From: Hymenobacter psychrotolerans DSM 18569
GTDB taxonomy: Bacteria > Bacteroidota > Bacteroidia > Cytophagales > Hymenobacteraceae
Assembly (NCBI RefSeq): GCF_900142395.1
Contig: NZ_FRAS01000001.1
Coordinates: forward strand, 186,001-250,000
DNA length: 64,000 bases
Direction: 5' to 3'
Shown piece after piece: positions 1-64,000 of the stretch (the stretch's first letter is position 1; each line of letters starts with the position of its first letter). The notes under the pieces are model-generated. The model searched no databases and was not told the DNA's origin. It was given only the letters and a program-made list of their open reading frames with translations. The position numbers and the translations under genes are program-made.

Positions 1-1238
<1,238 letters not shown>

Positions 1239-1243
1239 GTGGA

Positions 1244-1804
1244 TTATAGTTGAGATTGGTAGGGGTTCTTCGAGAATTCGGTGCGCAGTTTGCGCAACCG
1301 GAAGCTCACGGAGTCATCTATCAGCCGGTCGCCGATGCGCAGCACGAAGCCGCCAATCAGCGAAGCATCAACTTTCTCGGTGAGAATAACCTGCTGCAGG
1401 CCGGTCTGCTGGCGAACCAGCGCCTCTACCTCAGCACGCAGTGCCGGAGTCAGCGGCGTGGCCGTCGTGACTTCGGCCATTTGCACGCCGCGCAGGGTGT
1501 TGAATTGGTTCAGGAACTCGGAGCCGATGAATTCCAGCGCGCTTTCGCGGTTTTTCTGGGTAACAATGGTGAAGAACTTCTCGGTGAGAGTCGACACTTT
1601 GCCTCCAAATACGGCGCGCAGGATAGCCAGCTTCTTGTCGTGCTTGACGATGGGGTTGCGCAGCAACAGGCGCAGGTCACGGTTTTCGGTCAACGTGTTG
1701 TTGAACAGCTCCATGTCCTGCTTTACCTGCTCCAGCGTACCCTGCTCCTCGGCCAGATCGAGCAACGATTTGGCATAGCGGGAGGCAACTCGTAGTTCAG
1801 ACAT
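1244..1804 (-). CDS. atpH: ATP synthase F1 subunit delta
   Basis: 186 residues, the normal length for the delta (OSCP-like) stator subunit that joins the F1 head to the b-subunit stalk. The N-terminus [20 protein letters not shown] has the family's RYAKALL-type motif, and the C-terminal half carries the expected [18 protein letters not shown] motif. It lies between atpF and atpA in the usual order. The 107-bp gap to atpF holds an inverted repeat, unusual inside an atp operon. Confidence 0.96.
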
Positions 1805-1813
1805 TGCGTGTAG

Positions 1814-1900
1814 GTGTCAGTTGTTAGTTGTCAGTTGTCAGTTTTTAGCTGTGGTGTGCCTGGATTTGACGCCCGGCAACTGACAACTGAAAACTGACAA
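1814..1900. repeat. Inverted pair of short tandem repeats between atpF and atpH
   Basis: Left arm 1814-1837 and right arm 1877-1900 are reverse complements over 24 nt with three mismatches. Each arm is built from near-copies of a 7-nt unit (AGTTGTC). Such heptamer tandem repeats resemble the short tandemly repeated sequences of other bacterial intergenic regions. The pair can fold in either strand and sits within the atp transcript. Confidence 0.75.
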
Positions 1901-1911
1901 CCCCCAACGGA

Positions 1912-2406
1912 CTAATTCAATTTTACTTCCTTCAGGTACGAGTCCACGAGTTGCTGCTGGGCCGGTTGGTCGGTCAGCTCGCGGCGCAGAATACGCTCCG
2001 CAATATCGATGGAAAGCTTGGCGGCGGTGTTTTTCACCTCGGCCAGGGCGGCGTTTTTCTCGTTCTGAATGGCTTCGCGGGCCTGCACGATCATGCGGCC
2101 GCCTTCTTCCGTCGCCTTGGTTTTCGCCGTCTCAATGAGCTGGTTTGAAATTTCCGTGGCTTCCTTCAGAATACGGTCACGCTCCAGCCGGGCCTCAGCC
2201 AGCAGCTTTTCGTTGCCGGCTTTCAGCTGCTGCATTTCGAGCTTGGCCTGGTCGGCCATGCGCAGCGCATCATCAATGGAGCTTTCCCGCTCTTTCAACG
2301 AGCTCAGGATGGGTTTCCAGGCAAACGCGCGCAACAGCAGCAGCACGATACCAAAAATCACCAGCTGCCAAAAGATAAGGCCTAATTCGGGCGTTACAAT
2401 TTGCAT
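1912..2406 (-). CDS. atpF: ATP synthase F0 subunit b
   Basis: 164 residues. An N-terminal membrane helix (about residues 9-27, LIFWQLVIFGIVLLLLRAF) is followed by a long charged, Ala/Glu/Lys-rich helix that forms the peripheral stator stalk. Length, hydrophobic N-terminus and coiled-coil body match bacterial b subunits. There is one b-type gene here, no b' duplicate. It lies between atpE and atpH on the minus strand. Confidence 0.95.
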   Translation of the reverse strand: MQIVTPELGLIFWQLVIFGIVLLLLRAFAWKPILSSLKERESSIDDALRMADQAKLEMQQLKAGNEKLLAEARLERDRILKEATEISNQLIETAKTKATEEGGRMIVQAREAIQNEKNAALAEVKNTAAKLSIDIAERILRRELTDQPAQQQLVDSYLKEVKLN

Positions 2407-2509
2407 AAGGGAGTAGAGAAATCAGTGGTGAATACGTTGAATCCCGGTTGCGGCCGAGGGCGCCTGTGCAACGCAACTGGCTCCGCCAGCCAACCCGGGA
2501 AAACCAAGA

Positions 2510-2553
2510 CAGCCCGCCACGCCGTGCGCTGAAGCGACGCGCGCAGCGGGCTG
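2510..2553. other. Hairpin between atpE and atpF
   Basis: CAGCCCGC (2510-2517) pairs with GCGGGCTG (2546-2553) in the 167-bp gap between the c and b subunit genes. There is no T tract on the minus-strand side, so it is more likely a messenger-processing or stability element than a terminator. Such an element could help set the high c:b ratio, which is inference. Confidence 0.35.
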
Positions 2554-2573
2554 CTCGTGTACTACCTCTATCC

Positions 2574-3955
<1,382 letters not shown>

Positions 3956-3988
3956 TCAGAACGTTTTAAGGTTTTAGTCGCAAAAAGT

Positions 3989-4399
3989 TTATTTTGCTGC
4001 TCCACCCGGTTTTGAAAACGGGCGCAAGTTACTCAGAACAGCCCAGATTTCAAACCCGGCAAAGAGAAAATAGAGGACAAAGAAGCAGCCGATAAACGTC
4101 CACTGCCCGTCGCGGCCTTCACTTCCGCCGCCCGCAAACAGATACACCAGCACCAGCGTGACGGAGAGCAACATGCGTGCAACCATCGACCCGAAGTAGG
4201 CACCCATGAAATTATCGGCGTTGGCGCGTACCAGCCGGGCCGTAAACCAATAGATAAGCGCCGTTAGTCCCGCGAAGAACCCCAGCACGTAAGGCGCCAG
4301 CGGATGCACCACGGCCGTGCCGTAGCGAGCATCTAGCAGATAGAGTGTGCCATAGAGGAACACTACCAGCAGCAGCAGCAGACGAAAAAATCGTAGCAA
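3989..4399 (-). CDS. Small integral membrane protein of the atp operon
   Basis: 136 residues with about four predicted membrane helices (roughly 4-22, 34-54, 68-90 and 102-124). It sits exactly where many Bacteroidota atp operons carry a poorly characterised membrane protein, between the AtpZ-like gene and atpB. It may be an AtpI-type helper for F0 assembly, but I see no diagnostic motif. Position is the only functional evidence. Confidence 0.75.
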   Translation of the reverse strand: MLRFFRLLLLLVVFLYGTLYLLDARYGTAVVHPLAPYVLGFFAGLTALIYWFTARLVRANADNFMGAYFGSMVARMLLSVTLVLVYLFAGGGSEGRDGQWTFIGCFFVLYFLFAGFEIWAVLSNLRPFSKPGGAAK

Positions 4400-4504
4400 C
4401 GCGGGGCGTTTAGAGGATGGGGCCGCAAAGGTACGGCGGCAAACGCTACCAACCGCGTGTTTGTCCTACTTTCGTCGGGAGCATAGCAGCGGCTACCCGC
4501 TTCG

Positions 4505-4726
4505 CTACTTTTCCGATACCTCCCGGATGACCAGATACATGGCCGCAAATACCCCGAACAAGGTGAGCCCCACTGTGCCCCAGGGCTCCAGGCCGAAGCG
4601 CTTATCCAGCCAAAGCCCCAGCCAGGTGCACGCGCCGATGGTGGCCAGCATCTGAAAGCCTACTCCCATAAAGCGGGCAAAATTACTGCCGCGGGGCGGC
4701 TGCGGATCGGGCGTAGAGACGGCCAT
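4505..4726 (-). CDS. AtpZ/AtpI-family F0 accessory protein
   Basis: 73 residues from the ATG at 4724-4726 (MAVSTPDPQPPRGSNFARF). A longer in-frame start exists at 4843, but the added 39 residues look like untranslated leader and the family is about 70-100 residues. Two membrane helices are separated by a short loop containing LGLWLDKRFG, the typical AtpZ-type GxWLDxxF motif. Proteins of this family precede the F0 genes and are linked to ATP synthase assembly or Mg2+/Ca2+ handling. It is the first gene of the operon as seen here. Confidence 0.8.
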   Translation of the reverse strand: MAVSTPDPQPPRGSNFARFMGVGFQMLATIGACTWLGLWLDKRFGLEPWGTVGLTLFGVFAAMYLVIREVSEK

Positions 4727-4921
4727 AGTGGAAACAGAGGCAAGAGGTGAAAGCAGCCCTGTAGCGGGCAGCTGGTAGTGTACGGCAAACGATGCGGAGC
4801 AAGCTACGGGCGGCGGCCGGGAAAAAGGCGTAATTTTACCCAATGTGCGTCGTTATGACTGCCAGGCCGCGCACAAGCTGAACAAACCGTCTGGTTTTCG
4901 GCGTTGGCGTATTCGTAAGCT

Positions 4922-7900
4922 ATGCTCCCGACTTCTGCTTTGACTCTATCTTCTTGCTTCCGTACGCTCTCCAGGCCCTTGGCAGCGCTGCTTATGCTGG
5001 CCGGCGTGGGGGGCTGCGCCTCTGAGCGCCGAGGCCTCATCGGCCATGCCTACGACAACATAGTGGCCCGCGACAACGCTTATTTTCTGGCTCGCGAGAA
5101 AATGCGCGAAACGGAAACCAAGCTCTACAACGCCCGCCAGAACGACTACAACCGGGTGCTGCCGCTGTTTCCGACCATGGACGAGGCCGGCGCGAAACTC
5201 GTGGCCACGGACATGGAGGATGTGGTGAAAAAAGCCTCCCTGCCGATTCAGCACCGCTCCGCTTCTGACTGGACCGATGACGCGTACATCCTCATCGGCA
5301 AGAGCCGCTTCTATACAATGGAGTATGAGGACGCGGCCAAGACGTTCAAGTACGTCAACAGCATCAGCAAAGACTCCGATGCCAAGCACGAGGCGCTGAT
5401 CTGGCTGATGCGCACGTTTGTGGCTACTAAGGAGCTTGAAAACGCCAAAGCCGTATCGGACCTGCTCGACAAAGAGGAGGGCCGCGAAGCCAGTGCCAAG
5501 GAGCTGTTCCTGACCCGCGCCGATTACTACATCAAGACCGAAGAGCCGGCCAAAGCCATCGAGAACCTGGAAAAGGCCATTCCGCTCATCGAGCAGAAGA
5601 ACGAACAGTCGCGCACGCGCTACATTCTGGCGCAGCTGTACCAGAACCAGGGCGAGGATAAAAAGGCCTACGCTGAGTTGAACCGTATTCTGAAGAAGAA
5701 CCCGCCCTACGAGCTGGACTTCTTTGCCAAGCTGATGCTGGGCCAGGTTTCGGATCTGAACACCACCGACAAAGCCCGCTTAGACAAGTATTTCGCCAAA
5801 CTGCTCAAGGATACCAAAAACAAGGAGTACCGCGACAAAATCTACTATGAGATGGCGCGCCTCGACTACCGGCAGCAACGCTACCCCGAAGCCCTGAAGC
5901 TGCTGGAGCAGTCGGCACGGGCCACTACCAGCAATCGGGCCCAGAAATCCTACACGTATCTGCTGGCCGGCCGCATCTATTACGAAAACCTGCAGAAGTA
6001 CCGCCTTGCTGCCGCCTACTACGACAGCACAGTGCAGAACCTGCCCAAGGAGGCTCCGGGCTACGCTGCCACGGCCGAGCGGGCGGCTATTCTTAAGGAC
6101 TTCGCCCAGCAGTATACCATCATCGAAACGCAGGACAGCCTGCAGGCCCTGGCCCGCCTGGACACGGCGGCCCTGCGGACCCGCCTGATGGCTTTTGCGG
6201 ATGCTGAACTGATGGCCCGCCGCAAGGAAGCCGAAGCACTAGCCGCCCGCAAGGAGCAGGAGAGCCGCCGCCAGACCGCAACGGGCGTCAGCGCCTCCCG
6301 CGACCTGCAAACCGGCATCGACCCGGAGGACTTCATCAACGGCAGCACCGGCGCGAAGTGGTATTTCGACAACCCGACCTCCCTGAGTACGGCCCGCGGC
6401 GACTTTATCCGGAAGTGGGGCGACCGGCCTTTGCAGGACAATTGGCGTATTGTGAGCGTAGCCAGCTCCTCGCCCGTGACGGACCGGGGCGGCAACGTGC
6501 CGGTAAGTATTGCCGGAGCAAATAAAACTAACGTCACGGCCGGGGCTACCTCCGAGCTGGGGCGGGCCGTGGAAGATCCGGCCGCTCAGCAGCGCGCATT
6601 GGTAGCGCAGTACCGGCAGGCGCTGCCCCTCACACCCGAGCTGATGAAGGCTTCGGAGCAGCTGGTAGAAGAGGCGCTGTTCACGTTGGGCGGCATCTAC
6701 AACCAGCAGTTGCGTGAGCCGGTACCCGCCGCCCAGACCTACGAGACACTCACCACGCGCTTCACGGCCAGCAAACACCTGCCCGAAGCCTACTATAGCC
6801 TCTACCTGATCTATAAAGAGCAGAACGAGCTGGCTAAGGCCGAAGTGTACGCGCAGCGCCTGCGGCAGGAATTCCCGAATACAGCATATGCCCGCCTGGC
6901 TGCCGATCCGGAGTATCTGCGGCGCACCTCGCTCGTGAATCAGGAAGTAGCGGTACACGTCGATTCGGCCTTTGTGTTCTACAAGGCCCAGGAGTTTAAG
7001 AAGGCTACTGCGGTGCTGGCCCGTACCACCAAGCGCTACCCCGAAAACGACCTAAACGACCGGATAGCGTTCCTGCGGACGCTGATTGCCATCCGGACGC
7101 AGCCGCCGCTGGTAGCCAAAGCGGCCGTAGAGCAGTTCACCAAAGACTACCCCTCTACCCCCCTGGGCAATGAGGCGCGCAATCTGCTGAACTCTTACAA
7201 AAAGTATGAAGCTGGCGGAATAACAGGTGCCTTGGCTTCTACCCAGAAGCCGGTGGTATCGATATTCCGGCCCGGGGAGGTGAATAACCGCATGCGCATC
7301 TACTACGCCGAGAACGAAACGCCGGCCAGCGTAGCGCCTCCCGTAACTACTCCGGCTGCGTCTAAGAATGCCCCTCCGGCGGCCAACTCCAAGCTGCCTG
7401 CCACAGCCCCGGACGCTAAAGCTGCCCCCACAGACGCGCCGGTAGTGCCCGCAGAACCGGCGAAGACTGCCCCTGCTACAACCGAACCGGCTGTTGACCC
7501 CGTGAAAGCGGCGCGCATGGCGGCAGCGCAGGCCCGTGCCCGCGGCCAGAAACCTCCGAAAGCCCCAAAAACAGCCGCGCCCGCCACTGCAGCTCCTGCT
7601 TCCGCGGCCCCTACGCCTAGCACTGAGCCAGCCACAGCCCCTGCGGCTACTCCTGCCCCGGCCGGTACACCGCCTCCGCCTGTTTCTGCACCCGCCCCCG
7701 CCACTCCGGCTTCGCCGTATACTGCCAACCCAGCCAACGGCCACGCCATTGTGCTGGTGTTTCCTGCCGGAGCCGCGCCGGTTGCCGGGTTGCCGGCTCA
7801 GCTGACTACCTACAACGGCCGCTACTACCAGGCCAACAAGCTGCAGGTGCAGCAGCAGCCCCTGGGCGACTCACTTACCCTGGTGGTGGTGCAGGCGCTG

Positions 7901-8083
7901 CCCACTGCGAAGGTGGCCCAGAGCTACGCCCTGAAACTACGCGGCCCTCAGTCACCGCTGAGCCGGTTGCGTGGTGCGGGTTACCAAACGCTCATCATCG
8001 GTATTGATAACCTGCCGCTGCTGCTGCAACGACGCGACGTAGAAGAGTATCAGCGTTTCTACCAGCAGGCTTACTCCAAATAG
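4922..8083 (+). CDS. TPR lipoprotein, PorW/SprE-like (type IX secretion/gliding)
   Basis: 1053 residues. A type II signal peptide ends in a lipobox with Cys32 (LMLAGVGGC), so the mature protein is a lipoprotein. Residues about 100-400 and 600-800 hold tetratricopeptide-like helical repeats. Then comes a Pro/Ala/Thr-rich linker of about 130 residues (roughly 800-930) and a compact C-terminal domain with a HAIVLVFPAG strand. The N-terminal segment (DNIVARDNAYFLAREK to KTFKYVN) resembles PorW/SprE, the lipoprotein that supports T9SS. The PorP/GldKLMN operon nearby fits. It is divergent from the atp operon. A generic TPR protein is the alternative. Confidence 0.7.
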   Translation: MLPTSALTLSSCFRTLSRPLAALLMLAGVGGCASERRGLIGHAYDNIVARDNAYFLAREKMRETETKLYNARQNDYNRVLPLFPTMDEAGAKLVATDMEDVVKKASLPIQHRSASDWTDDAYILIGKSRFYTMEYEDAAKTFKYVNSISKDSDAKHEALIWLMRTFVATKELENAKAVSDLLDKEEGREASAKELFLTRADYYIKTEEPAKAIENLEKAIPLIEQKNEQSRTRYILAQLYQNQGEDKKAYAELNRILKKNPPYELDFFAKLMLGQVSDLNTTDKARLDKYFAKLLKDTKNKEYRDKIYYEMARLDYRQQRYPEALKLLEQSARATTSNRAQKSYTYLLAGRIYYENLQKYRLAAAYYDSTVQNLPKEAPGYAATAERAAILKDFAQQYTIIETQDSLQALARLDTAALRTRLMAFADAELMARRKEAEALAARKEQESRRQTATGVSASRDLQTGIDPEDFINGSTGAKWYFDNPTSLSTARGDFIRKWGDRPLQDNWRIVSVASSSPVTDRGGNVPVSIAGANKTNVTAGATSELGRAVEDPAAQQRALVAQYRQALPLTPELMKASEQLVEEALFTLGGIYNQQLREPVPAAQTYETLTTRFTASKHLPEAYYSLYLIYKEQNELAKAEVYAQRLRQEFPNTAYARLAADPEYLRRTSLVNQEVAVHVDSAFVFYKAQEFKKATAVLARTTKRYPENDLNDRIAFLRTLIAIRTQPPLVAKAAVEQFTKDYPSTPLGNEARNLLNSYKKYEAGGITGALASTQKPVVSIFRPGEVNNRMRIYYAENETPASVAPPVTTPAASKNAPPAANSKLPATAPDAKAAPTDAPVVPAEPAKTAPATTEPAVDPVKAARMAAAQARARGQKPPKAPKTAAPATAAPASAAPTPSTEPATAPAATPAPAGTPPPPVSAPAPATPASPYTANPANGHAIVLVFPAGAAPVAGLPAQLTTYNGRYYQANKLQVQQQPLGDSLTLVVVQALPTAKVAQSYALKLRGPQSPLSRLRGAGYQTLIIGIDNLPLLLQRRDVEEYQRFYQQAYSK

Positions 8084-8176
8084 TCCTGAGGCAGGCAGCC
8101 TGGCCCATTACCCTGTGCTATAAGCGGGTGCAGGAAGCTGGGCCGGGGGGTCTGTCCCCTTATTCAGAAGTAACGA

Positions 8177-10516
8177 ATGGCTTATCCTGCCACCAAAACC
8201 AAAACAAACTCCCGCAAACCGCAGCGTCCCGGACGCTTCACCGCCCTCACGCGCACCCTGTGGCTGCTGTTCGGCGGTGGCATTCTGGCGTTTGTCCTGT
8301 TTATTTTTGCGGTCAGTATCAACTTTGCCGACTTGTTTGGGCAGATGCCCAACCTGAAGACTCTCGAAAGCCCGCGCAGTGAGCTGGCTTCCGAGGTGTA
8401 TTCTGCCGATGGGGTACTGATGGGCAAGTATTTCCGCGAAAACCGTACGCCGGTCAGCTACGAGGAACTCGCCCAAACCACTATCGATGCGCTGATTGCC
8501 ACCGAGGACGCTCGGTTTGAGGAGCATTCCGGCATCGACCCCAAAGCCATGGCACGGGTAGCGGCGGGCATTGTGCTGGGCGGCAAGAACGGCGGCGGCT
8601 CTACGCTGAGCCAGCAGCTTGCCAAGCTACTCTTCCGCACCCGCGAAGACCTCAACAATGGCCGCCTGAACGATGTGCGCGGCCTGGGAATGGTCATCAA
8701 CAAAACCAAGGAGTGGATTCTGGCGGTGCGGCTCGAGCGTAACTATACCAAGCGCGAAATTTTGCGCATGTACCTCAATACGGCCGAATTTGGGTCGAAT
8801 GCGTTTGGCATCAATGTAGCCGCTAAAACGTTTTTCAACAAGAAGCCGCGCAACCTCTCGCTCGAAGAATCTGCCCTGCTGGTAGGCTTGGTGAACGGGC
8901 CTTCGTGGTTTAATCCGGTGCGCAACCCGGAACGCTCCAAGCGCCGCCGCAACTGGGTGCTGAGCCAGATGAACAAGTACGGCTACATCGACGCGCCTAC
9001 GTACACGGCCAGCATCGAGAAGCCCATCAAGCTCGACTATAAGGTCGAGAACCAGAACGATGGTATAGCGCCCTATTTCCGGACCGAGCTTAGCAAGACG
9101 CTGCGCAGCTGGGCCAAGGAAACCGAGCACGACTTGTATTCGGACGGCCTGAAAATCTACACCACGATTGACTCGCGGATGCAGAAGTACGCCGAGGCCG
9201 CCGTAGCCGAGCATATGAAGCTGCAGCAGAAGTGGTTCGATGCGCACTGGAAAGGCCAGCAGCCCTGGCGCGATGAAAGCGGCCGGGTGATTCCCAACTT
9301 CCTTAGCACCGCCATGCAGCGCACGGCGCGCTACCAGTCGCTCAATGCCCGCTTCGACGGCAACAAGGACTCCATCAAATACTATCTGAACAAGAAGTAC
9401 AAGATGAAAGTCTTCACCTGGAATGGCGGCGAGAAAGAGGTGACGATGTCGCCTATGGACTCGCTGGCGTACTACAAGCGCCTGCTGCATTCCGGGTTCA
9501 TGGCTATGAACCCGCTCAATGGGCAGATTAAAGCCTGGGTGGGCGGCATCAACTACAAATACATCAAGTATGACCACGTGAAGCAGGGCAAGCGCCAGCC
9601 GGGCTCCACGTTCAAGCCGTTCGTCTACGTGGCGGCCATCGACCAGGGCTACTCGCCCTGCTACCAGCGCCCCGACGTGGCGACGACCTTCCCGGCCGAG
9701 CGTGGCCGGCCTGCCTACACGCCCCGCAACTACGAGGGCACATTCTCGGGCCGCACATTCACGCTGCGGCAGGCGCTGGCCCGCTCTATGAACTCCATTA
9801 CGGCGTGGCTGGTGCAGAAGCTGGGCCCCGATGTGGTAGCCAGCTACGCCAAGCGCCTCGGCATCACCTCCCCTATTGATGCGGTGCCGGCCATCGGCTT
9901 CGGCTCTTCCGATGTCAGCATCTTCGAGCTGACCGGCGCCTACAGCACCTTCGTCAATAAAGGCATCTGGACCTCCCCGATGATGGTGACCCGCATTGAG
10001 GATAAGAACGGCAACGTGCTCCGCGAGTTCGTGCCGCAGACCCGCGAAGCTCTGAGCGAGGAAACGGCCTACCTGATGACGTATATGCTGCGGGGCGCCC
10101 TGGAAGAGCAAGGCGGCTCTTCGGTGGTGCTGAAAGGCGGCTTTAAGTTTCCGTATGAGATGGGCGGCAAAACCGGCACCACTTCCAACTACTCCGACGG
10201 CTGGTTTATGGGCCTCACGCCCGACTTGGTGTGCGGCACCTGGGTGGGCGGCGAAGACCGCAGCATTCACTTCCGCACGGGCACGTATGGGCAGGGCGCC
10301 CGCCTGGCGCTGCCGCTCTACGGCATCTTTATGAAGAAGGTGTACGCCGACAAGAGCATCGGCATCAGCAAAGGCGCTTTCCCCAAGCCCGACACGCTGA
10401 GCGTGGAAATCAACTGCTCGCGCTACTACAACGGCGCCACACAGCGCGACACCATCCCTTATGACCAGAAGCTCAACCAGGTAGAGCTGGACGACCTCAA
10501 CGAGCAGGATATTTAA
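8177..10516 (+). CDS. Class A penicillin-binding protein (PBP1A-like)
   Basis: 779-residue bifunctional peptidoglycan synthase. A short cytoplasmic tail and one membrane helix (about 27-50) precede the glycosyltransferase domain, with catalytic Glu110 in TEDARFEEHSG and the GGGSTLSQQLAK motif at 140-150. The transpeptidase domain has the active-site serine in STFK (Ser477/Lys480), SMN at 537-539 and KTG at 665-667, so both activities look intact. It follows the PorW-like gene by 93 bp on the same strand and may be co-transcribed. Confidence 0.95.
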   Translation: MAYPATKTKTNSRKPQRPGRFTALTRTLWLLFGGGILAFVLFIFAVSINFADLFGQMPNLKTLESPRSELASEVYSADGVLMGKYFRENRTPVSYEELAQTTIDALIATEDARFEEHSGIDPKAMARVAAGIVLGGKNGGGSTLSQQLAKLLFRTREDLNNGRLNDVRGLGMVINKTKEWILAVRLERNYTKREILRMYLNTAEFGSNAFGINVAAKTFFNKKPRNLSLEESALLVGLVNGPSWFNPVRNPERSKRRRNWVLSQMNKYGYIDAPTYTASIEKPIKLDYKVENQNDGIAPYFRTELSKTLRSWAKETEHDLYSDGLKIYTTIDSRMQKYAEAAVAEHMKLQQKWFDAHWKGQQPWRDESGRVIPNFLSTAMQRTARYQSLNARFDGNKDSIKYYLNKKYKMKVFTWNGGEKEVTMSPMDSLAYYKRLLHSGFMAMNPLNGQIKAWVGGINYKYIKYDHVKQGKRQPGSTFKPFVYVAAIDQGYSPCYQRPDVATTFPAERGRPAYTPRNYEGTFSGRTFTLRQALARSMNSITAWLVQKLGPDVVASYAKRLGITSPIDAVPAIGFGSSDVSIFELTGAYSTFVNKGIWTSPMMVTRIEDKNGNVLREFVPQTREALSEETAYLMTYMLRGALEEQGGSSVVLKGGFKFPYEMGGKTGTTSNYSDGWFMGLTPDLVCGTWVGGEDRSIHFRTGTYGQGARLALPLYGIFMKKVYADKSIGISKGAFPKPDTLSVEINCSRYYNGATQRDTIPYDQKLNQVELDDLNEQDI

Positions 10517-10539
10517 GCCCTCTTTATTCTGCATGTATG

Positions 10540-10572
10540 AACGTGGCCGGGACTTACCGGCCACGTTTTTTG
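10540..10572 (+). terminator. Rho-independent terminator after the PBP gene
   Basis: AACGTGGCCGG (10540-10550) and CCGGCCACGTT (10557-10567) form a perfect 11-bp stem with a 6-nt loop, followed by a T-rich run to 10571. It lies 24 bp after the PBP stop codon. Confidence 0.85.
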
Positions 10573-10687
10573 TTTACACTCGCACCAGCGGCCGGTTTCC
10601 CCGTATTTCCACCATCAGCACGGTGTGGCCGGCATGGCCGCATTGCCGCTGGCGCACTACCATCCCATCTGCTTCATTCAGCATTCT

Positions 10688-12496
10688 ATGGCTGCTAAAG
10701 AACACCTGCAAGAGCAAATCCGCCAGCTTCCCCACCGCCCTGGGGTGTATAAATACTTCGATGATGAGGGTATTATCTATGTGGGCAAGGCCATCGACCT
10801 GCGCAAGCGGGTGAGCAGCTACTTCACCAAGCAGGACCACAACAAGAAGACCCAGCAGCTGGTTAAGAACATCAAGCGCATCGAATTCACGATTGTGGAC
10901 AGCGAATCAGACGCGTTTCTGCTGGAAAACAACCTCATCAAGCAGCACCAGCCCAAGTACAACATCCTGCTAAAAGACGGCAAGACCTATCCGTACCTGC
11001 TGCTCACCAATGAGCGTTTCCCGCGCCTGATTCCGACCCGCAACAAGCGCCCCGGCGACGGCCGCTACTACGGCCCCTATGCCAACCTGACGGCCATGAA
11101 CGTACTGCTGGAGATGATTCGGATGCTGTATCCGCTGCGCACCTGCACCTACAACCTCTCCCCGGAAAATGTAGCGGCTGGCAAGTTCAAAGTGTGCCTA
11201 GAGTACCATCTGGGCAACTGCAAAGGCCCCTGTGAAGCCAAGGAAGACGAGGAAACCTACCAGCAGTACATCCACCAGATCCGGCAGATTCTCAACGGCG
11301 ACCTACGCCTGCCTAAGCAGTATTTCCGTGAGAAAATGACGCAGGCCGCCCAGGATATGCAATACGAGCAGGCGCACCAGTTCAAGCTCAAGCTCGACCG
11401 GCTCGATGAATTCCAGGCCAAAAGCACCATCGTCAATGCGGCGCTGTCCAACATCGACGTATTCAGCATTGCATCCAACGAGAAGCTGGCCTTTATCAAC
11501 TACCTCAAGGTGATGAACGGCTCCATCATCCTCACGCAGTCAATCGAAGTGCAGAAGAAGCTGGACGAGCCCGATGAGGAGATTCTGGCGCCCATGATTA
11601 TGCAGATGCGTGAGGAGTTCGAGAGCCAGTCGAAGGAAATCCTGACCAACGTGCCCGTGCCCGATCTGCCGCTGCCTGGCGTGGCCATTGCGCAGCCCCA
11701 GATTGGTGATAAGCGCAAGCTGCTGGAGCTTAGCATCAAAAACGTGCTGTACCTGCGCAAGGAGAAGGAAAGCATGTCCGACCGTAGCAAAGACCTCAAT
11801 GAGGTTCGGATTATGGAGACGGCCAAAAAGGATTTGCGCCTAAAGGAGTTGCCGAAGCACATCGAATGCTTCGACAACTCCAACTTCCAGGGCGACAACC
11901 CGGTGGCCGCAATGGTGTGTTTCCGCAATGCCAAGCCTAGTAAAAAGGACTACCGCCACTTCCACATCAAAACCGTCGTCGGGCCCAACGACTTCGACTC
12001 GATGTATGAAATCGTGACGCGCCGCTACCGCCGCCTCTTGGATGAAGGAGCTTCGCTGCCGCAGCTCATTGTTGTGGATGGTGGCAAAGGCCAGTTGGGC
12101 ATGGGCGTGAAGGCCTTGAAGGACCTGGGCATCTGGGGCCAGATTCCCATCATCGGCATTGCCAAGCGGCTGGAGGAAATCTACGTTCCCAATGACCCAC
12201 TGCCGCTCTACATCGACAAGAAAAGCGAAACTCTACGCCTGATTCAGCGCATGCGCGACGAGGCTCACCGTTTCGGTATCACCTTCCACCGCAGCCGCCG
12301 CGACGCCGCGACGCTCAAAACCGAGCTAACGGACGTGAAAGGACTGGGCCCCGTTACCGCCGAAAAGCTGCTGCTCAAATACAAGTCGGTGAAGAAAATC
12401 AAGGAGCTTTCCGAAGCCGACCTGACAGCGGAAATCGGCAAAGCCAAGGCCCGCGTGCTACTAGATTACTTCAGTCAGGAATCTTCGGCCGATTAG
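10688..12496 (+). CDS. uvrC: Excinuclease ABC subunit C
   Basis: 602 residues from the ATG at 10688. An in-frame upstream start at 10625 would add 21 residues that do not belong to the family. UvrC makes both incisions around DNA lesions in nucleotide excision repair. The GIY-YIG nuclease domain (GVYKYFDDEGIIYVGKA) is at the N-terminus and a UVR helical motif lies near residues 200-240. The RNase H-like nuclease domain carries IECFDNSNFQG and LIVVDGGKGQL, followed by a C-terminal helix-hairpin-helix region (VKGLGPVTAEKLL). Terminators on both sides suggest it is monocistronic. Confidence 0.97.
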   Translation: MAAKEHLQEQIRQLPHRPGVYKYFDDEGIIYVGKAIDLRKRVSSYFTKQDHNKKTQQLVKNIKRIEFTIVDSESDAFLLENNLIKQHQPKYNILLKDGKTYPYLLLTNERFPRLIPTRNKRPGDGRYYGPYANLTAMNVLLEMIRMLYPLRTCTYNLSPENVAAGKFKVCLEYHLGNCKGPCEAKEDEETYQQYIHQIRQILNGDLRLPKQYFREKMTQAAQDMQYEQAHQFKLKLDRLDEFQAKSTIVNAALSNIDVFSIASNEKLAFINYLKVMNGSIILTQSIEVQKKLDEPDEEILAPMIMQMREEFESQSKEILTNVPVPDLPLPGVAIAQPQIGDKRKLLELSIKNVLYLRKEKESMSDRSKDLNEVRIMETAKKDLRLKELPKHIECFDNSNFQGDNPVAAMVCFRNAKPSKKDYRHFHIKTVVGPNDFDSMYEIVTRRYRRLLDEGASLPQLIVVDGGKGQLGMGVKALKDLGIWGQIPIIGIAKRLEEIYVPNDPLPLYIDKKSETLRLIQRMRDEAHRFGITFHRSRRDAATLKTELTDVKGLGPVTAEKLLLKYKSVKKIKELSEADLTAEIGKAKARVLLDYFSQESSAD

Positions 12497-12524
12497 CATT
12501 CTATTCACAGCCCAGGCTGAAAGC

Positions 12525-12560
12525 AAAAAGCCCCGACCATCTGCATGGTCGGGGCTTTTT
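12525..12560. terminator. Bidirectional terminator between uvrC and gldN
   Basis: A perfect 16-bp inverted repeat (AAAAAGCCCCGACCAT and its complement) with a CTGC loop, so each strand ends in a T run. It lies between the convergent uvrC and gldN genes and should serve both. Confidence 0.92.
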
Positions 12561-12583
12561 ATATTCTGATTACAACCGGGTTT

Positions 12584-13456
12584 CTAGAAGCTCCAGAGGT
12601 TGTATTCGTATTCGATGAGGTCGGAAGCAGCCTGCTGCGAGGCAAGGATGCCCTGCTGCTGACCACCGTATATTTCATCCAGACGCGCGTCGTTCGGGTT
12701 GGACACCTTCACGATGTACGAGTTGAACAGCCACAGCTCGAAGGCATCAGCAAGGTTCTTGTGCTGCGCATCGTTCTGCGAGTTGAACCAGATGGCTTTG
12801 TCCGGATTGTTACGGAACACCTTCACCAAGTCGCTGTATTTGAACGTGCCGATAGGCTTTTCGATACCGGACGCATTAGAGCTCAGCGTTGAAGGAACCA
12901 GTAGCGTAATGGTTTTGATATCATGATACATCCGCGACCGTTTCTTGTCGAAGATCATGTCCTCCTTCAGTTCCATCTGATACAGGTCCTTGTAGCGGTA
13001 CTCGTAGCTCGGTGGTGCGGCTGGAGTCTTGGCAACTGGCTTAGCCCCTTTTTTCTTTGGAGCACCCCAGTCATCACCGGTATCCTCTGAGAAACCAGCA
13101 GCTTTTTCTTCGTCGCTCAAGCCGGCAGAAGATTCCGCGTACGACATGTTGGATGTTACCTCAGCGCCGGTGAAAGTCGTCGTCAGCGAGTCATTGCGGT
13201 AAGCAACCAGCTCACCCCGCTTCACAGCATCAATGATGACACGGCTGATTTCTTTGCCTTCCGAGAACATCGGCTTGTTCTGCTTTTCGCGCAGATCTAC
13301 GGCCCGCCAAATCGTTTTACGGAACATGATATCCGAATTCGGAATCGGACGGTAGGAGCCGTTGCTGCTCGCAGTAGTAGCCTGCTCCTGCGCCGAAGCC
13401 GACAGTGAGAGCGTAAGACCAGCTGCCAGGGCAGCGAGAGAAAGAACCTTATTCAT
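12584..13456 (-). CDS. gldN: Type IX secretion/gliding protein GldN (PorN)
   Basis: 290 residues with a Sec signal peptide (MNKVLSLAALAAGLTLSLSA, cleavage near SAQ). The body has the GldN hallmarks IMFRKTIWRAVDLREKQNKP and LVAYRND. With GldK it forms the periplasmic ring under the outer membrane in the T9SS. It is the last gene of the porP-gldKLMN operon and is followed by a strong terminator. A Lys/Pro/Ala-rich insert (about residues 128-147) is probably a flexible linker. Confidence 0.93.
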   Translation of the reverse strand: MNKVLSLAALAAGLTLSLSASAQEQATTASSNGSYRPIPNSDIMFRKTIWRAVDLREKQNKPMFSEGKEISRVIIDAVKRGELVAYRNDSLTTTFTGAEVTSNMSYAESSAGLSDEEKAAGFSEDTGDDWGAPKKKGAKPVAKTPAAPPSYEYRYKDLYQMELKEDMIFDKKRSRMYHDIKTITLLVPSTLSSNASGIEKPIGTFKYSDLVKVFRNNPDKAIWFNSQNDAQHKNLADAFELWLFNSYIVKVSNPNDARLDEIYGGQQQGILASQQAASDLIEYEYNLWSF

Positions 13457-13499
13457 AAATGCTGGAAAGCGAATCAGACGCTTTTAGTTCATCAACTGA

Positions 13500-15086
13500 T
13501 TACAACAACGGCACGTTGAACTGTTTCGACACGTTAACCTGCTCCGTGTTGCCTTGGAAGTTCATACGCTGAACCTCTTTTACTTCGATATAAAGACGGT
13601 CGCCTTCGCGAGCCGAGTTTACTACGTCGTTCAGGCTGACATCAGGACCATTAACCGTGCGGGTAGGCATAGCCGGACGCTTGCCACGTACCAGCGTCAC
13701 CTCATAGCGAGTTACACGGAAGCGGGCATCATCCGGAAGGAACGTAGCGAAACCTGCATCCGGAATAGCCTTCAGGCTCAGATTGCGCACAGCCGTGATG
13801 GGCGTTCCTTGCTTCTCGTTAGCCTCGCGGCCACCTACGATGCATTTGATTTCGGGCTTCGGAATCGGGCGAACCTGGAAGGTTTGCGAACCGATAGGAT
13901 TGCCACCGCTGCTTACGTTCAGTGTTACTTCTTTCGCGTTAGGCACCAGCGTTACTTCGCCTTTAGCCGAACCTTTGATAGTAGAAGCACCCGAAGCAGA
14001 GAAGCTGGGCTCATATTGAGCGCCCAATGCGGGCACCTGTACGCTCAGCTTGTTACCGCACCTGAAGTACAGCGCCTGCACCGAAGCCGACTGAATCTGC
14101 ATTACCGGCTTGGTAACCGTATACGGTACGGTCACGTTGAACGTGGTGTCACGGCCGTTCTGCTTGAAGCGGATGGTACCTTTCCAAGAAGCCTTGGCGT
14201 TGCCGGCAGCATCAAATGCACCCGGGCGGGCTGTGAACTCTACTTTGCCTTTGCCAGTGGTAGCATCTACTGCCAGTGGCGAACCATTCAGCGTCATGGT
14301 CGGGCGCAGGCCTGTGGCTGAAGCCGTCAGGAACAATTCCGCTTTGTACTTGGTACCAGCGGCTACCGTGTTCGACTCGGCACTGGCGAAAGCACCAACC
14401 TTGTCGAATACGATGATGTTGCCACCTACTTTAGCCGATTGTGCAGCCAGAGCATCCGATTCGTAACGCAGTACTTCGGTTTCCTTCTGCGACAGTGTAG
14501 CCAGAGCAGCTACCAGCGGCGTGTTCTCGAAGTTGAGTTCTGCGAAGTTCTTCGAACGCTGCTCCGGATCCGTCACCATTGGGTCCTCTTTAGCATCAAG
14601 AGCCAGAGGGCTTGCGTTAGGAACGAATTTCTGGATGTAAGAAGAATACTCATTGAGTTTGTTCTTCATTTCATACGCAGCACCATCTTTCTTACCGCCG
14701 AGCATCGTGATGGCCACTTTGTCTTCGGCGCTCATGTTTTTGTACTCGTTCTTGCCTTTGGTGTTTTCCGTGGCTGTCACGAGTTTGTCGCGTAGACCGC
14801 GCAGATAATCAATCATCTGCTTGGTACGCTCACGAATTTCTTCGCTCTGCTTCAAAACGGCTACGTCGGCGGCAGTGTTGCGGTTCTTTTCAACCTGTGC
14901 TGCAATGCCCTTTACCGTGCCATCGTTCGATTTCGACACCTTTTCGTTGATACCGAAGAGGCTGTCATCAAGGAACTTGAATTTGAGCAGAATTGCTGAG
15001 TTTACCTGTAGGGCTAGAAGTGCAGTCAGTACCAGGTACATCATGCCAATCATCTTCTGCCGCGGAGTTTCTTTGCCTCCCGCCAT
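13500..15086 (-). CDS. gldM: Type IX secretion/gliding motor protein GldM (PorM)
   Basis: 528 residues, normal for the family. A short cytoplasmic N-terminus (MAGGKETPRQKM) leads into one membrane helix (about 12-34), then a long periplasmic part of helical and Ig-like domains. GldM and GldL form the proton-driven rotary motor of the T9SS, and the GldM periplasmic shaft reaches the GldK/GldN ring. It lies between gldL and gldN in the standard order. Confidence 0.95.
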   Translation of the reverse strand: MAGGKETPRQKMIGMMYLVLTALLALQVNSAILLKFKFLDDSLFGINEKVSKSNDGTVKGIAAQVEKNRNTAADVAVLKQSEEIRERTKQMIDYLRGLRDKLVTATENTKGKNEYKNMSAEDKVAITMLGGKKDGAAYEMKNKLNEYSSYIQKFVPNASPLALDAKEDPMVTDPEQRSKNFAELNFENTPLVAALATLSQKETEVLRYESDALAAQSAKVGGNIIVFDKVGAFASAESNTVAAGTKYKAELFLTASATGLRPTMTLNGSPLAVDATTGKGKVEFTARPGAFDAAGNAKASWKGTIRFKQNGRDTTFNVTVPYTVTKPVMQIQSASVQALYFRCGNKLSVQVPALGAQYEPSFSASGASTIKGSAKGEVTLVPNAKEVTLNVSSGGNPIGSQTFQVRPIPKPEIKCIVGGREANEKQGTPITAVRNLSLKAIPDAGFATFLPDDARFRVTRYEVTLVRGKRPAMPTRTVNGPDVSLNDVVNSAREGDRLYIEVKEVQRMNFQGNTEQVNVSKQFNVPLL

Positions 15087-15146
15087 TGTGTCTACCTATC
15101 TTATATAAAGAGTGGGACCGAAATTTCGATGCGTTACTACTCAGCC

Positions 15147-15953
15147 TTAGCTGGTAGCACGCATAGCATTCAGCATGTTGCCGTACACCCGGTTCAGCGA
15201 GTTCAGGTTGCCCGTCAGAGCAGCTACTTCGTCTTTGAACTTTTCGGTGTCCTTGCTGGCGTCCGTCATGTTCTGCATGGCCTGGCTCAGCGTACCGTAG
15301 AACTGGTTCATGGACTTGAGGTGCGTGTTGGCATCCTGCAGTTCCATTTCATACACAGCATTCAGAGCGCCCAAGTTCTTGGTTACGTTCTGTACCTGCA
15401 CGTGATACTCTTTAGCATCCTGCGTGGCATCCGACATGGCGCTCATAGCCTGAGCGGTGTTGGCATACGCCTCGTTGATACGCTCCAGCGAGGTAGCTGC
15501 CGTGCGAACCTTAGCCGTGTACTCCTCCGTAGCGTTGGTAGCGTCGCCCAGCGACGAAAGCTGCTGCGTGGTAGTGCTCAGGCGGTTCAGGCCCTGGCCC
15601 AGCGACGAAATAGCCTCGGGCGTTACGTTGGCATCCTTCAGCATGTCATCCAGCTTGCGCGTCAGACCTTTGCTGTTGTTGTCTTCTACAAACTTGTTGC
15701 TGTTCACCGAAGGATCATATCCTTCCGACAGTTCAGGATACACCAGAGCCCAATCCGGGTCTTTGTGCTGGGGCTGGAAGGCGCTCAGCAGAAAGATGAG
15801 AGCCTCGGTACCCAGACCAATAATGAGCATAGTGTCAGCGCCTTTCCAGTGCTGAATTTTGAATAGAGCTCCGACAATTACGACTGCAGCGCCAATGCCG
15901 TAAACCATCGGCATCACCTTATCGAAGAAAAAATTACCGCCTTTAGCTGCCAT
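15147..15953 (-). CDS. gldL: Type IX secretion/gliding motor protein GldL (PorL)
   Basis: 268 residues. Two N-terminal membrane helices (about 14-33 and 41-58) are followed by a long cytoplasmic helical tail. The conserved membrane glutamate needed for proton coupling is Glu50, in LIIGLGTEALIF. The motif FKIQHWKGAD between the helices is typical of GldL. Five copies surround the GldM dimer in the known motor. Confidence 0.95.
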   Translation of the reverse strand: MAAKGGNFFFDKVMPMVYGIGAAVVIVGALFKIQHWKGADTMLIIGLGTEALIFLLSAFQPQHKDPDWALVYPELSEGYDPSVNSNKFVEDNNSKGLTRKLDDMLKDANVTPEAISSLGQGLNRLSTTTQQLSSLGDATNATEEYTAKVRTAATSLERINEAYANTAQAMSAMSDATQDAKEYHVQVQNVTKNLGALNAVYEMELQDANTHLKSMNQFYGTLSQAMQNMTDASKDTEKFKDEVAALTGNLNSLNRVYGNMLNAMRATS

Positions 15954-16049
15954 GTGAGTTGATTGTGAAAGAAGAGTTTGGTGATTGGGTGAAAAGCAAA
16001 AAAGGAAACGCGGGTGGTGAGGGAATTATGTTGCAGTAAGCGGCTAAAA

Positions 16050-17069
16050 CTAGTTCAGGCTGCTGTTCGTGCCCATGCCAATCTGAATCATGGCAGTGCG
16101 GAAACCGATGAAGGAACGCGAGGAATCCTGGTATTCGAAATTGCGGGTACCCGTTTCGAGGAAGTAAGCAATGTCTTTCCAAGAGCCGCCACGCACTACT
16201 TTGCGAGGCTCGTTATCATCCGGGTTGGTCGGGTTCATGTCCCATACGACTGGTACCGAAGCTTCCATGTAAGCATCGTCGCACCACTCAGCAACGTTGC
16301 CCGACATATCGTACAGGCCAAAGTCGTTGGGGAAGAACGCCCCTACCGGCGAAGTGTAAGCGTAACCATCCGAAGCATAGTCGCCACGGCCGGGCTTAAA
16401 GTTGGCCAGCATGCACCCTTTCGAGTTACGCAGGTAAGGACCACCCCAAGGATAGGTAGCCAAGTCGCGGCCACCACGGGCAGCGTACTCCCATTCGGCT
16501 TCCGAAGGCAAGCGGAAGTTTGGCGTTGGAGCCAGACCTGCTTCTTCGTTTGCAGCATTTTTGTTTTTAGTGCGCCAGTTGCAGAAATACTTAGCGGCGA
16601 ACCAGTCAACTCCGACTACAGGGTAGTCGTCGAAGGCCGGGTGAGTGTAGTAGTACTCCATCAGCGGGTCACCCATGTGATAGGTGAAGTCCCGTACCCA
16701 CACAGTAGTGTCGGGGTACAGTTCCGTCATCACGTACTCTTCCCCCAGAACATCAATTGAATCCTGCCGGATGGCATTCATGAATTGACGGTACTCGTTG
16801 TTGGTGATTTCTGTCTCGTCCATGTAAAAGCCGGCAATAGTTACCTGCTTATTCATGTTCACCATAGACGCCGATATATCCTGGTCAGTCTGGCCCATGT
16901 GGAACGTTCCACCCGGGCAAGGAACCATACCATAAGGAACTTCCTGAGGATTAAATTCGGGACGGTCCTCTGCTCCGACTAGGTCGCCTTGCGGTCCTTT
17001 GCCAAAACCACAGCCCCCCAAAATCAGAGCCGAAATGGCAACGAGAGGCAATACGAGAAACTTGTTCAT
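16050..17069 (-). CDS. gldK: Type IX secretion/gliding lipoprotein GldK (PorK)
   Basis: 339 residues from the ATG at 17067-17069. The longer in-frame start at 17132 would bury the signal peptide. The lipobox LILGGC places the lipidated cysteine at residue 20. The rest is a formylglycine-generating-enzyme (FGE/sulfatase-modifying) fold, with VPGGTFHMGQ-like, RLPSEAEWEYAARGG and VVRGGSWKD motifs. In GldK this fold is structural: it forms the outer-membrane-associated ring with GldN, and enzymatic activity is not expected. Confidence 0.93.
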   Translation of the reverse strand: MNKFLVLPLVAISALILGGCGFGKGPQGDLVGAEDRPEFNPQEVPYGMVPCPGGTFHMGQTDQDISASMVNMNKQVTIAGFYMDETEITNNEYRQFMNAIRQDSIDVLGEEYVMTELYPDTTVWVRDFTYHMGDPLMEYYYTHPAFDDYPVVGVDWFAAKYFCNWRTKNKNAANEEAGLAPTPNFRLPSEAEWEYAARGGRDLATYPWGGPYLRNSKGCMLANFKPGRGDYASDGYAYTSPVGAFFPNDFGLYDMSGNVAEWCDDAYMEASVPVVWDMNPTNPDDNEPRKVVRGGSWKDIAYFLETGTRNFEYQDSSRSFIGFRTAMIQIGMGTNSSLN

Positions 17070-17305
17070 GTGAGGAAGAAAAAGGCTGTTAAGGCGGCGA
17101 TATCCGAAGATTACAATTTTGTGAGCTGGCAAATCTAGCGAATCTTACGTTCGTGCGCAAGCCTATCGCTCAATGCCTTTCGTTTGTCTACGAACCGGCG
17201 GTACTGCCAGTTAAACGATGAGAGGCAAAGAGTTAGTGTGCGTCAGCTAGAAATCCTTTCTCCACGTAATCAGGGCACCGGGGTGGTCCACCACAGCCAA
17301 ATAGT

Positions 17306-18301
17306 CTAGAAGCTATATCGCGGCGTACGAATAGCCGGTTTTGTAGCCATGCCTGGTTTGGGCAGGCGATAGGATAGCATAATCTCGTGCGAGCTCAGTG
17401 CACGCGCATCTTGGTTGAATGCAACAAAGTCGAAGGCGTAGCCCAAGCGCAAAGCATTGTCTTTGGCGAGAGCCAGGCCAGCCATGCCCGTAAACGACTC
17501 GTCGTAGCGGTAACCTAGGCCACCCCAGAACTTGTCATTGAAGGTCGCCCGAACATTTGCCTCGTACGAGTTGTTCTTGAACGTGAACTTTCCATCATCG
17601 CCGAACTTGCCGGGCATCACCATCTTAACCAGCACGGATGGAGTAACAACAACGGACGAAGACGCTTCGATATTGTAACCAGCCGTGAAGTAGGAGTGGT
17701 TTTCGCCGATGTATTTCGCCATATTGCTGCTGCTCGTGCTTTCGCTCGTGAAGTTGTACTCCGAACGGAGCAGGTTGTTCATGCTCAGACCAGCGTAGAA
17801 GGTCGGCGACTCATACCATACACCAACACCTGCGTCGATCTTGCTGTCGGAACCGTCACGTGGTACAGTGGCATCATCCGGGTCGATTGCCCGATAGACT
17901 CCCTTTGACAGGTAGTTATAGATACCCTGAACACCAATGCCCAGTTTGCCTTCGCCTAGCTCAAAGTGCTTCGAATACGAAATCTGGGCGTTCGTCATTT
18001 CGAACTGCGCAATTTCGTCGCGGTAAAGATGAAAGCCGATACCACCACCCAGCACGCGTACTGGCAAGGAGCCGGTAATCATGTAGGTCTTGGGCTCGCC
18101 GCCATCATCGAAGCTGGCTTTGTAGTTGAAGTACTGATAACGGCCGATGGCCGTTATTTCCCCTTGTCCTTTGATGCCGGCATAGGCAGGATTCAGGTAC
18201 ATGCCGTTGAAGCCGTAGTGGGTGAACTGCGGCTGCTGCTGAGCGAGAGCAGTGCCCGCAACGGTGGTCAGCAAGAGGGTGGAAAGTAAAGTTCCCTTCA
18301 T
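17306..18301 (-). CDS. porP: PorP/SprF family type IX secretion outer-membrane protein
   Basis: 331 residues with a signal peptide (MKGTLLSTLLLTTVAGTALA) and the family start QQQPQFTHYGFNGMYLNPAYAG. The alternating pattern and C-terminal aromatic residue fit a beta-barrel outer-membrane protein. It is the first gene of the operon, as in Porphyromonas por loci. A 236-bp gap separates it from gldK, in which I see no clear signal. A Bacteroidota-type promoter lies just upstream. Confidence 0.92.
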   Translation of the reverse strand: MKGTLLSTLLLTTVAGTALAQQQPQFTHYGFNGMYLNPAYAGIKGQGEITAIGRYQYFNYKASFDDGGEPKTYMITGSLPVRVLGGGIGFHLYRDEIAQFEMTNAQISYSKHFELGEGKLGIGVQGIYNYLSKGVYRAIDPDDATVPRDGSDSKIDAGVGVWYESPTFYAGLSMNNLLRSEYNFTSESTSSSNMAKYIGENHSYFTAGYNIEASSSVVVTPSVLVKMVMPGKFGDDGKFTFKNNSYEANVRATFNDKFWGGLGYRYDESFTGMAGLALAKDNALRLGYAFDFVAFNQDARALSSHEIMLSYRLPKPGMATKPAIRTPRYSF

Positions 18302-18357
18302 AGAAACAACTGATTTTGGGTGCGTTACGAGTGGGGTGGGACAACGTAAGTGGTTTC

Positions 18358-18388
18358 CAAATGTATGGAAAAAAGCCTGTGCAACAAA
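18358..18388 (-). promoter_or_regulatory. Bacteroidota-type promoter of the porP-gldKLMN operon
   Basis: Read on the minus strand, TTTG (18388-18385) is followed after exactly 19 nt by TACATTTG (18365-18358). This matches the Bacteroidota -33/-7 consensus TTTG-N19-21-TAnnTTTG. Transcription would start near 18350 and leave a leader of about 50 nt before the porP start codon. It lies just downstream of the hemD terminator. Confidence 0.8.
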
Positions 18389-18403
18389 TCCCGCTAAAAA
18401 AAC

Positions 18404-18436
18404 AAACGGGGGAGCAGAATATCTGCTCCCCCGTTT
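18404..18436 (-). terminator. Terminator after hemD
   Basis: A perfect 15-bp inverted repeat (AAACGGGGGAGCAGA at 18404-18418 and its complement at 18422-18436) with a 3-nt loop. On the minus strand it is followed by a T-rich run. It separates the lipB-hemD gene run from the porP promoter. Confidence 0.9.
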
Positions 18437-18442
18437 ATGACT

Positions 18443-19273
18443 TTAAGCGCTTTGTTTTCCGCTCTTGTTTTTCTCCTTCCCGATGTCAGGGCCGTGATGG
18501 TGACGTATATAGGCCTCAATAGCGCCCGTCATGGATGGGGCATTCGGATGCGGCGCTTCTATGTCTAGCTCCAGGCCTGCATCGAGCACAGCTTTGGCCG
18601 TAGTAGGCCCGAAAGCCGCAATGCGCGTTCCGTTCTGCTCGAAATCGGGGAAGTTGATGAACAGGGAACTGATGCCGGACGGGCTGAAGAAGGCAATGCA
18701 GTCATACTTAACGTCCGACAGGTCCGACAGGTCGCTGGCCACAGTGCGGTAGATAACCGCCTCCGTGAACTTGAAGCTGTTGGCCCGCATAAACTCCGGA
18801 ATATCATCCTTGCGGATATCGGAGCAGGGATACAGGAACTTCTCGCTTTTGTGCTTCTTGATGACCTCGAACAAATCAACAGCCGTGCGCAGCCCTACAA
18901 ACAGCTTGCGCTTGCGCAAGACGATATACTTCTGCAGGTAGTTGGCGGTCTGCTCCGAGATGCAGAAGTACTTCATTTCCGCCGGCATTTCCAGTTTAGC
19001 TTCCTGGCAGATGCGAAAGAAATGGTCTACGGCGTTACGGCTGGTGAAAATGACAGCCGTATGCTCAAGAATATTGACTTTCTCTTTGCGAAAATCCTTG
19101 TATGGAACCGGCTGCACGTCGATAAACTCCCGAAAATCCACCTTGATGCCGTAGCGTTCGGCAATGGTGAAGTAAGGAGAAACGTCGTTGGTCGGCTTAG
19201 GCTGGGTGACAAGGATGCTGGAGATTCGCTTGGCATGACGGCCCGTCCCCGGTTTGTCTTTGCTCTCGGCCAT
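18443..19273 (-). CDS. hemD: Uroporphyrinogen-III synthase
   Basis: 276 residues from the ATG at 19271-19273. An in-frame start at 19519 adds 82 residues with no family resemblance. The enzyme cyclises and inverts ring D of hydroxymethylbilane in haem biosynthesis. Its two Rossmann-like halves are recognisable from AVIFTSRNAVDHFF, CISEQTANYL, DCIAFFSPSGISSLF and RIAAFGPTTAKAVLDAG. Sequence conservation in HemD is always low, so the call rests on these motifs plus the DUF4271 neighbour, a pairing usual in Bacteroidota. Confidence 0.88.
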   Translation of the reverse strand: MAESKDKPGTGRHAKRISSILVTQPKPTNDVSPYFTIAERYGIKVDFREFIDVQPVPYKDFRKEKVNILEHTAVIFTSRNAVDHFFRICQEAKLEMPAEMKYFCISEQTANYLQKYIVLRKRKLFVGLRTAVDLFEVIKKHKSEKFLYPCSDIRKDDIPEFMRANSFKFTEAVIYRTVASDLSDLSDVKYDCIAFFSPSGISSLFINFPDFEQNGTRIAAFGPTTAKAVLDAGLELDIEAPHPNAPSMTGAIEAYIRHHHGPDIGKEKNKSGKQSA

Positions 19274-19347
19274 ATAGTAAAGAAAAGGGTAAGTCTCGGG
19301 CGATAAAAAACCAATTGGGCAGCCCGTGCTAGCTGAACAGCAGCAGC

Positions 19348-20550
19348 TTAGTACGTAAAAACAATCAGCTTCAGCAGAATGACCAGTGGAATCACTTCTG
19401 TGGCGCAAAGGTACGAAAACAAATGCAGATTTAGTAGGGAGGATCTGCGATGAATGGTGCGGGCCACCCGGATGACGGTTCCTACCAACAGCAAGGAAAC
19501 CACTCCATTGGAGACCCAAAGCACTGTTTCCGGCAAGGCCTGATTGAGCCCCAGATAGAGTAGCATCACCAACGGCAGGCAGAGGCCAAGAAACAGGATA
19601 GTCCTAACAAATTCCCGGTATTGCACCATTACCAACTCCCCCACATCGAAGATATAGCCCATCAGTTCCAGGAACAGATACTTGCCGAGCAGAAAGCCGG
19701 CTATCAAGGCAGTGTAAAGGAGAATACGGGATACCAGGGCCGACTCCGGCACGTCGAACAGGCGCCGCAGGATGATGATATGCTGCACGTTGGTGTGGAT
19801 GGCGACCAGAAGCAGCGCAAACGAGAGCGAGAAGACCAGCACCAGCAGAATATTGAGCCATGTGACAGTTGGTTTCACCAGAAAATCCTGCTCGCTGGCT
19901 GACTTGCTCCACAATCCTTCAAACTGATAGATGCGGGCAAACCCAGGCTGATAAGCGGCCCGGATGCTGCCGTATAGCAACCCGATAAGCAGCAGAAAAA
20001 GCAGGAACACGTTTTCGCCGGGATGACTGCGGGCCAGTGGCTGAGCCAAGGCAGCCGTGGTAGTGGTTTTGGCTTTGCTGACTGGAGCCTGCTGGGCCAG
20101 GCGCACATCCGTGAAAGAGCTGAGGTTGGGCGAAGCCTGCGGATGCCAGACGCACAGCAAATGGGGTCCGGGCCCTAATCCGGCGGGCAGCAGCTTTGCC
20201 AAATCCAGCGTGTAGGAAGCAGTAGCAGTGGCCGTAAATACCAGCCGGTTGTCCAGGAACAGGCTTTGGCCGGCGCGAGCCGCAAAGGAAATTTCGAAGG
20301 GCTGCGGCGGCCGCAACGTGAGCCACTGGTAGTAGGCGTGCGCCGGGGCATGGTAGTCAGGCAGGTAGAGCACGAGCCGGTTGCGCGCCTCGTCATGAAT
20401 CAGCCAGTCGCTGGAGAGGCCACTTCGGGGTGCGGGCGGCAACGGGCGATACTCGGCCGCCCAGGCCGCTGGCAGCGGCAGCACTAGCAGTAGCACCAGC
20501 CAAAGCCGCCAGCCGGCACGCAATACCACGCTTAGTCGTCTGCTCTCCAT
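19348..20550 (-). CDS. DUF4271 membrane protein
   Basis: 400 residues. A signal-like first helix leads to an extracytoplasmic domain of about 150 residues (35-165). Some six to eight membrane helices fill the C-terminal 220 residues, including the YLFLELMGYIFD and QYREFVRTILFLGLCL segments. This matches the Bacteroidota family DUF4271, habitually next to hemD. Function is unknown. It lies 74 bp upstream of hemD and 11 bp downstream of the wecA-like gene. Confidence 0.8.
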   Translation of the reverse strand: MESRRLSVVLRAGWRLWLVLLLVLPLPAAWAAEYRPLPPAPRSGLSSDWLIHDEARNRLVLYLPDYHAPAHAYYQWLTLRPPQPFEISFAARAGQSLFLDNRLVFTATATASYTLDLAKLLPAGLGPGPHLLCVWHPQASPNLSSFTDVRLAQQAPVSKAKTTTTAALAQPLARSHPGENVFLLFLLLIGLLYGSIRAAYQPGFARIYQFEGLWSKSASEQDFLVKPTVTWLNILLVLVFSLSFALLLVAIHTNVQHIIILRRLFDVPESALVSRILLYTALIAGFLLGKYLFLELMGYIFDVGELVMVQYREFVRTILFLGLCLPLVMLLYLGLNQALPETVLWVSNGVVSLLLVGTVIRVARTIHRRSSLLNLHLFSYLCATEVIPLVILLKLIVFTY

Positions 20551-20561
20551 CAGGACTGCCG

Positions 20562-21629
20562 TCAGGAAGCCACGCGCTGCTCAGCACTGCGGCTGCGGTA
20601 GACACCCAGAAATACGCTCAGAAGCAAGGAAAAACCGACCAGAGCGCCGATCAGTACGGTATTGCCGAGCTCCGAGAAGTTGATTACAAACAGAATAACC
20701 ACCAGATTCAGCAGGCCCAGCAGCATGACCGTGCTGATTTGCTGGAACCCCATGGCCAGAATACGGTGATGCACGTGGTTTTTGTCGGGGGCAAATGGGG
20801 AGCGGCCGGCCATCATGCGCACGATAAACACGCGCAGCGTATCGAAAAGCGGCACGAAAAGAATACCGGCTGCTACCGCCGGCGACGACGAGCCGAAGGG
20901 CTGGCCCACCTTCAGCCCCATTTCAATGAACTGAATGGTAAGTACCGAAACGATGAAGCCGCACACCAACGAGCCGGTGTCGCCCATGAAGATGCTGGCC
21001 CGATGGAAGTTGTAGCGCAGGAAGCCCAGGATGCCGCCAATCAGGCACACCGATACAAAAACGTAGTTGCCGTAACTGGCCCCGCCGTAGCGCACAAAGT
21101 AGTAGCCGAAGGTGCTCACGACAATCAGCACAATGGAGCCCGCCAGACCATCGAGGCCATCAATCAGGTTGATGGCATTGGTGATGCCCACAATCACGAA
21201 GAAAGTAAAGGCGTAGCTGATGCCCACGGGCAATTCGTGGATACCCAGAATTCCCTGGAAGCTGGTCAGGCGCACATCCGCCATAATCATGACGATGCCG
21301 GTAGCCAGCAACTGGCCCACAAACTTCTTCGACACGGAAATGGAAACCAGGTCATCTTTCAGCCCGACGAAGAACAGCACGATGCACCCTGCCAGCAGCT
21401 GCTGGATACCATTGCCGAGGTCAGCGAAAATGGTAAGGGCCGACATAAAGCCCGCAAAAACAGCTACGCCGCCCAGCCGGGGCGTGAGCGACTCGTGCAC
21501 GGTACGCACATTGGGCGTATCGAGCATGTTTTTCAGGTGAGCAATGTAGATAATGGAAGGCACTGCGAACAGGGCCACCAGGAACGCCCAGAGAAAGGAC
21601 AAGCTCAACTGAATTCCAAGAGGGGTCAT
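20562..21629 (-). CDS. WecA/MraY-family polyprenyl-phosphate glycosyl-1-phosphate transferase
   Basis: 355-residue polytopic protein with about ten or eleven helices. It would transfer an N-acetylhexosamine-1-phosphate from a UDP-sugar to undecaprenyl phosphate, starting a surface glycan. Active-site motifs are clear: VGLKDD, NAINLIDGLDGLAG, IFMGDTGSL and the nucleotide-binding NHVHHR loop. That loop and the absence of UDP-MurNAc-pentapeptide features favour the WecA/TagO branch over MraY. The exact sugar cannot be read from sequence. Confidence 0.9.
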   Translation of the reverse strand: MTPLGIQLSLSFLWAFLVALFAVPSIIYIAHLKNMLDTPNVRTVHESLTPRLGGVAVFAGFMSALTIFADLGNGIQQLLAGCIVLFFVGLKDDLVSISVSKKFVGQLLATGIVMIMADVRLTSFQGILGIHELPVGISYAFTFFVIVGITNAINLIDGLDGLAGSIVLIVVSTFGYYFVRYGGASYGNYVFVSVCLIGGILGFLRYNFHRASIFMGDTGSLVCGFIVSVLTIQFIEMGLKVGQPFGSSSPAVAAGILFVPLFDTLRVFIVRMMAGRSPFAPDKNHVHHRILAMGFQQISTVMLLGLLNLVVILFVINFSELGNTVLIGALVGFSLLLSVFLGVYRSRSAEQRVAS

Positions 21630-21687
21630 TAGGCGGCAACTTGAGGGTACGTAATCGGACCTGAAACCAGGCGACTACTAAAAGGCA

Positions 21688-22104
21688 TTAGCTATGCAGG
21701 ACACCTTCGCGGCCCAGCAGGGATATAGGCGTCAGGTTGTCGGCTACGATGGAATCGGGTACGAAGATGAATTTCTTGTCGAAAATCTGCGCCCCCAGAT
21801 AATAGCTTACCCAGTATTGGTTGTTTAAATGAAACAACGCCGGATCGATGGGCTCGATGGGCACGGCGGAGCGGGGCGCTACTTCCGCAAAAACGTGCCG
21901 TAGCGTAGAGGTTTTTACGCTGCTGCCGTCGGGCTGCGTGCCGTAGCCGTGCGAATTGACGATGACGTTCTGCAGGCTCTGCTCGTTGTGGTTGATCAGA
22001 TAGACCATCCACCCGTCTTTGCCTTCCTGCGTAGCGGCGGCAGCTTCAGGCAGAACGGCAACAGTTACGCCCTCCACCGGGTCGAACTTGATGTGCTCTT
22101 TCAT
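21688..22104 (-). CDS. Conserved-looking hypothetical protein coupled to lipB
   Basis: 138 residues, MKEHIKFDPVEGVTVAVLPE onward. There is no signal peptide and no membrane helix. It looks like a compact soluble beta-rich protein with WMVYLINHNEQSLQNVIVNS and YWVSYYLGAQIFDKKFIFVP segments. Its start overlaps the lipB stop by four bases (ATGA), so translation is coupled. I do not recognise the family. Coupling to lipB may point to a role near lipoate metabolism or may only be operon packing. Confidence 0.8.
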   Translation of the reverse strand: MKEHIKFDPVEGVTVAVLPEAAAATQEGKDGWMVYLINHNEQSLQNVIVNSHGYGTQPDGSSVKTSTLRHVFAEVAPRSAVPIEPIDPALFHLNNQYWVSYYLGAQIFDKKFIFVPDSIVADNLTPISLLGREGVLHS

Positions 22105-22964
22105 AGGGACAAACCTGCGTCGGCAGAAGACGAGGGCAATAAAGTAGTGGAAGTTGAGCTTTCGAGTAGCTCGGCAGCAAACAGCCGGGCCAAATGCGGC
22201 AGCAGCCGGGACTCTACCTCCGCCAGCGGCACCGGGCGGCCCAGTTCCTGCTGCAGCGAGGTAACAGCTTTGTCGGTGATGCCGCAGGGCACAATGTGCC
22301 CGAAGTACGACAGGTCGGTGTTCACGTTCAGGGCAAAGCCGTGCATGGTTACCCAGCGGCTGCACTTCACGCCCATTGCACAGATTTTGCGCGGGTTGGG
22401 AGCTCCTTCCTCAAAATCGAACCAGACGCCCGTAAGCCCGGCAATACGGCCCGCCTGCAGCCCATAGTCGGCTAGCGTCAGGATGATGGCCTCCTCCAGC
22501 AGCCGCAGGTAGCGGTGAATGTCCGTAACGAAGTTATCGAGGTCGAAGATGGGGTAGCCGACCAACTGGCCCGGCCCGTGGTAGGTGATGTCGCCGCCGC
22601 GGTTGATGCGGTGGAAAGTGGCCCCGTGCGCTGCCAGCCCAGCTTCATCCAGCAACAGGTGCTCGGGCTTGCCGCTCTTGCCGAGCGTATACACCGGCGG
22701 ATGCTCGCAGAGCAGCAGCGTGTTTGGGGTGGGCTGTGGCGCCTGACCGGCCTCAGTTGCGTGGCGGTTTGCTACTTTCAGGGCCAGCGTTTCGGCCAGC
22801 AGCTTTTCCTGATACGCCCAGGTGGCTTCGTACGCGGCCAGCCCCAGCTTTTGCACCTGCACTGCCCGATTTTGCCCCGGTGTTGCGGCAGGAACAGCCG
22901 GACCGGCAGCTACCGGGCTGGCAGCAGAGGAAGCGGGAACTGCACAGGAAGAATACAAAGACAT
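22101..22964 (-). CDS. lipB: Octanoyltransferase (lipoate biosynthesis)
   Basis: 287 residues. LipB moves octanoate from acyl-carrier protein to lipoyl domains, the first step of lipoate synthesis. The motifs RGGDITYHGPGQLVGYPI, catalytic Lys193 (RKICAMGVK) and catalytic Cys227 (HIVPCGI) are all present. The N-terminus has about 33 extra Ala/Pro/Ser-rich residues before the family begins at AVQVQKLG, so the true start could be further in. It heads a minus-strand run through to hemD. Confidence 0.93.
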   Translation of the reverse strand: MSLYSSCAVPASSAASPVAAGPAVPAATPGQNRAVQVQKLGLAAYEATWAYQEKLLAETLALKVANRHATEAGQAPQPTPNTLLLCEHPPVYTLGKSGKPEHLLLDEAGLAAHGATFHRINRGGDITYHGPGQLVGYPIFDLDNFVTDIHRYLRLLEEAIILTLADYGLQAGRIAGLTGVWFDFEEGAPNPRKICAMGVKCSRWVTMHGFALNVNTDLSYFGHIVPCGITDKAVTSLQQELGRPVPLAEVESRLLPHLARLFAAELLESSTSTTLLPSSSADAGLSL

Positions 22965-23133
22965 GGGCAGTAGAACTCGGAGGTAAAGCGTGCCTTCGGT
23001 ATCTGCTTTCTGCGCCTGCTACGGCACATCAGAGAAGACAGGCTTTCTTGGAAAACACGCAAAGTTACTAGATTCAGCACCAAACCCAATTGCCGGCCCT
23101 CCGCTCCGGAACGGCATCCTGCTTTCAGACCAT

Positions 23134-23493
23134 ATGCCTACCAGCGCGCACGAACTGGGCCGAGCCGGCGAAGAAGCGGCGGCCGGATTTCTACTTCAGC
23201 AGGGATTTGAGGTGCTGTTTCGCGGCTACCGCCACGGCCGCGCCGAAGTAGACCTGATTGCGCAGCAAGGCCGGAAGCTGCTGCTGTTTGTGGAGGTGAA
23301 GGCGCGCTCCTCCGGGCGGTTTGGCTACCCGGAAACGTTTGTATCGGAGCGCAAGAAGCAGCTGTTCCGCTTGGCGGCCGAGCAGGTGCAGCTGGACCTA
23401 GACTGGCGCGGCGACATCCGGTTCGATATTCTGGCCGTGACGCCAGTGGCCGGCGGGTTCCGGATTGAGCAGTTTGAAGATGCCTTCTACTAG
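23134..23493 (+). CDS. YraN family (UPF0102) nuclease-fold protein
   Basis: 119 residues from the ATG at 23134. The in-frame extension to 22990 lacks family resemblance. The PD-(D/E)XK-like core is clear: GRAGEEAAAGFLLQQGFEV, GRAEVDLIAQ and LLFVEVKAR carry the acidic and Lys residues of the putative active site. Function is not established for the family, though the fold resembles Holliday-junction resolvases. It converges with the next gene, overlapping it by four bases. Confidence 0.88.
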   Translation: MPTSAHELGRAGEEAAAGFLLQQGFEVLFRGYRHGRAEVDLIAQQGRKLLLFVEVKARSSGRFGYPETFVSERKKQLFRLAAEQVQLDLDWRGDIRFDILAVTPVAGGFRIEQFEDAFY

Positions 23494-24461
23494 TTGCGGC
23501 GCGTAGCGGGGCGCGTGTTGCCGGGGCGGTCCGTCACGGCGTCGCGCTTGTCAAACTTGTCTTTCTCATACACCAGCACGCCATTGCGGTTGTACTCTTT
23601 GATGAGCACTGGCTCCGTCACTTCCGGGTCGTAGCCGGAGGCGCCGTACTCATACACGTAGTGGCGGCGGTTGCGGAAGCCCCAGTACTTGGTCCACTCC
23701 CCTACTTTCTTGCCGTTCTCGAAGCTGCCGTCCCAGTCGCGCTGCCCGTTTTCCTGGTAGCGCACGTAGTCGCCTTCCAGCTTGCCGTTCACGTAAGGCA
23801 CCACTTCCTTCACCAGCTTCTGGGCTGCGTCGTAGTACGTCACATTGGCGTCGCGCGGGAAGCCCATTTCGTAGTGGAGCTTGCTGAGCAGCACATTGTC
23901 GCGGTTGAAACGCTCCCAGCGCAGGTGCTTGGTGCCTTTGGCGAAGTAGCCGGTTTCCACCACTTTACCACCCTGCATCTTCTTGTACGGCCCGTGCAGC
24001 ACCTTGTCGGTAGCGGGGTTCAGCTCAGTATTGGCGCGGAAAATCTTGCGCTTGCGTGGATTGAAGTAATAGACGGTAGTCGCGTAGGCGTTGGGCTGCT
24101 CGAAGGTTTTCAGGTAATAAAACACTTCCAGCACCTGGTTTTTGCCCTTCGGCCCCGACTTGGTGAAGCCTTTCTTGATTCGCTCTCCCAGGAAGATGTT
24201 CTTCTTCTTTTTCTTGCCCTGCCGTTGCGCCAGCTTCTCCTTGTCTTTGGCGGCTTTCTCTTCTGCCTTGGTCAGGACCGCCTTTTTCGCCAGCAGCGAG
24301 GGCGTTTTGGTGGTGTCGCGCGAGGTCGTGAGTGTATCGGCAACGAGAGACGCTGTAGCGGCTTCCGGGCGGCTGTTGAAGGAAACCGTTTTTTTGGAGC
24401 AGGCTCCCACGCTGCCTACAAGCAGGACCAAGAACAGAATATGCGGACGTAGAAAGCGCAT
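23490..24461 (-). CDS. Lipoprotein with MORN-like (YwqK-type) repeats
   Basis: 323 residues from the ATG at 24459-24461. An alternative start lies 10 codons upstream. The lipobox LLVGSVGAC marks a lipoprotein. A Lys-rich segment (KEKLAQRQGKKKKKN) precedes a C-terminal half of MORN-like beta-hairpin repeats such as GKLEGDYVRYQENGQRDWDG and NGKKVGEWTKYW. The function of Bacteroidota proteins with these repeats is mostly unknown. It is downstream of htpG but separated by a terminator. Confidence 0.75.
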   Translation of the reverse strand: MRFLRPHILFLVLLVGSVGACSKKTVSFNSRPEAATASLVADTLTTSRDTTKTPSLLAKKAVLTKAEEKAAKDKEKLAQRQGKKKKKNIFLGERIKKGFTKSGPKGKNQVLEVFYYLKTFEQPNAYATTVYYFNPRKRKIFRANTELNPATDKVLHGPYKKMQGGKVVETGYFAKGTKHLRWERFNRDNVLLSKLHYEMGFPRDANVTYYDAAQKLVKEVVPYVNGKLEGDYVRYQENGQRDWDGSFENGKKVGEWTKYWGFRNRRHYVYEYGASGYDPEVTEPVLIKEYNRNGVLVYEKDKFDKRDAVTDRPGNTRPATRRN

Positions 24462-24585
24462 GGGCAGGAATTCGGGCAGTTTTCGCAGCATCGAACGTAA
24501 AGATAAAGGGATTTGGTGCCCCGGGCAGCACCGGGAAATCGGGCTTATTTCTCAGAGTTGGTTTCCGGCCATTAGCCACCTGCCA

Positions 24586-24624
24586 AAAACAAAACCCTGG
24601 CAGCCAGAAGCCACCAGGGTTTTG
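24586..24624 (-). terminator. Terminator after htpG
   Basis: CAAAACCCTGG (24590-24600) pairs with CCAGGGTTTTG (24614-24624) around a 13-nt loop. On the minus strand the stem is followed by a T-rich run. It lies about 30 bp beyond the htpG stop. Confidence 0.8.
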
Positions 24625-24655
24625 TACCATCTTAAACTATCGATACTTTTTAAGA

Positions 24656-26488
24656 CTACTCGGCGGCCAGCAGATCGGCGCTGCGCTTCACAAACTGCGT
24701 CAGGGCTTCGCCTTTCAGCATGTTCTGGGCCAGCAAGGCCAGGTCGTACGCCTGCCGGGCCAGCTTCTGGGCGGCGTCCGTTTCCGCGCTCAGCACGCGC
24801 TGCGCTACCGGGTGGTTGGCATTTACGCTCACGGTGTAGCTGTCCGGCAACGAGCCAAACATAGCCATGCCACCGCCACCACCGGCGCGCTGCATATCCT
24901 TCATGCGGCGCATAAACTCGGGCAGCGTGATGATTACCGGCGCATCCTGCGGCGAAAGTGCTTCCACCTGCACGTGCATCTGCTCGTTGCTGATGGCCTG
25001 CTTGAACAGGTCCTGCAGCTTGGTTTTGTCGTCGTCACTGAGGACGCTTTCGGTGCTTTCCTCCTTCTCGATGAGCTTGCCGATGGTGTCGGCATCTACC
25101 CGCTTGAAAGTGGTTTTTTCCAGCTTCTGCTCCAGCTGACCGATGAAGTGCGAATCGAGCGGGCCGTCCAGCTTCAGCACGTCGTAGCCGCGCTCTGTGG
25201 CGGCCTGCACAAAGCTGTGCTGCGCTTCAGCATCGGTGGTGTAGAGCACTACGGTCTGCTCGTTCTTGTCTTTCTGGTTGGCCTGCACAAACTCCTGATA
25301 CTCGCTCAGGGTGAAATATTTGCCGGCCACGTTCTGTACCAGCCCGAAGTCCTTGGCTTTGTCGTAGAACTTCTCGTCGGAAAGCATGCCGTACTTCACG
25401 AACAGCCCGATATCCGACCATTTCTCCTCGAAACCAGCGCGGTCCTGCTTGTAGAGGCTGCTCAGCTTGTCGGCTACCTTCTTGGTGATGTAGGTGTTGA
25501 TTTTGCGCACGCTGGCGTCGGCCTGCAGGAAGCTGCGCGACACGTTCAGCGGAATATCCGGCGAGTCGATGACGCCGTGCAGCAGCATCAGAAACTCGGG
25601 CACCACGTCCTTCACCTCGTCGGTGATGAACACCTGCCGCGAGTAGAGCTGAATCTTGTTGCGCTGGAACTGCAGCTCGTCCTTCACCTTCGGGAAGTAC
25701 AGAATGCCCGTCAGATTGAATGGATAGTCTACGTTGAGATGAATCCAGAACAGCGGCGCTTCCGAGAAAGGATACAGCTCCTGGTAGAACTTAACATAGT
25801 CCTCGTCGGTGAGCTCGGAAGGCTGCTTGGTCCAGATGGGAGCCGTCTGGTTAATAACCTCGCCTTCGAACTCGATTTCGATGGGCAGGAACTTGCAGTA
25901 CTTGGTCAGGATGCCTTTCAGGCGCTGCGGCTCCAGAAACTCGTCGGAGTCTTCGGCCACGTGCAGCACCACATCGGTGCCCCGGTCGGCTTTTTCGGTG
26001 GTTTCGAGGCTGAACTCCGTACTGCCGTCGCACACCCAGTGGGCGCCTTCGGTGTCGTCTTTGTAGCTCTTGGAGAAGATTTCAACCTCCCTGGCCACCA
26101 TGAAGGCCGAGTAGAAGCCCAGGCCAAACTGACCGATAATCTGGTCTTTGGCAGCGGCATCCTTCTCCTTGTACTTCTCCACAAACTCGGTGGCGCCGGA
26201 GAAGGCAATCTGGTTGATGTACTTCTTGATTTCCTCGCCGGTCATGCCCAGGCCCCGGTCGGAAATGGTGATGGTGCGGGCTTCCTTGTCCACGCTCACC
26301 TTCACTTTCAGCTCGCCCAGCTCGCCTTTAAACTCGCCCAACTGGCCCAGGCTTTTCAGCTTCTGGCTGGCGTCCACAGCATTGCTGACCAGCTCGCGCA
26401 GGAAAATCTCGTGGTCGGAGTACAGAAATTTCTTAATGATCGGAAAGATATTCTCGGTATGAATCGAGATGCTGCCTTTCTCTTGCAT
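24656..26488 (-). CDS. htpG: Molecular chaperone HtpG (Hsp90)
   Basis: 610 residues from the ATG at 26486-26488 (MQEKGSISIHTENIFPIIKK). The in-frame start 33 codons upstream is not supported. The N-terminal GHKL ATPase domain shows FLRELVSNAVDAS, ISDRGLGMTGEEI and GQFGLGFYSAF. The middle domain has YFPKVKDELQFQRNKIQLY, and the C-terminal dimerisation domain follows. Length is normal for bacterial HtpG. The promoter region could not be pinned down, and no CIRCE element was seen. Confidence 0.97.
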   Translation of the reverse strand: MQEKGSISIHTENIFPIIKKFLYSDHEIFLRELVSNAVDASQKLKSLGQLGEFKGELGELKVKVSVDKEARTITISDRGLGMTGEEIKKYINQIAFSGATEFVEKYKEKDAAAKDQIIGQFGLGFYSAFMVAREVEIFSKSYKDDTEGAHWVCDGSTEFSLETTEKADRGTDVVLHVAEDSDEFLEPQRLKGILTKYCKFLPIEIEFEGEVINQTAPIWTKQPSELTDEDYVKFYQELYPFSEAPLFWIHLNVDYPFNLTGILYFPKVKDELQFQRNKIQLYSRQVFITDEVKDVVPEFLMLLHGVIDSPDIPLNVSRSFLQADASVRKINTYITKKVADKLSSLYKQDRAGFEEKWSDIGLFVKYGMLSDEKFYDKAKDFGLVQNVAGKYFTLSEYQEFVQANQKDKNEQTVVLYTTDAEAQHSFVQAATERGYDVLKLDGPLDSHFIGQLEQKLEKTTFKRVDADTIGKLIEKEESTESVLSDDDKTKLQDLFKQAISNEQMHVQVEALSPQDAPVIITLPEFMRRMKDMQRAGGGGGMAMFGSLPDSYTVSVNANHPVAQRVLSAETDAAQKLARQAYDLALLAQNMLKGEALTQFVKRSADLLAAE

Positions 26489-27049
26489 AGCACGTGAGCG
26501 GTAAGGGTGAACACAAAAAACCGGACGAACTGCCAGCCTCCGCAGAAGCCAACACCGTCTGGCGGGTTGAGTCAAAAGCTGTTCCACCCTCCCGGCGCTG
26601 TCAGTTTGGCAGCCAAAGTGGCTCCCGGGCTTATATCAGGCGGCCGAAACCAGCAACGAGCCTTTTGCCCAATATGGTGTTGTTTCAGGCTGGGCCAACA
26701 CCGGAACGCACTGGTTCCTGCCTGCGGGGCCTGCCGGGCGGAACACGGTAGCGGGCCGGCGGTAGCCAAACCGCACCGGGCGGTAGTAGAATGCGCCCGT
26801 TTTCATACAAAAAGAGCCTCGGAAGCGTCAGGCCTGGGCCTTTTGGGAGCCGGGCGCAAGGCTGCCGCCAGACGACGAAGCAGAGAGAAAGACAGAATTT
26901 TCATGGCACAGATATCCAGTGGAAGAAGCACAACAAAGGTCCCAACTCACTATTTCCTGCTCATTATCCGCCTGTTATGACGGCATTACTATTCATCTGG
27001 CGCTGGATATGATTTTCACCATCTGAAAAGGCCGTTTCATTTTTACCTG
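26489..27049. other. Gene-poor interval between htpG and the metal-uptake locus
   Basis: About 560 bp between divergent genes. Open frames here have biased, low-complexity translations with no recognisable motif, so I regard it as non-coding. It should hold the htpG promoter. A short palindrome TTTGGCAGCCAAA lies at 26605-26617; I see nothing else of note. Confidence 0.6.
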
Positions 27050-27086
27050 TACATTTGTTCCGTTCGACACATTGTTGCAAATGCAA
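27050..27086 (+). promoter_or_regulatory. Putative promoter and operator-like palindrome before the metal-uptake locus
   Basis: TACATTTG at 27050-27057 fits the Bacteroidota -7 element TAnnTTTG, though no convincing TTTG lies 19-21 nt upstream. Just after the expected start point, TTGCA-AA-TGCAA (27075-27086) is an inverted repeat overlapping the ATG at 27081. This is where a Zur/Fur-type repressor could bind. The regulator assignment is inference. Confidence 0.4.
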
Positions 27087-27422
27087 ACTCTACGTTCCCG
27101 GCTGGCTCTGCTGCTGCTGCTCTGCTTTACGCGGGTGCTGCTGCCGGAGGCGTGGATTCTGAATCTGCACTCGCACGAACACACCACGGAGGAGCCGGCC
27201 CAGATTCCGGGCGCCTTCAAAGGCAAAGCCGTGCTGAGTGTCAAGCACCAGCACTGCGACGTCGACCACTTCTACGATGTGCCTTTCCAGCCGGCTCCGC
27301 CGGTGGAGCTGCCGGTACTCGTAGCTACCTATCAGGCGGCTTCTGCCACGCCCGAAACGTCCGTCTGGCTTTCAGCCACCCGGTCTACGGCCGACCAGCG
27401 CGGCCCGCCCTGCCGGAGCTAA
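27081..27422 (+). CDS. Small exported His-rich protein at head of metal-uptake locus
   Basis: 113 residues from the ATG at 27081. Upstream TTG codons are less likely starts. A hydrophobic N-terminal segment (about 7-21) looks like a signal peptide or anchor. It is followed by HSHEH (30-34) and KHQHCDVDHFYD (55-66), clusters of His, Cys and Asp suited to binding a transition metal. I do not recognise a named family. It lies directly before a TonB receptor and an AztD-like lipoprotein, so metal scavenging or sensing in the periplasm is plausible. Confidence 0.75.
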   Translation: MQTLRSRLALLLLLCFTRVLLPEAWILNLHSHEHTTEEPAQIPGAFKGKAVLSVKHQHCDVDHFYDVPFQPAPPVELPVLVATYQAASATPETSVWLSATRSTADQRGPPCRS

Positions 27423-27570
27423 CCCACCTGTGGCTGCCCTTGGCGGTTTCGGCGTTGCCTGCCGAAGCCCGCGCCGCCTGCGTGTAGCAGGCTGATTGTC
27501 TGAACACTCCTTATAGTGCTGCAGAAATCATGGCGGCCGGTTTAGTCTCGGCGGCTCTTTCCTGTTTCTT

Positions 27571-29961
27571 ATGCTTTTCCGTGTTCCGGGTGCTCCGGCG
27601 GCGGCGTGGCGTTGGCTTGTGGTGCTGTTCCTGCTGGGAGCGGGCCTGCCAACGTGGGCGCAGCCGGTCTGCACCCTGACCGTTAGTGGGCGCGTAGCCG
27701 ACCACGAGTCGCGGGCAGCTCTGCCCGGCGCGACCATCGTGGTGCTCGAAACGCAGCAAGCCACTCAGTCTGACCTTGATGGGCACTATCATCTGCAGCT
27801 GTGCGCGGGTGTATATCATGTGCAGGTCAGCTTCGTGGGCTATGCCCCCGAAACTGCCGAACTGCGCCTGACCAGCTCAGCAGTGCGCGACTTTCGCCTG
27901 CATCCGGATGCGGTGCTGTTGCGCGGCGCGGTAGTGCGGGGCGAACGGATGGCCGCGCCCACCACCCAGACTACGGCCACCCTGTCTGGCCAGGAGCTGC
28001 AGCAAACCCGCGGGCAGGCGCTGGGCGAAGCCCTGCAACGCGTGAGTGGCGTTACGGCTATTCAGACCGGCCCTGGCATTTTCAAGCCGATGATTCATGG
28101 GCTGCACTCCAACCGCGTGACTATTCTCAACAATGAGGTGCGGCAGGAAGGGCAGCAATGGGGTGTAGAGCACGGTCCGGAAATCGACCCGTTCATTGCC
28201 TCGCGCCTCACGGTGGTAAAGGGCGCCGCCAGTGTCCGCTACGGCTCCGATGCCATTGGAGGCGTGGTGCTGGTGGAGCCCAAGCCGCTCCGCGACTCGG
28301 CAGGAATTGGTGGTGAGTTGAATCTGGTGGGCATGAGCAACAACGGCCTGGGGGCCGTTTCGGGCACGCTGGAAGGCAACCTGCGCAAGCTGCCGGCCCT
28401 GAGCTGGCGGGCGCAGGGCACTTTCCGGAAGGCCGGCACCATGCGCGCGCCGGGCTACTACCTGAAAAACTCCGGGTTTGCGGAACACAACGCCGCGGCT
28501 TCCGTGGGCTGGCGCAAAGACACCTACGGCATTGAGGTCTTCTACAGCCAGTTCAACAGCCGCATCGGGATTCTGCCGGCTGCTCACGCCGGCAACCAGT
28601 CTGATTTGCTGCTGGCCGTGGGCCGGAAACGGCCACTGGAAACCACGGGCTTCAGCTACGCCATCGACCGGGCCTACCAACAGGTGCGCCATGATATAGG
28701 CAAGCTCACGGGCTTCGTGCGGACCGGCAATGCCGGACGCCTGCAGCTCACGCTCAGCCAGCAGCTCGATTTCCGCGACGAATATGACAAGTCCCGCCCC
28801 CGCAACGACAACCGGGCCGCGGCCGGTCGGCCGGAGTTGAGCTACACCAACCGCACCACCATCGGTGAGTTGCTGTGGGAGCACAAACCCTGGCATCAGT
28901 TTACGGGCAGCATCGGGCTGACGGGCACTTACCAGGCCAACCGCTATGCCGATGGAAGCCGGCAGTTCATTCCGTTCTACACCAACCAGATAGCCGGCGC
29001 TTTTGTGATTGAGAAATGGCAGCAAGGCCGCTGGCTGCTGGAAGGTGGCCTGCGCCTCGACTACCGCGACCTGGCCGTACGGCGCGGCGACCGGGACTCG
29101 ACGGGCGTGTTTTTCGTGGAGCGGAGCCGGTTTCGGTACGCCACGCCGGCCGCTTCGCTGGGAGCCACTTTCGACCCGACGACGCACCTCACCCTCAGCC
29201 TGACCACCGGCCTGACCCGCCGCGCGCCGGCTGCCAATGAGCGGTTCAGCGACGGAGTGCACAACGGTATGTATGAGCTGGGCAACGACCTGGTGCCCGG
29301 CAACGCCCCGCTGACACCCGAAACCGCGCTGAACGTGGGCCTGACGGCCACCTGGCACAACAATCCGCGCTTCAACGGTGAGCTGACGCTGTATCAGAAC
29401 CGCATTGCCGGCTTTATCTATCAGGTGCCGTTGCTGCCATTGGTGCAAACCATCCGGGGGGCGCACATCAGCTGGCAATACCTGCAGACCGATGCCACGT
29501 TCCGGGGACTGGACCTGAGCAGTTCCTACCAGCTGGCCCCGCAGTGGCTACTGGGACTGAAAGGCTCCATGGTGCGCACCCGCGACACCCGCGCCGACGA
29601 GTGGCAGATTCTGATGCCCGCTGACCGGGCCGAAGCTACCGTGCGCTACGACTGGCCCGACACCAGAACTGCCAGCCGCTTCCACAGCCGGTATGTGCAG
29701 CTGGGCGGCGTGGCCATAGCGCGCCAGACCCGCGTGCCCAACAACTACGAGGCCCGCGACCTGCTGCTCCCGCCGGCCGGCTACGGCCTGCTGAACCTGG
29801 AAATGGGCAGCACGCTGCGCTGGGGCAGCCATCCGCTGCAAATCAGCGTGGCAGGCGCCAACCTGCTTAGCCAGCGGTACCGCGACTACCTGAACCGCTA
29901 CCGCTACTTCACCGACGAAATGGGCCGCAACGTGACGCTGCGCCTACGATTCACCTTTTGA
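27571..29961 (+). CDS. TonB-dependent receptor, probably for metal (ZnuD-like)
   Basis: 796 residues. Signal peptide (MLFRVPGAPAAAWRWLVVLF onward, cleavage near TWAQ), then a carboxypeptidase-regulatory-like domain (about 35-110). The plug (about 125-235) contains IHGLHSNRVTILNNEVRQEG, and a 22-strand barrel ends in the aromatic C-terminus LRLRFTF. The plug signature QEGQQWGVEHGPEID is shared almost exactly with the second receptor of this locus (31975-34422). With an AztD-like zinc chaperone encoded 11 bp downstream, outer-membrane zinc import is the best guess. Confidence 0.85.
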   Translation: MLFRVPGAPAAAWRWLVVLFLLGAGLPTWAQPVCTLTVSGRVADHESRAALPGATIVVLETQQATQSDLDGHYHLQLCAGVYHVQVSFVGYAPETAELRLTSSAVRDFRLHPDAVLLRGAVVRGERMAAPTTQTTATLSGQELQQTRGQALGEALQRVSGVTAIQTGPGIFKPMIHGLHSNRVTILNNEVRQEGQQWGVEHGPEIDPFIASRLTVVKGAASVRYGSDAIGGVVLVEPKPLRDSAGIGGELNLVGMSNNGLGAVSGTLEGNLRKLPALSWRAQGTFRKAGTMRAPGYYLKNSGFAEHNAAASVGWRKDTYGIEVFYSQFNSRIGILPAAHAGNQSDLLLAVGRKRPLETTGFSYAIDRAYQQVRHDIGKLTGFVRTGNAGRLQLTLSQQLDFRDEYDKSRPRNDNRAAAGRPELSYTNRTTIGELLWEHKPWHQFTGSIGLTGTYQANRYADGSRQFIPFYTNQIAGAFVIEKWQQGRWLLEGGLRLDYRDLAVRRGDRDSTGVFFVERSRFRYATPAASLGATFDPTTHLTLSLTTGLTRRAPAANERFSDGVHNGMYELGNDLVPGNAPLTPETALNVGLTATWHNNPRFNGELTLYQNRIAGFIYQVPLLPLVQTIRGAHISWQYLQTDATFRGLDLSSSYQLAPQWLLGLKGSMVRTRDTRADEWQILMPADRAEATVRYDWPDTRTASRFHSRYVQLGGVAIARQTRVPNNYEARDLLLPPAGYGLLNLEMGSTLRWGSHPLQISVAGANLLSQRYRDYLNRYRYFTDEMGRNVTLRLRFTF

Positions 29962-29972
29962 TCTTCCGTTTC

Positions 29973-31181
29973 ATGAAAACCTATAGCACTCGTTTTTTCC
30001 TCCAGCTGCTCACGCTGACTGTGGCCTCTGCACTTACGGCCTGCGACAAAAATGAAGAAGAGCACAGCAAGCCTGAGAGCGAAAGCACCTACGCCCGCCT
30101 GCTCATCACCGATAAAACCAGCAACGTCGTGACTCTGCTGGACCCTGCGCGGAAAGAGCAGTCCACGTTCCAGGCCACGCACGGCGGCAGCGCGGTATAC
30201 ACCTCTGCCACGGGGCGCTGGGCCACGGTGGTCAGCGCGACCAATAACCTGGTGGAGTTTTTCGACACCGGCATCGACCGCCACGACGACCATGTGCACG
30301 TGAAAGGCAGCCCGAAATGGGGGCTCACCAAATCAACCGGCCCTACTCCCTCGCATGTGTACGGCTCACATAACAGGATCAGCATTTTCAACGATGGCAA
30401 TGCCTCTATCAGCCACGTGGAGGAAGGCCAGCTGCACACCGTGGCAGCGCCCGGCACATTCGTGACCGGGGCCGCCCACCACGGCGCCATGATTCTGTTT
30501 GATAATGGCAGCTACGCTGTGACGCACAAAAACAACACCGTATCGGGCTCATTGCCGGAGCAGGTGAAGCTGGTAAACACGCAGGGCGCGGTAGTGAGCG
30601 CGCCCACCGTTGCCACGCAGGGCATTCATGGCGACGCTGGCGACGGGCAGCAGGCACTGTTCGGCTCGTCGAGCGGGGTGCTGGTGGTGAAGCAAACCGG
30701 CGAGCAACGTCTGATTCCATATCCGGCCAGCGCGGGCTCCAACTGGCTGTCGACGATTTACTACGCGAAGAAAGCCCGCACTTTCTTGGGCTCACGCAAC
30801 AACTACGGCGTCTTCCGCATCGACCCGACGGCCAACACCATCACGCAGATCGGTTCGGCCACGAAGCTAGTGCGCGTGGCGCTGGACGAAGAAGGCGCGA
30901 ACGTGCTGGTGCTGGACGAAGACGGGTTGCTGAGCGTCTTCGACGCTGCAACGGGTGCGCTCAGAATCAGCCGCTCACTCACAGGTTTGCTCGATGCTAA
31001 AATCGCCACGCCCTATCTGGTAGCCAGCCGCCGCTACGTGTATCTCACTAATGCACTTCAAGGCAAAGTGCACATGCTGCGCAAAGACAACCTGGCCGAC
31101 CACGAAACCTTCCCGGTAGCCGGCGCACCGCTCCGCCTGGCCTTTGTTGGGGCCGATGTTGACAGCGAAGACGGCCACTAA
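29973..31181 (+). CDS. AztD-like zinc-chaperone lipoprotein (beta-propeller)
   Basis: 402 residues from the ATG at 29973, with a lipobox LTAC (Cys24). The remainder reads as WD40/YVTN-type beta-propeller blades. Several features recall AztD, the periplasmic zinc chaperone of AztABCD transporters: a His/Asp cluster HDDHVH at 104-109, PSHV at 126, AAHHG at 167-171 and GIHGDAG at 217-223. AztD hands zinc to a solute-binding protein, but no zinc ABC transporter is seen in this window. Lipidation would hold it at the outer membrane beside the receptor. The family match is from memory of motifs. Confidence 0.7.
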   Translation: MKTYSTRFFLQLLTLTVASALTACDKNEEEHSKPESESTYARLLITDKTSNVVTLLDPARKEQSTFQATHGGSAVYTSATGRWATVVSATNNLVEFFDTGIDRHDDHVHVKGSPKWGLTKSTGPTPSHVYGSHNRISIFNDGNASISHVEEGQLHTVAAPGTFVTGAAHHGAMILFDNGSYAVTHKNNTVSGSLPEQVKLVNTQGAVVSAPTVATQGIHGDAGDGQQALFGSSSGVLVVKQTGEQRLIPYPASAGSNWLSTIYYAKKARTFLGSRNNYGVFRIDPTANTITQIGSATKLVRVALDEEGANVLVLDEDGLLSVFDAATGALRISRSLTGLLDAKIATPYLVASRRYVYLTNALQGKVHMLRKDNLADHETFPVAGAPLRLAFVGADVDSEDGH

Positions 31182-31224
31182 GCCCGCTCCCACTCTTATG
31201 TTTTACCCCTTTTCCTGCTTACCC

Positions 31225-31794
31225 ATGACAAACTCCCTGTTTACCAGATCTGTACTGGCCCTGTTGGTGGGCGCCCCGCTGTTCTCGGCCTGCAAAGACG
31301 ACAACGAAGACCCCAAACCCGATGCGGATAATGAGCAGATTACAACTGTCACCTATACCCTGACGCCGCAGGGCGGGGGCACGCCCGTTTCCATCCAGTA
31401 CCGCGACCCGGACGGCGACGGAGGCACGGCCGGCACCATCACGCCGGCCACGCTCACGCTGGCTCCCAACACCACCTATACCGGCACTCTCAAGCTGGAG
31501 GACGAAACCAAAACGCCAGCTGAGAACATCACGGCCGAAATTCTGGCTGAGAGCGACGAGCATGTGTTCGTCTTCGCCCCCACGGGCGTCAACCTGACCA
31601 TAACGGCTACCGATAAGGACAGGAACAACCTCCCGATTGGGCTGGCCTCGCAGGCTGTAACGGGCGCGGCCAACGCCACCGGCACTACTGGCAACCTGAA
31701 AATAACGCTGCGCCACCAGCCCGGCACCAAAGACGGTACTGCCACGCCCGGCGACACCGACGTGGAAGTGACGTTCCCCACCGCCGTCCGCTAA
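31225..31794 (+). CDS. Small lipoprotein of the metal-uptake locus
   Basis: 189 residues from the ATG at 31225; an ATG at 31198 is possible. The lipobox LFSAC is followed by an acidic linker (KDDNEDPKPDADNE). The body is one beta-rich domain with VTYTLTPQGGG, RDPDGDGGTAGTITP, DEHVFVFAP and LRHQPGTKDG segments. I recall similar Bacteroidota lipoproteins beside TonB receptors, some loosely labelled periplasmic-binding-fold proteins; their function is unknown. It may be a surface or periplasmic partner of one of the flanking receptors. Confidence 0.8.
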   Translation: MTNSLFTRSVLALLVGAPLFSACKDDNEDPKPDADNEQITTVTYTLTPQGGGTPVSIQYRDPDGDGGTAGTITPATLTLAPNTTYTGTLKLEDETKTPAENITAEILAESDEHVFVFAPTGVNLTITATDKDRNNLPIGLASQAVTGAANATGTTGNLKITLRHQPGTKDGTATPGDTDVEVTFPTAVR

Positions 31795-31879
31795 TTGCAT
31801 TTGAGTGAGTTGGGAAGGGCGGTCTGCAAACGGCTCTTCCCCTGTTCTCCCTGTTGGCTGTGGAGAATTCCTGGGAAGG

Positions 31880-31908
31880 CACCGGCCGCTGGCCGGTGTT
31901 TTCTTTCG
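31880..31908 (+). terminator. Possible terminator between the small lipoprotein and the second receptor
   Basis: CACCGGCC (31880-31887) pairs with GGCCGGTG (31891-31898) around a 3-nt loop, followed by TTTTCTTTCG. The stem is short but GC-rich and the tail T-rich. It may attenuate rather than fully stop read-through into the second receptor gene. Confidence 0.55.
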
Positions 31909-31974
31909 TTTCGGCCCTTCATGCAGCCTTTTCGCCTTACCTGCCGTTTATCGGCTTCCGCGCACTTCGCCTTT

Positions 31975-34422
31975 ATGTCCCGATTACTTTTTTCTGCCGG
32001 TGTACTGCTGATGGCCGGTAGCGCCCTGGCCCAACCTACGCCCGCTACCCCGGCCCGCCCGCTGCGCACTGCTCCTGCCACAGCGCCGGTAATGGGCCGC
32101 GTCACGGATGCCGCCACCGGAGGAGCTTTGCCGGGTGCTACCATCGTCTTCCCCGACCTGCGGCAGGCCAGCACAACCGATGCCGACGGCACTTTCCGCT
32201 TCGCCAATCTGCCGAGTGGGCGCTTTCTGATGCAGGTGCGGTTTCTGGGCTATACCACGGTGGTGCGCACCGTAGATACCGGCGCGGGCCAGCCGCTGGA
32301 AGTAGCCCTGACGCCGGCCGCCACCGAAATTGGGCAGGTGGTCGTCACGGGGGTATCGGCCAGTACGGAAATGCGCCGCTCGCCCATCCCGACCAGCGTA
32401 GTGGACCAGACGCGGCTGCGCCAGGCTGCCGCCACCAACGCCGTAGATGCCATTGCGCACACGCCCGGCCTCAACCAGATTACGACGGGCGCGGCCATCA
32501 GCAAGCCCGTTATCCGGGGGCTGGGTGCCAACCGCGTTATCACGCTGAACAACGGCGCGAAGCAGGAAGGCCAGCAGTGGGGCGACGAGCACGGCATCGA
32601 AATCGACGAGTACAGCATCGACCGGGCCGAAATCATCAAGGGCCCCGGCTCTCTGCTGTATGGCTCCGACGGGCTGGCCGGCGTCATCAATTTCCTGCCG
32701 GCCGAGCCGGTGGAAGACGGGCGCATCATTGGCTCAGTGGCCGCTAACTACCAGACCAACAACTACCAGCAGGGCTACTCGGTGATGAATGCCGGCAACC
32801 TCAACGGCTTCAACTGGCTGGTGCGCGGCTCGGGCAAAGTGGCCGCCGACTACCGCAACCGCTACGACGGGCGCGTGTACAACTCCGGTTTCCGGGAGCT
32901 AAACGGCAGCGGCTACGTAGGCCTCAACAAGAACTGGGGCTATACCCACCTCACCTTCAACAGCTTCAACCAGACGCTGGGCCTGATTGAGGGCGAGCGG
33001 GACTCGGTATCCGGCAGGTTCGTGCGAACCACCCGCCAGGGCGACGAGGAGCTGGTGCACGGCAGCGGCTTCTCCGGCTACGGCCTCGATGTGCCCCGGC
33101 AGCAAATCAACCACCTGCGCCTCGGCCTCGACAACAATCTGGTGCTGGGCCGGCACCGCCTCACCCTGAACGTAGGCTGGCAGCAGAACCTGCGCCGGGA
33201 GTTCGGCAACCCGCTGGACTACGATGAAAAGTCGCTGTTCTTTCAGCTGCACACCGTCGATTATGCGCTGCGCTGGTTTCTGCCCGAGCTGAACGGCTGG
33301 CACACCACGGCCGGGGTAAGCGGCATGCAGCAGCAAAACCGCAACAAAGGCGTCGAGTTTCTGATACCAGCGTACCGGCTGCTGGATGGCGGCGTGTTCG
33401 CCGTCACGAAGAAAAGCTTCGGCAAGCTGGACCTGAGCGGCGGGTTGCGCTACGATATTCGCCGCATCAACGCCGACGCGCTGTACCTGGACGGCGATGA
33501 GCTGCCCGTGCCGGCTGGTTTCGGCGAGGAAAAGTTTCCGGGCTTCAAAAGCACGTTCCGGAGCGTGAGCGGCAGCGCGGGCGGGGCCTACAACATCAGC
33601 GAAAAGTGGCTGGTGAAAGCCAACGTGGCTCGTGGCTTCCGCGCGCCCAACATTGCCGAGCTGGGCTCGAACGGTGTGCACGAAGGCACCACCCGCTACG
33701 AGCTGGGCGAACCGGCGCTGAAGCCTGAAACCAGCTTTCAGCTGGACGGCGGCGTGGCCTTCACGTCGGAGCACGTGGGGCTCACGGTGGATGTGTTCCG
33801 CAACCGCATCAGTAACTACATTTTTCCCCGCCGTATTGCCGCCGCCAACGGCTCCGACTCGCTCAGCACCGACGGGGACCGGGTATTCCGCTACGGGCAG
33901 GGCGATGCGCGACTGGCCGGCGGCGAAGTCAGCCTGGACCTGCACCCCCACCCGCTCGACTGGCTGCACTTCGAAAACTCGTTTTCGATGGTGCGCGCCA
34001 TCGAGTTTGATCAGCCGGAAGGCCAGCAACACCTGCCCTTCATTCCCGCCGACCGGCTGCAGTCGGAGCTGCGGGTGAACTTCCGGAAAGTGGGCCGCTC
34101 CCGGCTGCACAACCTGTATGCGCGGGCTACAGTGGAGCACAACTTCGCGCAGAACCGCATCTTCTCTGCTTTCGACACTGAAACCCGCACGCCGGGCTAC
34201 ACGCTGGTAAACGCGGGCGTCGGAACCGATGTGGTGAGCCGCAAGGACAGAACGTTGTTTTCGGTGTATCTGGCGGCCAGCAACCTGTTCGATGTAGCCT
34301 ACCAGAACCACCTGAGCCGCCTGAAATACACGGCCCTCAACTATGCTGCCGGCCGGGCGGGCGTGTTCAATATGGGCCGCAGCCTGAGCGTGAAGCTGGT
34401 AGTACCGCTCAGCTTTAAATAA
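31975..34422 (+). CDS. TonB-dependent receptor, second of the metal-uptake locus
   Basis: 815 residues from the ATG at 31975, chosen because it gives a clean signal peptide (MSRLLFSAGVLLMAGSALAQ). Upstream in-frame starts exist at 31921 and 31795. A carboxypeptidase-regulatory domain (about 40-125) precedes the plug, with PVIRGLGANRVITLNNGAKQ and QEGQQWGDEHGIEID. The barrel ends in LVVPLSF plus Lys. It is close in design to the receptor at 27571-29961, suggesting a duplicated or paired uptake function for related metal forms. Confidence 0.88.
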   Translation: MSRLLFSAGVLLMAGSALAQPTPATPARPLRTAPATAPVMGRVTDAATGGALPGATIVFPDLRQASTTDADGTFRFANLPSGRFLMQVRFLGYTTVVRTVDTGAGQPLEVALTPAATEIGQVVVTGVSASTEMRRSPIPTSVVDQTRLRQAAATNAVDAIAHTPGLNQITTGAAISKPVIRGLGANRVITLNNGAKQEGQQWGDEHGIEIDEYSIDRAEIIKGPGSLLYGSDGLAGVINFLPAEPVEDGRIIGSVAANYQTNNYQQGYSVMNAGNLNGFNWLVRGSGKVAADYRNRYDGRVYNSGFRELNGSGYVGLNKNWGYTHLTFNSFNQTLGLIEGERDSVSGRFVRTTRQGDEELVHGSGFSGYGLDVPRQQINHLRLGLDNNLVLGRHRLTLNVGWQQNLRREFGNPLDYDEKSLFFQLHTVDYALRWFLPELNGWHTTAGVSGMQQQNRNKGVEFLIPAYRLLDGGVFAVTKKSFGKLDLSGGLRYDIRRINADALYLDGDELPVPAGFGEEKFPGFKSTFRSVSGSAGGAYNISEKWLVKANVARGFRAPNIAELGSNGVHEGTTRYELGEPALKPETSFQLDGGVAFTSEHVGLTVDVFRNRISNYIFPRRIAAANGSDSLSTDGDRVFRYGQGDARLAGGEVSLDLHPHPLDWLHFENSFSMVRAIEFDQPEGQQHLPFIPADRLQSELRVNFRKVGRSRLHNLYARATVEHNFAQNRIFSAFDTETRTPGYTLVNAGVGTDVVSRKDRTLFSVYLAASNLFDVAYQNHLSRLKYTALNYAAGRAGVFNMGRSLSVKLVVPLSFK

Positions 34423-34537
34423 GCCGCGCAGGTGGAGCGTGGCGGCGCTTCCGGGTAGTGCAGCAGCTTCGGGCAGCCGGCGCACGACGTGTTGAAAATT
34501 TGCGTAATCTGCGCCTGTCAATTCACTTCTGCCCTGT

Positions 34538-35785
34538 ATGCCCTCTACGCCCACCGTTTCTGCTCCCAAAACCACCGGCCTGCTGAGCGCCATTGTGGTG
34601 GTAGCGGCCCTCGGCTACTTCGTCGATATCTACGACCTGATTCTGTTCAGCATTGTGCGGGTGCAGAGCCTCAAAGACCTGGGCATCACGGCGCCGGAAG
34701 CCATTACCAACCAGGGCCTTTACCTCATCAACATGCAGATGGGCGGCATGCTGCTGGGCGGTATTCTGTGGGGAATTCTGGGCGACAAGCGCGGCCGGCT
34801 GTCGGTGCTGTTCGGCTCCATCCTGATTTACTCGCTGGCGAATCTGGCCAACGGCTTCGTGCAGACCATTGAGCAGTATGCCTGGCTACGCCTGATTGCC
34901 GGTATCGGGCTGGCCGGGGAGCTGGGCGCCGGCATTACGCTGGTGGCCGAAACGCTGCCCAAGGAAAAGCGCGGCTACGGCACCATGATAGTAGCCACCG
35001 TGGGCGTGAGCGGCGCTATGCTGGCCTACTGGGTGGGCGAGATACTGGGTTGGCGCAATGCCTACTTTGTGGGCGGCGGCCTGGGGCTGGCGCTGCTGGC
35101 GCTGCGCGTAGGCGTGTACGAGTCGGGGCTGTTTGAGCAGGCGAAGAAAAGCGAGGTGGAGCGCGGCAACTTCCTGACGCTGTTCACCAACCGGGCGCGG
35201 CTGGCCCGCTACACCAAGTGCCTGCTGATTGGGGTGCCGCTCTGGTTTGTGGTGGGCATTCTGATTACGCTTGCGCCCGAGTTCAGTGAAGCCCTGAACA
35301 TTACCGGCCCGGTTACGGCCGGGCTGGCCGTGTTCTGGTGCTACTTCGGGCTGGTATTCGGCGACTTTGCCAGTGGTACGCTCAGCCAGTTGCTGCGTAG
35401 CCGCAACCGGGCGCTGCAGCTGTTTCTGGTGTTTTGCGGGCTGCTGGTGGCTGTTTATCTGTTTGCCATGCGCGGCGTGTCGCCCACGGTTTTCTACGCC
35501 GTGTGCTTTGTACTGGGCATTTCGGTGGGCTTCTGGGCGCTGTTCGTGACCGTGGCGGCCGAGCAGTTTGGCACCAACCTGCGGGCTACCGTGGCTACTA
35601 CCGCGCCCAACTTTGCCCGCGGCTCCGTTATTCTGCTGGTGCCGCTGTTTCAGGCGATGCGCGGCCCGCTCGGGCTTATCGGCAGTGCGGCCGTGCTGGG
35701 CGCGGTGTCGTTGCTGATTGCCTTCTGGGCGGTGAGTGCGCTGCCGGAAAGCTTCGGCAAAGACCTCGACTATAGCGAAGAATAA
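34538..35785 (+). CDS. Major facilitator superfamily transporter
   Basis: 415 residues with about twelve membrane helices. An MFS motif A variant GILGDKRGRLSVL lies between helices 2 and 3, and GIGLAGELGAGITLVAETLP resembles the sugar/organic-acid transporter branch. The early FVDIYDLILFSI helix with acidic residues suggests proton coupling. The substrate cannot be told from sequence. It starts 115 bp after the TonB receptor and may or may not belong to the metal locus. Confidence 0.88.
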   Translation: MPSTPTVSAPKTTGLLSAIVVVAALGYFVDIYDLILFSIVRVQSLKDLGITAPEAITNQGLYLINMQMGGMLLGGILWGILGDKRGRLSVLFGSILIYSLANLANGFVQTIEQYAWLRLIAGIGLAGELGAGITLVAETLPKEKRGYGTMIVATVGVSGAMLAYWVGEILGWRNAYFVGGGLGLALLALRVGVYESGLFEQAKKSEVERGNFLTLFTNRARLARYTKCLLIGVPLWFVVGILITLAPEFSEALNITGPVTAGLAVFWCYFGLVFGDFASGTLSQLLRSRNRALQLFLVFCGLLVAVYLFAMRGVSPTVFYAVCFVLGISVGFWALFVTVAAEQFGTNLRATVATTAPNFARGSVILLVPLFQAMRGPLGLIGSAAVLGAVSLLIAFWAVSALPESFGKDLDYSEE

Positions 35786-35849
35786 ACTCAACCTGAGCAA
35801 CATAGTAGCGTATGAGTATCTGAAAGCTCTGTGGCTTTCAACTCGCTCT

Positions 35850-36230
35850 ATGAAACAGTTGCTTACCTCATTCGCCGTGGCCGCCCTCCTGCTGAGCGGC
35901 CGCCACGCGCAGGCCCAGACTCCCGTCGACTCGACGCAGATGCGGCTGCAGATGCAACAGCAGCGCGCCCTCGATGCCAAAGCGGCTCTGGACGCGCAAC
36001 GGCAGCAGGCCGCGGCGTCCCGCAGCAGCGTCAGTACCAGCAAAGAGCAGATCCGGCAGCAGCGGGAAGCCATGCGCGAGCAGCAGCGCCAGATGAAAGA
36101 ACAGAAACTGGAGCTGAAGCGCCAGCAGGCTGCAGCCAAAGAAGCCAGCCGCCAGGAAAGTGCCGCAAAAAATGTCCTACGCGAAGAAAAGCGCAAAGCC
36201 CGTGAGGCCAGAAAGGCCAGCAAAAGCTAG
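35850..36230 (+). CDS. Exported coiled-coil protein, unknown function
   Basis: 126 residues from the ATG at 35850. A signal peptide (MKQLLTSFAVAALLLSGRHA, cleavage near AQA) is followed by an almost entirely helical sequence rich in Gln, Arg, Lys, Glu and Ala, such as REQQRQMKEQKLELKRQQ. It should form a periplasmic coiled coil. I recognise no family. A terminator follows 32 bp later. Confidence 0.75.
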   Translation: MKQLLTSFAVAALLLSGRHAQAQTPVDSTQMRLQMQQQRALDAKAALDAQRQQAAASRSSVSTSKEQIRQQREAMREQQRQMKEQKLELKRQQAAAKEASRQESAAKNVLREEKRKAREARKASKS

Positions 36231-36262
36231 GGCCCGTCCTCACCCGCAACTGTCACTCGCAT

Positions 36263-36291
36263 CAAAACTCCGGCCTTGTACCGGAGTTTTG
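36263..36291 (+). terminator. Terminator after the coiled-coil gene
   Basis: CAAAACTCCGG (36263-36273) and CCGGAGTTTTG (36281-36291) form a perfect 11-bp stem with a 7-nt loop. T residues lie on the 3' side of the stem. Confidence 0.75.
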
Positions 36292-36338
36292 GCGTTATAG
36301 CACTTTCGATTTCTCACTCCAACCCTTCCCTCTACCCT

Positions 36339-36788
36339 ATGCCCGAGCAACCAACCAAAAACAAGCCCATGTATTATCCCTGGCACCACTTCGTGCTGCT
36401 GCCGGCGGCTTTCATTGTGGCGCTCTACAGCATCCGGCGCTACCTGGCCGTGTCCGGCGACGACTCCGAAGATTCGCGGCTGTGGTTTACGGCTATGCTG
36501 CTGGCCGTGGTGGGCCTGGGCGTGCTCATCATGCTGCGCCAGCATTATGCTTTGAAGCTCCAGGACCGGCTTATTCGGCTGGAGATGCGCCAGCGCTACT
36601 TCGAGCTGACCGGCCAGAGCCTGCGTCCGCTGGAGGCACAGCTGCAGCTGAGCCAGATTCTGGCGCTCCGCTTCGCCGGCGACGCCGAGCTGGCTGACCT
36701 GACACAGGCCGCCATCCGCGAAAAACTGTCATCGAAAGACATTCAGGCTCGCATCCAGGACTTTCAGTTCGACCACCTGCGGGTGTGA
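36339..36788 (+). CDS. DUF6526 family membrane protein
   Basis: 149 residues from the ATG at 36339. Two membrane helices (about 18-36 and 51-69) follow a short N-terminus containing YYPWHHFVLLPAAF. The C-terminal 75 residues are a soluble helical tail (RLIRLEMRQRYFELTGQSL onward). This arrangement matches the Bacteroidota family DUF6526, whose function is unknown. It appears to be a single-gene unit. Confidence 0.75.
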   Translation: MPEQPTKNKPMYYPWHHFVLLPAAFIVALYSIRRYLAVSGDDSEDSRLWFTAMLLAVVGLGVLIMLRQHYALKLQDRLIRLEMRQRYFELTGQSLRPLEAQLQLSQILALRFAGDAELADLTQAAIREKLSSKDIQARIQDFQFDHLRV

Positions 36789-36931
36789 CGTAGCGGAAAC
36801 AGCGGTGGGCTGCGGAGCGAGTATGGCCGGATTTGCGAACTTTGTGGCGCTCATCTGCCTTTTGAGGCTTCCTGCCACTTACCTCTCTGAGCTCGGCGCC
36901 TGTACGTGCTGGCTTGCTTTTTTGCTTTCCT

Positions 36932-37234
36932 ATGATTCTCTACAACGTCACGACCAGCCTCGACCCGGAAATTGCCGACCAGTGGGTGGCCTACATGCGC
37001 GATACCCACATGCCGGAAGTAATGGCTACCGGCTTTTTCCTGAAAAGCCAGCTTTGCCGCCTCCTCAATGAGGAAGACGATGGTATTACGTACGCCGCCC
37101 AGTACTACTGCGTGAGCCTGGAGCAGCTGGAAGAATACCAGGAGCTGGCGGCCCCTGCCCTGCGCACCGAAATTGAAAAGCAATTCGGGGGCCGTTACGC
37201 CTCCTTCCGCACCATGCTGGAGGTGGTTGGCTAA
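36932..37234 (+). CDS. DUF4286 family protein
   Basis: 100 residues starting MILYNVTTSLDPEIADQWVA. It is a small soluble ferredoxin-like domain with MRDTHMPEVMATG and CVSLEQLEEYQ motifs typical of DUF4286. There is no signal peptide and the biochemical function is unknown. It converges on a GNAT gene across a strong hairpin. Confidence 0.85.
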   Translation: MILYNVTTSLDPEIADQWVAYMRDTHMPEVMATGFFLKSQLCRLLNEEDDGITYAAQYYCVSLEQLEEYQELAAPALRTEIEKQFGGRYASFRTMLEVVG

Positions 37235-37250
37235 ACCCGATTTTGCGTTC

Positions 37251-37296
37251 TACAACACAGAAGGCCGCTCCTGACAGAGCGGCCTTCTGTGTTGTA
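37251..37296. terminator. Long perfect hairpin between convergent genes
   Basis: A 20-bp perfect inverted repeat (37251-37270 and 37277-37296) around the loop CTGACA. Its core is AAGGCCGCTC/GAGCGGCCTT. It lies between the DUF4286 and GNAT stop codons and probably ends both transcripts, although T tracts are weak. Confidence 0.7.
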
Positions 37297-37307
37297 GTGC
37301 AGTGGCG

Positions 37308-37826
37308 CTATCCGGCGGAGCGCACCAACTGCTCAATAGCAGGGTCGCAGGAGTAGGCCTGGAGCTGCTCGCTGTTGAGGTTGCCGTTGTGCCATTCGGG
37401 GTCGAGGTTGGCGCCAATCTTTTTGTAGAAGCCGATGGCGGGCTCGTTCCATTCCAGCACCTGCCACTTCATGCGGTGGGCACCGGTATGGCGGGCCTCG
37501 GCCACCACGGCATCAAACAGGCGGCGGCCCAGACCGGTGCCGCGCAGCGCCTCCGTCACCACCAGGTCTTCGAGGTAGAGCATGCGGCCTTTCCAGGTAG
37601 AATAGGCGGTGTAGTAAAGCGCAATGCCTACAATAGTACCGTCGGCGGGCTGCTCGGCCACAAAAAACCGGAAGATAGGGTCCGGCCCGAATCCGTCGCG
37701 CTGCATGTCGGCCAGCGTGTTCGTGACTTCGTGGGGCGCCTTTTCGTATTCAGCCAGCTCCTGAATCAGGGCCAGCACCTGGGGCAAATCGGCCTCACGG
37801 CCACGGCGAATAAGCATAACGGGCAT
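37308..37826 (-). CDS. GNAT-family N-acetyltransferase (diamine/thialysine acetyltransferase-like)
   Basis: 172 residues. The acetyl-CoA binding signature is EALRGTGLGRRLFDAVV. The segment TAYSTWKGRMLYLEDLVV is typical of the spermidine/spermine (SSAT-like) acetyltransferase branch, as is VLEWNEPAIGFYKKIGA near the end. A small amine or amino acid is the expected substrate. The start may be the Met at 37826 or the one three codons in. Confidence 0.88.
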   Translation of the reverse strand: MPVMLIRRGREADLPQVLALIQELAEYEKAPHEVTNTLADMQRDGFGPDPIFRFFVAEQPADGTIVGIALYYTAYSTWKGRMLYLEDLVVTEALRGTGLGRRLFDAVVAEARHTGAHRMKWQVLEWNEPAIGFYKKIGANLDPEWHNGNLNSEQLQAYSCDPAIEQLVRSAG

Positions 37827-37945
37827 CAGTTAGCAGTGCGCGAAGAAAGTACGAAGTGCCGGTTTCCATTATGAACCGGCTGAAAAGAAGAATGAGCAAC
37901 AACCATGGGGTCGTTGCTCATTTTCAGGCGATGTTCCTGCCGAAG

Positions 37946-38167
37946 CTACATGACGGGCTGCATCTTCTTGATGTCCTCGGTAGCATTCACCGCGTTGATT
38001 TCGCGGGTGGCGGGGTCTACTTTGCCGCCAGTAGTGTCGGCCGGAGCGAGATATTCGAGCGGCTTCACGGCCACGTCTTCATCCGTTTTATGGTCGGGGT
38101 TGCTGCAGGAGGTAGCAGACAGCATCAGCGAAGCGGCCAGCAGACCGAACAGGAACGTTTTTTTCAT
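37946..38167 (-). CDS. Small lipoprotein, unknown function
   Basis: 73 residues from the ATG at 38165-38167 (MKKTFLFGLLAASLMLSATS), with a lipobox ATSC giving Cys21. The mature part is about 53 residues, polar and without recognised motifs. It lies between the GNAT gene and the prolyl oligopeptidase on the minus strand. I recognise no family. Confidence 0.7.
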   Translation of the reverse strand: MKKTFLFGLLAASLMLSATSCSNPDHKTDEDVAVKPLEYLAPADTTGGKVDPATREINAVNATEDIKKMQPVM

Positions 38168-38230
38168 ATCTGAAAGCAAAAAGCCAGAGGCAATTACGGG
38201 AGTTGCGGCCGCGAAGATACGAAGCCGGGT

Positions 38231-40411
<2,181 letters not shown>

Positions 40412-40536
40412 GTGGAAGAAATAAGCGGGCGAGAGGCCGAATATAAAGCAGGATTCCGGCAACTGAACTCCCGCCCCACGAAACCCCGGCGCTGCCGCGC
40501 CCAGGCGCAAGCAAGATGTATTTTATTAAGAATTTG

Positions 40537-40575
40537 TCTAAACAAAAATTAGCACGTTCCTTTGCGCTGTTTAGA
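40537..40575. promoter_or_regulatory. Inverted half-sites upstream of the siderophore receptor
   Basis: TCTAAAC (40537-40543) and GTTTAGA (40569-40575) are exact inverse 7-mers with centres 32 bp apart, 22-60 bp before the receptor start codon. The left one sits in a near-palindrome TTTGTCTAAACAAA. An iron-dependent repressor (Fur or DtxR type) could bind here. The regulator is inferred only from the receptor's role. Confidence 0.4.
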
Positions 40576-40596
40576 AACGATCCAAATAGCAAAATC

Positions 40597-43062
40597 ATGC
40601 AGCATCTTCGACTCCTGGGAATGGCCACTACCCTGCTGGGGTATACCCTAAGTGCCCAGGCGCAACAGGCTTCGGCCATCCGTGGCCGGGTAACCACTTC
40701 CGACGGAACCCCTGCCGAGGCCGTAACGGTTGGCCTGAAAGGCCGCGGCCAAGGCACCATCACCAACAGCCGGGGCGAGTATGTGCTGGAGCGGGTGCGG
40801 CCGGGCGAGTACACGCTGGTGGTATCGGCCATTGGCCTGAAGGGCGAGGAGAAAACCATTACAGTAGTGGCGGGCCAGAGCAGCACGGTAGACTTTTCGC
40901 TGGCTGAAAACGCGGAGCGCCTGAAGGAAGTAGTGGTGAGCGGCAACCGCACCAACAAGTTCAACCGCCCGACCAGCGTGGACGTGAACAAGATGCCGCT
41001 CAACAACCTCGAAAACCCGCAGGTGTACGCCACGGTAGGCAAGGAGCTGCTGACCGAGCAACTGGTATTCACGGTGGAGGATGCGACCCGCAACACGCCG
41101 GGCCTCCAGAAAATGTGGGATGCCACCGGCCGCGGCGGCGACGGCGGCGCCTTCTATGCCTCGCGGGGGTTTGTGCTGCAGAGCCAGCTGCGCAACGGCG
41201 TGGCCGGCAACGTCACCGGCGACATTGATGCGGTGAATCTGGAGAAGCTGGAGCTGATCAAAGGCCCCTCGGCCACGCTGTTTGGCTCGGCGCTGACCTC
41301 GTACGGTGGCCTGATGAACCGCGTGACGAAGAAGCCAACCGATACGTTTGGGGGCGAAGTCAGCGTGGCGGCCGGCTCCTATGGCTTCCACCGCGTGAGT
41401 GCCGACGTGAACCTGGTGGACAGCAACACGCCCGCCGACCAGCCCAAAACGCTGGGCATCCGCCTGAATACGGCCTATACCTACGAAGACAACTTCCAGA
41501 GCAAGGGCTACGCCGGCTTCAACAAGAACCTGGCCGTGGCCCCCAGCCTGCAGTGGCGCCCCAATGACCGGCTGACCGTGAACCTCGACGCCGAGATTTA
41601 CAAAGGCTCGGGCGTGGGCAAGCAGATGATCTTCTTCTACTACCCGTCGGCGGCGCTGGGCTTCGACCGGGCCGACAAAGCGCCGCTGGACTACCGGCAG
41701 TCGTACATGGGGCCGGGCCTGACGCAGGACTCGCGCAGCACCAACCTGTTTGGGCAGGTGCAGTACCGCATTTCGCCCAGCTTCACGGCCACCACTTACC
41801 TCACGTCCAGCCATAGCTACTCCAACGGCTTCGGGCCCTATTTCTACCTGCTGCCCGGCCCGGCCGGCGCGGCTTCCGACACGCTCGTGCGCTCCGACCA
41901 ATCGACGGGCAACAGCCGCCGCCTGCTCATGCAAGCCCAGCAACACTTCAACGGGGACTTCCAGATTGGTTCGTTGCGCAACCGCGTAGTGCTGGGCCTG
42001 GATTTCCTGCGCATCGACTCCGACGTGAATTTCCTCGGCGGCGACTTCGACAAGGTGCTGCTGAACCAGCCGAACGACGCGTATCGCAGCTTCAACGGCC
42101 CCGCGGTAGCCGCGAAATACGCCCGTAGCGGCAGCGGCAGCTACCTCGTCACCACGAAATCGAACACGTACAGCGCCTTCGTGTCGGACGTGCTCAACCT
42201 GACCGAGCAGCTGAGCATACTGGCCGCCCTGCGTCTCGACCATTTCGAAAACAAAGGCGGCCTTTACTACGGCCCCAACACGGCCTACTCACAGACTGCG
42301 CTGTCGCCCAAGTTTGGCGTGGTGTTTCAGCCAGTGAAAGACCGGGTTTCCATCTTCGGCAGCTACCAGAACAGCTTTAAAAACCCCACCGACGGCAGCT
42401 ACATCGACGTGAACCGGCAGCAGCGCACGGCCAAAGTGGAGCAGGCGAACCAGTGGGAAGGCGGCGTGAAGCTGGATGCGGCCGGCGGCCGGATCAGCGC
42501 CACGCTGAGCTACTACGACGTGCAGGTGAAGGACCTGCTGCGCTCCACGCCGGTGCCGAACACCAACCCGGCCTCTGAGCCCAGCAACGCCATTCCGAAC
42601 GCCCAAACCCAGAACGGCACGCAGCTGAGCCGGGGCACCGAGCTGAACCTGACGGCCAACCCCATAGCGGGCCTGAACGTGGTAGCCGGCTTTGCCTACA
42701 ACCACTCGGAGTGGAAAAACTCCAGCGAGATTGAAAACGGCCGCCGCCCTAACACGGCCTCCTCGCCCTACCTGGCCAACGCCTGGGTGAGCTACCGCCA
42801 GCCGGCCGGCGCCCTGAAGGGCTTAGGCGCTGGTTTCGGGGGCAACTACGCCAGTGAAAACCGCATTCAGAACACCAGCCTGAACGTATTTACGCTGCCC
42901 AGCTACACCGTGCTGAACGCCTCCATCTTCTATGACCAGCCCAAATACCGCATTTCGGCCAAGATAGATAACCTTACCGACCAGCAGTACTGGATCGGCT
43001 ATACCACCATGAACCCGCAGAAGCTGCGCAGCATCATCGGCAGCCTGGCCTACAAGTTCTAG
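40597..43062 (+). CDS. TonB-dependent siderophore receptor
   Basis: 821 residues from the ATG at 40597, giving signal peptide MQHLRLLGMATTLLGYTLSA (cleavage near QAQ). The in-frame start at 40516 is too far upstream. A carboxypeptidase-regulatory domain (about 30-105) is followed by the plug with DATRNTPGL, FYASRGF, LEKLELIKGPSATLFG and NRVTKKP motifs of siderophore receptors. The barrel ends in IIGSLAYKF. The PepSY protein gene 137 bp downstream is a usual partner and supports ferric-siderophore uptake. Confidence 0.9.
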   Translation: MQHLRLLGMATTLLGYTLSAQAQQASAIRGRVTTSDGTPAEAVTVGLKGRGQGTITNSRGEYVLERVRPGEYTLVVSAIGLKGEEKTITVVAGQSSTVDFSLAENAERLKEVVVSGNRTNKFNRPTSVDVNKMPLNNLENPQVYATVGKELLTEQLVFTVEDATRNTPGLQKMWDATGRGGDGGAFYASRGFVLQSQLRNGVAGNVTGDIDAVNLEKLELIKGPSATLFGSALTSYGGLMNRVTKKPTDTFGGEVSVAAGSYGFHRVSADVNLVDSNTPADQPKTLGIRLNTAYTYEDNFQSKGYAGFNKNLAVAPSLQWRPNDRLTVNLDAEIYKGSGVGKQMIFFYYPSAALGFDRADKAPLDYRQSYMGPGLTQDSRSTNLFGQVQYRISPSFTATTYLTSSHSYSNGFGPYFYLLPGPAGAASDTLVRSDQSTGNSRRLLMQAQQHFNGDFQIGSLRNRVVLGLDFLRIDSDVNFLGGDFDKVLLNQPNDAYRSFNGPAVAAKYARSGSGSYLVTTKSNTYSAFVSDVLNLTEQLSILAALRLDHFENKGGLYYGPNTAYSQTALSPKFGVVFQPVKDRVSIFGSYQNSFKNPTDGSYIDVNRQQRTAKVEQANQWEGGVKLDAAGGRISATLSYYDVQVKDLLRSTPVPNTNPASEPSNAIPNAQTQNGTQLSRGTELNLTANPIAGLNVVAGFAYNHSEWKNSSEIENGRRPNTASSPYLANAWVSYRQPAGALKGLGAGFGGNYASENRIQNTSLNVFTLPSYTVLNASIFYDQPKYRISAKIDNLTDQQYWIGYTTMNPQKLRSIIGSLAYKF

Positions 43063-43079
43063 ACATTTCTGACTGTCTG

Positions 43080-43172
43080 TTATTCTGAGCTGGTACAGGG
43101 CCTTCCATTGGTCGAACACCTATCGAATTATCGATTTGGACCAACGGGAGAAGGTTCTTCGCCAACTCAGGA
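43080..43172. repeat. Degenerate dyad repeat between receptor and PepSY genes
   Basis: The region from TTATTCTGAGCTGG to CCAACTCAGGATG is an imperfect long inverted repeat. It has an inner TTGGTC/GACCAA pair and an ATCGAATTATCGAT-like centre. It looks like a decayed member of the long-hairpin repeat family seen elsewhere in this window. Confidence 0.5.
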
Positions 43173-43199
43173 TGCCAGAGCAGTTTTTCCGCTTTCGCT

Positions 43200-44336
43200 A
43201 TGAGCAAGTTCAGGAAAGCCGTTGGTAAAGTGCATCTGTGGCTGGGGCTGGCCTCCGGGCTGGTGGTCTTTATCGTGAGCCTGACGGGCGCCATCTTCGT
43301 GTTTCAGGACGACATCCGGGACCTGACCGAGCCGTGGCGCAAGGTAGAAGCGCAGACTACGGCGCCGGTGCTGCCCTCGCAGCTGCAGGCCGCCGCGCTG
43401 GCCGCGCATCCCGGCGTGAAGGCCGAAACCTCCTGGGTGACGTATTTCGGGCCCGCCCGCTCGGCTACCGTGTTCTTTCTGGATGAGGCCGGCCTGCCGA
43501 TTCAGGTGTACCTGAATCCGTACACGGGCCGGGTGTTGCACGAGCAAAACCTGCGCACGCACTTCTTCACCATCATCCAGGAAATCCATATGCACCTGCT
43601 GCTGCCCGAGGCTGTAGCGAAATGGGTTATCGGCATCAGCATCTCCATCTTTGTAGTGATGTTGCTGACGGGCCTGGTGCTATGGTGGCCCAAGCGCAAG
43701 CAGGAGCGGAAACAGCGCTTTACCATCAAGTGGGGAGCCCGCTGGCGCCGTATCAACTACGATTTGCACAACGTGCTGGGCTTCTACATAGCCAGCATCG
43801 GGCTGGTGCTGGCCTTATCGGGGCTGTTCATGATTTACCCCTGGATGCTGGAGTCCATTGTGTATGTGGTGGATGGCAAGCCGGCGCCTCAGGAAATCAT
43901 GCAAACCAAGCTCGACCCGCTCCAACCCGCCACGGCTACCGCGCAGCCCCTACCCGATATAGTGTACCGTACCGTACGCCGCCTGTCGCCCACCAACGAA
44001 ATGATTCTGCTGGGCCCTACCGGCACGGGCAAAGACCCCGCGTTTTGCTGGACGTACCAGAAAGCCTTGCATTACTATCACCGCGACGAGTACGCCTTTC
44101 ACCCCGTTTCGGGCCAACTGCTGGAGTCGCGCTTCCACGCCACCAAAAGCGCCGGCGTCAGGTTCTCCGACATGAACTACGACCTGCACGTCGGCCAGAT
44201 TCTGGGGTTTGGGGGCAAGATAGTGGCCTTCCTGGGGAGCCTGATTTGCGCCAGCCTGCCCGTGACGGGCACTATAGTCTGGTGGGGCCGGCGCAACAAA
44301 GCCAGGAAAAAGAAGCCCAGGCTGCAGACGGTGTAA
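43200..44336 (+). CDS. PepSY-associated transmembrane protein (siderophore reductase-like)
   Basis: 378 residues with four membrane helices: about 12-33 (LWLGLASGLVVFIVSLTGAI), 143-165, 198-218 and 338-358. The PepSY_TM pattern is clear, with conserved His in KVHLWLG, IHMHLLLP, YDLHNVLGFY and YDLHVGQILG placed to bind haem. Such inner-membrane proteins are paired with siderophore receptors and are thought to reduce ferric siderophores. Context fits. Confidence 0.88.
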   Translation: MSKFRKAVGKVHLWLGLASGLVVFIVSLTGAIFVFQDDIRDLTEPWRKVEAQTTAPVLPSQLQAAALAAHPGVKAETSWVTYFGPARSATVFFLDEAGLPIQVYLNPYTGRVLHEQNLRTHFFTIIQEIHMHLLLPEAVAKWVIGISISIFVVMLLTGLVLWWPKRKQERKQRFTIKWGARWRRINYDLHNVLGFYIASIGLVLALSGLFMIYPWMLESIVYVVDGKPAPQEIMQTKLDPLQPATATAQPLPDIVYRTVRRLSPTNEMILLGPTGTGKDPAFCWTYQKALHYYHRDEYAFHPVSGQLLESRFHATKSAGVRFSDMNYDLHVGQILGFGGKIVAFLGSLICASLPVTGTIVWWGRRNKARKKKPRLQTV

Positions 44337-44369
44337 TTCTGATTCAGCCGGACTTTTTAGGTATACATC

Positions 44370-44469
44370 AGGCCGTCATGCTGAGCTTGTCGAAGCATCT
44401 CTACCGTTAGTAACTCACTCGTTACAACGAAGCGGTAGAGATGCTTCGACAAGCTCAGCATGACGGCCT
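44370..44469. repeat. Perfect 37-bp inverted repeat (long-hairpin intergenic repeat, copy 1)
   Basis: Arms 44370-44406 and 44433-44469 are exact reverse complements with a 26-nt loop. The arm core is GTCATGCTGAGCTTGTCGAA followed by GCATCTCTACCG. It lies between the convergent PepSY and MotB-like genes, so it may act as a terminator for both. A related copy is at 52061-52165. Confidence 0.92.
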
Positions 44470-44491
44470 TTTAGCCTATTGATTCCCCTCA

Positions 44492-45166
44492 TTACATGCG
44501 CCCCACCTTCGGAATCACCTGAATCAGGAAGCGTTTGTTGTCGCCTTCGCGGCGGCCCTGGTAGCGGCCGGTGCCGTAGAAGCCGCTGCCCCCGATGATG
44601 AGCTCGATGTTGCGGTCCTGGCTGAAATTGAGGCCGTTTTGCTTCCAGAGGTTCAGCAGGTTCAGGGCACGGCGGTAGCTGAGCTGGTAGGTGGTTTGCT
44701 CCTCATGGGTGTTGCGCGGGTCGCCCTGCGGGTAGCGGGCGGCCATGCCTTCCACTATCACGAGGTAGCGCACGGGCTGGTCGGTTTTGATGTTTTTGAG
44801 CACCGAGCGCAGCGTCCGGCCAGCCTGCAGGAGCGCAGGCTTGTAGCTGTCCTGGATTTCGTCGCGGCCGGCCTTGAACTGCACCGGTACCAGCAGCTCG
44901 TGCCGTTCGTTGGCGGGGTCGTACTTGAAGTACTGGCCTTCCAGTTGCTGCAGCGAGCGGCGAATTTTGGTAATCTGCTCCAGCTCAGCGGCCTTCACTT
45001 TCAGCTCGCCATTGGCCTGCTTCAGCTCCCCTTCCCGGTCCTTGAACAGCTTGAAGCTGTACACAAACAGCACCAGCATCACTACAAACAAGGACGTCAT
45101 CAGGTCCACGTAGCTGGGCCAGAAGAAGTCGTTGCTTTGGCGTTTGTTGGAGGTGGTGTTGTTCAT
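44492..45166 (-). CDS. MotB/OmpA-like stator protein of the seven-gene locus
   Basis: 224 residues. A 16-residue cytoplasmic tail leads into one membrane helix (about 17-40) with an acidic residue, Asp21 in YVDLMTSLFVVMLVL, at the MotB/ExbD ion-coupling position. A short coiled coil (about 42-75) is followed by an OmpA-type peptidoglycan-binding domain (about 85-224; QLSYRRALNLLNLW and NKRFLIQVIPK at the usual places). It should anchor an ion-driven motor to the cell wall. Its partner is the MotA-like gene 149 bp upstream. No flagellar genes are present. Confidence 0.82.
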   Translation of the reverse strand: MNNTTSNKRQSNDFFWPSYVDLMTSLFVVMLVLFVYSFKLFKDREGELKQANGELKVKAAELEQITKIRRSLQQLEGQYFKYDPANERHELLVPVQFKAGRDEIQDSYKPALLQAGRTLRSVLKNIKTDQPVRYLVIVEGMAARYPQGDPRNTHEEQTTYQLSYRRALNLLNLWKQNGLNFSQDRNIELIIGGSGFYGTGRYQGRREGDNKRFLIQVIPKVGRM

Positions 45167-45181
45167 GGCGTGACCCCACCC

Positions 45182-45310
45182 CCCGCGCCCCTCCCCGGCG
45201 GGGAGGAGGTACCAGACGACTACGGGAGGCTGTACAGGGCGTTTTACTAACGAGAAACTACAACTAGAAAACCAGGACTAGAGCCCCTCCCAACCGGGGA
45301 GGGGTTGGGG
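45182..45310. repeat. GC-rich hairpins between the MotA-like and MotB-like genes
   Basis: Two C-then-G-rich hairpins (CCCCTCCCCGGCGGGGAGG near 45188-45206 and CCCCTCCCAACCGGGGAGGGG near 45283-45303) fill the gap between the paired stator genes. They look like dispersed intergenic elements of this genome type rather than terminators; no T tract follows on the minus strand. Confidence 0.6.
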
Positions 45311-45315
45311 TAGGG

Positions 45316-46776
45316 TTACTGTGGCTGCACGCCCCCGAACAGCTTGTCCATAAACCGCTGAAAACGATTCTTGGACGTGGCCTTCACCAGCACCGTATTC
45401 AGGTTGGAAAGCTCGGAGAGGAGCTTGGCCTGAATCTGCGAGTCTAGTTCCACTTTGCGCATCAGTTCGCGCTGGGTAGCCGTCACGTCGCGGCTGAGGT
45501 CGGCTTGCTGCACGTTGAGGTTCTGGAAAGGCTCCAGCTGTTTCAATAGTTTCTCGAAGATGTTGTCGGCATTGAGCTTGTCGAAGTATTGCTGCCACTT
45601 CTCGTAGGCCAGCTGGGCTTGTCGCTCGTTGTGAGCCAGGCGCTGGTTCATCACGTCGGCGAGCCCTACCCCGGCCTGGTCGATGTGCTGCTCGGCGCGG
45701 TCCTTGAGGTTGCGCAGCTCCACCTGGTGCTTCTGGAAGAAATCCAGCATCAGCTGCACCGAGTTGTTGTTGCCGCCGATGTACTGGCCCAGGTCGTTGA
45801 TGCCCTTCTCGAAGCCGCGCAGCCGGTCCAGAATGCTGTTCACGGCTTCGGCCGAGTGGTAGCCGTTCTGCAGCATCTCGTTCAGGCGCTGCTGGTAGCC
45901 GGTGAAGGCCGCAAACATTTCCGCCGACTCGCGCACCTTCTCAAACACGAGAATATTGGCGGCCGCCATCTTATCGTAGCCGATGGTATCGAGCCGCTCC
46001 AGGAAGTCGCTCTGCACCCGAATGTTCTGCGTCACCTTCTCCATGAGCGGGTTGAACAGCTCCACCTGGCCCACAAACTGCTGGTTGAACGCATCGAGCA
46101 CCGACTTCAGGTTGGTGAGCGAGCTGGCCATATCGGCGTGCAGCACCGGCAGCAGGCGGGCCTGCAGGAAGGTGTAGTACTGATTCTGCTTCCGGTCGAG
46201 TTGCTCGCGGGCCTGGCGCAGCACGCCGTTGCCGAGCAGCGTCAGCAGCAGCCCCACAAAGGAGCCGGTCATGGCAATGAGTACGCCGGTGAGGAAGGGC
46301 GTTAGGGCATTTTCGTCGGACACGCCGTTGCGGGCAATGCCCACAAGACCCAGAATCACGCCCAGAAACGTACCGAGCAGACCCAGATACAGCGGCGTAG
46401 CTACATTGGCCTGCACGGAGTTGTCGAGCACCTCGCTCTGCCGCTCCGATATATCTTTCAGAATACCAAAGTCGGCGGCGGCGCCTTTGTTGTGGCGCAG
46501 GTAGTCGTTGGTATCCAGCAGAATCTCCTGAAACTCGGGCGAGGCGTTTTCGGCCTTGATGAGGTTGGAGGCGAAGGATTCGGGTGGCGCGTCGGCGGCG
46601 TAGTCGGGCAGGTCGCGGCCGTCGGGCAGCACAATGCGGTGTTCCACGCGCAAGGCTTCCTTGGGCGGATACAGCGCGGCCAGCCGCTGCGCATTGGCCC
46701 GCATCCGCAGAAACGTGCGAATCTGCAGGCCCACTACCACGGCTACAACGACGAATTCAAGAATAATTTCAAGCAT
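45316..46776 (-). CDS. MotA/TolQ/ExbB-like proton-channel protein with long cytoplasmic tail
   Basis: 486 residues. Membrane helices at about 4-24, 127-148 and 158-187 match the three-helix ExbB/TolQ/MotA core, including PLYLGLLGTFLGVILGLVG and LTGVLIAMTGSFVGLLLTLL. A cytoplasmic loop of about 100 residues separates helices 1 and 2. Residues 190-486 are a predominantly helical tail. That long tail is unlike MotA or ExbB but recalls ZorA of the Zorya defence system. With the MotB-like protein it should form an ion-driven rotary stator. Confidence 0.82.
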   Translation of the reverse strand: MLEIILEFVVVAVVVGLQIRTFLRMRANAQRLAALYPPKEALRVEHRIVLPDGRDLPDYAADAPPESFASNLIKAENASPEFQEILLDTNDYLRHNKGAAADFGILKDISERQSEVLDNSVQANVATPLYLGLLGTFLGVILGLVGIARNGVSDENALTPFLTGVLIAMTGSFVGLLLTLLGNGVLRQAREQLDRKQNQYYTFLQARLLPVLHADMASSLTNLKSVLDAFNQQFVGQVELFNPLMEKVTQNIRVQSDFLERLDTIGYDKMAAANILVFEKVRESAEMFAAFTGYQQRLNEMLQNGYHSAEAVNSILDRLRGFEKGINDLGQYIGGNNNSVQLMLDFFQKHQVELRNLKDRAEQHIDQAGVGLADVMNQRLAHNERQAQLAYEKWQQYFDKLNADNIFEKLLKQLEPFQNLNVQQADLSRDVTATQRELMRKVELDSQIQAKLLSELSNLNTVLVKATSKNRFQRFMDKLFGGVQPQ

Positions 46777-46821
46777 AGGACTGTAAAGTACGCTATTCCC
46801 GGGCTGCTATCCTGAAAGCAA

Positions 46822-46885
46822 AAGGACCTCACTGCGCCTGAATGAGTCGCAGGTACGATGCTCATTCGGGTGCAATAGGGTCCTT
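46822..46885. repeat. Inverted repeat between the MotA-like and bridging-protein genes
   Basis: Arms 46822-46846 and 46861-46885 pair over 25 nt with about five mismatches, several G-T compatible. The left arm begins AAGGACCT and both arms end at GAATGAG/CTCATTC. The loop is 14 nt. It resembles the long-hairpin repeats of other intergenic sites here. Confidence 0.8.
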
Positions 46886-46909
46886 CCGTTGTCAGAATGA
46901 CGGCTTTTT

Positions 46910-48397
46910 CTACTCGAACCGAATAGCAGCTTTCTGCTCAATGTGCCAGTTGCCGGCCACTTTGCGCAATACCCCCTCCTGCTCGGTCACGATATGCGAC
47001 GCCGGGCCGCTGGGCGGCTGGTAGGTGCACGCCTCGCGCAAAGAATATTGAGCGCTCTGGATGGCGTAGGCGTGTACGGCCGGGTTTGAGGTCACGCGGA
47101 ACGTGGCGGTTTCCGGCTGCTGCGGGTTCAGGCGGATTTCATAAATGCTGTCGTGCTGGGGCTCGTCGGACAGGTCGTATTCGTTGAACGCCCCATTGAC
47201 CGGCACCTTCACATAGCGGGCATGGCTTACGGGCTGCGGCGTCCCGTACGACTCGGGCGAAGGCAGCTGTACCGGCGCTACCAGACTGTCGAATTCATCG
47301 TGCGAGGCCAGCGGCGCCGGGCTGGCAGGTGTTACGGGAGGCAACGCAGGAATGGGAGCCGGCTGCACAGGGGTTGAATAGACTTCGGCCACTTGAGGCG
47401 CTACCGGCTCAGGCTCAATCTGGGCTACCGGTTGCAGCGTGGGCGTGCTACCCGTTGCCGGCCGGCTAGCGGGCTGCTGCGTTGGTTGGCTGCCGGTAGC
47501 AGCGGTCGGCTGCTGAACCTGGGTGGCTCCCCTCTTCTTCAGCTCCGCTTCTACCCGCTGCTGCACCAGCTTTTCCACTTCACGAAGTTGTGCCGGACTC
47601 AGGCGGTCAGCAGGCTTGCCACTGCCACCAGCTACCGGAGCGCTCTGCAAAGCCGAAATTTCTTCGCGCCGACGGTCGATACGGGCGCCCATTTCTTTCT
47701 GGAAGTCGCCGATGCTTTTGCGCATCAGCGCATACAGCACCAGGCTCAGCAAAGACAAAATCAGCGCCAACGGACCAAAGAACTTGTTCATCAGGCTTTC
47801 CCCGGCTCCGCTGCCGGCGGCGGGTTGGCGCTCAGCTACGCCCGCTTCAGCCAGCCCGGCGTCGCCGGATACTTCCGGTGCTCCGGCATCGAGGCTAGCG
47901 GCCGTATCTGCGGCATCTGGCACAGCAGCTTCAGTAGCAGCAAGGCTACCGATGGGCGTACCGTTCTGTACATAGTTGTTCAGGGCCGCTTCCAGCGTGG
48001 CCAGCCGCTGCATTCGGGCCGGGTTAGCCCGCCGCGCCGGCGACGACTTCAGCCGGTTGATGATTTCTGTGGTCAGCTTCTGCAGGCGGGAAGGATTGGA
48101 GCCCAATCCTTTGTACATCGTGCCTTTGCCTTCCAGCGGCTGATACAACGCGCTGTACACCCGCTGGCTATCCGCCTTAATGCTGTTCTCAAATGCCTTC
48201 AATGAGCTACCACAGTTCAGTTGGCTCTTCAGGTTAGCGCGCCCGTTGTCGTCGTACACGTAGCGGACTGTAGCACACCAGATTTGCACTTTCTGCTCAT
48301 CCAGCGTGGGCTGGCCTAGTGGTGTTTGGGCACGGGAGCCCGCCGCCAAAAGCAAGAGACCGGTAAGTAAAGAAGCAGCGCGACGGGAAAGGGTCAT
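46910..48397 (-). CDS. Signal-peptide, single-pass bridging protein of the seven-gene locus
   Basis: 495 residues. The signal peptide ends near residue 23 (GSRA-Q). An extracytoplasmic domain (24-150) has Cys41 and Cys62, which could form a disulphide, followed by an Ala-rich linker. One membrane helix lies at about 206-225 (FFGPLALILSLLSLVLYALM). The Arg/Lys-rich flank RKSIGDFQKEMGARIDRRRE then puts the rest in the cytoplasm: a coiled coil (226-290), a Pro/Gln-rich linker (300-380) and a C-terminal beta-rich domain (395-495). I recognise no family. Its topology suits linking envelope and cytosolic parts of the complex. Confidence 0.8.
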   Translation of the reverse strand: MTLSRRAASLLTGLLLLAAGSRAQTPLGQPTLDEQKVQIWCATVRYVYDDNGRANLKSQLNCGSSLKAFENSIKADSQRVYSALYQPLEGKGTMYKGLGSNPSRLQKLTTEIINRLKSSPARRANPARMQRLATLEAALNNYVQNGTPIGSLAATEAAVPDAADTAASLDAGAPEVSGDAGLAEAGVAERQPAAGSGAGESLMNKFFGPLALILSLLSLVLYALMRKSIGDFQKEMGARIDRRREEISALQSAPVAGGSGKPADRLSPAQLREVEKLVQQRVEAELKKRGATQVQQPTAATGSQPTQQPASRPATGSTPTLQPVAQIEPEPVAPQVAEVYSTPVQPAPIPALPPVTPASPAPLASHDEFDSLVAPVQLPSPESYGTPQPVSHARYVKVPVNGAFNEYDLSDEPQHDSIYEIRLNPQQPETATFRVTSNPAVHAYAIQSAQYSLREACTYQPPSGPASHIVTEQEGVLRKVAGNWHIEQKAAIRFE

Positions 48398-48443
48398 AGG
48401 GCGTTAGTTGGGTAGAGAGCAGGAGGAAGCTAAACTACAGTTG

Positions 48444-48481
48444 AAAGCTGGCTCTTCACACTTGAGGAAAGAGCCAGCTTT
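48444..48481. other. Hairpin between the Hsp70-like and bridging-protein genes
   Basis: AAAGCTGGCTCTT (48444-48456) and AAGAGCCAGCTTT (48469-48481) form a perfect 13-bp stem with a 12-nt loop in the 103-bp gap. The minus-strand 3' side has only TTT, so it may be a partial terminator or an mRNA processing/stability site. Confidence 0.65.
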
Positions 48482-48500
48482 TAACACGACAAGTAATGTG

Positions 48501-51500
48501 CTACGCCTGCAACTCGCGGCTCAGGTTGTAGAGCGCCTGTTTCAGTGGCAGGAAGAACAGGGTTTCCGGTAGGGTTTCGTCGGAGGAAAGCTGGCGCTGG
48601 AACTGGTGCAGGCCTAGGCTCAGGCTGTCCTCAATTTCGCGCTGCAGAATGTCCTTTACGCGCTGACGGTCCACGTCTACGCCAACTTCGCGCAGGTAGG
48701 GCGCTACTTCGTCGCCTTCGAGCACGAGGGTAAGGTAGTTGCGCACGTTTTCCAGCACATTGTCCTTCAGCGTGGCATCTACCTGGTTCAGTTTCAGGCG
48801 CTGCTGGTTAAGCTCAGTGCCTTCCACAGCGCCGCTGTATTTCACCGGCTTGATGCTGTCGTAGTCCGACGTGTTCGACTTTTCTTCGAAAAGCACGCCG
48901 CCGTTGGTAGTAGCTTCCTTGGGGTTGTCGGCCAGGATGACGCGGAAGTTGTGAGGCGGCTCGGTGCCGGTTACGGCTTGGAAAATGGCTTTCGTAATCT
49001 TCTCAATAGCTACCAAGGAACTGCCACCTGCCAGCAGGCGCAGGTAGAGGCTGCCTTTGCCGGAGAAACAGAGGTAGCGCGGCGTTTTCAGGCCGAGATG
49101 CTTGGTGAGCTGGGCCGTGTGGTAGATGATGCTGGTGTAGTGCAGGTAGAACAGCACCCGCAGCTGCCGGCCCTTGCCGAGGCCCAGCGCCTGGGTAAAG
49201 CGCAGGGCATCATCGTACTTGAACAGCAGGCTGGTTACGTCGGCGGAGCCAAAATCGGTGTTGCTGAGGGCGGCGCGCAGGTAGCCTTTGTACTCCTGGT
49301 TTTGCTCGGAGTCGGGCAGGCTTTCCACGTGGCCCACGCCGAGGCGCAGCAGGCCGTTCTGCTTGGGCGCGCCCTGCACGCGGGCGTACCCGTCGCCCCA
49401 CAGGTCGTCGCCGGCGAAGCGGAACGAGGTGCTGTAGGCCGGTTTCTGGTCGGCGAAGAGCAGCAAGTCAGTCGTGCCGCCACCGATGTCGATGTTCACC
49501 ACGTTTTCGTCGCGGTTGGGCACTACCTGGTTGGTGGCCGTGAGGTAGTAGTACGGCGCCACCGATTCGGTGAGGCAGATGGTGGGGCGCTTGGCCTTGA
49601 ATACCTGCTGAAACGACTCGTCCCAGACCTGCTGGAACTGATTGCGCAGGAAGCCATCGAAGCTCAGGGGCGCAAACCACACTACGCGGGTATCTTCCAG
49701 AATGCCGCCGTGCAGCGCTGCCTTGTGGCGCAGCAACAGCAGAATTTCCTTGAAGAAGGCCTCAATGCGCGACACGCCCTGCGGGTCCAGCTCCGCCGAC
49801 CATTTCAGGTTCGTGATGAAGCGGTTTTGGGGTAGCTCCGAGGCATTTTCGGTGTTGATGCTGAAGCCGATGTTGATGTTGCTGAGCACCTTGGCGGGCT
49901 CATTGGCAAACGACGTAGTTTCGCAAACGGCCGTCCGGATCGGGAATTCATACACCGAACCGCCTTCACCCATAAAGGAAGGCACAAACTCCCGGTTCTG
50001 CAGGGTAGCAATATAGGTCCAGATCTGGCCGGCGCCGGTGCGGTAGCGCTGGGCGGCCGATAGGCCGGCATCGGCCACCGGAGCATGTAGCCATTCCACC
50101 TGCACATCAGCCTCGCCAATGGTCAGCGGCCGGGGGTGCGCCGTGGGCGAATCAGCGTAGGCAATGTGGGTGTTGGTGGTACCAAAGTCTACCGCGAAGG
50201 TGAAGCGGCGGGTACCACGGTCCAGCTCGCGCCAGCGCGGCACGAATAGGCCGCGGGCCGGCTCGGCGCCGATGGTGGCGGGCGGGCAGGTCAGCTCTAC
50301 TAGGTCGAAGTGAGTACCGGTCACCTCGTAGTAGGTGCTGCCGGCGGTGGCCATGCTCTTCTGGGTACGCTCGTAGCGGGTGGCCCGGCGGGCGGCACCC
50401 TGCTCCGTAATCCGCTCCCCGTTCACGAAGAACTGCAGATCATAGCGGCGGCTGAGCATGGTGGGCGAGTTGTCGGCGTCCACCAGCATTACCTTGTAAA
50501 GGTCGTTGTACTCGGGCTGGTAGCGCACCTTGTAGAAGGGGAACACGCCCACGCCCACGGTAGCTTTCACGATGCGGCCCTTCTCCAGAATCTCGCGGCC
50601 CTGGGCATCCTTCGGGTTCTGGGGGTTCACGTAGTAGCTGCGCTCAAACGTGATGAAACGCCCCGCCTGCACCGGCACCCGCAGCTGCACGCGCACGTGG
50701 CTGAGGTCGATGGTGAAGGTGAGCAGCTCGGCCAGCTCGTTCTCCGTGAAGTACTCGAAGAAGGCTTGCTTCAGCGGCAACAGGTACGGGAAGCGTGCCC
50801 GACCCTGGCCATCGGCACCGTACTGGAACGTGACTTTGCCGGTGTGAAAACGCTGGGTATTCAACTCGTAGGGCAGTTCTACCAGCGAGTCTTCCAGCAA
50901 GTCGCCTACCGTGAGGTAAGGGTACTTAAAGCCCTTGCCGGGCAGCACACGGCTTTCCAGCGCAACTTCATCGTAATACGGCACCGGCGTGCGGTCGTCC
51001 CAGGGCTGACCGTTGAGATAGTTGGCGCCGGGCATCGTGAGGTTCGGGCGCAGCACCAACGGGCGCGGCCGGCCCGTTGTCGATTCGCGGGTGGGCTGGA
51101 TGAACAGGTCGGAGCTGGTCACGGCCGACTGGTCGGCGCGACCGGGCAGGGGCACGCCTTTCACGCTCACCAGGTTTCCTTGCACATCGGCCAGGGCCGG
51201 GTAGCGGGCGGCAAACTGCTGGGCGCTCCGGTCGCCCTGCATCTGAAGCTGGTTGATTTTGCTGCGGTCGAGGCCCGCGTACACGCTGCCGGCAAACTCG
51301 CGGCGCTGCAGTTGCGGGTAGGCCAGGAACAGCTCGTACACGAACTCCCGGAACTGCGGGTCACGGTCTTCGAGCAGCACCGTTTGCTTATCGAAGTAGT
51401 GGCCGCGGGCCTGCGGGCGCTCCAGGTCCAGGGGCTGCACTTCAGGGCCGGTGAAGAGGATGGTCAGCGGTGAGGTGCCGCCCAATAGGCGCGTACCACC

Positions 51501-51968
51501 TGCTAGTTCCGGCGACTCATAGTACACCAAGTACATGTCGGTGAAGTCGCGGAACCGCTCATCCTGCATGTACAGCTGCAGGGTTTCGCCCAGCAGGCGC
51601 GTGCCCTCCTCCTGCCGCATCCGGCGGATTTCTGCCTCGGCATTCCAGCGACGCAGCGTGATTTTGCGGCCGGCCTGGGTGTAGAGGTGGTAGTTATAGA
51701 GCAGCTCCAGTAGGTCCCAGAAGTGCGTCGTCAGCTCGTGGTACACCGAGCCGGGGTTACGCTGCCCTTCGCGGGCCAGGAAGTCGAAAGCCGTTTCAAA
51801 CAGGTGCATCCGCGCAAAGGGCGTCGGGATGCTCACGGCCAGGTTGCGGGATTTGCCCCCTGCCGGGTCCGTTACGGTGTTGATTTCGGTGCTCGTTACC
51901 GGCGCCGTTTTCTGCCAGCCCTGAACCTGCTGGGAGCCATTATTATGTAAGCGAAGGACTTTGGCCAT
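48501..51968 (-). CDS. Large actin/Hsp70-fold ATPase of the seven-gene locus
   Basis: 1155 residues, about twice a normal DnaK. The first ~590 residues are an unrecognised region. The actin-like ATPase core begins at about 590: phosphate-1 motif FAVDFGTTNTH (591-601) and phosphate-2 motif NIDIGGGTTDLLLF (825-838), with the usual polar loop residues kept. No typical DnaK substrate-binding domain or EEVD-type tail is seen. The overall design recalls the SrfB-type Hsp70-like proteins, but I cannot confirm membership. It lies between the tubulin-like and bridging-protein genes. Confidence 0.82.
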   Translation of the reverse strand: MAKVLRLHNNGSQQVQGWQKTAPVTSTEINTVTDPAGGKSRNLAVSIPTPFARMHLFETAFDFLAREGQRNPGSVYHELTTHFWDLLELLYNYHLYTQAGRKITLRRWNAEAEIRRMRQEEGTRLLGETLQLYMQDERFRDFTDMYLVYYESPELAGGTRLLGGTSPLTILFTGPEVQPLDLERPQARGHYFDKQTVLLEDRDPQFREFVYELFLAYPQLQRREFAGSVYAGLDRSKINQLQMQGDRSAQQFAARYPALADVQGNLVSVKGVPLPGRADQSAVTSSDLFIQPTRESTTGRPRPLVLRPNLTMPGANYLNGQPWDDRTPVPYYDEVALESRVLPGKGFKYPYLTVGDLLEDSLVELPYELNTQRFHTGKVTFQYGADGQGRARFPYLLPLKQAFFEYFTENELAELLTFTIDLSHVRVQLRVPVQAGRFITFERSYYVNPQNPKDAQGREILEKGRIVKATVGVGVFPFYKVRYQPEYNDLYKVMLVDADNSPTMLSRRYDLQFFVNGERITEQGAARRATRYERTQKSMATAGSTYYEVTGTHFDLVELTCPPATIGAEPARGLFVPRWRELDRGTRRFTFAVDFGTTNTHIAYADSPTAHPRPLTIGEADVQVEWLHAPVADAGLSAAQRYRTGAGQIWTYIATLQNREFVPSFMGEGGSVYEFPIRTAVCETTSFANEPAKVLSNINIGFSINTENASELPQNRFITNLKWSAELDPQGVSRIEAFFKEILLLLRHKAALHGGILEDTRVVWFAPLSFDGFLRNQFQQVWDESFQQVFKAKRPTICLTESVAPYYYLTATNQVVPNRDENVVNIDIGGGTTDLLLFADQKPAYSTSFRFAGDDLWGDGYARVQGAPKQNGLLRLGVGHVESLPDSEQNQEYKGYLRAALSNTDFGSADVTSLLFKYDDALRFTQALGLGKGRQLRVLFYLHYTSIIYHTAQLTKHLGLKTPRYLCFSGKGSLYLRLLAGGSSLVAIEKITKAIFQAVTGTEPPHNFRVILADNPKEATTNGGVLFEEKSNTSDYDSIKPVKYSGAVEGTELNQQRLKLNQVDATLKDNVLENVRNYLTLVLEGDEVAPYLREVGVDVDRQRVKDILQREIEDSLSLGLHQFQRQLSSDETLPETLFFLPLKQALYNLSRELQA

Positions 51969-52060
51969 GTGCTGCTGAAATCTATTCTAGAAAGCTTGTT
52001 TCTCACCTCGGATGAGGCGAGGTTACGGGTAGTTGAGTGGCCTAGCGTGTTCCTCCTAGG

Positions 52061-52165
52061 CCGTCATGCTGAGCGAAGTCGAAGCATCTCTACCGCTTCG
52101 TTTTTGATGTCTAGGCCAGTAATTAGCCAGAGGTAGAGATGCTTCGGCTGCGCTCAGCATAACGG
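52061..52165. repeat. Long-hairpin intergenic repeat, copy 2
   Basis: Left arm 52061-52094 and right arm 52132-52165 are inverted copies with a few mismatches. The left arm starts CCGTCATGCTGAGC and ends GAAGCATCTCTACC, matching the copy at 44370-44469. It lies in the 321-bp gap between the tubulin-like and Hsp70-like genes, which otherwise holds only the terminator-like hairpin at its right end. Confidence 0.85.
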
Positions 52166-52255
52166 TCTACAATAGAAATTATACTGGCCTAGCGAAGCAA
52201 CTAAACAACATCAGCAACGAGGTCAACCACCCCAGCAGCGGCTGAAGCCGCCGCG

Positions 52256-52287
52256 TCCCCTCCTCATCTGAGGAGGGGATTTTTTGT
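52256..52287 (+). terminator. Terminator-like hairpin beside the tubulin-like gene stop
   Basis: TCCCCTCCT (52256-52264) and AGGAGGGGA (52271-52279) form a 9-bp stem, followed on the plus strand by TTTTTTG. The T tract is on the plus-strand side although the adjacent gene is on the minus strand. It may act on antisense transcription or be a dispersed repeat. Confidence 0.55.
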
Positions 52288-52289
52288 TC

Positions 52290-53738
52290 TTATACCACCT
52301 TCACCTTCTCCTCAAACGCCTTATCAGTCACATCATAGAACAGCTCCAGCATTTTGCGGAAGCTGTCGGGCTCTTGGATGGACTTCTCGGTTTTGTTGAG
52401 GTTGTCGAGGAGGTAGTTGTGGCTGAGGCCTTTATTGAAGAAGTCGTTCCACTTCTTTTCGACGGGCTTGCCCAGGATCATGGCGTTGAAGTCGTCGGTT
52501 TGCAGGTCGAAGGGACGGAAGGCGCGGCGGTTCTGGGCCAGCTCCTGCAGCCACTGATCCACGCCCGAATCGGGGCTGTGCAGGAAGTTGTTCAGTTCCC
52601 GGAAGATGGGCTCGTTGCGCATGGCATAGTCCAGCTTCAGGTTGTCGGCGTACGGCGCCTTGTCCGTGGGCAGGTGCTGCTTGTGGTAGCGCGTGAAGTA
52701 CAGGAACTGCGTGAGCTGCTTGGCAATGATTTCGCGCGACTCATCGGGCAGGTGGCTGAACTGGATTTCCGGCGCGTCGGCCTGTAGGCCATACTCGTGG
52801 AAGTGCGGGCCGCCGGTGCGCAGTTCGGCGGGCGAGTAGCGCATGAAGTCCACGATGCTCAGGGCCGCCAGCAGCTCAATTACGTGGGCTTTGTTCTTCT
52901 GCTGGGTGCCGCCGGGCTGGTTTTCGTAGGGCGTATCGGGCGTATCGGCGAGGTAGTACAGCGCGTCGAGGCCTTGGAGGTTGTGCTCGTAGTAGCTGAG
53001 CGCCGCCTTGGTTTTCGTCAGGAAGTTGTTGGAGTCGATGACGGCGTTGTCCTCGCTCTGCAGAGCGAAGTAGGGCATCACCGTTACGGCGCCGGTGGGC
53101 GCGTCGCGCAGGTAGCGGGCGTTGCTGAGGCGGGTGTTGGTGTCCTTCAGGTTCTTGAGCATGAGCGGGAAACCTGCTGCCCCCGTGCCTCCGAAGATGC
53201 TCGACACGAAAAATACCCGGTCGCCATCCTGGAAGTTGTCGGCGAAAAACCGCATTTCAGGGCTTTCCACCAGCTTGTTCAGCACAATGCTACCCACGTT
53301 AGGGGAGCCGCGGAAGCCAATGGTCAGCGGGCTTTCCAGGTTATCCTGCGTGAATAGTAGATCCACCAGCCCCTTGGAGTCAACCGATAGACCGTCATAG
53401 CTTAAATACTGCCGGAAGCTCTGGTTGATGCCGCCGAAATCGAAGATAAAAGTGTCCTTCACCGAGCCGTTTACATCCTGCGAGATGCCGCTCAGGGTGC
53501 TGATATCGGTTTTGAAGAAGCCTTCTTCGCGGGGGCCGAGGCGCTTATAGATCTGCTGGTAGCTCTGTAGCAGCTGCACCGTGCGGTTCATGTCGCCGTT
53601 GTGGGCGTCGGGGTCGATGATGATGGGCACTACCCGGTCGCAGTTGGGCAGGTCAACGCCCGCGGCCAGCAGCATGGTGAGCGAGCGAATGACGCGGGAG
53701 CCCGTGCCGCCAATCCCGAATAAAAAGAGTTTAGCCAT
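52290..53738 (-). CDS. Tubulin/FtsZ-fold GTPase-like protein of the seven-gene locus
   Basis: 482 residues. The N-terminal GIGGTGSRVIRSL (8-20) matches the first nucleotide-binding loop of the tubulin superfamily. VSSIFGGTGAAGFPLML (178-194) contains the glycine-rich tubulin signature loop, here GGTGAAG instead of GGGTGTG. IIDPDAH near 40-46 sits where FtsZ contacts the ribose and phosphates. This fits the divergent tubulin-like family (Pfam Tubulin_2 type) rather than cell-division FtsZ. Polymer formation is possible but not shown by sequence. Confidence 0.82.
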   Translation of the reverse strand: MAKLFLFGIGGTGSRVIRSLTMLLAAGVDLPNCDRVVPIIIDPDAHNGDMNRTVQLLQSYQQIYKRLGPREEGFFKTDISTLSGISQDVNGSVKDTFIFDFGGINQSFRQYLSYDGLSVDSKGLVDLLFTQDNLESPLTIGFRGSPNVGSIVLNKLVESPEMRFFADNFQDGDRVFFVSSIFGGTGAAGFPLMLKNLKDTNTRLSNARYLRDAPTGAVTVMPYFALQSEDNAVIDSNNFLTKTKAALSYYEHNLQGLDALYYLADTPDTPYENQPGGTQQKNKAHVIELLAALSIVDFMRYSPAELRTGGPHFHEYGLQADAPEIQFSHLPDESREIIAKQLTQFLYFTRYHKQHLPTDKAPYADNLKLDYAMRNEPIFRELNNFLHSPDSGVDQWLQELAQNRRAFRPFDLQTDDFNAMILGKPVEKKWNDFFNKGLSHNYLLDNLNKTEKSIQEPDSFRKMLELFYDVTDKAFEEKVKVV

Positions 53739-53750
53739 GGTGGGAAGGAA

Positions 53751-53840
53751 GAGCTGAGATCTTAGAGCTTAGAACTGAGAATCTTTCGGATGCCAAAACT
53801 GATACCCTAACGGCTCTAAGTTCTACGCTCTCAATCCTCA
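53751..53840. repeat. Inverted tandem-repeat pair upstream of the tubulin-like gene
   Basis: Short units near CTTAGAG/CTTAGAA/CTGAGAA on the left (53751-53783) are mirrored by CTCTAAG/TTCTACG/CTCTCAA units on the right (about 53813-53840). The pairing is imperfect. It has the same architecture as the repeats at 1814-1900 and 55831-55911 but a different unit. Confidence 0.6.
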
Positions 53841-53849
53841 CTTCTAAAA

Positions 53850-54242
53850 TTAGAAAGGTGTCGTACTCGCGTTGGTGGAGCCTTTGCGCAGAATCAGGGA
53901 GAGAATGAAGAACCAGAACAGGCCTAGGATGGCGTTCCAGGTAGCCAGCCAGTAGATGTAGCTGTGGTCCGTGACCTGCTGGGCGTGCGCCTGGCTGATG
54001 GCCAATCCGAAAGCAATGAGGCCGTTTATTATCAGGAAAATTGCCCAATGGCGACCCTTATTGAAGGTAGCCACGCCCATCATCCGGTTGATGACATAGT
54101 AGAATATGACCACCAGCGCCAGCGAAATGCCAATGTTTAGCAGGCCGATATTGGGGAAAATCACGTCGCGGTACACGGGCGTGTCGGCGGGTGGCTGCGG
54201 GGCTCCGATGAGTTCGTAGATGGAGCGGAATAGTGCTTTCAT
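53850..54242 (-). CDS. Small three-helix membrane protein of the seven-gene locus
   Basis: 130 residues from the ATG at 54240-54242. Membrane helices lie at about 32-51, 65-85 and 94-117, with a 30-residue N-terminal segment (MKALFRSIYELIGAPQPPAD). No conserved charged residue within the helices stands out. I recognise no family. It lies between the vWA-like lipoprotein and the tubulin-like gene and could be a membrane receptor for the cytosolic components. Confidence 0.75.
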   Translation of the reverse strand: MKALFRSIYELIGAPQPPADTPVYRDVIFPNIGLLNIGISLALVVIFYYVINRMMGVATFNKGRHWAIFLIINGLIAFGLAISQAHAQQVTDHSYIYWLATWNAILGLFWFFILSLILRKGSTNASTTPF

Positions 54243-54418
54243 GGAAAGAAGTAGGGCCAACTAGCCGTTGGCAATTCGTTGAACGATGAGGGCGGAACGA
54301 AATTGTAAGCACGACCCCAACTCGGAAGCTGGGCGTTCGACTTCGTTAATGAACGAAAACCATTCCAATTGCGCTAAAAATGATGCTCTGCTGCCGGTGT
54401 AGGCCAGTGCTTCAGCTT

Positions 54419-55789
54419 CTACTCCGCTGGCTGTAAGGTTAATGGCGCCTCGAAAATCGGCTTTTTTTCTGCGCCACTCTGCGCTTCCAGGCCGTCTAGC
54501 AGAGAGCTAAGCGCAAAGGTTTTGGGCGCGGGCGTGGCGTCGTTCTTGGTGGTCCATTGAGCCACCCAGGCGGGGCGCTGGTCTTGCAAACGGAGCACAA
54601 GTGGCCTAGCGGCCTTGGGCTGCTTGGTCAGGCGAACTTTCGCGAAGTGGGTGAACTTGCTTTCGGGGCCGCTGCTGGCGCGGTTCTGGTCGGTGGCGGC
54701 AAATACGTCCAGCAGCTTGGCATCAGTGTCTACGCCCTGCAGCTTCAGGTTTTGCTTGAGGTAGGCCACGTCACGGTACTGGCCGGGCAACTGGCCTAGG
54801 TCTAGGCCTACCACAAACTCCACGGGCTGCTGGGCGGAGGCTTCGCTCACCGATATAACGCGGTAGGTATCGGCGTTGCGCTTGCTGGCCCCGGCGTCGC
54901 CGTAGTACCAGCTGCCTTTGTTCTGAAATTTATTCAGCACCGAATACACGGGCTGTGGGTACGTGACACCGAAGTGGGCTTGCTTGGCCGGTTGTTTTTC
55001 CAGCAGAACCGCATCGAACTGCCGCACGGCGCTGGCGGGGCCCACCACCCAGATATAGTACGGAATTTCAGTGTCGCAGCAGTTGGTTTTCTTGCCCGAG
55101 GCTACCAGCGCCGGGTAATAGGTGCCGCGGAAGTCCGACGTGTACCCGTACACCGACACAGCCAGATCCGGCTTTTCGCCACCACGTGAAAGCGCGTCGG
55201 CAATGTCGGTTTTGATGTAGGGAATAGCCCCGGCGTTTTTCGGGGAGTAGATAAAGTCCGAAATCAGGACGCTCACGGTGCCGGGCCGGTAGTAATTCGT
55301 CATCAGCGTATCAAGCACCGACGGTATGTCCGTGCTTTTGGCCGGCTGCTGAATACCGCTGCGCACCGTTCCGGAAATGGGCTGGTACGAATCCTTATAA
55401 GGCCGCTCCTTGATGCGGTAGAAGGTTTTCTGCCGAACGGCGGTGCTACGGTTTACCTCCGAAAGGAACTGCGCCACATGCTGCTGAAACTTGGTGTTTT
55501 CGCCGCTGGCACCGGTCTTGGGCATAAAGCCCTCCATCGAGCCCGACACCTCCAGGAACACGTTCACGGCCTGCAACGGCTGCGCGGTGGTAGCCGCAGC
55601 TTCAGTGGTAGCAGGTGCCGTTTTGGGCTCGGCGGCTGCAACCGGGGTTTCCACGGGCGGCGTTGCGGTGGTTTCGGTGGCGGCGCCTTCCTCCGTTTTC
55701 ATATCGGAGCGGGAGTAGCAACCGGGCAGCAGCAGCAGAGACAGGCCTAGGGCAGGCAGCAGGCGGGAAAAGGCAGAGAGGTAGCGCAT
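54419..55789 (-). CDS. vWA-like lipoprotein, first gene of the seven-gene locus
   Basis: 456 residues from the ATG at 55787-55789. The lipobox LLLPGC gives lipidated Cys24, followed by a Thr/Ala/Pro linker (30-72). A vWA-like domain begins VNVFLEVSGSMEGF (76-89). The metal-ion-dependent adhesion motif DxSxS appears as ExSxS (Glu80, Ser82, Ser84), with a later SDFIYSP supplying a possible distal Asp. A C-terminal beta-rich region follows (about 330-456). It would be the envelope-exposed adhesion or sensing part of the complex. Confidence 0.75.
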   Translation of the reverse strand: MRYLSAFSRLLPALGLSLLLLPGCYSRSDMKTEEGAATETTATPPVETPVAAAEPKTAPATTEAAATTAQPLQAVNVFLEVSGSMEGFMPKTGASGENTKFQQHVAQFLSEVNRSTAVRQKTFYRIKERPYKDSYQPISGTVRSGIQQPAKSTDIPSVLDTLMTNYYRPGTVSVLISDFIYSPKNAGAIPYIKTDIADALSRGGEKPDLAVSVYGYTSDFRGTYYPALVASGKKTNCCDTEIPYYIWVVGPASAVRQFDAVLLEKQPAKQAHFGVTYPQPVYSVLNKFQNKGSWYYGDAGASKRNADTYRVISVSEASAQQPVEFVVGLDLGQLPGQYRDVAYLKQNLKLQGVDTDAKLLDVFAATDQNRASSGPESKFTHFAKVRLTKQPKAARPLVLRLQDQRPAWVAQWTTKNDATPAPKTFALSSLLDGLEAQSGAEKKPIFEAPLTLQPAE

Positions 55790-55830
55790 CGGGCTAAAGT
55801 AACGACAATCTGCCCTTGCCGGATACATAA

Positions 55831-55911
55831 GAGCAACGGAGTAGCGGAGTAACTGAGTAATGGCGATGGATTAGAACACTATTACTCAGTTACTCCGCTA
55901 CTCCGTTGCTC
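55831..55911. repeat. Perfect 31-bp inverted repeat of tandem octamers
   Basis: Arms 55831-55861 and 55881-55911 are exact complements with a 19-nt loop. Each arm is made of near-copies of an 8-nt unit (GGAGTAGC, GGAGTAAC, TGAGTAAT). It separates the nucleotidyltransferase stop (55916) from the start of the vWA-like gene, both minus strand. It could therefore end the upstream transcript or shield the seven-gene locus. Confidence 0.9.
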
Positions 55912-55915
55912 GCTT

Positions 55916-56917
55916 CTAGCTGTAGTCTATTTCCGTATTGTCGCCGATGTTGAGGCTGTGGCGGGTGCCTTTGAACAGCGCGTCGGAGCCGACGATGCAG
56001 TCGTGCATGACGGCGGAGCGCAACTCGCTGTAGGAGCCGATGATGGACTCGCTCAGGATGGTGTTCTTGACGATGGTCCGGTCGCCGATGGCCACGTTGG
56101 GGCCGATGATGGAGCCGGCAATCTGGCAGTCTTTCCCGATGCTGACGGGCGGAATGATGATGGTATCGGGAAACTCGGGAAACTCGCGGCGGCTCAGGAA
56201 TTCCGGGCGGTTGAGCAGGCGGGCATTGGCTTCGAGCAGGCTTTCCTTACGGCCGCAGTCAAACCAGTTGTCCACGGGCACAGTAATCATTTCGGCGCCA
56301 TCCTGAATCATAAGCATCAGCGCATCGGTCAGCTGAAACTCGCCATGCGTGCGCTGGTTCTGGTCGATGATGCGCTCCAGCGCCGAGGCCAGCCAGTCGG
56401 CGTTGGCAATCTTGTACAGCCCTACCAGCGCGTAATTCGACTTCGGAATGCGCGGCTTCTCCACCACTTTCGTAACGCGGCCGCCCGCGCCGGTTTCTAC
56501 CAGGCCAAACAGCGAAGGCGTTTTCACTTCCTTAATAGCCAGCACGTTGCCCGCCATGCTCATCATAGCCGGCAGGTCAATATCCACGATGGTATCGCCG
56601 AGCAGAATCAGGATGCCGTCCTGCTCGTGCCGAAACTGCTCCCGCGCCAGCCAAAGCGCATGCGCAATACCTTCGCGTGGCTCCTGCACCACGAAGGTGG
56701 CGCGGAGCGCGGGATAGTGGCGGCGCACGTAGTTCTCAATCTTTTCGCCGAGGTAGCCGATAATAAACACAAACTCATCGACCCCGGCCCCGCTGAGCCG
56801 GTCGATGATGTGGCCCAGAATCGTGTTGCCGGCCACCGGCACCAGCGACTTGGGCTGGGTGTGCGTATGAGGGCGCAGGCGCGACCCAATCCCAGCGACG
56901 GGAATTACTGCTTTCAT
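55916..56917 (-). CDS. Sugar-phosphate nucleotidyltransferase (long, with left-handed beta-helix)
   Basis: 333 residues from the ATG at 56915-56917. The nucleotidyltransferase motif is MKAVIPVAGIGSRLRPHTHT with the QPKSLVPVAGNTIL substrate loop and LLGDTIVD metal site. The C-terminal third has hexapeptide-type repeats (ISIGPNVAIGDRTIVKNTIL-like) forming a beta-helix. It activates a hexose-1-phosphate with NTP; glucose-1-phosphate thymidylyl- or uridylyltransferase is most likely. The exact sugar is not resolvable. Confidence 0.9.
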   Translation of the reverse strand: MKAVIPVAGIGSRLRPHTHTQPKSLVPVAGNTILGHIIDRLSGAGVDEFVFIIGYLGEKIENYVRRHYPALRATFVVQEPREGIAHALWLAREQFRHEQDGILILLGDTIVDIDLPAMMSMAGNVLAIKEVKTPSLFGLVETGAGGRVTKVVEKPRIPKSNYALVGLYKIANADWLASALERIIDQNQRTHGEFQLTDALMLMIQDGAEMITVPVDNWFDCGRKESLLEANARLLNRPEFLSRREFPEFPDTIIIPPVSIGKDCQIAGSIIGPNVAIGDRTIVKNTILSESIIGSYSELRSAVMHDCIVGSDALFKGTRHSLNIGDNTEIDYS

Positions 56918-57121
56918 GAACAACAGGCGTTGCGTAAGTCCGCAAAATAGCAAATAGCAGCGGGAGCGGCCGCTGATACAACCGCTGTGGCCCGAATTCG
57001 TACTTTGCCACGGCGAAATAGCGCATGGCCGAGCTACCGCCGTATACGACGGCAGTACCTGCGCTGCAGTTGCCCTTACTTTGCCTTTCCTACGTTCACT
57101 TTTTCCCTCTCCCTACTCATC

Positions 57122-57700
57122 ATGAAACGTTTTCTGCTCTACTTCGCCGGTCTGGTGATTCTGCTGTCGCAGTCGTCCTGCGGCTACAATGGCATGGTAA
57201 GCCGCGACCAGGCCGTGAAGGCTCAGGTTGGCAACGTGCAGAGCGCCTACCAGCGCCGCTCCGACCTGATTCCGAACCTGGTGAACACCGTGAAAGGCGC
57301 CGCCAACTTCGAAAAATCGACCCTGACGGAAGTCATTGAGGCGCGGGCCAAAGCCACCAGCGTACAGCTGAACGCCGACAACCTCACCCCCGAAAACCTG
57401 AAGCAGTTTCAGGAAGCCCAGTCGCAGGTAAGCGCGGGCCTGGGCCGCTTGCTGGCCGTGTCGGAAAACTACCCTGAGCTGAAGGCCAACGCCAACTTTC
57501 AAGAGCTGCAGGCCCAGATTGAAGGCACCGAAAACCGCATCAACGTAGAGCGCAACAAGCTCAACACGCTCACCAACGACTATAACGGCTTCGTGAAATC
57601 GTTCCCGAACAACATTTTCGCGGGGATGTTCGGCTTTGCCGAAAAGCCTTATTTCGAGGCCGATGCTGCTTCGCAGAAAGCTCCGACTGTTCAGTTCTAA
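57122..57700 (+). CDS. LemA family protein
   Basis: 192 residues from the ATG at 57122. A signal-anchor or lipobox-like start (VILLSQSSCGYNGMV; Cys20) is followed by the LemA helical domain with QRRSDLIPNLVNTVKG, ENYPELKANANFQELQAQ and TENRINVERNKLNTLTNDYN. The function of LemA proteins is poorly known; they are membrane-associated and commonly encoded with TPM-domain proteins, as here. Confidence 0.93.
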   Translation: MKRFLLYFAGLVILLSQSSCGYNGMVSRDQAVKAQVGNVQSAYQRRSDLIPNLVNTVKGAANFEKSTLTEVIEARAKATSVQLNADNLTPENLKQFQEAQSQVSAGLGRLLAVSENYPELKANANFQELQAQIEGTENRINVERNKLNTLTNDYNGFVKSFPNNIFAGMFGFAEKPYFEADAASQKAPTVQF

Positions 57701-57788
57701 TTGTGCTGCCGGCTACCGGCTGCTGGCTGCCCGTTGATTTCTCAGTCGATGGCAGCCGGCAGCCGGTGGTTGTCGGCCGTCGCTTACT

Positions 57789-58241
57789 ATGACCAACCCT
57801 CTCACTGCTGAGCAGGAAGCCGCGCTGGTGGAGGCCATCCGGCAGGCCGAAATCAAGACTTCCGGCGAAATTCGGGTGCATCTGGAAGACCACTGCCCCA
57901 CGCCCGAGCCTCTGGACCGGGCCGCGCAGGTGTTTGCCGACCTGAACATGCACCGCACGGCCCAGCGCAACGGCGTGCTGTTTTATCTGGCCTGGCAGAG
58001 CCGCCAGTTTGCCGTAATTGGTGACGCCGGTATCAATGCAGCTGTACCCGACGACTTCTGGGAAACCACCAAAGAAACCGTACTGACGCAGTTTCGCTCA
58101 GAAAAATACGCGGCCGGTCTGGAGCATGGTATCCGGATGGTAGGCGAGCAACTCAGGCGCTATTTCCCCTACGACGCCGCCACCGACAAAAACGAGCTCG
58201 ACGACTCGATTTCGTTTGGCAGCACTACCCCGCGCCTATGA
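57789..58241 (+). CDS. TPM-domain protein, soluble
   Basis: 150 residues, essentially one TPM (TLP18.3/Psb32/MOLO-1) domain: LTAEQEAALVEAIRQAEIKT, SGEIRVHLEDH, GVLFYLAWQSRQFAVIGDAG. No signal peptide is seen, so it may act on the cytoplasmic side. It overlaps the next TPM gene by four bases (ATGA), showing translational coupling. It is the second gene of a LemA-TPM-TPM operon. Confidence 0.9.
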   Translation: MTNPLTAEQEAALVEAIRQAEIKTSGEIRVHLEDHCPTPEPLDRAAQVFADLNMHRTAQRNGVLFYLAWQSRQFAVIGDAGINAAVPDDFWETTKETVLTQFRSEKYAAGLEHGIRMVGEQLRRYFPYDAATDKNELDDSISFGSTTPRL

Positions 58242-59077
58242 CCCGGCAACTTCCTGACAGGTTTACCCACGGGCTCCGGCTGCTGGTGCTGGTGTTGCTG
58301 CTGGCCGCGCGCCTGCCCGCCTGGGCCCAGCAGATTCCGCCCCGGCCGTCGCCTCCGCGCATCGTCAACGACCTGGCCGGCATGATGCAGCCCAACGAAG
58401 TGGCAGCGCTGGAACAGAAGCTGGTAGCGTACAACGACTCTACTTCGTCGCAGATTGCGGTGGTGACGGTGCCCAGCCTGGGCGACTATGATATTGCGGA
58501 CTTCGCCCAGCAGCTGTACGAAAGCTGGGGCATCGGGCAGAAGGGCAGCAACAACGGCGTGCTGATTCTGATTGCGGAGCAGGAGCGTAAAGCCCGCATC
58601 CAGACTGGCTATGGCCTCGAAGGCGCCATTCCGGACGCGCTGGCCAAGCGCATCATCTCCAATACCATTGTGCCTGCTTTCAAGCAGGAACGCTACTACG
58701 AAGGCATCGACCGGGCCACCGACCAGCTGATTGCGCTGGCAAAAGGCGAGTACAAAGCCGACCAGACTACCAAAACCCGCCAGCGCAGCAACGACAGCAG
58801 CGGCTCGGGCTGGCAGTTCTGGCTGATTATAGGGGCGCTTATTCTGTTTATGCTGCTGCGCAACCGTGGCGGCGGCAGTGGCGGAGCCGGCGGGCGCCGC
58901 AACCGGGGCTTCGGCGGCGGCATGGTTCCGCCCATCATCTTCGGCGACTTCAGCGGCGGCCGCGGCACCTTCGGCGGCGGCTTCGGTGGCGGTGGTTTTG
59001 GAGGTGGCGGGGGCGGCGGCTTCGGCGGTTTCGGGGGCGGCAGCTCCGGCGGCGGCGGTGCCTCCGGCGACTGGTAG
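58238..59077 (+). CDS. TPM-domain membrane protein with Gly-rich tail
   Basis: 279 residues. Signal peptide (cleavage near PAWAQ), then the TPM domain: IVNDLAGMMQPNEVAALEQK, SSQIAVVTVPSLGDYDIADF and IQTGYGLEGAIPDALAKRI. A membrane helix lies at about 189-206 (WQFWLIIGALILFMLL). The final 70 residues are Gly-rich, with GGGFGGGGFGG-type repeats. This is the usual YgcG-like layout. It is translationally coupled to the preceding TPM gene and followed by a terminator. Confidence 0.92.
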   Translation: MTRQLPDRFTHGLRLLVLVLLLAARLPAWAQQIPPRPSPPRIVNDLAGMMQPNEVAALEQKLVAYNDSTSSQIAVVTVPSLGDYDIADFAQQLYESWGIGQKGSNNGVLILIAEQERKARIQTGYGLEGAIPDALAKRIISNTIVPAFKQERYYEGIDRATDQLIALAKGEYKADQTTKTRQRSNDSSGSGWQFWLIIGALILFMLLRNRGGGSGGAGGRRNRGFGGGMVPPIIFGDFSGGRGTFGGGFGGGGFGGGGGGGFGGFGGGSSGGGGASGDW

Positions 59078-59102
59078 TCAGCAACTTTACTATATATCAA
59101 GG

Positions 59103-59132
59103 AAGGCCCGGAGCATATCCGGGCCTTTTTTT
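59103..59132 (+). terminator. Terminator of the LemA-TPM operon
   Basis: AAGGCCCGGA (59103-59112) and TCCGGGCCTT (59118-59127) form a perfect 10-bp stem with a 5-nt loop and a following T run to 59132. Confidence 0.92.
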
Positions 59133-59483
59133 ATTGTTAGTGGTGCAGTGGTACAGCAGCTAAGGAAGCCAGCCATTGCCGGAACGTGTTTAACAGCAAA
59201 AACAGGGTTTACAGGCACTGCTACCAGCCAGGCCAGCCATCAGTAGAGGCGAATTTGCCATGCCTGACGCAAGTAGTTCGATGCCTGTACTGGCTCGCCA
59301 GCTACCAGCGCCTGGGCCTTACCTCAGGCATTCCCGGAAATCTGCACTTCGTTCTTATATTTAGTCGATTTCCTGCCACTTGTGCTGCTCCTAGGGCTAT
59401 CCGGTCTGTCACAGCTTTAGCTGCGCAGACTCCCGATCAGGCCGTTCATCGGCCAGCAGTTGCTGTTCCTACCACACTACGCT
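59133..59483. other. Gene-poor interval
   Basis: About 350 bp between the LemA-TPM terminator and the next gene. A plus-strand open frame (59186-59665) crosses it but has no family signal and runs over the start of the real gene in another frame. I see no promoter of consensus type or other structure. Confidence 0.5.
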
Positions 59484-60242
59484 ATGCGCCCGGCTTCTAC
59501 TATTTATTCGCTGCCTGTACTTCTCGGTTTGCTGGCCTGCGGCTTTGTTGCAAAAGGCCAGGCGGGGGCGGAGCCGGAGCCAGCACTGGCAGCTTCGGTT
59601 GCGGCGGCACAGCAGCAATACGATGCGTCCTTTACCGCCCACCCGCAGCTCTACAACGGAGTTGAGTACGCGGATTATTCCAGGCGCTACCATGCCCGTA
59701 CCGGCCACCAGTTCTTCCTGTCGGCGGAGCGGCAGCAGGGCAGCGCCTTCTACAACGAACACCACTTCCTGAACCTGCCCCTTTCCTACGACCTGGTGCT
59801 CGACCAGCTGGTGCTGCAGCAGAACAGCAACTCGCTTTTGCTGCGAATGGTGAGCGAGAAAGTCCGCTATTTCGACATCGGCAGCCACCATTTCGTGCGG
59901 CTGGTGGCCGATACTACCAAGGGCAATGTACTGCGCACCGGCTTCTACGAAGTGCTGCAGCAGGGCCGCGTGCAGGTGCTGGCCCAACGCGCCAAACGGC
60001 TGCAGGAGCAGCTAAAGGACCGCAACACCGATGTAGTGTTTATTCCGGCCGACCGCCTGTTTGCGCGCAAGGATGGGGTGTACTACGCTGTCAGGTCGAA
60101 AGGGGCTGTGAAACGCCTGTTTGCCGACAAGGCGAAGGAGGTGCAGGCTTACATGCAAACCAACAATCTGCGGCTAAGTAAGGCGCAGTTCGAAAGCACC
60201 TTGGTAGAGCTGACCCGCTATTACAACACCTTAGGCACTTGA
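59484..60242 (+). CDS. Exported protein of unknown function
   Basis: 252 residues from the ATG at 59484. The N-terminal hydrophobic stretch ends in GLLACGFVAKGQA, which could be a lipobox (Cys23) or a Sec signal peptide cleaved near GQA. The mature part has a His-rich segment (GSAFYNEHHFLNL, GSHHFVRLV) and a basic C-terminal helix. I recognise no family. It is 59 bp before a TonB receptor and might be co-transcribed with it. Confidence 0.7.
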   Translation: MRPASTIYSLPVLLGLLACGFVAKGQAGAEPEPALAASVAAAQQQYDASFTAHPQLYNGVEYADYSRRYHARTGHQFFLSAERQQGSAFYNEHHFLNLPLSYDLVLDQLVLQQNSNSLLLRMVSEKVRYFDIGSHHFVRLVADTTKGNVLRTGFYEVLQQGRVQVLAQRAKRLQEQLKDRNTDVVFIPADRLFARKDGVYYAVRSKGAVKRLFADKAKEVQAYMQTNNLRLSKAQFESTLVELTRYYNTLGT

Positions 60243-60301
60243 GTGTATATACTTAACAATCAACGCGCTTTATCTTAGCACACGCTGTATTCCTTGTTTA
60301 A

Positions 60302-63070
60302 ATGAAATCCTTTTACACCCTGCTGCTTGTCCTGCTTTCCAGCGTTATTGGCTATGGGCAGCAGTCTGAAAAAACCGTAACCGGCAATTTCGAGCGTGTG
60401 CCGTTTGAGCAGTTTGTCCGCCAGCTTGAGGCCCAGACGGCCAGCCGGATTTACTTCGATCCGGCCGCCGCTGACAGCTTGTTTATAACGCTGCAAGTGC
60501 AGCAACAGCCGCTACGCGCCGTGCTACAGCAGGCACTCCAGAACACGGCGCTGCGTTTCGCCATCGACGGAGAAAACCGGGTGTTTATCACGAAAGGCAC
60601 GGCCATTGAGGCTGACCTGCTGCCTGGGTTCTTCCAGCAGGCTACGCCCGGGGCAACTATTGCCGGCACCCGGCCCGATGATGAGCAGGAACAGAACCGG
60701 GAGGCCCGCCGCTCGCGCTACGTGAGTGCTGCTGAATACAAAGTGTACGAACTGGGCCAGGGCGAGGCCGCCGGTGGCAAAGTCACGCTGGCCGGCCATA
60801 TCCGGGACTCAAAATCTGGGGAGCCGGTTATTGGGGCCACCATCTACTCCGAGTCGCCGAGCATTGGCACCAGCACCGACCAGTTTGGCTACTATTCGCT
60901 TACGCTGCCGGCCGGCCGCTACGACTTCAAAATTCGGGGCCTTGGCATCAAAAACACCCGCCGCCAGGTGATTCTGCGCGGCAACGCGAAGCTGGAAATT
61001 GAAGTGGAAGAAGACATTACTCCGCTGAAGGAAGTGGTGATTGAGGCGGAGAAAGACAAGAACGTGTCGGGCATGCAGATGGGCCTCGACAAGCTCGATA
61101 TCAAAACCATGCGCCAAGTGCCTACGGCGTTCGGCGAAACAGATATTCTGCGGGTAGTGCTGACGCTGCCGGGCGTGAAGTCGGTGGGGGAAGGCAGCAC
61201 CGGCCTGAACGTGCGCGGCGGCGCCACCGACCAGAACCTGATTCTGTTCAACGACGCTACCATCTACAATCCGTCGCACCTGTTCGGCTTCTTCTCGGCC
61301 TTCAACCCCGACATTCTGCAGACCGTGGAGCTCTACAAGAGCGCCATTCCGGCCAAATACGGCGGGCGCCTGTCGTCGGTACTGGAAATCAGCACCCGGG
61401 AAGGCAACAAGAAGAAGTTTTCGGGCTCGGGCGGCATTGGGCCGCTCACGAGCCGTCTCACGCTGGAAGGCCCGATTATCAAAGACCGGAGCGCATTTAT
61501 CATCAGTGGGCGCAGCAGCTATTCTGACTGGATACTGCGCCGCCTTTCCAATAAAAGCTTCCGGGAAAGCTCCGCTTCGTTTTATGACGTGACGGCGCAC
61601 ATCAGCCACAAAATCAACGACAAAAACTCGATATACGCCACCGGCTACCTCAGCACCGACCGGTTTCGGCTGGCCAGCGACACAACGTACCGCTACCTCA
61701 ACCAGACGGCCAGCCTGAAGTGGCGCCACAATTTCACCAACCAGTTCTACGGCGTTCTGACCGGGGCCTTCAGCCACTACGGCTACGATATCACGAGCGA
61801 GAAAAACGAGGTGAATGCCTCACGGCTGGAATATGCCATCAACCAAAGCAGCATCCGGGCCGACTTCAGCTACTATCCCAACTCCCGGCATACCATAGAT
61901 TTCGGGGGCAGCTCGCAGCTCTACCACGTGAAGCCGGGCAGCCTCCAGCCGCTGGGGGACGCGTCCTTGATTGCCCCGCACGTTCTGGCCCGCGAGCAGG
62001 GCGTGGAAAGCGCGCTGTATGTCTCCGACCGGATTGACCTGAACCAGCGCCTGTCGGTGTCGTTGGGGTTGCGCTACTCGCTGTTTAATGCGCTGGGCCC
62101 GCGCGACGTGTACCGCTACGCCTCCAACGACTCGCGCACCGAAAACACGATTGTGGACACGCTGCGCTACAGCGCCGGCAAGGTGATGGCAACCTACCAC
62201 GGCCCCGAGTACCGGGTTTCGGCCCGCTACTCGCTCACCGACAACTCATCGGTGAAGGTCAGCTACAACCGCACGCGCCAGTACATCCACCAGCTTTCCA
62301 ACACGGCCTCCGTCTCGCCAACCGATATCTGGAAGCTGAGCGACTACAACATCCGGCCCCAGGTCGGCGACCAGTACTCGATAGGCTACTACCGCAACCT
62401 GAAGTCGAACACGATTGAGGCGTCGGTGGAAACTTACTACAAGACACTTCACGATTTTGTGGACTACAAGAGCGGCGCTACCCTGATTCTCAACGACCAC
62501 ATTGAGACGGATATCGTGAATGCGCGGGGCAAAGCGTACGGGGTAGAGGTGTTGGTGAAGAAGCTGACCGGCAAAATAAACGGCTGGGTAAGCTACACTT
62601 ACTCCCGCTCGCTGGTGCAGGTGAATGCCGGCACGCCCGCCGACCAGATAAACGGCGGCCGCTACTACCCCAGCAACTTCGATAAGCCGCACGACGTGAC
62701 GCTCATCGGCAACTACCGCTTCAGCCGCCGCTTCAGCTCCTCGCTCAACTTCACGTATAGCACGGGCCGGCCCATTACGCTGCCGCTGGCCCGATACTAC
62801 GTTGGCAACTCGTCGCGCGTGTATTACTCGGACCGCAATGCTTACCGGGTTCCGGATTATCTGCGGGCCGACATAGCGCTGAACATTGAAGGCAACCACA
62901 AGGTTAAGAAGCTGGCACACAGCTCCTGGACGGTGGGTGTGTACAACCTGACGGGCCGTAAAAACCCCTATTCCGTCTACTTCAGATCGGAAAACGGCCA
63001 GATAAGAGGCTATAAGCTGTCCATCTTCGGGCAGCCTATCCCGACGGTCACCTACAATTTCAAATTCTAG
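60302..63070 (+). CDS. TonB-dependent receptor with N-terminal STN domain
   Basis: 922 residues. Signal peptide, then an STN (secretin/TonB short N-terminal) domain at about 25-100 (FERVPFEQFVRQLEAQTASR onward). A carboxypeptidase-regulatory domain follows at about 160-235. The plug carries DILRVVLTLPGVKSVGEG, GLNVRGGATDQNLILF and a barrel-entry region. The barrel ends in PTVTYNFKF. STN domains in receptors can contact FecR-type anti-sigma factors, but none is encoded here. The immediate downstream DUF4249 lipoprotein is its expected partner. Confidence 0.9.
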   Translation: MKSFYTLLLVLLSSVIGYGQQSEKTVTGNFERVPFEQFVRQLEAQTASRIYFDPAAADSLFITLQVQQQPLRAVLQQALQNTALRFAIDGENRVFITKGTAIEADLLPGFFQQATPGATIAGTRPDDEQEQNREARRSRYVSAAEYKVYELGQGEAAGGKVTLAGHIRDSKSGEPVIGATIYSESPSIGTSTDQFGYYSLTLPAGRYDFKIRGLGIKNTRRQVILRGNAKLEIEVEEDITPLKEVVIEAEKDKNVSGMQMGLDKLDIKTMRQVPTAFGETDILRVVLTLPGVKSVGEGSTGLNVRGGATDQNLILFNDATIYNPSHLFGFFSAFNPDILQTVELYKSAIPAKYGGRLSSVLEISTREGNKKKFSGSGGIGPLTSRLTLEGPIIKDRSAFIISGRSSYSDWILRRLSNKSFRESSASFYDVTAHISHKINDKNSIYATGYLSTDRFRLASDTTYRYLNQTASLKWRHNFTNQFYGVLTGAFSHYGYDITSEKNEVNASRLEYAINQSSIRADFSYYPNSRHTIDFGGSSQLYHVKPGSLQPLGDASLIAPHVLAREQGVESALYVSDRIDLNQRLSVSLGLRYSLFNALGPRDVYRYASNDSRTENTIVDTLRYSAGKVMATYHGPEYRVSARYSLTDNSSVKVSYNRTRQYIHQLSNTASVSPTDIWKLSDYNIRPQVGDQYSIGYYRNLKSNTIEASVETYYKTLHDFVDYKSGATLILNDHIETDIVNARGKAYGVEVLVKKLTGKINGWVSYTYSRSLVQVNAGTPADQINGGRYYPSNFDKPHDVTLIGNYRFSRRFSSSLNFTYSTGRPITLPLARYYVGNSSRVYYSDRNAYRVPDYLRADIALNIEGNHKVKKLAHSSWTVGVYNLTGRKNPYSVYFRSENGQIRGYKLSIFGQPIPTVTYNFKF

Positions 63071-63071
63071 G

Positions 63072-64000
63072 ATGCACCCCTTTATTTCCTTGCGCCGCGT
63101 ATGGTGGCCGTGGTGCGTGCTGCTGCTGCTGAGCGGCTGCATCGACCCCTACCTGCCCGAGGGCGTGGGCGCCGCCCCCAACTACCTCGTCGTCGATGGC
63201 TACCTCAACAGCCGGGGCCGCTCCCTCATTCAGCTCTCGCGCACCTACCGCCTCGACCAGAACACGGCCCCGCCCCGCGAGACCGGCGCCACGCTCTTCA
63301 TCGAGCAGCAGGACGGGCCCCGCTTTCCCCTCTCCGAAACTGCCCCCGGCACCTACACGTCAATACCACTTAATTTTTCTACTGAGTCTAATTACCGGCT
63401 CTACATTCTCACGGCCGAAGGCAAGGAATATGCTTCAGCCTTTATGCCAGCCAAAGTCACGCCCCCGATTGACAGCGTGACCTGGCGGGTAAACGACAAC
63501 GGCCTTACCATTTACGTCAACAGCCACGACGATACGAACAGCACGCAGTACTACCGCTGGGACTTTGACGAAACCTGGGAAATCGTTCCGACCATCATTC
63601 CGCAGTATGAATTCCGCGGTGGGGATGTGCGGCTTATCTCGGTTCCGTATCCGGATGTATGCTGGGGAAACAGCCCCTCGACAGCAGTCCGGCTGGCCAA
63701 AACCACCAACCTCAGCCAAGACCGGATTGCCGACTTTCCGCTGCAGTCTTACCCCCGCACTTCCGAGCGTATCGGCCACAAATACAGCATTCTGGTCAGG
63801 CAGTTTGCTCAGACGCGCGAGGAATACCAGTACTGGGAGCTGCTGCAGAAGAACACCGAAAACATCGGCACGCTCTTCGACCCACTGCCTTCCCAGCTCA
63901 CGGGCAATATCCGCTCCCTCACGGATGAGGGGGAAGTAGTGCTGGGCTATGTCGGGGCTTACTCACGGCAGGAAAAGCGCATTTTCATCAGCCGGGCCGA
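63072..64000 (+). CDS. DUF4249 lipoprotein (partial, 3' end missing)
   Basis: Starts at 63072, one base after the receptor stop, and stays open to the right edge, about 309 residues. Signal peptide with a lipobox LLLSGC and then IDPYLPEG, YLVVDGYLNSRGRSLIQLSR, the characteristic start of DUF4249. These surface lipoproteins pair with STN-type TonB receptors in Bacteroidota. They play a role analogous to, but structurally different from, SusD. Co-transcription with the receptor is nearly certain. Ligand unknown. Confidence 0.88.
   Translation, partial: MHPFISLRRVWWPWCVLLLLSGCIDPYLPEGVGAAPNYLVVDGYLNSRGRSLIQLSRTYRLDQNTAPPRETGATLFIEQQDGPRFPLSETAPGTYTSIPLNFSTESNYRLYILTAEGKEYASAFMPAKVTPPIDSVTWRVNDNGLTIYVNSHDDTNSTQYYRWDFDETWEIVPTIIPQYEFRGGDVRLISVPYPDVCWGNSPSTAVRLAKTTNLSQDRIADFPLQSYPRTSERIGHKYSILVRQFAQTREEYQYWELLQKNTENIGTLFDPLPSQLTGNIRSLTDEGEVVLGYVGAYSRQEKRIFISRA

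What the first reader, a model, noticed from the sequence alone, without database searches (positions are those of the whole stretch)
44492..55789. Seven-gene locus combining a MotAB-type motor with both an actin-fold and a tubulin-fold protein
Seven consecutive minus-strand genes encode a MotB/OmpA-like protein, a MotA/ExbB-like channel with a long tail, a single-pass bridging protein, a 1155-residue Hsp70/actin-fold ATPase, a tubulin/FtsZ-fold protein, a three-helix membrane protein and a vWA-like lipoprotein. Folds are read from motifs (DFGTTNTH and DIGGGTTD; GGTGAAG; ExSxS; TM-helix Asp). The predicted locations are envelope exterior, inner membrane and cytosol, so the set could form one envelope-spanning, ion-driven machine. 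Two different cytomotive folds in one locus is rare, and I know of no named system with this composition. Candidate roles are phage defence, envelope remodelling or a surface apparatus.
Basis: partly seen in the sequence, partly recalled or inferred. Interest (0 to 1): 0.88.

Follow-up and report, generated by a model that had tools for sequence, protein, structure and literature searches.

The report
Motor-linked actin–tubulin envelope gene module
Seven neighbouring genes, inherited together in Hymenobacter-like bacteria, appear to encode an ion-driven membrane motor grouped with both an actin-like and a tubulin-like protein, a combination I found in no paper searched and whose job is unknown.

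Summary
Seven minus-strand genes (G-F-E-D-C-B-A) encode a vWA-like lipoprotein, a three-helix membrane protein, an FtsZ/tubulin-fold protein, an actin/Hsp70-fold protein, a single-pass protein and a ZorAB-like MotA/MotB pair. AlphaFold models put E in the FtsZ/tubulin fold and D residues ~586-1037 in the actin/Hsp70 fold; nucleotide-loop and channel residues are near-invariant in 80 relatives. The order holds in 95 of 100 loci. E occurs in 94 of 120 family genomes (43 of 43 same-genus rows); 20 tested E-lacking genomes lack A and full-length D. Outside the family the core G-F-E-D recurs patchily, with MotAB or with other modules (OmpA, TerD, DnaK, WG repeats, L,D-transpeptidase), and on cyanobacterial plasmids. 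Divergent versions replace one another within the genus; in four species one sits inverted at the old site, leaving an orphan C gene. Best reading: a resident, ion-driven envelope machine coupling a ZorAB-type motor to an FtsZl1-like GTPase system; function unproven. The pieces are known (FtsZl1 operons, Makarova & Koonin 2010; Zorya motors); the combination appeared in none of my literature searches.

The parts
54419..55789 (-). G: lipoprotein with a vWA-like domain (456 aa), first gene of the unit
   Evidence: lipobox LPGC; hhalign to own-genome vWA proteins Prob 66, P 5.6e-5; C24 in 79 of 80, Glu/Asp80, S82 and D178 in 80 of 80 loci, but position 84 is Gly in 47 of 80; no Pfam vWA hit at E<=1
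53850..54242 (-). F: small membrane protein, three hydrophobic helices
   Evidence: homologues align from the ATG at 54242; no Pfam family at E<=1
52290..53738 (-). E: FtsZ/tubulin-fold protein with GGTG (10-13) and FGGTGAAG (182-189) loops
   Evidence: AlphaFold pLDDT 80.4 pTM 0.87; Z 15.9 to CetZ 3zid; loop positions tested identical in 80 of 80 loci; Pfam Tubulin E 0.0041, Tubulin_2 E 0.016, both below cut-off
52057..52169 (.). hairpin repeat in the E-D gap, 41-nt arms
48501..51968 (-). D: 1155-aa protein, C-terminal half with actin/Hsp70 fold (DFGTTNTH 594-601, DIGGGTTD 827-834, GxGS 970-973)
   Evidence: AlphaFold pLDDT 79.4 pTM 0.63; Foldseek MreB 8azg E 6.6e-9, DnaK rows; Z 12.2 to MreB 2wus; motif residues tested in 77-80 of 80 loci
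46910..48397 (-). C: single-pass protein, signal-like N-terminus (by eye), helix 202-220, better conserved C-terminal domain ~388-495
   Evidence: no Pfam or PADLOC family at E<=1
45316..46776 (-). B: MotA/ExbB/ZorA-like channel subunit, helices 1-19, 129-147, 164-182, then ~300 residues, presumably cytosolic
   Evidence: Pfam MotA_ExbB E 2.4e-4; PADLOC ZorA2 E 4.4e-5; weak profile match to ZorA 8qyy, E 0.0089, ranked behind unrelated coiled-coil chains; T136 in 79 of 80, P128, S172, G175 in 80 of 80
44492..45166 (-). A: MotB/ZorB-like subunit, one helix with Asp21, OmpA-like periplasmic domain
   Evidence: D21 in 76 of 76 loci
44370..44469 (.). hairpin repeat just past the end of A, 37-nt perfect arms; shares its core with the E-D hairpin; possible terminator (inference)

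Best explanation
The seven genes are one co-inherited module: a variant of the FtsZl1-like (Tubulin_2) envelope systems joined to a ZorAB-type ion motor. Proposed working: five B and two A subunits form an ion-driven motor in the inner membrane. A's OmpA-like domain grips peptidoglycan, and ions pass at A Asp21 next to B Thr136/Ser172. B's long tail passes rotation or tension to the cytosolic partners D (ATP switch, actin/Hsp70 fold) and E (GTP switch, tubulin fold), with C and F as inner-membrane links. The lipoprotein G, probably at the outer membrane, binds a ligand or partner through its vWA-like domain. The machine most likely maintains, remodels or monitors the cell envelope as a resident chromosomal function rather than as a mobile defence island. 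Shown: gene unit, predicted folds of D and E, motor-type residues, co-inheritance, replacement at one site. Inferred: 5:2 assembly, ion flow, nucleotide hydrolysis, topology beyond hydropathy, contacts between the parts, and the cellular role.
For: Order kept in 95 of 100 loci, 76 of 80 in the named set; three of the four named misses run off the contig end and in one the A gene is broken. E in 94 of 120 family genomes and 43 of 43 same-genus rows. A and full-length D absent in 20 of 20 E-lacking genomes tested (one of them 78% complete), present in 6 of 6 E-positive ones. Folds. Nucleotide-loop and channel residues near-invariant. A aligns to ZorB with the Asp in register. dN below dS for all seven genes against three relatives. 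MotAB also beside divergent E-D pairs in three lineages outside the family: L165, L195/L196 and, in another gene order, L171. Several alternative modules are envelope- or wall-linked: OmpA, L,D-transpeptidase, a weak SH3_3 match. 30 of 30 window-type loci share one chromosomal site.
Against: No experiment. Pfam hits of A, B, D and E fall below curated cut-offs. No T7-type catalytic loop was recognised in E, so GTP hydrolysis and polymerisation are open. MotAB is not seen in several relatives' loci (L163, L164, L166, L206-L208), so the motor is not essential to the core; other alternative modules (TerD, DnaK, coiled-coil proteins) are not evidently envelope-linked. Versions are horizontally replaced, unlike most housekeeping genes. 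D's first ~580 residues have no assigned fold.
Confidence: 0.5

Rival explanations
1. A Zorya-like conflict (anti-phage) system: the ZorAB-like motor senses envelope disturbance during infection and its tail activates or recruits the D/E assembly, which contains the infection or stops growth.
For: Closest solved relative of A is the type I Zorya ZorB (PDB 8VVN per PMC11890865); best PADLOC hits are ZorB and ZorA; patchy distribution outside the family (D in 9 and E in 13 of 395 phylum genomes, four of each the window's own or same-genus); exchangeable modules including TerD; in-place replacement; relatives on cyanobacterial plasmids and on three IMG/VR contigs; tubulin, HSP70 and vWA proteins feature in predicted conflict systems (PMC7159879).
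Against: No ZorC, ZorD, ZorE or nuclease hit among the seven. Of 140 flanking proteins from 38 non-window-type loci, 5 of 46 PADLOC families hit more than one protein (no background rate measured, window-type flanks not scanned). Present in every same-genus row listed. 30 of 30 window-type loci sit at one chromosomal site.
Confidence: 0.3
2. A trans-envelope export or surface apparatus: the motor powers movement of a surface polymer or protein, with E and D as cytosolic drivers.
For: Envelope layout suggested by hydropathy and lipobox; other ion-driven motors of this kind power type 9 secretion and gliding (PMC11890865 abstract).
Against: No secretin, pore, pilin or adhesin family hit among the seven. 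No neighbour family occurs in more than 28 of 80 loci, although 5 of 140 flanking proteins hit Omp85 (first 25 of 96 families seen).
Confidence: 0.1
3. Two or more separately working units (MotAB on one side, G-F-E-D-C on the other) that merely travel together.
For: G-F-E-D-C occurs without MotAB in L163, L164 and L166; in L168 MotAB stands beside E without D (that genome is marked 13% contaminated).
Against: MotAB stands with the E-D core in three lineages outside the family, once in another order; A was not found without E or D in the 26 genomes tested.
Confidence: 0.1

Closest known systems
FtsZl1 (Tubulin_2) operons, predicted membrane-remodelling systems (Makarova & Koonin 2010, PMC2875224; parts 1-3 of 5 and a term search seen)
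   Same: Divergent FtsZ-like protein, vWA protein and OmpA-family proteins in conserved operons in diverse bacteria including cyanobacteria; many membrane-associated products.
   Different: The main text holds no 'MotA' or 'ExbB' and names actin only in general remarks, in the parts seen no actin/Hsp70-fold partner; its P-loop GTPase and kinase genes have no hit among the seven. Its supplementary family list was not readable.
Zorya ZorAB motors (PMC11890865; abstract and passages seen)
   Same: A resembles ZorB along its length with the Asp aligned; B resembles ZorA weakly in two helices and has a long C-terminal tail.
   Different: No ZorC/D/E hit; partners are tubulin- and actin-fold proteins; stable chromosomal site in 30 of 30 window-type loci.
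GAP1-N2 GTPase-centric predicted conflict systems (Kaur et al. 2020, PMC7159879; passages and section 29 seen)
   Same: Tubulin, HSP70 and vWA proteins gathered near the membrane.
   Different: Centred on a GTPase; section 29 puts tubulin and HSP70 in non-overlapping themes, mainly in Firmicutes and Actinobacteria; no motor in the passages seen ('mota' 0 occurrences).
T9SS/gliding motor GldLM
   Same: Envelope motor proteins of the same phylum, encoded about 28 kb away in this window.
   Different: Different subunits and partners; no tubulin or actin-fold gene among the five T9SS genes scanned.

Membership tests
FtsZ/tubulin superfamily | tubulin/FtsZ fold with T1 and T4 nucleotide loops | tested here: met
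FtsZ/tubulin superfamily | T7 catalytic loop and filament formation | not tested
   no T7-type motif recognised by eye; no residue-level structural alignment run
FtsZl1 / Tubulin_2 | match to Pfam Tubulin_2 over the curated cut-off | tested here: not met
   window E 14.9 bits against 27; the cyanobacterial relative L207 E, which an extended E profile finds at 6.7e-71, has 40.8 bits
FtsZl1 / Tubulin_2 | operon with a vWA protein | tested here: met
   G, (moderate; MIDAS not canonical)
FtsZl1 / Tubulin_2 | P-loop GTPase or kinase partner (frequent, not universal) | tested here: not met
   no such Pfam hit among the seven at E<=1
Zorya | ZorA and ZorB subunits | tested here: inconclusive
   ZorB1 E 1.4e-13, ZorA2 E 4.4e-5 in PADLOC; NCBIfam ZorB1 24.7 bits against 400
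Zorya | ZorC/ZorD or ZorE effector genes | tested here: not met
   no such hit for the seven proteins at E<=1
Ion-driven 5:2 motors (MotAB/ExbBD/TolQR/ZorAB) | membrane Asp in the B-type subunit and polar Thr/Ser in the A-type subunit | tested here: met
   D21 76 of 76; T136 79 of 80 (Ser in 1); S172 80 of 80; Asp in register with ZorB
Ion-driven 5:2 motors (MotAB/ExbBD/TolQR/ZorAB) | 5:2 stoichiometry and ion flow | not testable with these tools
   needs cryo-EM and an ion-flux assay
Hsp70 / actin superfamily | actin-like ATPase fold with two phosphate loops | tested here: met
DnaK-type Hsp70 | match to Pfam HSP70 including the substrate-binding domain | tested here: not met
   no PF00012 hit for D at E<=1
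GAP1-N2 GTPase-centric conflict system | GAP1-type GTPase | tested here: not met
   no GTPase family hit among the seven at E<=1 other than tubulin

The most novel reading that the evidence does not exclude
A new class of envelope-spanning machine in which an ion-driven rotary motor is mechanically coupled through its tail to both a tubulin-fold and an actin/Hsp70-fold filament or switch, so that ion flow, GTP and ATP act on one assembly from outer-membrane lipoprotein to cytosol; its versions exclude and replace one another at a single genomic slot.
Probability: 0.3. Interest if true: 0.92.

Novelty: new variant of a known kind. Interest (0 to 1): 0.74.

Why it matters
Rotary ion motors and cytomotive filaments are normally studied as separate force generators. 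A conserved unit holding both would give a direct test of whether a stator-type motor can drive or gate a tubulin- or actin-fold assembly. It would also give a tractable model for the FtsZl1 (Tubulin_2) systems predicted in 2010, for which searches listed no experimental study that I recognised. It adds a setting other than Zorya for ZorAB-like motors, which bears on where that defence motor came from.

Tried and rejected
Chance neighbourhood: rejected by order conservation; no other gene family is near the unit in more than 28 of 80 named loci. SrfB as the identity of D was considered from memory; no SrfB hit at E<=1. G as a Pfam vWA: no hit, and its profile finds no vWA structure in the PDB; only the comparison with a nine-protein vWA alignment supports it, while four single vWA proteins gave P 0.009-0.056, partly on other regions. 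Phages: no E relative in 50,697 phage records. Defence island: 140 flanking proteins of 38 loci (39 chosen; L102 gave none; proteins of 700 residues or more dropped; frames chosen mechanically, so some may not be genes) gave 46 PADLOC families, 5 of them with more than one member; mad2 with 6 members is, in my judgement, probably generic methyltransferases, since 4 members hit Pfam methyltransferase models. No background rate was measured and the flanks of the window itself were not scanned with PADLOC. Of 96 Pfam families in the flanks only the 25 commonest were shown; none of these is an integrase or transposase. Literature: searches found no paper that I recognised as describing the combination; only open-licence PMC papers are held. 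In the E+D tree several rows are long or of unusual composition; for G031, whose E and D frames are split, only the best-matching piece of each was used.
Full report
Check of the observation. Seven minus-strand frames lie at 44492-55789. Pfam gives only weak hits: MotA_ExbB for B (E 2.4e-4, 21.3 bits against 22.9), Tubulin and Tubulin_2 for E (0.0041 and 0.016), FtsA-type hits around D's second phosphate loop (0.0056), OmpA for A (0.084), nothing for C and F, nothing convincing for G. PADLOC ranks A as ZorB1 (1.4e-13) and B as ZorA2 (4.4e-5). Profiles of 15 homologues do better for A: it matches solved ZorB 8vvn over positions 5-213 of 221 (E 2.9e-9) with Asp21 in register with the ZorB Asp. 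B matches ZorA weakly (0.0089), behind unrelated coiled-coil chains. Structure prediction gives E an FtsZ/tubulin fold (pLDDT 80.4, pTM 0.87; best Z 15.9 with 214 residues at 3.9 A, the 50 rows shown being FtsZ/tubulin entries by title), although Foldseek alone is modest (best E 3.5e-4, low TM-scores). D has an actin/Hsp70 fold in residues ~586-1037 (pLDDT 79.4, pTM 0.63; Z 12.2 to MreB, 287 residues at 4.1 A; Foldseek E 6.6e-9). G aligns with the genome's nine vWA proteins through the MIDAS region (Prob 66, P 5.6e-5; controls P 0.27-0.78), but its MIDAS is not canonical: Glu replaces Asp in 75 of 80 loci and the third position is Gly in 47 of 80. Hydropathy gives one helix in A, three in B, one in C, three in F, and G has a lipobox.

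One unit. In the family, E is found in 94 of 120 genomes and 6 of 6 genera, mostly once per genome. All 43 same-genus rows have it; 6 of the 26 genomes without a match are not listed, so their kinship is not shown. In 100 loci (80 named, 20 fetched, some strains twice), profiles find all seven in the order G F E D C B A on one strand in 95; five of these have an extra reversed C, and one (L054) has E and D split. Of the other five, four lack A and one (L057) has only G, E and D at that threshold. Among the 80 named loci 76 are complete; L087, L125 and L136 end at or within 260 bases of the contig end after B, and in L119 the A gene is broken into short frames. C and F drift fast: plain BLASTP with the window proteins finds C in 44 and F in 72 of 80. 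Of 20 E-lacking family genomes tested (of 26; one only 78% complete), none has A, and D gives either nothing (2) or a match of about 44 residues in an open frame of 434-470 codons (18), which I read as FtsA; six E-positive controls have both. Window against three relatives, all seven genes have dN below dS. Ion-path and nucleotide-loop residues are near-invariant: A D21 76 of 76, B T136 79 of 80 and S172 80 of 80, D loop positions tested 77-80 of 80, E loop positions tested 80 of 80.

Beyond the family. A D profile finds 9 and an E profile 13 of 395 phylum genomes, four of each being the window's own or same-genus. Reading those loci shows a core G-F-E-D(-C) with exchangeable companions. L165 has MotAB. 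L171 has a diverged MotA-type protein (22.3 bits against 22.9) and an OmpA-type protein in another order. L163 and L164 have WG-repeat proteins, L163 also an aspartyl-protease-like protein; L166 has an L,D-transpeptidase and a weak SH3_3 match. L169 and L170 have OmpA proteins, L170 with TerD; their D matches are weak (3.2e-7 and 5.9e-8). L057 has a DnaK-type Hsp70. L168 has MotAB but no D, in a genome marked 13% contaminated. L167 stops at its contig end. Three IMG/VR contigs carry relatives, two of them G F E D B A. Cyanobacterial plasmids carry G, E and D relatives (G 1e-20 to 2.5e-21, E 4.5e-65 to 6.7e-71, D 1.3e-52 to 3.4e-67; in L207 G is on the other strand) with coiled-coil-like proteins and no MotAB found. 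A Prevotella record has G, E, D and a short C. No phage record matched.

Replacement at one slot. In 30 of 30 window-type loci (L068-L097: Hymenobacter, Solirubrum, two Adhaeribacter) the unit lies beside the same nucleotidyltransferase and a LemA/MamQ-like gene (names: LemA recalled). In four species (L141, L142, L144, L145; L058 is judged the same strain as L144) the same site holds a divergent type II set in the opposite orientation, with an open window-type C gene of 498-541 codons left behind; in L144 the two flanks are 83-84% identical to the window. Some type II and type III loci share other flanking genes (one family in 10 type II and 2 type III loci), which hints at a second shared site. 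An E+D tree of 23 rows needs three changes for the genus on well-supported branches, while rpoB groups it once (82/96; 80% of bootstrap trees). So the unit is kept but its version is exchanged. Composition and long branches weaken the deepest parts of the E+D tree; the in-place inverted copy does not depend on that tree.

How it probably works. From hydropathy and lipobox: G outside the inner membrane, F, C, B and A in it, D and E in the cytosol (inference). A and B have the residues of an ion-driven 5:2 motor, and B has about 300 residues after its last helix, as ZorA has a long tail. In Zorya, peptidoglycan binding by ZorB, the ZorA tail and ion flow are important for function (PMC11890865, abstract and passages). 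By analogy, ion flow would turn or strain B's tail and act on D and E, or D and E would gate the motor. Several alternative modules in relatives face the wall or periplasm, others (TerD, DnaK) do not. Surroundings look ordinary: among 140 proteins flanking 38 non-window-type loci the commonest families are oxidoreductases, FtsX, Omp85 and M16 peptidases, and 5 of 46 PADLOC families hit more than one protein (no background measured). I therefore prefer an envelope upkeep or monitoring machine over a phage-defence island, but keep defence at 0.3 because of the ZorAB kinship, TerD companions, patchiness and version swapping.

What is known. Makarova and Koonin (PMC2875224; parts 1-3 of 5 and a term search seen) described FtsZl1 operons with vWA, GTPase, kinase and OmpA genes and proposed membrane remodelling; the main text has no MotA or ExbB. 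A later paper names these Tubulin_2 proteins FtsZ-like and sets them apart (PMC9871819, passages). Kaur et al. (PMC7159879, passages and section 29) describe GTPase-centred conflict systems with tubulin or HSP70. None of the passages seen has a motor with both folds. E falls below the Tubulin_2 cut-off, while its cyanobacterial relative passes it, so I place E near FtsZl1 without claiming membership. Verdict: a real, conserved unit; new variant of a known, still uncharacterised kind.

Noticed in passing
L141 6278-7891, L142 6231-7853, L144 6265-7860, L145 6202-7695: Orphan, open window-type C genes left beside an inverted type II unit at the same chromosomal site; why the orphan is kept is unexplained.
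   Followed up: partly
L124 5067-6314 and its family: One flanking family occurs in 10 type II and 2 type III loci, hinting at a second site where versions are exchanged.
   Followed up: no
window 12584-18301: Type IX secretion genes gldK, gldL, gldM, gldN and a porP-family gene lie about 28 kb from the unit.
   Followed up: no
window 44370-44469 and 52057-52169: Two large hairpins with a common core lie past A and between E and D; a 31-base pattern of the core, three bases free, occurs exactly twice in the genome.
   Followed up: partly
L195 and L196 (IMG/VR contigs of 103,595 and 58,265 bases): G-F-E-D-B-A sets without a recognised C on contigs catalogued as viral; whether these contigs are viral was not tested.
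   Followed up: no
L207 (Gloeothece plasmid Cy782204), L208 (Picosynechococcus plasmid): Cyanobacterial plasmids carry G, E and D relatives with coiled-coil-like proteins, annotated as hypothetical or tubulin-like.
   Followed up: partly
L054 5001-10288: In genome G031 the E and D genes are each split into two frames, a decaying or wrongly sequenced copy.
   Followed up: no
L119 17767-18328: The A gene appears broken into short frames in Cesiribacteraceae bacterium YIM B00369.
   Followed up: no
L170 1986-6627: An E-D pair with TerD proteins and an OmpA protein, linking this core to TerD-type stress genes.
   Followed up: partly
L056 6333-16386 (genome G058): A second, divergent seven-gene set in a genome that also has the ordinary one, L055.
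   Followed up: partly
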